A stretch of DNA of 27,785 nt from a virus, in the IMG/VR virus record IMGVR_UViG_3300006919_014489, positions 1-27,785 of that record; one strand, written 5' to 3'. The notes under the pieces were generated by a model, which was given only the letters and a program-made list of their open reading frames with translations, was not told the DNA's origin and made no database searches. The first letter of the stretch is position 1; each line of letters opens with the position of its first letter. Below are positions 1-27,785 of the stretch, one piece after another. The position numbers were made by a program, and so were the translations under genes.

Positions 1-1040
1 AGTTTGATACACTCTATTGTAGAGATAAAAAGGAGATATTACATTATTTCCCATTAAAGGCTCTTTATGACATCACTCCTCCCCCCACTACGTATATACG
101 ACCTACAACACAAACACATGATTTGTTTTATAGACAACATGGTGATAATAAAGAGATAAATAAAATTATCCCAATTGTAAAGCATTATGAGGTGTGTGAG
201 ATGATTTTTGGAGATCTAAAAGACAATATAAACAAAGAAAAAACAAAATATAATGAATTCTTTAACAATAAAACCTCAGTGGTATTCAACGCCATCGAAA
301 GAAGTGGAATTCGAATACAAAATGATATCTTCGAAGGATATTTCCACCCCATTGATAGTGAATTCACTTACACTCAATATAACTTAAAAACAACAACAAC
401 AAGACCGTCTAATAAATTTAAAAACGTAAATTATGCCGCACTTAATAAAGAAAATGGATGTAGAAAAAGTTTTATTCCACGTAATAACAGGTTTGTGGAG
501 CTTGATATCTCTGCTTATCACCCTAATTTGGCTGCTCGTCTCGTTAATTATACTTTTCCCACTAGCGATGTTCACTCTCATTTTGCTTCCTTATATGAAG
601 TGGGTTACAAAAAGGCAAAAGAGCTTACTTTCAAACAGCTATATGGAGGTGTATTCGAAAATTATAGAGGACTGGAGTTCTTTAAAAAAATTGATATATA
701 CATAAAAGATATTTGGAGGAAGTTTAGTAGTGATGGGTTTGTGGAATGTCCGATTTCTGGGTTTGTATATACAAAGGAAACGTTGGGGGAAATGAATCCA
801 CAAAAGCTATTTAATTATATGCTTCAAAATATGGAAACTTCTCAAAATATATTGATATTGTGGGATATATTTTGTATATTGAAGGGGTATAATACTAAAC
901 TTGTATTGTATACTTATGATTCGTTTCTTTTTGATTTTGATAATAAAGAAGTAGAATTATTGGAAAAAATTGAAAATATTTTTAAAAAATATAAATTAAG
1001 TACAAAGAAAACTGAAGGTTATGACTATGATTTTAGATGA
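1..1040 (+). CDS. Family A DNA polymerase-like protein (5' partial)
   Basis: The frame is open from the left edge, so the true start is upstream; the TTG at 123 is an internal Leu codon, not a start. The remaining protein carries the three family A polymerase motifs in order. Motif A is ELDISAYHPNLAARL with its Asp near base 504. Motif B is KELTFKQLYGG (K-x3-F-x3-YG) near 618-650. Motif C is YTYDS near 912-923, where the classical HDE has become YDS. A stretch before motif A, TTTRPSNKFKNVNYAALNK, resembles the T-x-R-x-S template/primer-binding segment seen in Pol I-like proteins. The DNA role is inferred from these motifs. It is unusual because this phage also carries a family B replicative polymerase at 21313-24387. 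Its 3' end overlaps the next gene by 20 bases. A repair or accessory polymerase is the likeliest role; whether it is active cannot be told from the sequence. Confidence 0.75.
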   Translation, partial: FDTLYCRDKKEILHYFPLKALYDITPPPTTYIRPTTQTHDLFYRQHGDNKEINKIIPIVKHYEVCEMIFGDLKDNINKEKTKYNEFFNNKTSVVFNAIERSGIRIQNDIFEGYFHPIDSEFTYTQYNLKTTTTRPSNKFKNVNYAALNKENGCRKSFIPRNNRFVELDISAYHPNLAARLVNYTFPTSDVHSHFASLYEVGYKKAKELTFKQLYGGVFENYRGLEFFKKIDIYIKDIWRKFSSDGFVECPISGFVYTKETLGEMNPQKLFNYMLQNMETSQNILILWDIFCILKGYNTKLVLYTYDSFLFDFDNKEVELLEKIENIFKKYKLSTKKTEGYDYDFR

Positions 1041-1488
1041 ATTTACCAATACGTATAATATAGAATATGATGTCGTTAATGATGTTGAAAATTTAGGGAA
1101 TTTGAATAATAAGCTATTTTGTACTTTTACAGACTTAGATGGGCTAGACTCTTTGATTGAAAATATTAAAGAAAAATATAGTATTATTTACAATAAACTG
1201 TTTGTTTTAGAGATAGTAGGTAAAGATGAGTATGTAGTTACTTACAATGTGGAGCAAGCTAACATTGGTTCAATTCCTGAAAATACTATTTTAGTACATA
1301 GAAAAAAAGAATCAAATACTTTATATACAATTAATGCTCTTAATGAGTTAATTAAAAAATTAAATGGGGGTGTTGTTGATACAAGGTTTCAAGTAAATTG
1401 GCAACATTATAGTAATTGTATTTTACTTACCCAACACAACGAGCTAACCCAGCTCAATACTAAGATTTATAGAATAATTGAGATATAG
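1021..1488 (+). CDS. Hypothetical acidic protein downstream of polA-like gene
   Basis: I do not recognise a named family. The 155-residue product is soluble-looking and Asp/Glu/Asn-rich, with no membrane segment, signal peptide or obvious catalytic motif. It contains alternating hydrophobic stretches such as YSIIYNKLFVLEIVGKDEYV and a conserved-looking VHRKKESNTLYTINALNELI segment in the C-terminal half. The start at 1021 lies inside the last codons of the polymerase-like gene (20-base overlap), so the two are probably translated together; a second in-frame ATG two codons later (1027) is an alternative start. It is followed by a promoter-like element, so it closes its transcription unit. A partner or regulator of the polymerase-like protein is possible but is only inferred from position. 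Confidence 0.6.
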   Translation: MTMILDEFTNTYNIEYDVVNDVENLGNLNNKLFCTFTDLDGLDSLIENIKEKYSIIYNKLFVLEIVGKDEYVVTYNVEQANIGSIPENTILVHRKKESNTLYTINALNELIKKLNGGVVDTRFQVNWQHYSNCILLTQHNELTQLNTKIYRIIEI

Positions 1489-1489
1489 T

Positions 1490-1520
1490 TTGGAGTAGCA
1501 AACTAAGGTTATTATATTTA
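1490..1520 (+). promoter_or_regulatory. Bacteroidetes-type promoter upstream of the ssDNA-binding gene
   Basis: TTG (1490-1492, preceded by T) is followed after exactly 20 bases by TATATTTA (1513-1520), matching the Bacteroidetes layout TTTG-N19/21-TAnnTTTG except for the last base. The start codon is 22 bases downstream. The same TATATTTAGGT core precedes the gene at 14978, and related elements lie at 13608, 24376 and 25666. This would launch the replication block. Confidence 0.6.
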
Positions 1521-1542
1521 GGTTACATAAAAAAAGTTACAC

Positions 1543-2379
1543 ATGGATTTATCATTACTTAAACAGAAGTTGGATGGGCTCCAACAGAAACAAAGTTCAA
1601 ATTCCCAAAAAACAGATTATACTAAAATTTTTTGGAAGCCTTCTTTAGGTAAATCACAAATTAGGATTGTACCCTCTGCTTTTAATTCAAATAACCCATT
1701 TAAGGAATTAAAATTTTATTATGGGATTACAAATAAGGTTATGATTTCACCTCTTAACTTTGGTGAAAAAGACCCTATTTACTTATTTTCCCAAAAACTT
1801 AGAGAAGAGTATAATAAAGAAAATTATGTTCTAGCTAAAAAATTAGATGCCAAAACTCGTATTTTTGCTCCTGTAATTGTTAGGGGAGAAGAAGACATGG
1901 GGGTTAGATTATGGCAATTTGGAAAACAAGTATATGAAGAATTATTAGCACTTGCTGTTGATGAAGAAATCGGAGATTATACTGACATTGCAGGAGGTAG
2001 AGATTTAACAGTAGAAACTGTTGGTCCTGAATCTACAGGTACCCCTTATAATAAATCATCAGTGAGAGTTAGACTTAAAACATCTCCACTTAGTGAAGAT
2101 TCTTCTAAAGTAGAAACCTGGATGAAAGAACAACCAAATCCAGAAGAATTATTCAAAAGATATTCATTTGATGAAATGAAATCTGCCCTAGAAAAATGGT
2201 TATCACCTGAAGATGATAATGAAGAAGGGGATATCACCTCAGAACCAGCTGAATCATTTGATGATAAACCAGCTTCAAATTTTAGTTTAGATACTTCAAA
2301 ATCTAAACAAACTAAGGCTGATGAATTTGATTCATTATTCCCAAAGGAGAGTAGTAAAACTGATGATTTACCATTTTAA
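1543..2379 (+). CDS. Single-stranded DNA-binding protein, T4 gp32-like
   Basis: Predicted replication/recombination protein that coats single-stranded DNA and recruits partners through its acidic tail. The 278-residue product has a short basic/polar N-terminus, a core with the IFWKPSLGKSQIRIVPS and FKELKFYYGI segments typical of gp32-like OB-fold proteins in T4-related phages, and a strongly acidic C-terminus (from about residue 220) ending in DDLPF, which is very like the terminal acidic-hydrophobic tail of SSB proteins. The Cys/His zinc ribbon of T4 gp32 is not visible, since the core has no cysteines. It lies directly upstream of the UvsX-like recombinase (2-base gap), the expected functional neighbour, and behind its own promoter-like element. 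Confidence 0.85.
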   Translation: MDLSLLKQKLDGLQQKQSSNSQKTDYTKIFWKPSLGKSQIRIVPSAFNSNNPFKELKFYYGITNKVMISPLNFGEKDPIYLFSQKLREEYNKENYVLAKKLDAKTRIFAPVIVRGEEDMGVRLWQFGKQVYEELLALAVDEEIGDYTDIAGGRDLTVETVGPESTGTPYNKSSVRVRLKTSPLSEDSSKVETWMKEQPNPEELFKRYSFDEMKSALEKWLSPEDDNEEGDITSEPAESFDDKPASNFSLDTSKSKQTKADEFDSLFPKESSKTDDLPF

Positions 2380-2381
2380 TT

Positions 2382-3455
2382 ATGGCGAGGAAAAGTAAAT
2401 CATTATCTGCAGCAGTATCTGCAGAAATTAGGGATAATTTTGATCTTAATAAATTTAAGTCTAAAAAGGGTTTAGATAAAAATATTAAGTTTAAAGAACA
2501 ACAATGGATCCCACTTTCACCTGCTTTTAGGGAAGTAACTTCTGTCCCTGGAATACCTATGGGACATATTGTTTTACTTAGAGGTCATTCAGATACAGGT
2601 AAAACAACAGCAATGATTGAAGCGGCAGTATCAGCCCAAAATAATGGGGTACTGCCAGTCTTTATCATTACTGAGATGAAATGGAATTGGGAACACGCTA
2701 TGCAAATGGGTCTTGATATTAATATTACTCGAGATGACAATGGTGAAATTACTGATTATGGAGGTAATTTTATTTATGTTGATAGAGAAACTATTAATTC
2801 AATCGAAGATGTAGCAGTATTTATTTTAGATTTAATGGATGAACAGAAAAAAGGTAATTTACCTTATGATTTGCTATTTTTATGGGATAGTATTGGTTCT
2901 GTACCTTGTGAAATGTCACTTAAATCTAACAAAAATAATAATGAGTGGAATGCAGGTGCTATGTCAACCCAATTTGGGAATAATGTAAATCAAAAGATTA
3001 CATTATCTAGAAAAGAATCTTCACCTTATACTAATACCTTAGTATGTGTTAATAAAGTTTGGACATTAAAACCTGAATCACCTATGGGGCAACCCAAATT
3101 AATGAATAAAGGTGGTTATGCAATGTGGTTTGATTCAACATTTGTAATTACATTTGGTAATATTATGTCTGCGGGTACATCTAAAATTAAAGCAATTAAA
3201 GATGGTAAACAAGTAGAATTTGCTAAAAGAACCAACCTTCAGATTGACAAAAATCACATTAATGGAGTTACTACAAGAGGTAAAATTGTAATGACACCCC
3301 ATGGTTTTATAAATGATGATCCAAATGAATTAAAACAATACAAAAATGATCATGCTAAAGATTGGTCTAAAGTATTAGGAGGAATGGATTTTGATGTTGT
3401 TGAAGAAAATGAACAAGTAAACGACATATCCCAATTCGAAAAAGAACCAGCATAA
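2382..3455 (+). CDS. uvsX: UvsX-like RecA-family recombinase
   Basis: ATP-dependent strand-exchange protein for recombination-driven replication and repair. The 357-residue length fits the UvsX/RecA family. Walker A is GHSDTGKT at residues 68-75, and the Walker B strand LLFLWDSIGS has its Asp at 169. The following SNKNNNEWNAG and NQKITLSRKESSPYTNTLVCVNKV segments correspond to the RecA core with its DNA-binding loops. The C-terminus is acidic. The gene sits between the gp32-like gene and the FEN-type exonuclease with gaps of only 2 and 4 bases, so these genes are almost certainly co-transcribed. RecA itself is less likely given the T4-like context and divergent sequence. Confidence 0.88.
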   Translation: MARKSKSLSAAVSAEIRDNFDLNKFKSKKGLDKNIKFKEQQWIPLSPAFREVTSVPGIPMGHIVLLRGHSDTGKTTAMIEAAVSAQNNGVLPVFIITEMKWNWEHAMQMGLDINITRDDNGEITDYGGNFIYVDRETINSIEDVAVFILDLMDEQKKGNLPYDLLFLWDSIGSVPCEMSLKSNKNNNEWNAGAMSTQFGNNVNQKITLSRKESSPYTNTLVCVNKVWTLKPESPMGQPKLMNKGGYAMWFDSTFVITFGNIMSAGTSKIKAIKDGKQVEFAKRTNLQIDKNHINGVTTRGKIVMTPHGFINDDPNELKQYKNDHAKDWSKVLGGMDFDVVEENEQVNDISQFEKEPA

Positions 3456-3459
3456 CATT

Positions 3460-4500
3460 ATGAAACATAAAGAACTATTTAAGTTGTTGGATAATATCCA
3501 AGAGCAAGGAGAAGAAACTGTAGTAAGAAAACATGACAAAGTATTATTAATTGATGGGTTAAACCTATTTTTTAGAAACTTTGCTATGATGAATATGGTT
3601 AATCCTGATGGGGTCCATATTGGTGGGTTAGGTGGATTCTTTCGTTCTTTAGGTGCAATGATTCGTCAAACCCAACCAACATCTGTTTATGTAGTATTCG
3701 ACGGAGCAGGTTCAACTGCTAATAGGAAAAACCTGCTCTCCGAATATAAAGGTGGAAGAAATTTACAACGAATTACAAACTGGGATGCATTTGATAGTCT
3801 AGAAGATGAACATGATGCTAAAGTAGACCAAATTGTACGTGTAATTCAATATCTTAAATTATTACCTGTTAAAACTACATTACTTGATAAGGTAGAAGCC
3901 GATGATATTATATCAGTGTTATCTACAAAATTAGTAAAAAAATACAATTCTACATGCTTTATTGTATCTAGTGATAAAGATTTTGTTCAGTTAGTAACTG
4001 ATAAAATTATATTATATAGACCAATGGAAAAAGAATATTATACTCCAAATGCTATAAAAGAAAAATTTGGGGTTTCTCCTAAAAACTTTATCCTTTATAA
4101 AACACTACTGGGAGATAGTTCAGACAATATTCCAGGGGTTAAAGGATTAGGTGTAAAAGGTATATTTAAGAAATTTCCTGAATTACAAGAAAAAGATTTA
4201 ACATTAGAAGATATTTTTGAAATCTCAACTAGGAAATTTAAAGACCATATTGTATATTCTCGCATAATTCAGGATGAAGAAAGAATTAGGACAAGTTACA
4301 AGGTTATGGATTTAAATTCCCCAATGATAGATGATAAAGAAAAACTATATTTAGATGAATTAATTGAAGAAGATTTCCCTGAATTAAATTCTGAAATGTT
4401 TATACAGTTTTATAATACAGACCAATTAGGGGGGATGATTAGGAATTTAGATACTTGGTTAAAAGATAATTTTTTACAATTTAAAAGTTACAAAGATTGA
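3460..4500 (+). CDS. 5'-3' exonuclease / FEN-like RNase H
   Basis: Predicted flap/5' nuclease that removes RNA primers from Okazaki fragments, as T4 RNase H does. The 346-residue protein has the acidic metal-binding residues of the PIN/FEN fold in order: D32 in LLIDGLNLF, D81 in VVFDG, E146/D148/D149 in KVEADDI, D172 and D174 in SSDKDF, D219 and D222 in LLGDSSDNIPG. These are followed by a helix-hairpin-helix region GVKGLGVKG. The 5' nuclease domain is not fused to a polymerase. Its TGA stop overlaps the TTG start of the helicase gene (TTGA), which indicates translational coupling. Confidence 0.88.
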   Translation: MKHKELFKLLDNIQEQGEETVVRKHDKVLLIDGLNLFFRNFAMMNMVNPDGVHIGGLGGFFRSLGAMIRQTQPTSVYVVFDGAGSTANRKNLLSEYKGGRNLQRITNWDAFDSLEDEHDAKVDQIVRVIQYLKLLPVKTTLLDKVEADDIISVLSTKLVKKYNSTCFIVSSDKDFVQLVTDKIILYRPMEKEYYTPNAIKEKFGVSPKNFILYKTLLGDSSDNIPGVKGLGVKGIFKKFPELQEKDLTLEDIFEISTRKFKDHIVYSRIIQDEERIRTSYKVMDLNSPMIDDKEKLYLDELIEEDFPELNSEMFIQFYNTDQLGGMIRNLDTWLKDNFLQFKSYKD

Positions 4501-5867
4501 CACTTAATAGTATAAATCAATACGGACACGAATTTCAAATAAAGGTTTTATCTTCTTTATTAACACATAAAGAATTTTTAACCAATATACATGACATTAT
4601 TTCAGATGAGTATTTTGAAAACCCAGCTCAAAAATGGGCTATAAAAGAAATACTTAAGTATTATGACAAGTATCACACTACACCTTCATTAGATATTTTA
4701 AAGGTTGAACTTCAAAAATTAGATAATGAAGTATTACAAATATCTATTAAAGAACAACTTAAAGAAGCATATGTAACCTCAGATGAGGATTTAGAATATG
4801 TTCAAGAAGAATTTACTAACTTTTGCAAAAACCAACAATTAAAAAAGGCATTAATGTCCTCTGTTGATTTACTTAAAGGGGGGGATTTTGATGGGATTCG
4901 ATTTTTAATAGATAATGCTCTAAAAGCAGGACAGGATAAAAATATAGGTCATGAATATATTAAAGATATTGAAGAACGTTATAGAGAAAATTCAAGAACA
5001 ATTGTACCTACACCTTGGGAACGTATTAATGGTTTACTGCAAGGTGGACTTGGAAATGGAGATTTTGGTCTTATTTTTGGTAATCCCGGAGGTGGTAAAT
5101 CATGGTCTCTTGTAGCATTAGGAGGATATGCAGTTAGATTAGGATATAATGTTTTACATTATACTCTTGAATTGGGTGAAGATTATGTTGGTAAGAGATA
5201 TGACGCTTTCTTTACAAAAACACCAGTCAATAAAATAGATTCATTCAGAGATAAAGTAGAAGAGACCATTCCTCAGTTACCAGGTCAGTTAATTATTAAA
5301 GAATTTCCTACAGGTAGGGCAACTATCTCAACAATTGAATCTCATATTAACAAATGCTCAGGAATGGGCATTAAACCAGATATGGTAATAATTGATTATG
5401 TTGATTTGCTTTCATCTAGAAAAAAGAATCGTGAGCGTAAAGATGAAATCGATGATATTTATACAAGCACTAAAGGTCTTGCTAGACAGTTAGATATTCC
5501 TATTTGGTCTGTTTCGCAAGTTAACCGTGCAGGTGCACAAGACAAAATAATAGAAGGAGATAAAGCTGCGGGGTCATATGATAAAATGATGATTTCTGAT
5601 TTTGCTATGTCTCTTTCACGTAAGAAAGAAGATAAAGTTAATAACACTGGTAGATTTCATATTATGAAAAATAGATATGGGATGGATGGCCTTACCTTTT
5701 CGGTAAATGCAGATACTTCAACTGGTCATTTTGAAGTATTTGATTACCAGGATAGTGAAGACTCTGAACAATTGTCTCCTCCTTCTAAATCTAATAAATA
5801 TGATACTGATGTTGATAGCTTTGATAAACAGTTACTTCGTAAAAAGTTCTTTGAACTAGAAAAATAA
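4497..5867 (+). CDS. Replicative DNA helicase, DnaB/gp41-like
   Basis: Hexameric 5'-3' helicase of the replication fork. The 456-residue product has an N-terminal all-helical DnaB-like domain (about 1-140) and a RecA-type ATPase domain with Walker A GNPGGGKS at residues 195-202, a Walker B-like strand MVIIDYVDLLSS, and the helicase sensor segment IWSVSQVNRAGAQD. An in-frame stop at 4482-4484 leaves TTG at 4497 as the first usable start; it overlaps the previous stop as TTGA. A tail of about 35 polar residues follows the ATPase core. The TTG start recurs in the small ORF at 23282 with the same overlap. Confidence 0.9.
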   Translation: MTLNSINQYGHEFQIKVLSSLLTHKEFLTNIHDIISDEYFENPAQKWAIKEILKYYDKYHTTPSLDILKVELQKLDNEVLQISIKEQLKEAYVTSDEDLEYVQEEFTNFCKNQQLKKALMSSVDLLKGGDFDGIRFLIDNALKAGQDKNIGHEYIKDIEERYRENSRTIVPTPWERINGLLQGGLGNGDFGLIFGNPGGGKSWSLVALGGYAVRLGYNVLHYTLELGEDYVGKRYDAFFTKTPVNKIDSFRDKVEETIPQLPGQLIIKEFPTGRATISTIESHINKCSGMGIKPDMVIIDYVDLLSSRKKNRERKDEIDDIYTSTKGLARQLDIPIWSVSQVNRAGAQDKIIEGDKAAGSYDKMMISDFAMSLSRKKEDKVNNTGRFHIMKNRYGMDGLTFSVNADTSTGHFEVFDYQDSEDSEQLSPPSKSNKYDTDVDSFDKQLLRKKFFELEK

Positions 5868-5882
5868 TTTAAATTTAACAAG

Positions 5883-6869
5883 ATGGCAAAAAAATCACTA
5901 CTGCAAGAACGCATTATTTACAAACCTTTTGAATACCCAGAAGCACATGATTATTGGATGAAACAACAACAGGCACATTGGCTCCATACTGAAGTTCCTA
6001 TGATGTCTGATGTTAATGATTGGAAACAAAATCTAAATGATACTGAAAAGAATATAATTGGATCTATTTTAAAAGGGTTTGCTCAAACAGAAACTGTAGT
6101 AAATGATTATTGGTCATCTTTAGTTACAAAATGGTTTAGAAAACCAGAAGTTATTAAAATGGCTGTTACATTTGGTGCTTTTGAAACTATTCATGCTGAA
6201 GCTTATTCCTTATTAAATGAAGAATTAGGATTAGATGATTTTAGTGAATTTTTAGAAGATGAAACTACAATGGCTAAAATTGAAACTTTAATGAATGTTA
6301 GGGATGACCATGAAGGTAACCCTGATTGGCATGAAAGAGCTAAATCATTAGCTATTTTTTCTGCATTTACTGAAGGTGTAAATTTATTTTCTTCTTTTGC
6401 TGTTTTATTATCATTTAAATTAAGAAATTTACTTAAAGGTGTAGGTCAAATTGTTGAATGGAGTATCAGAGATGAATCATTACACTCAGATGCTGGTTGT
6501 TGGTTATTTAGGACCCTTTTAGAAGAACACCCAGAGTTAAATACTCCTGAATTAAAAAAACAAGTTGAAGAGGCTGCTTTACTTTCATTAAAATTGGAAT
6601 TAGATTTTATTGATAAAGTCTATGAAATGGGTGATTTAGAGGGATGTTCAAAATATGATTTAGTATCTTTTATTAAACATAGAGTAAATACTAAAATGGG
6701 AGATTTAGGATATGGACCTATAGTAAATGGAATTGATACTGAAGCAGTACAAAGAATGAAATGGTTTGATTCATTATCAGCTGGAAAACAACACACAGAT
6801 TTCTTTGCAAATAGAGTTACTAATTACTCTAAAGGAGTACAAAATTGGGATGCGGGAGCATTATTTTAA
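5883..6869 (+). CDS. nrdB: Class I ribonucleotide reductase small subunit
   Basis: Radical-generating beta subunit that works with NrdA to make dNDPs for phage replication. The ferritin-like metal site can be placed by spacing: E70 (LKGFAQTETVV), E101 and H104 (FETIHAEAY), E164 (FTEGVN), E198 and H201 (IRDESLH). The spacings (31 from first to second ligand, 34 from fourth to fifth) equal those of E. coli R2. The first ligand is Glu where class Ia/Ib enzymes have Asp, while the radical-position Tyr (Y108) is present. Chlamydial class Ic has Glu there but Phe for Tyr; the flavobacterial class Id enzyme keeps a Tyr that is not used as a radical. The metal cofactor cannot be decided from sequence. 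The nrdB-nrdA order is reversed from the common one, and the gap to nrdA is 16 bases. Confidence 0.92.
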   Translation: MAKKSLLQERIIYKPFEYPEAHDYWMKQQQAHWLHTEVPMMSDVNDWKQNLNDTEKNIIGSILKGFAQTETVVNDYWSSLVTKWFRKPEVIKMAVTFGAFETIHAEAYSLLNEELGLDDFSEFLEDETTMAKIETLMNVRDDHEGNPDWHERAKSLAIFSAFTEGVNLFSSFAVLLSFKLRNLLKGVGQIVEWSIRDESLHSDAGCWLFRTLLEEHPELNTPELKKQVEEAALLSLKLELDFIDKVYEMGDLEGCSKYDLVSFIKHRVNTKMGDLGYGPIVNGIDTEAVQRMKWFDSLSAGKQHTDFFANRVTNYSKGVQNWDAGALF

Positions 6870-6885
6870 ATAAAATTAATTTTTA

Positions 6886-8598
6886 ATGGACAATAATTTA
6901 ATAGCAGATTATACAGAATGGGAAGCAGGGAAAAATTATCCTGAATGGATGGATGAAATTTCTTTAGCCACTATTTCTAAAGGATATCTCCTCCCAGGAG
7001 AAGATGTAAAAAAAGCATATAAAAGGGTAGCTAGAGCTGCTTCTAATAGATTAAAAAAACCTGAATTAGAAAGTAAATTTTTCAAAATTATATGGAATGG
7101 ATGGGTTGGTTTAGCATCACCTGTTTTATCAAATATGGGAACAGATAGAGGTTTACCTATTTCTTGTTTTGGTGTAGATACACCTGATTCTATACGTGGA
7201 ATTGGTTTGACTAATGCGGAACTAATGAAACTCACTGCATCTGGTGGAGGGGTAGGAATAAGTGTATCTCGCATAAGACCAAGAGGAACCAGTATTTCAG
7301 GAAATGGAAAATCTGAAGGAGTAGTACCATGGTGTAAAATTTATGATTCTGCCATTATTGCTACAAACCAAGGTAATGTAAGAAGAGGTGCTGCATCTGT
7401 TAATTTAGATATCAACCATCTAGATATAGATGAATTTCTACAAATCAGAAGACCAAAAGGGGATCCTAATAGACAATGTTTAAATTTACATCAATGTGTA
7501 GTTGTAGATGATATGTTTATGCGTAAGTTAGAAGCTAGGGATCCTGATGCTTTAAATACTTGGGCTACTATTTTAAAAGCAAGAATGGAAACAGGTGAGC
7601 CTTATATCATGTATAAGGACAATGTGAATAAAAATAATCCTATTGCTTATATGCTTAATAATCTTAATGTTACAATGACTAATATTTGTACTGAGATTAC
7701 TTTATTTACAGATGAGGAACATAGTTTTATTTGCTGTTTATCTTCTTTAAATCTAGCTAAGTATGATGAATGGAAAGATACAGATACTGTAGAATTAGCT
7801 ACTTGGTTTTTAGATGGTGTAATGCAAGAATTTATTGATAAAACAAGTGGTAGGGAATCGTTCAAACGTACTCATGCACATGCTTTTAAGGGTAGAGCTT
7901 TAGGATTAGGTGTAATGGGTTGGCATACTTTTCTCCAACAGAAAAAATTACCATTCAATTCTATTGCCTCCACAGCCCATACCCATACTATCTTTTCAGA
8001 TATTAAAAATAAAGCAGAAAAAGCATCTCGTGATTTGGCTGTTGAATATGGAGAACCTTTATGGTGTAGGGGAACTGGAATGAGGAATACTCATTTATTA
8101 GCAATTGCCCCCACAGTATCTAATTCTGTAATTACTGGAGGGATTAGTGCAGGAATTGAACCTTTACCTGCTAATATTTATACTTTTAATGGTGCTAAAG
8201 GTACTTTTATTAGAAAAAATAAAGTATTACAATCTATTTTATTTGAAAAAGGAGAGGATAAAGATAGATGGTGGGATCAAATGCTCCAAGATGGAGGATC
8301 AGTACAAAATTTACCTGATAGCATTTTAACCCCTGAGGAAAAAGAACTATTTTTAACATTCTCAGAAATAAACCAATTAGAACTAGTGCGCCAGGCTGCT
8401 ATTAGGCAAAGATATTTAGATCAAACCCAATCTTTAAACCTTTCATTTGATCCAAATGATTCACCAAAATGGATTAACCAAGTTCATATGGAAGCTTGGA
8501 AATTGGGAATAAAGACATTATATTATTTACGTACAGATTCCGTTATTAAAGGAGATTTAGGTTCTAGAATGGCTGATTGTGTAAGTTGTGATGGGTAG
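6886..8598 (+). CDS. nrdA: Ribonucleotide reductase large subunit, no ATP cone
   Basis: Catalytic alpha subunit of class I ribonucleotide reductase. Active-site residues are visible: C94 (PISCFGVD) and C283 (FICCLSSLNL) as the redox pair, N266-C268-E270 (TNICTEI) as the thiyl radical site, Y546-Y547 (LYYLRT) for radical transfer, and the C-terminal C565/C568 pair (CVSCDG), which is re-reduced by thioredoxin. At 570 residues it is well short of the E. coli protein (about 760): the N-terminus begins close to the catalytic barrel and lacks the ATP-cone domain, so overall dATP feedback inhibition is probably absent. A thioredoxin-like protein at 18014 is a plausible reductant. The next gene is the TonB-dependent receptor after a 75-base gap. 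Confidence 0.93.
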   Translation: MDNNLIADYTEWEAGKNYPEWMDEISLATISKGYLLPGEDVKKAYKRVARAASNRLKKPELESKFFKIIWNGWVGLASPVLSNMGTDRGLPISCFGVDTPDSIRGIGLTNAELMKLTASGGGVGISVSRIRPRGTSISGNGKSEGVVPWCKIYDSAIIATNQGNVRRGAASVNLDINHLDIDEFLQIRRPKGDPNRQCLNLHQCVVVDDMFMRKLEARDPDALNTWATILKARMETGEPYIMYKDNVNKNNPIAYMLNNLNVTMTNICTEITLFTDEEHSFICCLSSLNLAKYDEWKDTDTVELATWFLDGVMQEFIDKTSGRESFKRTHAHAFKGRALGLGVMGWHTFLQQKKLPFNSIASTAHTHTIFSDIKNKAEKASRDLAVEYGEPLWCRGTGMRNTHLLAIAPTVSNSVITGGISAGIEPLPANIYTFNGAKGTFIRKNKVLQSILFEKGEDKDRWWDQMLQDGGSVQNLPDSILTPEEKELFLTFSEINQLELVRQAAIRQRYLDQTQSLNLSFDPNDSPKWINQVHMEAWKLGIKTLYYLRTDSVIKGDLGSRMADCVSCDG

Positions 8599-8673
8599 TT
8601 TATTTAATAGTAAAGTCAAATGTTTTAAGATAAGGTTAAGATATTTATATAAAGTTTAAAAAAAGGTTATGTT
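8599..8673 (+). promoter_or_regulatory. Gap upstream of receptor gene with ATATTTATA element
   Basis: This 75-base AT-rich gap contains ATATTTATA at 8641-8649, a 9-mer that recurs in the gaps at 11266, 13589 and 25142. It ends in an A-run followed by GGTTATGTT just before the ATG. No clear TTG/TAnnTTTG pair is visible, so calling it a promoter is only a suggestion from position. Confidence 0.25.
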
Positions 8674-11214
8674 ATGTTTAATTCAAAAAATCATGTGTAC
8701 ATGAGAAATTTTTCAAAGTTACTATTATTAACATTAGTGACAGGATGGGCTTATGCCCAAGAAGTTGAACAGGAAACTGTTCAAACTCAAGAACTTGAAG
8801 AAGTAGTAGTTTCTTCTAGGGTAATTGATATTGCCAAAGAAAGGGTAACACCCGTAGCAGTTTCTACTATTTCAGCTCAAGACATTAGTTTAAAAGTTGG
8901 AAATCAAGAATTTCCAGAAATTATGAACAGCACACCAGGTGTTTATGCTACCAAACAAGGAGGAGGGTATGGAGATTCTCGTATCTCACTTCGTGGTTTT
9001 GATCAGCGTAATACATCTTTCCTTATCAATGGGCAACCTGTTAATGATATGGAAAATGGGTGGGTGTATTGGAGTAACTGGCAAGGTTTAACAGACGTTG
9101 CTTCAGGTATCCAAATTCAAAGAGGTCTTGGTGCTTCAAGATTAGCTGTACCATCGGTAGGAGGTACAGTTTCTATCTTTACTAAGACTGCTCAAATAGC
9201 TGAAGGCGGTTCATTAACTCAATCTTTAGGTAATGATGGTTACAGAAAAACTTCTGCAATCTACAATACTGGAAAGAATGAGAATGGGTTTGCTGCTTCT
9301 GTTTTATTATCAAGATGGCAAGGTGATGGGTATGTTAACTTTACAGGAGGAGAAGGATGGACTTACTTCTTTGCTTTAGGTTATGATCCAGATGATTCTA
9401 ATCATGCCTTTAACCTATCAGTTTTAGGAGCAGGTCAATGGCACCACCAACGTTCAGTGTGGGTTTCTATTCGTGATTATCAAAACTTTGGTTCTGAAGG
9501 AATTGATAGGAGATGGAATACTAACGGTGGATACTTAAATGGAGAAGAGTACAACATTCGTCGTAATTTCTACAACAAACCACTTGCTACATTTAACTGG
9601 GATTGGGATATTTCTGATAATGTCCAGTTAAATACTTCCCTTTATGCTTCTGCAGGACGCGGAGGAGGAACAGGTCCAAGAGGTAACAATTACAGAAACT
9701 CAGACATCGATTTGTACCCATTCAGACAAGACTTAACTGAGCAGTTTGAAGAAGGTAAAGGAGTTGCTTCAAGAGATTCAAACGGATTCATTAATTTTGA
9801 TAATGTAGTAGCAGTAAACCAAGCGACTACTCAAGGTTATGACGGACCAATTTCTGGATTTGCCGGACAGTTAATAGGTGGAAACAGAAACCCAGGAGGA
9901 AACGTAAACAGAAACGTACTTATCCGTAGAGCATCTATGAACTCTCATGACTGGATTGGCGGTATTTCTTCTTTAGATATTACATCAGGAAGATTTAAAT
10001 ATTCATTAGGTGTAGATTTAAGAAGCTACAAAGGATACCACTATAGAGTTTTAAATGATCTTTTAGGATTAGATGGATATTACTCAGGTGGAAACAGAAA
10101 TAGTGCAGGACAGATTATCAACACTACTGTTGAGGCTAATCCTTTTAAGAACACTGGAATCAGAGGCCCTAAAATTGATTACTACAATATTGGTAATGTA
10201 AAATGGACAGGTTTCAACGGTATGGCTGAGTACAATGGAGATGTATTTACTGCAGTAGTTCAAGCTGGTACCTCTACTCAATCTTACCAAAGAGAAGATT
10301 ACTTTGACCAACCAGCTAATCCTATCTCAAATAAGAAAAATATTGGCGGTGGGTACCTTAAAGGGGGTGTAAACTATAACTTAAGCAAAGTTAGCAATAT
10401 TTTCGCTAATGGAGGTTTAATCTCTCGTCAGCCATTATTTGACGCAGTTTTCCCTAACTATCAAAACGATGTTAATCCTAATCTACAGAATGAGAAAATT
10501 AACTCATTTGAGATTGGGTACGGATATAACGATGGTAGATTAAAGTTAGATGTTAATGCTTATACTACAGTATGGGGTAATAGATTTGTATCTCGTTCAT
10601 TAACTAACCAGCAAGGTGTAGATGGATTTGCACAATTTAGAAATATCGATGTAGTACACAATGGTATTGAATTTGAAGGTCGTTATAGATACTCAAATAA
10701 CACTACTTTCAAAGGTATGCTTTCTATGGGTGACTGGAGATATACTAAAAACTTTGAGTCTGAATTATTTGATGATAATCAACAGCTAATAGGTACTGGA
10801 ACTCTTTATACTAAAGGAGCTAAGGTAGGTGATGCAGCTCAGTTTACTGCTAATTTCCAAGTAGATCATAGATTAGGTAATAAATTTAAAGTAGATGCCA
10901 GCTACAGATTTGTAGATGGTTTATATGCTGACTATTCTATTACAGATTCAGCTTTTACACAAGCTGATAATAAAGGAGCAGTTAAATTACCTTCCTATTC
11001 ATTAGTAGATGCAGGTGCAACTTTTTACATCAGTCCAAGCTTTACTTTAAGAGCTAATATGAATAATGTATTTGATACAACTTATATTGCAGAATCAAAT
11101 TCTAACATTCATGCAGAGGCAGGTTCTACAACTTGGAATGGAATTGATACTAGAAACTCAGTATGGTTCGGATTCGGACGTACTTGGAATGCTTCTTTAA
11201 AATATACATTTTAA
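8674..11214 (+). CDS. TonB-dependent outer-membrane receptor
   Basis: Complete 846-residue outer-membrane receptor of the TonB-dependent family. A signal peptide is visible (basic MRNFSK, hydrophobic LLLLTLVTG, cleavage after AYA-Q); the ATG at 8701 is a likely alternative start with a tidier signal. The mature N-terminus carries a TonB-box-like LEEVVVSSR, then a plug domain at roughly residues 60-175 with PGVYATKQGG, ISLRGFDQRNTSFLINGQPV and RGLGASRLAVPSVGGTVSI. A long beta-barrel of aromatic-rich strands follows, ending in the terminal Phe (SLKYTF) used for outer-membrane insertion. The carboxypeptidase-like N-terminal domain common in Bacteroidetes homologues is missing. The substrate cannot be read from sequence. 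Base composition looks somewhat less AT-rich than neighbours, consistent with gain from a host. It is closed by a strong terminator. Confidence 0.93.
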   Translation: MFNSKNHVYMRNFSKLLLLTLVTGWAYAQEVEQETVQTQELEEVVVSSRVIDIAKERVTPVAVSTISAQDISLKVGNQEFPEIMNSTPGVYATKQGGGYGDSRISLRGFDQRNTSFLINGQPVNDMENGWVYWSNWQGLTDVASGIQIQRGLGASRLAVPSVGGTVSIFTKTAQIAEGGSLTQSLGNDGYRKTSAIYNTGKNENGFAASVLLSRWQGDGYVNFTGGEGWTYFFALGYDPDDSNHAFNLSVLGAGQWHHQRSVWVSIRDYQNFGSEGIDRRWNTNGGYLNGEEYNIRRNFYNKPLATFNWDWDISDNVQLNTSLYASAGRGGGTGPRGNNYRNSDIDLYPFRQDLTEQFEEGKGVASRDSNGFINFDNVVAVNQATTQGYDGPISGFAGQLIGGNRNPGGNVNRNVLIRRASMNSHDWIGGISSLDITSGRFKYSLGVDLRSYKGYHYRVLNDLLGLDGYYSGGNRNSAGQIINTTVEANPFKNTGIRGPKIDYYNIGNVKWTGFNGMAEYNGDVFTAVVQAGTSTQSYQREDYFDQPANPISNKKNIGGGYLKGGVNYNLSKVSNIFANGGLISRQPLFDAVFPNYQNDVNPNLQNEKINSFEIGYGYNDGRLKLDVNAYTTVWGNRFVSRSLTNQQGVDGFAQFRNIDVVHNGIEFEGRYRYSNNTTFKGMLSMGDWRYTKNFESELFDDNQQLIGTGTLYTKGAKVGDAAQFTANFQVDHRLGNKFKVDASYRFVDGLYADYSITDSAFTQADNKGAVKLPSYSLVDAGATFYISPSFTLRANMNNVFDTTYIAESNSNIHAEAGSTTWNGIDTRNSVWFGFGRTWNASLKYTF

Positions 11215-11237
11215 AGTTAAGTAATTTATATTTTATT

Positions 11238-11264
11238 AAAAGGGGACCTAAGGGTCCCCTTTTT
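11238..11264 (+). terminator. Intrinsic terminator after the receptor gene
   Basis: A perfect 11-base-pair inverted repeat (AAAAGGGGACC at 11238-11248 and GGTCCCCTTTT at 11253-11263) encloses a 4-base loop, and the 3' arm runs into five Ts. It lies 23 bases after the receptor stop codon and is the only strong rho-independent terminator I see in the window. Confidence 0.9.
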
Positions 11265-11303
11265 AATATTTATAATTGTATTTAATTTTAAAATCAAAAT
11301 ATT

Positions 11304-11606
11304 ATGTTATCTTTATTAAAAAAATTTTTTAATCTTTTTAAACGTAAACCAAAATCTGACCCAAAACATACCCCAGATTATACTTTAATTAATAAAATGC
11401 CAACCCCAGAGGAAGCTGAAGAAAAGTTAAAAGCAGAACAATTAAAAAAATTGTCTGAAACTTCTTCTGTAAAAAAAACAACTAAATCCAAACCTAAAAC
11501 TTCAAAACCTAAAACGGTAAGAAAAAAGAAAGTTGTAACACCAGTAGAAAAAAAACCAACACCAAGAAAATCTACAAAAACAGTTAAAGATAAAAAAATA
11601 AAATAA
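11304..11606 (+). CDS. Lys/Pro/Thr-rich basic protein
   Basis: Not a recognised family. The 100-residue product begins with a short amphipathic helix, MLSLLKKFFNLFKRK, that could bind a membrane surface. A helical linker (residues about 35-52) follows, then a strongly basic low-complexity tail with repeated SKPKT/KKPT units up to the C-terminus, resembling histone H1-like or other nucleic-acid-binding tails. It is the first gene after the terminator and leads the cluster holding the membrane proteins and the peptidoglycan peptidase (4-base gap to the next gene). DNA or envelope association are both possible; neither is shown. Confidence 0.6.
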   Translation: MLSLLKKFFNLFKRKPKSDPKHTPDYTLINKMPTPEEAEEKLKAEQLKKLSETSSVKKTTKSKPKTSKPKTVRKKKVVTPVEKKPTPRKSTKTVKDKKIK

Positions 11607-11610
11607 CGTT

Positions 11611-11880
11611 ATGGCATTTAAAGACATGTTTAAAGATAAAAATGATGTTAATGAAAAATCAGTTGTTGGGTTTGCTTCATTTATTGTAATGGTAGTATTT
11701 GCTATAGCAGATTTAGTAACAGGTTATATGGGAAAAGATTTAGTAATTAGTGATCTTATTTATAACTCATTTCTTTGGCTTGTATTAGGTTCATTCGGTA
11801 TATCGGAAGTAGGAAAAGTATTTAAAAAACCTAATAATAATTCAGAAGATTCTAATTTAAATCACTGGGATGGTGCCTGA
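11611..11880 (+). CDS. Small two-helix membrane protein, holin candidate
   Basis: This 89-residue protein has two hydrophobic helices, about residues 17-38 (SVVGFASFIVMVVFAIADLV) and 49-68 (LIYNSFLWLVLGSFGISEVG), flanked by charged ends. Size, topology and location immediately upstream of the M15 peptidase gene fit a holin that would permeabilise the inner membrane for endolysin release. I see no family-specific holin motif, so the function is inferred from context. Its 3' end overlaps the next gene by 11 bases. Confidence 0.6.
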   Translation: MAFKDMFKDKNDVNEKSVVGFASFIVMVVFAIADLVTGYMGKDLVISDLIYNSFLWLVLGSFGISEVGKVFKKPNNNSEDSNLNHWDGA

Positions 11881-12097
11881 TGAATTTTCTAAAAAATTAC
11901 CTTCTATAACATTAGGATTTATTATATGGGTTGCTATTATAGCATTTTCATTAGGTGTATTATATACTAAAGTAATAGATACTGATGCAAAAGTAATTGA
12001 TGAAGTAGGGGGATTAAGGTCGGATTGGGAAAGAGATAAAAAAGAACAAGATAGAAGATTAGAAAAATTAGAAGAAATATTATATTTAAATAATTAA
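11870..12097 (+). CDS. Single-span membrane protein with coiled coil, holin/spanin candidate
   Basis: This 75-residue protein has one transmembrane segment (about residues 13-31, ITLGFIIWVAIIAFSLGVLY) and a charged C-terminal helix (residues about 45-71, with repeated Asp/Glu/Lys/Arg and Leu heptads) likely to form a coiled coil. The KK before the membrane span and the longer polar C-terminus favour an N-in/C-out topology like inner-membrane spanins, but a small holin is equally possible. No outer-membrane spanin lipoprotein is obvious beside it. It sits between the two-helix membrane protein and the endolysin gene, 3 bases before the latter. Confidence 0.55.
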   Translation: MVPDEFSKKLPSITLGFIIWVAIIAFSLGVLYTKVIDTDAKVIDEVGGLRSDWERDKKEQDRRLEKLEEILYLNN

Positions 12098-12100
12098 TAA

Positions 12101-12565
12101 ATGAAGTTATCAAAAAATTTATCAATGGCAGAATACACAAAGTCTGTCACCGCTTTGAGAAGGGGAATAGATAATTCTCTTCCTGATCATTTATTTCCTG
12201 CAGCAAAGGCATTAGCTGATAATATATTTCAACCATTAAGAGACCATTTTGGAGTCCCTATTTACATATCCTCAGGATATAGAAGCCCAGGATTAAATAG
12301 GGCTATTGGAGGTTCACAAACTTCACAACATTCAAAGGCTGAGGCTATGGACATAGATATGGATAATAGAAAAGGACCTAACAATGATGATATTTTTTAT
12401 TATATAAAAGATAATTTACCTTTTGACCAGTTAATATGGGAATTTGGTAATAGAAGAAAACCAGATTGGGTACATGTTTCTTACAACCATAATGGAAAAC
12501 AAAGAGGACAAATTCTTATAGCACACAAAGAAACCCGAACTGCATACAAAAATTGGGATAGATAA
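12101..12565 (+). CDS. Peptidase M15 family endolysin
   Basis: Zn-dependent peptidoglycan peptidase, probably the lysis enzyme. The 154-residue protein is a single M15 domain with SGYRSPGLNRAIGG at 58-71, the zinc-binding SQHSKAEAMDID (H77, D84) and the C-terminal DWVHVS with H125, the H-D-H triad of the D-Ala-D-Ala carboxypeptidase/endopeptidase family. There is no signal peptide, consistent with holin-dependent release through the adjacent small membrane proteins. It is one base from the next gene. Cleavage specificity (carboxypeptidase or endopeptidase) cannot be decided here. Confidence 0.88.
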   Translation: MKLSKNLSMAEYTKSVTALRRGIDNSLPDHLFPAAKALADNIFQPLRDHFGVPIYISSGYRSPGLNRAIGGSQTSQHSKAEAMDIDMDNRKGPNNDDIFYYIKDNLPFDQLIWEFGNRRKPDWVHVSYNHNGKQRGQILIAHKETRTAYKNWDR

Positions 12566-12566
12566 A

Positions 12567-12914
12567 ATGTATATTTACAACGCAGAACTTATTAGAGTAG
12601 TAGATGGAGACACTGTCCATGCTATGGTAGATTTAGGTTTTAATACCTGGATAAAAGCAAATATTAGGTTATTTGGTATTGATGCTTATGAAAGTAGAAC
12701 TAGAGACCTAGAAGAAAAAGAAAAAGGCTTAAAAGCTAAAGAAAGATTAAAAGAAATACTATCAGTAAATAATAATAAATTTAAACTAAAATCTCATGGT
12801 TTAGATAAGTATGGTAGAAGTTTAGGAACTTTACTTGTTGAGCCCTTAGGAGATTTAAATCAATTGTTAGTAACTGAAGGTCATGCAGTACCATATGATG
12901 GAGGTAAACGTTAA
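12567..12914 (+). CDS. Staphylococcal-nuclease-like (SNase) protein
   Basis: Ca-dependent nuclease of the thermonuclease fold. The 115-residue protein keeps the active-site pattern of SNase with nearly identical numbering: DGDT at 13-16, R34 and D39 in NIRLFGIDAYES, E42, and R84 in KYGRSLG (R35, D40, E43 and R87 in the Staphylococcus enzyme). It lacks a signal peptide and is trimmed to the core OB-fold. It follows the endolysin gene by one base and overlaps the start of a second nuclease gene, so two different nuclease folds are made from adjacent, coupled genes. Host DNA breakdown or attack on foreign DNA are candidate roles. Confidence 0.83.
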   Translation: MYIYNAELIRVVDGDTVHAMVDLGFNTWIKANIRLFGIDAYESRTRDLEEKEKGLKAKERLKEILSVNNNKFKLKSHGLDKYGRSLGTLLVEPLGDLNQLLVTEGHAVPYDGGKR

Positions 12915-13584
12915 GTCTAAGTTTAATATGGTTATTTGTTTTATTTTACTTTTACTTTTAAGTGGTTGTACTAAAGATGTAATTAAATCAACTCCCCCAG
13001 TACAAACTGTAAGAGAACTAAAAGAAATAGAAACTGACTATAGTAATAGTGTTTCAGTTCAGAACAATGTATTTACAGTTTTATATTCAGAGATTTATCA
13101 ACAACCTATTGAACTTACTTACACATCTACTGATAGACCTAAGAATGTAGATAGAGATGATGGAGGATATAATTGGTTTACAGAAGAAGGAATTATTACT
13201 TCTGATAATGACGATTACTATGATAATCCTTGGGATAGAGGTCATATAGCTCCGGCTGCTACATATTCGGATAGTCAGGAGAATCTACTACAAACCTTCT
13301 CATTTTTAAATTGTGCATTGCAGAAAGATAATTTAAATAGAGGTGAGTGGAGAGAGTTAGAAGAAATGGAAAGAGTATGGGATGATACAGAGAACCTAAT
13401 AATAGATGTTACAATAAAATTTTCAGATTCAGTTTTACCTACAGGAGCTAGAATACCTTTTAGCTTTAGAAAATGTATAACCTTTATAGACCAAGGCAGT
13501 ACTAGATGCTTTGAGTTTCCTAATAAAGATACAAATAAAAATTGGACAGAATACGAAGTCCAAAATGGTAGAAGTAAATATTAA
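12898..13584 (+). CDS. Lipoprotein DNA/RNA non-specific endonuclease (NUC1-like)
   Basis: Predicted exported nuclease anchored by lipid. The N-terminus has basic residues (VKSK), a hydrophobic run FILLLLLSG and a lipobox-type Cys (LSGC), so the mature protein should be tethered outside the cytoplasm. The domain shows the beta-beta-alpha-metal motif of the NUC family: DRGH with the catalytic His in NPWDRGHIAPAATYSDS, and the metal-binding Asn region LNCALQKDNLNRGEWRELE. Possible starts are ATG 12883, 12895, 12898 and 12928; I chose 12898 because it gives a standard signal with a basic n-region. It overlaps the SNase-like gene by 17 bases. Export distinguishes it from the cytoplasmic nucleases phages normally use to degrade host DNA. 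Confidence 0.82.
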   Translation: MEVNVKSKFNMVICFILLLLLSGCTKDVIKSTPPVQTVRELKEIETDYSNSVSVQNNVFTVLYSEIYQQPIELTYTSTDRPKNVDRDDGGYNWFTEEGIITSDNDDYYDNPWDRGHIAPAATYSDSQENLLQTFSFLNCALQKDNLNRGEWRELEEMERVWDDTENLIIDVTIKFSDSVLPTGARIPFSFRKCITFIDQGSTRCFEFPNKDTNKNWTEYEVQNGRSKY

Positions 13585-13607
13585 AGTAATATTTATAATA
13601 GAAATAG

Positions 13608-13638
13608 TTGTCCTTCCTAATTATTTTTCGTATATTAA
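13608..13638 (+). promoter_or_regulatory. Bacteroidetes-type promoter upstream of membrane/EF-hand gene
   Basis: TTG (13608-13610), a 20-base spacer ending in TTTTTCG, and TATATTAA (13631-13638). The ATG lies 24 bases further on. The spacer end and -7-like box match the element at 25666-25696 (TTATTTTTCGTATATT in both). An ATATTTATA 9-mer lies just upstream at 13589-13597. Confidence 0.6.
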
Positions 13639-13662
13639 TACGTAATAAAAAATAACTTTAAC

Positions 13663-14928
13663 ATGCTTAATACAATAAAAAAAGGTTTTTTACCCTTTTT
13701 AATAGGGTTTTCTGCATTATCAGTATCCGCTTCTGCTGCCTTCTATTCAGTATTTGGTTTAAGTAAATTATTTGCAGGTGCAAGTACCGAAGTAATTATT
13801 ATGGCTGGTTCATTGGAAATGGCTAAATTAGTTACCGCTTCTTTACTTTACCAATATTGGGATACTATTAATAAAATCCTTAGAACATATTTAACTATAG
13901 CTACAATATCACTTATGATAATTACCAGTATGGGAATTTATGGGTTTTTATCATCTGCTTACCAAGATACATTTAACCAACTTACTTTAGTTGAAAATGA
14001 AAAGAAATTTATTCAACAAAAAGTAAATTTTTATCAAACTGATTTAGATAGATATGATAAGGAAATTGAACAAATATTGGCAAATATTTCTACTTTATCT
14101 AATGCTAAGGCGACCTCAATCCAAATACGAGACACCACGTCATCTTCAGGTGTTCGAAACACCATTAGCACGACTGAACTTAGATTGGCACAGGCTCGTA
14201 TTGAAACTGAAGAAGAAAATAGAAAAAATGTTAATGAAAAAAGATCTATAGCTGTTGATTCTTTACGTAAATATCAAACACAAATATTAGAACTAGAAAA
14301 TAACACTGAAGTAGCTGGGGAATTAGGGCCCCTAAAGTATATATCGGGATTAACAGGTTATCCAATGGATAAAGTAATTAATATTTTATTATTAGTAATA
14401 ATTTTTGTATTTGATCCCCTAGCAGTATCTTTAGTTATAGCGTCTAATTTTTCTTGGAATCAAGCTTTTCCTAAAGTAAAATACAAAGAAAACCTATATG
14501 GAGAAATTATTGAAGATAAAGATGATGATGATGAGGAAGAAGGAATCTATATTAACCCTGATCCAAATGACTTACCACCTACATCACAAGAAGATAATAC
14601 TCGGATTATACTTGATAATGAAGAACAACCAGTAAAAGTTACTCCTGTAACTACACCATCACCTAAAGAGATATTAAGATTTGAAGAAGAAATTATTGAT
14701 GAAAAAAATGATGACTTTGAAGATGAAGAATTTGATGATTTAGATTTAAATAAAGATGGAATTATAGATGAAGAGGAAATAAAAAAAGCAAAAGAAAGAT
14801 TAGAACTTTTAAAATCCCAATCCCAATCTGACCTTTCAGGGTGGAGAAAAAATAAAATTATACAAGAAATTAGTTCATTAGAGGAAAAGTTATTTCCTAA
14901 TGATGATTCTGAAACTAAAATTTATTAA
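13663..14928 (+). CDS. Multi-span membrane protein with coiled coil and EF-hand
   Basis: Not a named family. The 421-residue protein starts with three likely transmembrane helices (about residues 10-35, 42-63, 75-99), then a long coiled coil (about 105-215) rich in Glu/Lys/Gln. A fourth hydrophobic helix follows (about 238-261, INILLLVIIFVFDPLAVSLV), then a very acidic C-terminal region. That region includes a textbook EF-hand loop DLNKDGIIDEEE at 361-372 (ligand positions D361, N363, D365, D369, E372), followed by a basic helix. The fold suggests an inner-membrane protein with a large loop between membrane segments and a Ca-sensing cytoplasmic or periplasmic tail. It has its own promoter-like element. 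Codon use changes around 14105-14200. Its role is unknown. Confidence 0.7.
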   Translation: MLNTIKKGFLPFLIGFSALSVSASAAFYSVFGLSKLFAGASTEVIIMAGSLEMAKLVTASLLYQYWDTINKILRTYLTIATISLMIITSMGIYGFLSSAYQDTFNQLTLVENEKKFIQQKVNFYQTDLDRYDKEIEQILANISTLSNAKATSIQIRDTTSSSGVRNTISTTELRLAQARIETEEENRKNVNEKRSIAVDSLRKYQTQILELENNTEVAGELGPLKYISGLTGYPMDKVINILLLVIIFVFDPLAVSLVIASNFSWNQAFPKVKYKENLYGEIIEDKDDDDEEEGIYINPDPNDLPPTSQEDNTRIILDNEEQPVKVTPVTTPSPKEILRFEEEIIDEKNDDFEDEEFDDLDLNKDGIIDEEEIKKAKERLELLKSQSQSDLSGWRKNKIIQEISSLEEKLFPNDDSETKIY

Positions 14929-14929
14929 T

Positions 14930-14960
14930 TTGGATACCTGAAAAAAAGGTCGTATATTTA
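14930..14960 (+). promoter_or_regulatory. Bacteroidetes-type promoter for AT-hook gene and modification cassette
   Basis: TTG (14930-14932, in TTTGG), a 20-base spacer ending in GGTCG, and TATATTTA (14953-14960), then GGTCAAATAAAAGTTAT before the ATG at 14978. The arrangement is almost the same as that at 1490-1520 (TATATTTAGGT and GTTAYAY before ATG in both). It is the nearest upstream promoter to the DpdA/QueC genes. Confidence 0.6.
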
Positions 14961-14977
14961 GGTCAAATAAAAGTTAT

Positions 14978-15484
14978 ATGTACAATATTCCTATATCAAG
15001 GGAACAAGTAGAGGAGCAATTAAGCCAATACCAAAAAATAAATTATAATCAATTTAGATGGTGGAGAACTCATCAACCTAAAAGTAAACCATTACACCAT
15101 TATCAACCATTACGTGATCGTATTTTGAATGGTGATTTTGATCCTTCATGTTATAAGCCTCAAGCTTATATGTGTGAATACCAATTGATAGATTTATTAG
15201 AAGAATGTAATAATGATTACCAAAAGTTCCTAGAAAGGGGTTCTGTTATGTTAGCTCGCAGAAAACGTTTATGGGAAGATTTTGAAAAAGATGAAACAGA
15301 AAGACTAGATTCTCTAATCAAACAATTTACCATTTATTTCAGATGTAGTAAGAAACAAGTAATAGAAGAGATAGATAAATGTGGTGGAGAATTGATTGAT
15401 CTTTATTATATTATAGAAGAAAAATATAGTACGTATAGTATACCCCAAACTAAAAGAAGAGGTAGACCAAGAAAAATTGTATAA
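14978..15484 (+). CDS. Hypothetical protein with C-terminal AT-hook
   Basis: No named family recognised. The 168-residue, mostly helical protein is rich in Tyr, Gln and charged residues. It has a helical segment FTIYFRCSKKQVIEEIDKCG and ends in TKRRGRPRKIV, which contains the RGRPRK core of an AT-hook, a minor-groove DNA-binding motif for AT-rich DNA. It lies directly behind a promoter-like element, and its stop is adjacent to the ATG of the DpdA-like gene (no gap), so the two are expected to be made together. A DNA-targeting partner of the base-exchange enzyme is conceivable, but only adjacency supports it. Confidence 0.65.
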   Translation: MYNIPISREQVEEQLSQYQKINYNQFRWWRTHQPKSKPLHHYQPLRDRILNGDFDPSCYKPQAYMCEYQLIDLLEECNNDYQKFLERGSVMLARRKRLWEDFEKDETERLDSLIKQFTIYFRCSKKQVIEEIDKCGGELIDLYYIIEEKYSTYSIPQTKRRGRPRKIV

Positions 15485-16306
15485 ATGAAAATATCACATG
15501 AAGTACCACGCTGTTTATTAGTAGCATCTCCTGAGTTTAATGATTATGATTATTGTTTACCTCATTTATTAGACCAAGATGAGGAATATAAACAGTATTT
15601 TTTAGATGCTAAATCTAAAGGAAGGTATATTATAATGGATAACTCACTTCATGAATTAGGAGAGGCTTATGAACATAAAAGATTAATGCATTGGGTAAAA
15701 GAATTAGAACCTAATGAATTTATTGTTCCTGATGTTTGGATGAAAGCCCACCAAACTGCTTCCCAAGCTAAATATTGGAAACAATTTAACTATCCTAAAA
15801 ACACTAAAATTATAGCAGTAGTTCAAGGTGAAGATAAAAACTCTGCTTATTTATGTGCTAATTTATTATTAACTTTAGGATATGAAAAATTATGCATTTC
15901 ATATGGTGCTACTTGGTACAATAATTTTTTTCCTCATTCTAATTTAGATATGGGAAAAGCATTAGGTAGAGTAAGATTTGTACAAGGATTACTCAATTTA
16001 GATCAGTTTAAAAATATTAAACTTCATTTATTGGGATGTTCAATTCCACAAGAATTTGGGTGGTATGATAATCATCCCCAAATTGAATCAATTGATACTT
16101 CAAATCCTATTATGGCTGCCTTAGATGGCACCAAATACAGTAGTAATGGTGTGAATTACAAACCAAATGCTAATATGAATGATTTTTTTAACATTAAATT
16201 TGAAGATGTTAAATATGAAGATATTATTTATAATACAACTAAATTTAGAGAAATTAATAATTTGAATAAAACTAAACAATATGGCACTAGAAGTAAAACC
16301 GTTTAA
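15485..16306 (+). CDS. dpdA: DpdA-like tRNA-guanine-transglycosylase-fold DNA modification enzyme
   Basis: Predicted transglycosylase that swaps guanine in DNA for a 7-deazaguanine base. The 273-residue protein shows the TGT-fold landmarks: MDNSLHELGE (D52, E57), VPDVW (D83), IAVVQGED (Q114-G115, the substrate-binding VQG), LHLLGCSIP (181-188, matching HLLGVG-P in TGT) and SIDTSNP with D204 at the place of the nucleophilic Asp. It is shorter than bacterial Tgt and lacks its C-terminal zinc-binding Cys/His cluster, as expected of a DNA-acting DpdA-type enzyme. Genes for QueC, QueD, QueE and FolE lie just downstream, supplying preQ0. A tRNA-modifying role is the alternative, but the whole preQ0 pathway beside a lone TGT-like gene in a phage favours DNA. 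Confidence 0.8.
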   Translation: MKISHEVPRCLLVASPEFNDYDYCLPHLLDQDEEYKQYFLDAKSKGRYIIMDNSLHELGEAYEHKRLMHWVKELEPNEFIVPDVWMKAHQTASQAKYWKQFNYPKNTKIIAVVQGEDKNSAYLCANLLLTLGYEKLCISYGATWYNNFFPHSNLDMGKALGRVRFVQGLLNLDQFKNIKLHLLGCSIPQEFGWYDNHPQIESIDTSNPIMAALDGTKYSSNGVNYKPNANMNDFFNIKFEDVKYEDIIYNTTKFREINNLNKTKQYGTRSKTV

Positions 16307-16454
16307 AATCTCAGTTGAACATTGGGATAAGAAAGTTACAGTAGAAATAGATCATTCTGATATTACATGGGATGAATATGTAGATTTATTAAAAGAAGTA
16401 ACAAAGGCTGTTGGATGGGCAGATGATAGTATATCCGAATTGTTTGACAATTAA
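16281..16454 (+). CDS. Small acidic hypothetical protein (57 aa)
   Basis: A 57-residue ORF begins MALEVKPFKISVEHWDKK and ends SISELFDN; its ATG lies inside the last 26 bases of the DpdA-like gene. A beta-rich start (KKVTVEIDHSDI) is followed by an amphipathic helix (WDEYVDLLKEVTKAVGW) and an acidic end. This resembles small proteins I associate with Bacteroidetes phages, but no function is known to me. The coding sense is supported by the overlap arrangement and by the 9-base gap before the next gene. Confidence 0.6.
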   Translation: MALEVKPFKISVEHWDKKVTVEIDHSDITWDEYVDLLKEVTKAVGWADDSISELFDN

Positions 16455-16463
16455 AAATATAAT

Positions 16464-16688
16464 ATGGTAGAAGTAATAAAACACACATTAGGGTTTTGTG
16501 GAGAACATTGGCACCCAAATATCTGGACCCTTCTTGCAGGGGGGTTTGGATTAGCAGGTACTTATTATTATATTATATCCTATCTCAAATGTAGATATAA
16601 TAAATTTAAATCAGCGTTTGCCTATACGCTTAATAATACCTGGCAAAATTTAATTAATTATTATAAATCATGGCGAAAAATGTCGTAG
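16464..16688 (+). CDS. Small membrane protein between dpdA and queC
   Basis: This 74-residue protein has one membrane span (about residues 20-40, WTLLAGGFGLAGTYYYIISY) preceded by a Cys/His-containing segment GFCGEHWHPN and followed by a basic, aromatic tail. No family is recognised. Its end overlaps the queC start by 19 bases, so it belongs to the same translational chain. Nothing indicates that it takes part in the queuosine-type chemistry. Confidence 0.6.
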   Translation: MVEVIKHTLGFCGEHWHPNIWTLLAGGFGLAGTYYYIISYLKCRYNKFKSAFAYTLNNTWQNLINYYKSWRKMS

Positions 16689-17464
16689 TATCCTTATCTG
16701 GAGGGATGGATTCCTCAACTCTACTACTCAGATGTTTATCAGAGTATGACAATGTAACTGCTATCTCTTTTGACTACGGTCAGAAGCATAGGGTAGAGTT
16801 AGAACGAGCTCAATCTTTAGTGAATTATTTAAATGATAATGGGCAGAAGATTAATTACCAAGTTATTAAATTAGACGGTTTAGTTAACTTATTAGACTCT
16901 AATCTTGTAGAAGGTGGGGAAGATGTACCAGAAGGTCATTATGAAGAAGAAAATATGGTAGCAACAGTTGTACCTAATAGAAATAAAATCTTCTCTTCAT
17001 TAACCCAAGCTGTAGCATTATCCGTATCTAAAAAAACAGGAGAAGAATGTGATATAGCATTAGGTATCCATGCTGGTGATCATGCTATTTATCCTGATTG
17101 TAGACAAGAATTTAGAGATGCTGATTATGAAGCTTTTAAAATTGGTAATTGGGATGCTGATAAGGTAGGGTTTTTTATACCTTATATCAATACTGATAAG
17201 TTAGGAATCTTACAAGATGGGGAAAAATTAGTTAATGGGTTAGGTATTGAGTTTGATGAAGTTTATAAGAGAACAAATACCTCTTACAAACCTTATCCAT
17301 CAGGTAACTCAGACTATAAATCTGCCTCTTCAGTAGAAAGAATCGAAGCTTTTATTTCACTAGATAGACCAGATCCAGTACAGTATGAAGACGAGACGGG
17401 GCCTGTTAGTTATGAAGTTGCTAAAGCTCACGTTGAAAAGTTATTAGCTGAGTATTCAAGTTAA
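16670..17464 (+). CDS. queC: 7-cyano-7-deazaguanine (preQ0) synthase QueC, zinc-site variant
   Basis: ATP-dependent amidation/dehydration of 7-carboxy-7-deazaguanine to preQ0. The PP-loop SGGMDS lies at 10-15, VPNRN at 101-105 and the QueC signature YPDCRQEF at 141-148. The C-terminal zinc site of canonical QueC (four Cys in the patterns SCY and CGxCxxC-xx-R) is altered: the aligned positions are S205, D215, S218 and S221 before R224, so no zinc Cys remains while the surrounding pattern (TNTSY, SSVERIEAF) is kept. The 264-residue length is slightly above the usual 220-240. It overlaps the membrane protein upstream and is followed after 7 bases by an exported protein gene. Catalytic residues look intact, so I expect activity. 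Confidence 0.9.
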   Translation: MAKNVVVSLSGGMDSSTLLLRCLSEYDNVTAISFDYGQKHRVELERAQSLVNYLNDNGQKINYQVIKLDGLVNLLDSNLVEGGEDVPEGHYEEENMVATVVPNRNKIFSSLTQAVALSVSKKTGEECDIALGIHAGDHAIYPDCRQEFRDADYEAFKIGNWDADKVGFFIPYINTDKLGILQDGEKLVNGLGIEFDEVYKRTNTSYKPYPSGNSDYKSASSVERIEAFISLDRPDPVQYEDETGPVSYEVAKAHVEKLLAEYSS

Positions 17465-17471
17465 AAATAAA

Positions 17472-17855
17472 ATGAAACAATTTGTTAAAATAATAAAATT
17501 AGTTATGTATAGATTAAAAAAACTACTATTTATATTAATGTTGCCCTTAACTACCTTAGGATTTAGTCAAGAAGAATTAAAATTACCTTCTGAAATTTAT
17601 GGTATTTGGAGGAGTATAGATAATGAATTTGTTAGTATTTACACTAATTCTGAATTTGTTACTGTTTTTGATAGAAGATCCCCTGGGGGGCAAAGATTAG
17701 CTTATGGTACTATAAATTATAAAAATGGGGAAATGTGTATTAATCGTTTAGATACCCCAGATGAATATTCTTTAGCATTTATTGTTGGGGAATCTACTTT
17801 AGTAATAACTAAACCGAGATCTACACAAGCTTGGTTATGGACTAAAATACAATAA
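17472..17855 (+). CDS. Small exported protein
   Basis: No named family. The 127-residue precursor has a signal peptide: a basic stretch MYRLKK, hydrophobic LLFILMLPLTTLG and a probable cleavage site FSQ-EE. The internal ATG at 17505 gives the cleaner signal and is the likely alternative start. The mature part is about 95 residues with alternating beta-like segments, beginning ELKLPSEIYGIWRSIDNEFV, reminiscent of small lipocalin-like or DUF-type beta-barrel proteins described as GIW/GxW domains; this is only a resemblance. Presence of an exported protein between queC and queD suggests that the cassette has picked up unrelated cargo. Confidence 0.65.
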   Translation: MKQFVKIIKLVMYRLKKLLFILMLPLTTLGFSQEELKLPSEIYGIWRSIDNEFVSIYTNSEFVTVFDRRSPGGQRLAYGTINYKNGEMCINRLDTPDEYSLAFIVGESTLVITKPRSTQAWLWTKIQ

Positions 17856-17856
17856 A

Positions 17857-18012
17857 ATGAAACACCCAGACGCAAAAAAACATCAAATTATAAGTTTTAT
17901 AAAATCTGGAATTAGAATCCTAGGGTATATTCTTATACCCTATGGTTTGGTTCCTGCAGCAGGAGTTCTTATATTTAGTGAAATAATTGGTATAATTGAA
18001 GAATTAGTTTAA
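17857..18012 (+). CDS. Small membrane protein (51 aa)
   Basis: A 51-residue ORF starts MKHPDAKKHQIISFIKSGIR and ends SEIIGIIEELV. It has one glycine- and isoleucine-rich hydrophobic helix (about residues 19-42) between a basic N-terminus and an acidic C-terminus. It begins one base after the previous stop and ends one base before the thioredoxin gene, filling the gap exactly, which supports coding. I recall similar short MKHPDAxKHQ proteins from marine phages and their hosts, but no function. Confidence 0.65.
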   Translation: MKHPDAKKHQIISFIKSGIRILGYILIPYGLVPAAGVLIFSEIIGIIEELV

Positions 18013-18013
18013 T

Positions 18014-18259
18014 ATGAAAAAAATACTTTATTTTAGTGCCGCATGGTGTGGCCCGTGTAAAACATTAGGTCCAATAATGGAATCATTATCAGGACAAATT
18101 AATTATGAAAAAATTGATGTAGATAGTAATCGGGATTTATCTATTAAATATAGTGTTAGAAATATCCCTACTTTAGTTTTAGTTAAGGATGGAGAAATAC
18201 AAGGCAGATTAGTTGGTTTACAAACAAAAGAACAAATATTAGATTTTTATAATGGGTAA
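18014..18259 (+). CDS. Thioredoxin-like protein
   Basis: Minimal thioredoxin-fold disulfide reductase of 81 residues. The active site is AAWCGPCK (residues 9-16, WCGPC), and the cis-Pro loop is RNIPTLVL, followed by the GEIQGRLVG strand. It lacks one N-terminal strand/helix of full thioredoxin (about 105 residues), a common reduction in phage thioredoxins. Its probable jobs are reducing the C-terminal Cys pair of the phage NrdA or serving as general reductant. Its 3' end overlaps the queD-like gene by 8 bases. Confidence 0.9.
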   Translation: MKKILYFSAAWCGPCKTLGPIMESLSGQINYEKIDVDSNRDLSIKYSVRNIPTLVLVKDGEIQGRLVGLQTKEQILDFYNG

Positions 18260-18716
18260 GTTTCAATCAAGTAAAGTATTTGACGGCTTTTCTACTGTAT
18301 TCAGACAATGGAAAGCAGAAGAAACCCATTGTAAATTTATCCATGGCTATGGAATTTCATTTAAGGTTTACTTTGAAGGAGATTTAGATCATAGAAATTG
18401 GGTGTGGGATTTTGGGGGTATGAAACGGGCAAATGAGACTATAGATGGTATGTCTCCAAAAGAATGGATGGATTATATGTTTGATCATACCTTAATCATT
18501 GCAGAAGATGATCCATATATTAAGGCTTTTCAACAAATGGAAGAAGCAAAGGTAGCCCAAGTAAGAGTAATTCCTGCTACTGGAGCTGAAAAATTTGCTG
18601 AATATATTTATAATAAGCTAAATGAGTTTGTTAAAGCAGAAACTAACAATAGGGTTAGAGTAACTAAAGTTAAATTTTCTGAACACGGAAAAAATGCAGC
18701 TTATTATAGCGAATAA
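18252..18716 (+). CDS. queD: 6-carboxytetrahydropterin synthase-like QueD
   Basis: Predicted conversion of dihydroneopterin triphosphate to 6-carboxytetrahydropterin, the second step toward preQ0. The 154-residue protein shows the PTPS/QueD arrangement: THCKFIHGYGISFKVYFEG with C27 and H31, VWDFGGMK (49-58), FDHTLII (77-83), GAEKFAEYI (111-119) and a C-terminal KVKFSEHGKNAAYY. The zinc motif reads HGY rather than HGH, and the usual upstream AAH is FRQW-KAE, which matches a divergent QueD branch rather than the E. coli type. Adjacent thioredoxin and QueE genes and the downstream FolE support the assignment. Exact substrate cannot be settled from motifs alone. Confidence 0.82.
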   Translation: MGKFQSSKVFDGFSTVFRQWKAEETHCKFIHGYGISFKVYFEGDLDHRNWVWDFGGMKRANETIDGMSPKEWMDYMFDHTLIIAEDDPYIKAFQQMEEAKVAQVRVIPATGAEKFAEYIYNKLNEFVKAETNNRVRVTKVKFSEHGKNAAYYSE

Positions 18717-18758
18717 AAGTTATATAGTGACTGTAAAACCACTTAAAAAAATTAACAT

Positions 18759-19532
18759 ATGCTAAAAAGAATAGAAGATTACAGTAAAAAATTACCTGTA
18801 TTAGAATTATATACAGCAGTACAATCAGAAGGAAGCCGTCAAGGGTATCCGACAATAGTAGTAAGAACAACAGGATGTACACATAGATGCTATTTCGGAG
18901 AAGGTGGGTGGTGTGATTCTTGGTATACAAGTATCCACCCAGAAAAAGGCCAATACTGCTTCCAGGATATAATTGATATGTATGATAAAAACCCCCATAT
19001 ATCTGAAATGATGTTAACTGGAGGTTCACCCACAATGCATCCTAAGTTAGTTAATGAATTAACTCATTTTGCGAATGAAAGAAACATCTTTATTACCATC
19101 GAAACCGAAGGTTCGCACTTCTTACCCACTGACTACCCTATTCATTTGTTATCTATTAGTCCTAAGTTTTCTAATTCTATCCCAACTTTAGGAGCAACTA
19201 CTCCCCAAGGATCAGAAGTAGATGAAAAAATGATTAAACAACATAATAAACTTAGACTTAATACTGAAGCCATCAAAAAGTCTATTGAGTATCATCATGA
19301 TTATCATATTAAACCTGTATTAGACAAAGAATTATCTATGATAGGTGAAGTAGAAGATTTCCTAACTGAATGTAATATCCCAGATGAAAAAGTATGGGTA
19401 ATGCCAGCAGGGGATGATAGAGAATCATTATTCGAAAGTTATGGTCCAGTTATGAATTTTGCTAGAGATAAGGGTTGGAGGTTTACAGGTAGAGCTCATA
19501 TTATGGCATTTGATACCGAAAGATGTGTCTAA
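18759..19532 (+). CDS. queE: 7-carboxy-7-deazaguanine synthase QueE (radical SAM)
   Basis: Radical-SAM enzyme rearranging 6-carboxytetrahydropterin to 7-carboxy-7-deazaguanine. The N-terminal ELYTAVQSEGSRQGYPTIVV matches the QueE entry segment (substrate Glu/Gly-rich loop), followed by the iron-sulfur cysteines C40, C44 and C52 in GCTHRCYFGEGGWCDS. The usual radical-SAM spacing is CX3CX2C; here it is CX3CX7C, a five-residue insertion before the third Cys. The SAM-binding TGGSPTMHP lies at 87-95, and later ETEG (about 114-117) and SPKFS segments fit QueE. The length of 257 is typical or slightly long. A 42-base gap without a clear promoter separates it from queD. Confidence 0.88.
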   Translation: MLKRIEDYSKKLPVLELYTAVQSEGSRQGYPTIVVRTTGCTHRCYFGEGGWCDSWYTSIHPEKGQYCFQDIIDMYDKNPHISEMMLTGGSPTMHPKLVNELTHFANERNIFITIETEGSHFLPTDYPIHLLSISPKFSNSIPTLGATTPQGSEVDEKMIKQHNKLRLNTEAIKKSIEYHHDYHIKPVLDKELSMIGEVEDFLTECNIPDEKVWVMPAGDDRESLFESYGPVMNFARDKGWRFTGRAHIMAFDTERCV

Positions 19533-19555
19533 GCAAGAAGCTCTTCGTATATTGG
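19525..19555 (+). promoter_or_regulatory. Possible internal promoter ahead of folE
   Basis: Inside coding sequence, GTG (19525-19527), a 20-base spacer ending in TTCG and TATATTGG (19548-19555) mimic the intergenic promoter series, including the TCGTATATT 9-mer. It lies about 95 bases before folE. It could be chance within coding DNA. Confidence 0.25.
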
Positions 19556-19659
19556 AGGAAATAGAGGAAAATGTTAATACATGTTGTGCTATTACTATGG
19601 AGCCCGATGAAGTATTAGTTTTAATAGATAAATTAAAAAGTTATATAAATGGAGAATAA
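19525..19659 (+). CDS. Small hypothetical protein between queE and folE
   Basis: The frame is open from 19459, but the ATG there lies 74 bases inside queE. The GTG at 19525 gives a compact 44-residue protein (VSKQEALRILEEIEENVNTC, then CAITMEPDEVLVLIDKLKSYINGE) that overlaps queE by only 8 bases and folE by 11. It is helical and acidic with two adjacent Cys. No family is recognised. The start choice is by overlap geometry rather than by a ribosome-binding site. Confidence 0.5.
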   Translation: MSKQEALRILEEIEENVNTCCAITMEPDEVLVLIDKLKSYINGE

Positions 19660-20344
19660 ACGTAGAAAAATCCATGAAGAATTAGAAGTTGTACAAGAAG
19701 GTTTTGCTAATGGGGTAGCACCTGGTTTTCCATTCACAGATCAAGAAAAATCAAAAATGATTGATGAAGCAGAAGAAGCATATGGTAAGTTTCTTGATGC
19801 TTTAAAGTGTGATTGGAGAAATGATCCTAATTCTATGGAAACCCCTCGCCGTGTAGCTAAAGCTTATGTTAATGATTTATGGGCTGGTAGATACAATGCA
19901 ATGTCCCCTATTACATCATTCCCATCTGATGGTTATGATGGCGTTATTATAGAACGTAATATACCATTAACTTCAATGTGTTCTCACCATCACCAAACTA
20001 TTGGTGGGGTTGTACATATAGGTTATATAGCAGGAGAAAATGGTCAAGTTATTGGGTTATCTAAATTAAATAGGATTGTAGAGTTATTTGGACGTAGGGG
20101 AGCTATTCAAGAACAATTAACGTCTGCAATTCATAATGCTGTAGATAAAATTACATCTAAAAATAAAGGAGTTATTGTTACTATTGTTGGTACTCATAAT
20201 TGTGTATCCTGTAGAGGGGTTAAGCACCAAGGTGCAGCAATGGTAACAACAAAAGCTTCTGGAGCATTTAGAGATGATTCAAATCAAGCCCGTAAAGAAT
20301 TTTTTGATAGTTTAAAAATTAATAATGGAGGGCATAATATATAA
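19649..20344 (+). CDS. folE: GTP cyclohydrolase I FolE
   Basis: First enzyme of the pathway, converting GTP to dihydroneopterin triphosphate. The 231-residue protein carries the FolE zinc site and active site: SMCSHHHQTIGG with C111 and H114, and GTHNCVSCRGVKHQGAAMVT with C185. The upstream TPRRVAKAY segment (65-73) and VIGLSKLNRIVELFGRR (134-150) are characteristic. An N-terminal extension of about 40 acidic residues precedes the domain. It overlaps the small ORF upstream by 11 bases and shares one base with the phosphoribosyltransferase start (TAATG). In this setting it supplies the preQ0 branch rather than folate. Confidence 0.93.
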   Translation: MENKRRKIHEELEVVQEGFANGVAPGFPFTDQEKSKMIDEAEEAYGKFLDALKCDWRNDPNSMETPRRVAKAYVNDLWAGRYNAMSPITSFPSDGYDGVIIERNIPLTSMCSHHHQTIGGVVHIGYIAGENGQVIGLSKLNRIVELFGRRGAIQEQLTSAIHNAVDKITSKNKGVIVTIVGTHNCVSCRGVKHQGAAMVTTKASGAFRDDSNQARKEFFDSLKINNGGHNI

Positions 20345-20754
20345 TGTTAAAAATAGAAAATAAAATAATTTTAAGTTGGGAAGATATAACAAATTTAGTT
20401 AATGAACTATGTAAAAGAATCCCACTAGATGTTCCTTTAATAGATTCAGTCTATGGTCTTTCTAGAGGGGGGCTTATACCTGCTGTAATGGTTTCACATG
20501 AATTAGATCTCCCATATGTAAATGTAATAGGTAAACATACACTAGTAATAGATGATATTTGTGATAGTGGAACAACATTACAAAACACCCCAGGATTATA
20601 TACTGCTGTATTACACCACAAACCTGAAACTTCATGTTTTACTCCCAATTGTTGGGCTGATTTACATTTAGGAAATGAATGGATCCTTTATCCTTGGGAA
20701 AGACATGATTCAAAACAAATTCAAGATTATTTAAATAAAGAAAAAAATGGGTAA
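20344..20754 (+). CDS. Purine phosphoribosyltransferase-like protein
   Basis: Type I phosphoribosyltransferase fold. The PRPP-binding loop VIDDICDSGTTL lies at 68-79, and YGLSRGGLIPA at 37-47 is the pyrophosphate-loop region typical of xanthine/guanine (Gpt-like) enzymes. At 136 residues it is shorter than E. coli Gpt (152), and the C-terminal hood ends with WILYPWER, a motif seen in Gpt-type proteins. It shares a base with folE and overlaps the MazG-like gene by 8 bases. Converting free guanine or a related base to its nucleotide is the likely reaction; the base specificity is not visible. Guanine salvage after DpdA exchange is a contextual idea. Confidence 0.8.
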   Translation: MLKIENKIILSWEDITNLVNELCKRIPLDVPLIDSVYGLSRGGLIPAVMVSHELDLPYVNVIGKHTLVIDDICDSGTTLQNTPGLYTAVLHHKPETSCFTPNCWADLHLGNEWILYPWERHDSKQIQDYLNKEKNG

Positions 20755-21313
20755 ACAATTAGAATTAGACTTTGAAGTATACAATTCAAAAGAAAATGGA
20801 AATATTCCGTTTGTAAATGAAGTAGAAGAATTTAATACAACATTTAATAAACCAAATAATTATGAACCAACAATCCCCGAAGAAAAGGAATGGAAATTTG
20901 TTTATGATTTTGTCCTTGAAGAACTCGAAGAATATAGAGAAGCTTGCGAAAGAGGAGACATTGTGGAAATTTTGGATGCTTTGTGCGACATTGCTTATGT
21001 TTCCCTTGGGAACGGTACTATGCTACATGGCCTTAAGGATAAGATATGGCCGGCATATCAAGAGGTACAAGCTAGTAATATGTCGAAAGCTTGCAAAACT
21101 GAAGAAGAAGCCATACAGACCGTCAGCCAAAGAAGTAAGGAACAAGGTGAGGCCTGCCATTTTGAAAAGGTTGCGGATGGACGGTTTGTTGTCTATAGAT
21201 CCCGAGATAGAAAAGTTCTCAAATCACTTAACTACTTTAGACCAAATTTAGGGCAATTTTTTACAGATGAGGAAATTATTAAAACAAAACCACAACAGCA
21301 TATAGGGATTTAA
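20747..21313 (+). CDS. MazG-like nucleotide pyrophosphohydrolase
   Basis: All-alpha NTP pyrophosphohydrolase predicted to cleave (d)NTPs to monophosphates. Metal-binding motifs are EELEEYREA (E58, E59, E62) and EILDALCDIAYV (E74, D77, D81), with the phage-type C-terminal extension SNMSKACKTEEEA followed by a beta segment GRFVVYRSRDRKVLKS. The N-terminal 45 residues are a low-complexity leader. The gene lies between the phosphoribosyltransferase and the polymerase, with 8- and 1-base overlaps. Codon use in about 20890-21230 is visibly less AT-biased than the flanks, which suggests a recombined segment. It might sanitise nucleotide pools or, in the alternative, lower alarmone levels as proposed for cyanophage MazG. 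Confidence 0.83.
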   Translation: MGKQLELDFEVYNSKENGNIPFVNEVEEFNTTFNKPNNYEPTIPEEKEWKFVYDFVLEELEEYREACERGDIVEILDALCDIAYVSLGNGTMLHGLKDKIWPAYQEVQASNMSKACKTEEEAIQTVSQRSKEQGEACHFEKVADGRFVVYRSRDRKVLKSLNYFRPNLGQFFTDEEIIKTKPQQHIGI

Positions 21314-23022
21314 TGTATAAAAAATGTTATGCCACTAGATTAGGAGGCAATAAATACAAGATTCATTTATGGGATGAAGGTGGATATGATGAAATTGAAT
21401 GGTATAATCCTGCTTACCAAGAGTGTTCTAAGGAAGAGGCAACCCACATAGGTTTAAGTGGAGAGCCTCTTCGTAAAATTTATAAATGGGATAAAAATAC
21501 TTCTAATTTACACTTTCATGATATAACCCCATATCAAAAATTTCTTATAGAGAAATACGGGGTTAATGATGAACCCTCTACAGGACATAGGGAATTATTT
21601 TTTGATATTGAGTGTGAAATTGGGGGTGCTTTAACAGAAGATTATATAGAAAGAGCCCCTATGCCCATTACTACAATAGCATATTGGGATAAAACCCCTG
21701 ATAATTGGGTTATTTTAGTTCGCGATGATAAAAATGAATTAAAACGTACTAAAGCTAAAAATAAAGAAATAGTTCCTTGCAGAACTGAATCAGAATTATT
21801 AGCTAAATTTTTAGAACGTTTTAGAGAAATTGATCCTGATATTTTAATTGGTTATAATAGTGATTATTTTGATATACCTTATTTATATTATAGAATGTGT
21901 AATGTATTGGGTAAAGAATGGGCTGATCAATTGTCACCAATTGGTAAAGTAAATGCTAAAAAAAATAATGAATATTTTTTTAAACAAAACCAATTTGTAG
22001 ATATTATTGGAGTTGAGTCTTTGGATTATATCCGTTTGCACAAAAAATACAGTTGGAAAGATGAACCAAGCTGGAAACTAGACGCTATTGGGGAAAAGTA
22101 TGTAGGTGTTGGTAAAGTAGAATATGATGGAAATTTAGATCAATTATTCAAAACGGATTTACAAAAATATATTCAATATAATTTTGTTGATGTTGAAATA
22201 TTAAAATTATTAGATGAAAAACTTCAATATATAGCTTTAACAAAAAATCTATCTCATAAAGGAAAACATAATTATAGTGAAGTTTATGCAAATAGTAAAA
22301 CCCAAGATGGAGCTATATCAGCATATCTTTTAAGTCAGGGAATTACCCCTCCTAGTAAAGATCCAAATCCTAGAAGCAAAAAAGGTTATGCAGGAGGATA
22401 TTTATTTTGTCCTAAGGCTGGATTATACAAGTATATGTTTGATGAAGATTTAACTTCGTTATACCCATCTATTATAATGTCTTTAAATATAGGACGTGAA
22501 ACTTATAAGGGACGTATTATAGATGCTGATGATCGTAATAATAGATTAGGTCTTAGTGATTTGAAAGAACGTGATTACGATGAAGAATTATTAGTTGAGA
22601 ATAGTAAAGGACAACAAACTAGAGTTAATATTGGGAGATTAATTCGAATGGTTGAAGAAAATAACTTAACATTATCCGCTAATGGTTCAATGTTTACCAC
22701 AGATAGACAATCTACTTTATCTACAGTATTAAATAAATGGTTTGCTGAACGTAAATTATATAAGGGTAAAATGAAAGAAGCATACAAAGCAGGAGATAAA
22801 GAAAAAGGTGCCTATTACCATTTAATGCAATACACAATGAAAATTTTGCTTAATTCACTTTATGGGGCTACAGCGTTACCCTCATTTAGGTATGGAATGA
22901 GCTTGTCTATACTAAGTGAAGCAATTACATTATCGGGTCACCGCATTATCCAAGAATCAGCTTTGTGCGCTAATAGACATATGAATGAAGTATTACGTGG
23001 AAATAAAAAATTAGAATTATAA
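21313..23022 (+). CDS. Family B DNA polymerase, N-terminal part (gp43-like, split)
   Basis: First half of the replicative polymerase: exonuclease, palm and fingers. Proofreading residues are FFDIEC (D98, E100), IGYNSDYFDIPYL (N182, D187) and YNFVDVEIL (Y289, D293). Polymerase motif A is DEDLTSLYPSIIMS (D378 to S386), and motif B is KILLNSLYGA at 510-519. The reading frame ends about 50 residues after motif B, before the catalytic DTD of motif C, which is in the separate gene at 23422. In one-piece T4 gp43 these lie about 60 residues apart, so essentially nothing is lost. The stop shares a base with the next ATG (TAATG). Activity must require assembly of both products. Confidence 0.92.
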   Translation: MYKKCYATRLGGNKYKIHLWDEGGYDEIEWYNPAYQECSKEEATHIGLSGEPLRKIYKWDKNTSNLHFHDITPYQKFLIEKYGVNDEPSTGHRELFFDIECEIGGALTEDYIERAPMPITTIAYWDKTPDNWVILVRDDKNELKRTKAKNKEIVPCRTESELLAKFLERFREIDPDILIGYNSDYFDIPYLYYRMCNVLGKEWADQLSPIGKVNAKKNNEYFFKQNQFVDIIGVESLDYIRLHKKYSWKDEPSWKLDAIGEKYVGVGKVEYDGNLDQLFKTDLQKYIQYNFVDVEILKLLDEKLQYIALTKNLSHKGKHNYSEVYANSKTQDGAISAYLLSQGITPPSKDPNPRSKKGYAGGYLFCPKAGLYKYMFDEDLTSLYPSIIMSLNIGRETYKGRIIDADDRNNRLGLSDLKERDYDEELLVENSKGQQTRVNIGRLIRMVEENNLTLSANGSMFTTDRQSTLSTVLNKWFAERKLYKGKMKEAYKAGDKEKGAYYHLMQYTMKILLNSLYGATALPSFRYGMSLSILSEAITLSGHRIIQESALCANRHMNEVLRGNKKLEL

Positions 23023-23285
23023 TGGCTTTAAGTAAACAATCAATTAGAAAAGGAATAATTATCCTAGTAAATGGTGAAACCATATCTAAAGAAGAATTAA
23101 TAACTATGAGTGAGTTATGGGATGATAGACAAGAAAATTTTTTTAGAAAAATGTTAAAACAAGGAGGAAAATTTTCAATAAATAAAATCCCTTTTGAAAT
23201 TCACCCCCCAGAAAAAATTATAACTTCTTCAGGAGAAGTTGATACTGGAGTAGTTACAATACCAGGGGAAGATGTAAAATTTTGA
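23022..23285 (+). CDS. Small hypothetical protein inserted in split polymerase
   Basis: 87-residue soluble protein with no named family: a basic start MALSKQSIRKGIIILVNGET, a helix KEELITMSELWDDRQENFFRKMLKQGG, then a beta-like end FSINKIPFEIHPP and an acidic C-terminus. It shows none of the homing endonuclease signatures (GIY-YIG, HNH, LAGLIDADG). It starts on the last base of the upstream polymerase half and ends in TTGA overlapping the next small ORF. Being locked by overlaps between the two halves suggests either a functional partner or a harmless passenger of the event that split the gene. Confidence 0.65.
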   Translation: MALSKQSIRKGIIILVNGETISKEELITMSELWDDRQENFFRKMLKQGGKFSINKIPFEIHPPEKIITSSGEVDTGVVTIPGEDVKF

Positions 23286-23425
23286 GGAAGCTTTTATATG
23301 ATATAGTGTTTAATCATAAAAAGATAATTATATTTAAACATAAAGTGGAAATATTTCATATAATGTTTGTATTAATGTATTTAATACTAAGTTATTATGT
23401 TTACACTAAAGTCTTATTTATATGA
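23282..23425 (+). CDS. Small membrane protein (47 aa) bridging to polymerase C-terminal gene
   Basis: A 47-residue ORF with a TTG start overlaps the preceding stop (TTGA, as at the helicase start 4497) and its TGA overlaps the next ATG (ATGA). It begins MRKLLYDIVFNHKKIIIFKH and has a hydrophobic helix IMFVLMYLILSYYVYTKVLF at its C-terminus. The two exact overlaps fill the gap between the 87-residue ORF and the second polymerase half and argue for coding, but the AT-rich sequence could carry this ORF by chance. Confidence 0.4.
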   Translation: MRKLLYDIVFNHKKIIIFKHKVEIFHIMFVLMYLILSYYVYTKVLFI

Positions 23426-24387
23426 AACATTTAGAAGAAACACCCTGGTTTATCTGTGATAAAGAAGATACAAATTTTTGTGCATATGTGGATACTGATT
23501 CGAATTATTTTAATGCTGAACCATTATTAAAATATCTTTATCCTAATTTTGAAAAATTAGATGATAAAGAAAAAGATGAAAAGTTAGAACAAGTAGCATT
23601 AGCTTATCAAGATATTATTACAGATCATTATGATATCTTAGCTAAAGAATGTTTTAATATCCAAAAATTCCCTTGGTTTAAAGATAAAGAAAAGGATCAT
23701 TGGTTAGAAATGAAAACTGAATGTGTAATTAGATCTGCCTATTTTAGAGCAACAAGACGATATGCACAATGGATTACTAAGCAAGAAGGTATTGCTAAAG
23801 AAACTTTAGATATTAAAGGTTTAGAGTTTATGAAGGCAAATTTTCCACCTATATTAGGAGATTTTTTTAATGATATTTTACAACAAGTACTAAAAGGAGA
23901 ACAACATAAAAGTATTATAGACCAAATTAAAATATTTAAAGGTCAAATTTTAGATGGTACTATTCCTTTAACCAAATTAGGTAATCCTACTGCTGTTAAA
24001 AAATTAGAAAAATACTCAGGTACTGGGGCTAGAGCAGGAGAAATGTTTACTGAAATCCTTAAAGGTGCTCCTGCACCTGTTCGTGCTGCTATCCGCTATA
24101 ATGATTTACTTAGGTTATGGCAATTAGATAGAAAGTATAATTTAATTACAATGGCAGATAAAGTAAAATGGATTTATTTAAAGGATAATCCTTATAAAAT
24201 AGAAGCATTAGCATTTTTTGATTATGAAATGCCAGATAAAATAGTTAACTTTCTAGATACTTATGCTGATAGGCAAAAAGTATTTGATTCAATTTTATTA
24301 AATAAATTAGAAGGATTTTTTAGTGATCTAGGTTGGTCTCTTAATTTAAATCCATATGTAAATGCATTAAAATCGTTTGAAATTTAA
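23422..24387 (+). CDS. Family B DNA polymerase, C-terminal part (gp43-like, split)
   Basis: Second half of the replicative polymerase. Motif C YVDTDSNYF (D24 and D26) appears near the start, supplying the catalytic aspartates, followed by a KTECVIRSAYFRATRRYAQW segment (KKRY-like motif) and the thumb. The C-terminus NPYVNALKSFEI may be a clamp-interacting tail, as in T4 gp43. The 321-residue length plus the 569-residue first half totals 890, close to T4 gp43 (898). It starts at the ATGA overlap with the small ORF. The clamp gene follows after 23 bases, with a promoter-like element partly inside this gene's end. Confidence 0.92.
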   Translation: MKHLEETPWFICDKEDTNFCAYVDTDSNYFNAEPLLKYLYPNFEKLDDKEKDEKLEQVALAYQDIITDHYDILAKECFNIQKFPWFKDKEKDHWLEMKTECVIRSAYFRATRRYAQWITKQEGIAKETLDIKGLEFMKANFPPILGDFFNDILQQVLKGEQHKSIIDQIKIFKGQILDGTIPLTKLGNPTAVKKLEKYSGTGARAGEMFTEILKGAPAPVRAAIRYNDLLRLWQLDRKYNLITMADKVKWIYLKDNPYKIEALAFFDYEMPDKIVNFLDTYADRQKVFDSILLNKLEGFFSDLGWSLNLNPYVNALKSFEI

Positions 24388-24406
24388 AATAAATTTCGTA
24401 TATTAC
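24376..24406 (+). promoter_or_regulatory. Bacteroidetes-type promoter just before the clamp gene
   Basis: TTTG (24376-24379), 19-base spacer ending in TTTCG, then TATATTAC (24399-24406). The clamp ATG begins only 4 bases later, so initiation at the usual distance would yield a transcript starting at or within a base or two of the ATG, that is, leaderless or nearly so. The -33-like box is inside the end of the polymerase gene. Confidence 0.55.
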
Positions 24407-24410
24407 AGTT

Positions 24411-25136
24411 ATGATAAGTAAAACCCAATTACAAAGTGTTATTTCAAAGTATTACCTGAATGGTTTAAACAACCAAGTAAAATGGAGAATTAAAGATAAT
24501 ACCTTAACTATTTACGCTGGTGAAGCAGGAAGAGTTTGTAAGGTAGTATTAAATAATTTTGAATTAGAAGATGCTGAGTTAGGTGTATTTGATACTCATA
24601 AATTAAATAAATTAATTTCCATCACCAGTGGTAATTTAATGATTTCACTAGAAAAAATGAAATCAGTCTATACTAAAATGCACATTGCAGATACAAATTA
24701 TGATTTAACTTATTCATTAGCTGACACTTTAATTTTAGGTAAAAATACTTGGTATGAAGATCCTGATGAATGTGATATTGAGCTAAATTTATCGGTTGAA
24801 GATGTAGACTATCTAATTAAAGCAAAAAATGCTTTAAATGAAGTAGATTCAATGTTAATTACTACAACTACTGATTTTGATGGTAATAATGTTTGTGAAT
24901 TTATATTCGGTGATAATACTGGGTTTTCTAATAGAATTACTTATCAGGTGTTAGGGGGTCAAATAAAAAGTAGTAATTTAAGTATTCCATTTAATTCTGA
25001 TATTTTTAAGGATATTCTAAGTGCTAATAGGGATCAAGAATTATGTTCTTTAAAATTATCTAGTGCTGGGATCCTTAAATTAGATTTTAGTTCTGAAACT
25101 ATGCAGAGTGAATATTTTATAGCAAGAAATGAATAG
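24411..25136 (+). CDS. DNA polymerase sliding clamp, gp45-like
   Basis: Processivity clamp that holds the polymerase on DNA. The 241-residue length is near T4 gp45 (228), and the sequence shows the two-repeat pattern of hydrophobic strands, for example FELEDAELGVFDTHKLNKLI and LNLSVEDVDYLIKAKNAL, with the beta-rich tail LKLDFSSETMQSEYFIARNE. Position directly after the polymerase gene fits the T4-type order. The start at 24411 has no untranslated leader beyond a promoter-like box. It may also couple to late transcription as gp45 does in T4; no late sigma factor is seen here to test that. Confidence 0.85.
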   Translation: MISKTQLQSVISKYYLNGLNNQVKWRIKDNTLTIYAGEAGRVCKVVLNNFELEDAELGVFDTHKLNKLISITSGNLMISLEKMKSVYTKMHIADTNYDLTYSLADTLILGKNTWYEDPDECDIELNLSVEDVDYLIKAKNALNEVDSMLITTTTDFDGNNVCEFIFGDNTGFSNRITYQVLGGQIKSSNLSIPFNSDIFKDILSANRDQELCSLKLSSAGILKLDFSSETMQSEYFIARNE

Positions 25137-25230
25137 TATATATATTTATAATAAATAATAATGGAGTTAGGACACATTGTTATATTTTGTTTAATCGAGT
25201 AGCTTAGGCACTCACAAATTTTAAAATGAT
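25137..25230 (+). promoter_or_regulatory. Regulatory gap with candidate host-type promoter before hsp20
   Basis: This 94-base gap holds TATATATATTTATAA right after the clamp stop (ATATTTATA at 25142-25150). It also has TTG (25177-25179), a 20-base spacer and TAGCTTAG (25200-25207), one base off TAnnTTTG. That leaves a leader of about 17 bases before the ATG. A different promoter type for a chaperone gene would be reasonable, but the evidence is one match. Confidence 0.35.
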
Positions 25231-25647
25231 ATGAGTACATTATTTAATGAACGTACACCGTTCGATATTTTATTCCGTAATTTCTTTAACAGCGATTTTG
25301 GCTATGTCCCAGCTGTTGATACAAAAATTCCACACCCTTTAGATATTTTTTATACTGACGAAGGTCTCCACTTTGAGATTGCCTGTACCGGCCTTACTAA
25401 GGAAGATATAGACATTAAGGTTGAAGGTGATGAAATTCGTTTTAAATATGAAAAACCAAAAGTAGATAATAATCTTCATGAAGGTTATATCTACAATGGT
25501 TTATCACGTAAATCTTTCAATTTAGGATATAAAATTGCTCCTAAATTTGATTTAACAAAGGCTGAAGCTGAAATGGAAAATGGTTTATTAAAAGTATTTA
25601 TCCCATTAGCCGAATCAGCTAAACCAACATCTTTGAAAATTAAATAA
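25231..25647 (+). CDS. Small heat shock protein, Hsp20/alpha-crystallin family
   Basis: ATP-independent holdase chaperone. The 138-residue protein has an N-terminal arm (MSTLFNERTPFDILFRNFF), an alpha-crystallin domain (about 40-130) starting PLDIFYTDEGLHFEIACTGL, the strand KVEGDEIRFKYE, the RKSFNLGYKI region and the signature AEMENGLLKVFIPL (A-x-x-x-N-G-L-L). A C-terminal I-x-I-like LKIK tail is short. Codon choice is somewhat less AT-biased at the start. It stands near GroES/GroEL, so this end of the window is a protein-folding block. Phage Hsp20 genes occur in T4-like cyanophages and some others. Confidence 0.92.
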   Translation: MSTLFNERTPFDILFRNFFNSDFGYVPAVDTKIPHPLDIFYTDEGLHFEIACTGLTKEDIDIKVEGDEIRFKYEKPKVDNNLHEGYIYNGLSRKSFNLGYKIAPKFDLTKAEAEMENGLLKVFIPLAESAKPTSLKIK

Positions 25648-25665
25648 TAAGTTTTACTAAAATAC

Positions 25666-25696
25666 GTGTCCTAACACATTATTTTTCGTATATTTA
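25666..25696 (+). promoter_or_regulatory. Bacteroidetes-type promoter upstream of the GroES/GroEL block
   Basis: GTG in place of TTG (25666-25668), a 20-base spacer ending in ATTTTTCG, then TATATTTA (25689-25696); the ATG at 25720 is 23 bases further. Its 16-base core TTATTTTTCGTATATT is shared with the element at 13608-13638. It would drive the unknown gene, groES and groEL together. Confidence 0.55.
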
Positions 25697-25719
25697 CATG
25701 TAATTTAAATAAATGTTAT

Positions 25720-26040
25720 ATGCCCAAAGTTAAAAAGAATACAACAGTAATTTCTGATCCCTTATTAGATCCTTTTTATATTACTAAAGATGACATGTGT
25801 TATACAGTAAATGAAAGGATAACTCCTAATGGGAATCATTTTAGATCCAAAAAAGGGGGAAAAGAATATTCCAAACCTCAGGGGTATTATACAAATTTTT
25901 CTATGGCTTTAGAAAAAATTGCCTATGAAAAACTTCATACTAGAAAGGAGTATAAGGATATAATTGAATTTTTAAATGATTATAAACAAATAGAAAAAAC
26001 CATTAAACAATACACAGATGGCATTAGAGGCATTATTTGA
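25720..26040 (+). CDS. Hypothetical protein upstream of groES
   Basis: 106-residue soluble protein. It has DPLLDPFYITKDDMCYTVNE near the start, a basic middle RSKKGGKEYSKPQGYYTNFS and a helical C-terminal half rich in Lys/Glu (residues 60-100). The YTNFSMALEKIAYEKL segment looks like a helix that might bind a partner. I recall similar short proteins with an ITKDxxCYTV motif in phages but no assigned function. The gene overlaps groES by 23 bases and is behind a promoter-like element. Confidence 0.65.
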   Translation: MPKVKKNTTVISDPLLDPFYITKDDMCYTVNERITPNGNHFRSKKGGKEYSKPQGYYTNFSMALEKIAYEKLHTRKEYKDIIEFLNDYKQIEKTIKQYTDGIRGII

Positions 26041-26314
26041 CGCGGTTATAGTTAAACCGGCTGAAACAGAAGAAACAACCTATGGTAATATCATAGTTCC
26101 AGATTTAGGTAAAGAAAAAAATGAAATAGGTGAAGTAATAGCTGTAGGACCAGGTAAACCTACTATTACAGGAGAATTTATTTCTACTACTGTAGAAGTA
26201 GGAGATAAAGTTATTCTTCCTACTATGGGATTCACAAAACTTCCATATAATGGAGAAGAATATTATATTGGTAAAGAAACAGAAATACTAGCAAAAATAA
26301 AAGATGATGAGTAA
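26018..26314 (+). CDS. groES: Co-chaperonin GroES
   Basis: Lid protein of the GroEL folding machine. The 98-residue length is that of GroES. The N-terminal strand ALEALFDAVIVKPAE is followed by a mobile-loop region EETTYGNIIVPD (18-29), which carries the I-I-V hydrophobic contact for GroEL, then GEVIAVGPGK and the roof/core VEVGDKVILPTMGFTKLPYN. It overlaps the upstream ORF by 23 bases and groEL by 11 (or 8). T4 encodes only a GroES analogue (gp31) that uses host GroEL; here a cognate GroEL is encoded next to it. Confidence 0.93.
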   Translation: MALEALFDAVIVKPAETEETTYGNIIVPDLGKEKNEIGEVIAVGPGKPTITGEFISTTVEVGDKVILPTMGFTKLPYNGEEYYIGKETEILAKIKDDE

Positions 26315-27785
26315 ACAAATAGAATTTGGATCAGAAGCAAGAAACCAATTAGTAAAAGGAATTGATACACTAGCTAATGCTGTAGTATCTACCCTAGGTC
26401 CTAATGGTAGAAATGTAGTTATAGCTAATGAACAGGGATCCCCCCAATCTACTAAAGATGGAGTTACAGTTGCTAAATCTATAACATTAAAAGATCCCAA
26501 CCAAGAACTAGGGGTTCAATTAGTTAAACAGGCAGCAATTAAAACAGCTGAAAAAGCAGGAGATGGTACTACTACTTCTACTTTATTAGCTAGAGAAATG
26601 ATTAAAGCAGGATTAACAGCTTTAAATAATAGTGAAAATGCAGTCCAAATAAAAAGAGACATTGATACTACAGTCCAACAAGTAGTAGATAATCTTAAAA
26701 CCCAAATAGCAGAAGATATTTCAGGTGAAGAGCAATTAGAACAAATTGCTACTATTTCAGCTAATAATGATCCTGAAACTGGTAAACTCATTGCTACTGC
26801 TATTGAGAAAGTTGGAATGGAAGGGGTTGTGCATATTGAAGAGTCAAAGACTGGAGAAACTTACCTAGAAACTGTTGAAGGGATGCAATTTGATCGAGGT
26901 TATAAATCTCCTTATTTTGTAACTAATAATAGTAATATGACTGCTACATTAGAAAATCCTTTAATTCTAATAGCAGATGAAAAATTTACTCAAGTAAAAG
27001 AATTATTACCAATTTTAGAAAGTGTATCTACCCAAGCACGATCCCTTTTAATCATTGCAGAAGATATTGATAATGAAGCTTTAGCTACCCTTATTGTAAA
27101 CAAAGCAAGGGGTACAATGAAAGTATGTGCTGTAAAAGCCCCAGAATTTGGAGATAGAAGAAAATTAGTTTTAGAAGATATTGCCATAATAACTGGAGGT
27201 CAAGTTTTCAGTAAAGAAAAAGGAATGAAACTTGATAAATTTAGTTGGGAATGGTTTGGAGAAGCAAGAAATGTAACCGTTGAAAAAAATACAACAACAA
27301 TCGTAGATGGAAAAGGAACAATTGAAACAATTGAAACACGTGTTGAAGAATTACAACAACAAGTCGACAAAGCAACAACGCCGTTCGAAACGGAAAAACT
27401 CCAAGAAAGATTGGCGAAATTCGTCGGAGGAGTAGCTATTATTCATGTAGGTGGGAATACCGAAACTGAAATGAAAGAAAAGAAAGATAGAGTAGATGAT
27501 GCATTACATGCAACCAGAGCTGCTATTGAAGAAGGTATAGTACCCGGAGGTGGAACTGCATTATTATATGCTTCATCAGGCTTAGAAGCTAAATCAACAG
27601 GAGCCCAAATTGTAGTGGCTGCTTGTGCTAAACCATTTAGCCAAATTTTAGTAAATGCTGGTTGGGATGAAGTTGATGGTAGAATCATGGCTGATAATTT
27701 AGTTAATTCTGGTAATGATGCTTGGACTGGATTTAATATTAAAACTGCTAAAAAAGTTAATATGAAAGAAGCAGGTATTATTGAT
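26304..27785 (+). CDS. groEL: Chaperonin GroEL (3' partial)
   Basis: ATP-driven folding chamber; the gene runs off the right edge after 494 codons. Recognisable segments are VSTLGPNGRNVVIA and TKDGVTVAKSI (nucleotide site), AGDGTTTSTLLAREM with the catalytic-loop Asp, VVEGMQFDRGYKSPYFVTNN in the equatorial/intermediate region, ILIADEKFTQVKELLPILE apical residues, KAPEFGDRRK and VDDALHATRAAIEEGIVPGGG with the ATPase Asp equivalent to D398. Two adjacent ATGs (26304, 26307) are possible starts. The segment after the ATPase loop (SGLEAKSTGAQIVV) appears shortened relative to E. coli. Codon use shifts at about 27295-27435. The gene is coupled to groES. Confidence 0.93.
   Translation, partial: MMSKQIEFGSEARNQLVKGIDTLANAVVSTLGPNGRNVVIANEQGSPQSTKDGVTVAKSITLKDPNQELGVQLVKQAAIKTAEKAGDGTTTSTLLAREMIKAGLTALNNSENAVQIKRDIDTTVQQVVDNLKTQIAEDISGEEQLEQIATISANNDPETGKLIATAIEKVGMEGVVHIEESKTGETYLETVEGMQFDRGYKSPYFVTNNSNMTATLENPLILIADEKFTQVKELLPILESVSTQARSLLIIAEDIDNEALATLIVNKARGTMKVCAVKAPEFGDRRKLVLEDIAIITGGQVFSKEKGMKLDKFSWEWFGEARNVTVEKNTTTIVDGKGTIETIETRVEELQQQVDKATTPFETEKLQERLAKFVGGVAIIHVGGNTETEMKEKKDRVDDALHATRAAIEEGIVPGGGTALLYASSGLEAKSTGAQIVVAACAKPFSQILVNAGWDEVDGRIMADNLVNSGNDAWTGFNIKTAKKVNMKEAGIID

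Follow-up and report, generated by a model that had tools for sequence, protein, structure and literature searches.

The open reading frame at 8674–11214 of the window (the whole 27,785-base stretch of DNA analysed here, a complete virus record) is a real gene on the plus strand that encodes a complete TonB-dependent receptor (TBDR) of 846 residues. On balance we favor the view that this protein is a working import receptor captured from the host, serving the phage as an auxiliary gene for the uptake of extracellular nucleic-acid breakdown products. Its carriers are T4-like phages of marine Bacteroidota, and sequence comparisons indicate repeated transfer of a single host orthologue, both between cells and phages and from phage to phage. 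The auxiliary genes known from phages mostly encode enzymes of the cytoplasm. The repeated exchange of a complete outer-membrane importer between widespread phages and one host orthogroup implies selection that is both strong and specific.

The receptor gene and its position in the phage genome

The initial annotation had described a complete TBDR with a TonB-box-like segment, a plug and a barrel ending in Phe, and closer analysis bears this out. The protein matches the Pfam families Plug (PF07715, E 1.9e-12) and TonB_dep_Rec_b-barrel (PF00593, E 2.1e-9), both above the curated cut-offs; the barrel strands form a full-length set in its AlphaFold2 model (mean pLDDT 87.8, pTM 0.86), FhuA, PqqU and FecA are among the closest solved folds found by Foldseek, and the C-terminal residue of the barrel is Phe. 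The start at 8674 should probably be moved to the ATG at 8701, because Met10 hardly varies and is where the nearest homologues begin. From 8701 the N-terminus reads MRNFSKLLLLTLVTGWAYA|QEV. A carboxypeptidase-like N-terminal domain (CarboxypepD_reg), present in many relatives, was not found by the Pfam search, as the initial annotation had stated, and no SusD partner was seen among the window ORFs examined. Having neither, the receptor does not appear to belong to the SusC/RagA family.

Table 1. Features of the window around the receptor gene
Feature	Position	Strand	Basis and remarks
nrdB and nrdA, ribonucleotide reductase, directly upstream of TBDR	5883..8598	+	Pfam
Spacer, nrdA stop to TBDR	8599..8700	+	holds ATATTTATA at 8641-8649
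TBDR gene, likely start	8701..11214	+	Pfam Plug and barrel, AlphaFold2 model, Met10 conservation
Putative signal peptide MRNFSKLLLLTLVTGWAYA of TBDR	8701..8757	+	by reading of the sequence; looks typical
TonB box LEEVVV of TBDR	8794..8811 (residues 41-46 counted from 8674)	+	kept in most phage and bacterial copies
TBDR plug domain	8842..9183 (about residues 57-170)	+	PF07715; 60% of positions invariant, 60 rows
TBDR beta-barrel, last residue Phe	9205..11211 (residues 178-846)	+	PF00593, model, Foldseek
Terminator-like hairpin after TBDR	11238..11263	+	same position as nrdA terminator of TBDR-less relatives
Small gene after hairpin	11304..11606	+	start resembles post-terminator gene of TBDR-less relatives
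NucA-type DNA/RNA non-specific endonuclease	12883..13584	+	PF01223, E 7.7e-19; six genes downstream of TBDR

The replication and nucleotide module of the window is T4-like and includes a single-strand binding protein, UvsX, a helicase, nrdB, nrdA, a split DNA polymerase and a clamp, several of these names having been given by reading rather than by family search. The contig is that of a phage, its other genes being T4-like replication genes common to many virus contigs, and the bacterial origin against which the initial annotation had cautioned is not borne out. The simplest reading of the insertion site is that the TBDR gene entered at the end of the nrd transcription unit, 5′ of its terminator. 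In several nrdA relatives that lack a TBDR, a terminator hairpin comes next after the nrdA stop, with a small gene starting like ATGTTAAATTATTTAAA behind it. The statement that a strong terminator sets the receptor apart is weakened: a hairpin does lie downstream of the gene, but it looks like the terminator of the nrd operon rather than the TBDR's own, since the TBDR-less relatives have one directly after nrdA. Terminator-like sites in a scan of the window also showed no excess over shuffled sequences. The spacer motif ATATTTATA recurs at 11266-11274, just past the hairpin; it occurs 7 times in the window, where 3.1 occurrences would be expected, and is a possible promoter element. GC and GC3 of the TBDR gene (0.364 and 0.222) slightly exceed those of most other genes in the window, which shifts them towards the bacterial homologues.

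A flavobacterial receptor shared by phages and bacteria

Carriage of this receptor is wider than the initial annotation had indicated. A scan with the window protein gave 407 candidate stretches, the best 80 of which were taken and share 62–86% identity with it; a second scan, with a distant Flagellimonas homologue, gave 80 loci whose identity did not exceed 47%, and all 62 that were newly fetched already fell within loci of the first scan. The close phage set is thus essentially closed at about 80 IMG/VR contigs (the best 80 of 407) from many metagenomes, and the remaining stretches are more distant receptors. A barrel match was uninterrupted in 20 of 20 long TBDR-bearing records tested, and five of the 20 also contain a T4-type major capsid protein. 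When records were instead chosen by similarity to nrdA, only 1 of 50 had a barrel match; because of this rarity, the empty sites of relatives and the existence of a host homologue, the gene is best regarded as accessory, a phage auxiliary gene or moron. At least 16 different gene families lie directly upstream of the phage copies. The order nrdA–TBDR recurs in independent contigs (L024, L046, L052, L057, L176 and L177), which argues against a chimera, and on the strength of this recurrence chimeric assembly is rejected as an explanation of the family. Genes that flank the phage copies are common to virus contigs and almost absent from bacterial loci, the exceptions being L082, which is itself a phage contig, and the nucleases of L087 and L089. 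Among the isolated phages of INPHARED there was no close match to the window TBDR. The phage contig L082, whose TBDR is 84% identical to that of the window, is binned in Crocinitomicaceae MED692, and this binning hints at a host group.

In bacteria the close homologues are encoded on the chromosome, for the most part in Flavobacteriia and in some cases in Cytophagia and Balneolota. In 34 bacterial loci the gene directly upstream is pgi (phosphoglucose isomerase), usually with an M23 peptidase and DUF3108 ahead of it; the linkage extends to an outgroup at 44% identity. The orthologue is single-copy in 32 of 33 genomes tested; the other genome has two copies, one of which matches phage contig L082. 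Close members of this pgi-linked group (e.g. L083, L085, L154) share 65–75% full-length identity with the window protein and have the same plug, TonB box and barrel, while distant ones (e.g. Flagellimonas L136) share about 44%. Unlike their chromosomal orthologue, however, the phage copies do not stand beside pgi, occupy many positions in phage operons, and often adjoin nuclease and kinase genes. The window TBDR is nested in the tree among close bacterial members of the orthogroup and follows nrdA rather than pgi, as befits a transferred relative rather than a chromosomal gene. The comparison with flavobacterial receptors that the initial annotation recommended thus points to a single-copy, pgi-linked flavobacterial orthogroup as the donor, and its suggestion of a host-acquired auxiliary gene is strengthened.

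Phage and bacterial copies are interleaved in the tree. A single viral origin was rejected when all phage copies were constrained to one clade (AU p=4e-62, on a quick LG+G4 tree rather than a mixture model). Moreover, TBDR identity is poorly coupled to nrdA identity: L002 is 86% identical to the window in its TBDR and 58% in NrdA, while the corresponding values for L046 are 69% and 88%. It is because copies interleave, the single clade is rejected and the two identities are uncoupled that we read the history as one of repeated transfer, a reading that concerns the overall pattern of movement between phages and bacteria and among phages.

Selection, neighboring genes and the probable ligand

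The receptor is under strong purifying selection. Between phage copies dN/dS is 0.05–0.21, with synonymous sites near saturation for pairs that include the window. When 60 rows from phages and bacteria are compared, the plug hardly varies, most rows retain the TonB box, and variability in the outer loops, delimited by eye on the model, does not exceed that of the barrel. Because the box is retained, the plug and loops are conserved and dN/dS is low, import of a conserved ligand fits best, ahead of a decoy or a receptor swap; of the roles that the initial annotation had listed, nutrient uptake is favored, and surface-receptor change and decoy lose ground. A deviating TonB box (e.g. LAAASVVANVID) occurs in one phage branch (L060, L061, L063, L067-L074, L078, L079) and is shared with bacterial L103, L106, L107 and L112.

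The neighboring genes suggest what the ligand might be. A secreted S1/P1 nuclease was present in 13 of 50 TBDR-bearing and 0 of 50 TBDR-less records (Fisher p 1e-4), a P-loop protein in 26 of 50 and 0 of 50, and NucA in 14 of 50 and 6 of 50 (p 0.08, a weak enrichment), these being counts from sets of different phage lineages and so not independent. The S1/P1 gene lies 42–406 bp downstream of the TBDR in the phage loci measured, and its product, for which the isolated phages of INPHARED gave no close match, can be aligned with S1/P1 nucleases of solved structure, starting at the mature Trp; the residues that we take to correspond to the zinc ligands of P1 are invariant. NucA endonuclease stands directly upstream of the TBDR in eight phage loci, mostly with a lipoprotein-type signal. 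The nearest folds of the P-loop protein are NadR, deoxynucleoside kinases and thymidylate kinases; a PDB sequence search with it gave no match, and it is by fold alone that it points to nucleoside or nucleotide kinases. It is often accompanied by a 75-residue membrane protein that matched nothing in the PDB and nothing convincingly in Pfam. On the bacterial side the neighbors are mostly housekeeping genes (pgi, M23, UvrC, RecJ), and secreted nucleases are the informative exception: locus L089, from a Candidatus Arcticimaribacter MAG, combines, in this order, the TBDR, an S1/P1 nuclease, a Na+-dependent nucleoside transporter, a LOG-type protein and NucA, and an Exo_endo_phos_3 enzyme whose N-terminus resembles a signal is encoded two to five genes downstream in 11 flavobacterial loci. 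From the S1/P1, NucA and kinase-fold neighbors in phages, together with L089 and the Exo_endo_phos_3 loci in bacteria, we infer with moderate support that the ligand consists of nucleic-acid breakdown products, either oligonucleotides or nucleotides. Many phage copies, including that of the window, have no adjacent nuclease or kinase. The position beside nrdA means little in this respect, because T4-like phages carry many nucleotide genes anyway. Part of the neighbor labeling is based on single-linkage clusters and on simple ORF calls.

Several further neighbors were observed. A gene of the IMP dehydrogenase/GMP reductase family lies directly upstream of the TBDR at L016:645-1715 and at 16 other loci, and in one phage group a glutamine-synthetase-like gene lies shortly downstream, at L053:10216-11349 and in its relatives L066-L070 and L078. 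In the 252-kb phage behind L010 (region L316:2552-9342) a second, different TBDR of 658 residues lies close to a lipoprotein of the NucA type and to the P-loop kinase-like protein that the other receptor cassettes contain. In the contigs of L008 and L009 the NucA match is far from the TBDR (G070:2143-2697 and G020:51341-51895), and the matched stretch of reading frame includes one stop codon.

Uptake of some other scarce nutrient, such as an iron-siderophore, haem, a vitamin or a saccharide, with the nuclease neighbors coincidental or otherwise employed, is in our judgment unlikely but merits real weight. The solved fold neighbors of the receptor mostly bind siderophores, PQQ or copper, and the best NCBIfam matches, all below cut-off, are models of haem, siderophore and B12 receptors. 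As evidence of substrate the solved relatives are uninformative: phmmer found no solved relative that gave a clue, Foldseek did not discriminate, and a profile search against solved relatives matched only the N-terminal domain, the plug and short C-terminal stretches. Class I ribonucleotide reductase requires a metal, and its genes precede the TBDR in the window. However, the annotated phage and bacterial loci had no genes for siderophores, haem, B12 or SusD beside the TBDR, and what recurs there instead are secreted nucleases of three unrelated families. Precedent for a nutrient role comes from the marine megaphage Mar_Mega_1 and LR745206, whose TBDR was annotated as SusC and read as functioning in carbohydrate uptake (PMC9723777). 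The likeness lies in a marine-phage TBDR being read as a nutrient importer. These phages are nevertheless of another type than that of the window, the region of LR745206 that matches the window protein is limited to residues 53–237 (33% identity), and no link of SusC to a nuclease or a kinase was met in the text consulted (PMC9723777). Mar_Mega_1 was the only report of a phage TBDR found in a literature search of incomplete coverage, in which we also found no account of breadth among T4-like phages, of a single repeatedly transferred orthogroup or of an association with nucleases and kinases. Phage TBDRs as such are already known.

It is improbable that the phage receptor instead remodels the cell surface, altering or competing with host receptors to the detriment of superinfecting phages, or acting as a decoy. 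Phages commonly use TBDRs as receptors, and T5 blocks FhuA by means of Llp (PMC9586334), so that there, too, a phage gene acts at a TonB-dependent receptor; the solved Llp–FhuA complex is among the Foldseek matches of the window protein. Llp, however, blocks the receptor of the host and is itself a small lipoprotein, whereas the window gene encodes a whole receptor of 837–846 residues, depending on the start, a distinction that the initial annotation had drawn correctly. A receptor swap should diversify the loops and needs no TonB box, yet here the loops are as conserved as the barrel, the box is kept and dN/dS is low, and an entropy comparison found no phage-specific change in the loops relative to the bacterial copies.

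It is very improbable that whole DNA is transported, and not its breakdown products, in connection with flavobacterial natural transformation. In Riemerella anatipestifer the outer-membrane pair RA0C_RS04915/RS04920 is essential for transformation (PMC8459023), and tonB mutants transform less well (PMC8383284). This pair resembles the present system in being flavobacterial, located in the outer membrane, equipped with a TBDR-type N-terminal domain and linked to nucleic acids, and the regions of the bacterial orthologues L117 and L136 hold proteins with the same domains (CarboxypepD_reg and DUF5689, in L117 also DUF5017), adjoined by the Exo_endo_phos_3 enzyme. The likeness is one of domains only, the TBDR is a different protein that in the window lacks the CarboxypepD_reg domain of the pair, and the phage cassettes carry nucleases, which degrade DNA. 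Finally, that a host gene was fused to a phage contig in assembly, or is carried unused, is scarcely credible: its slightly raised GC and GC3 apart, the receptor is found in about 80 contigs from many metagenomes, five of them with a T4-type capsid gene, with intact barrels in every record tested, a shared nrdA–TBDR arrangement in independent contigs and purifying selection between phage copies.

A proposed scavenging module and other genes of the window

Returning to uptake of nucleic-acid breakdown products, we envisage that during infection the phage TBDR would be placed in the outer membrane and powered by TonB-ExbBD of the host. Where the phage loci are fullest, an exported NucA endonuclease would first cut extracellular DNA or RNA, the TBDR would take up the fragments, and a periplasmic S1/P1 nuclease would finish them; the small membrane protein may act at the inner membrane, and the nucleoside/nucleotide-kinase-like protein would feed the products into the phage nucleotide pool. 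The window would represent a reduced form, with the TBDR beside nrdAB and NucA nearby. The window NucA has a lipoprotein-type signal (LLLSGC) and a DRGH motif, and may be functionally tied to the TBDR. More tentatively, and with somewhat less than even confidence, we propose that marine Bacteroidota phages carry a mobile, envelope-spanning module for nucleic-acid scavenging, composed of NucA, TBDR, S1/P1 nuclease, membrane protein and kinase, the core receptor of which has been captured repeatedly. Such a module could supply phage DNA synthesis from the DNA of lysed neighbor cells. If the ligand is indeed derived from nucleic acids, these phages would scavenge DNA outside the cell, including DNA released by sibling phages through lysis, and a flavobacterial receptor that is conserved but uncharacterized would gain a testable substrate.

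Other parts of the window have features of their own. DNA polymerase B (21313-24387) is split into ORFs at 21313-23022 and 23422-24387 with an 87-residue ORF between them, and the relative L063 has the same arrangement. Genes read as QueC-, QueD-, QueE- and FolE-like lie in 15485-20344, together with a possible DpdA-like protein at 15485, and these deazaguanine genes suggest that the phage DNA is modified. The region 25231-27785 encodes Hsp20, GroES and GroEL of the phage, the last interrupted by the end of the contig.
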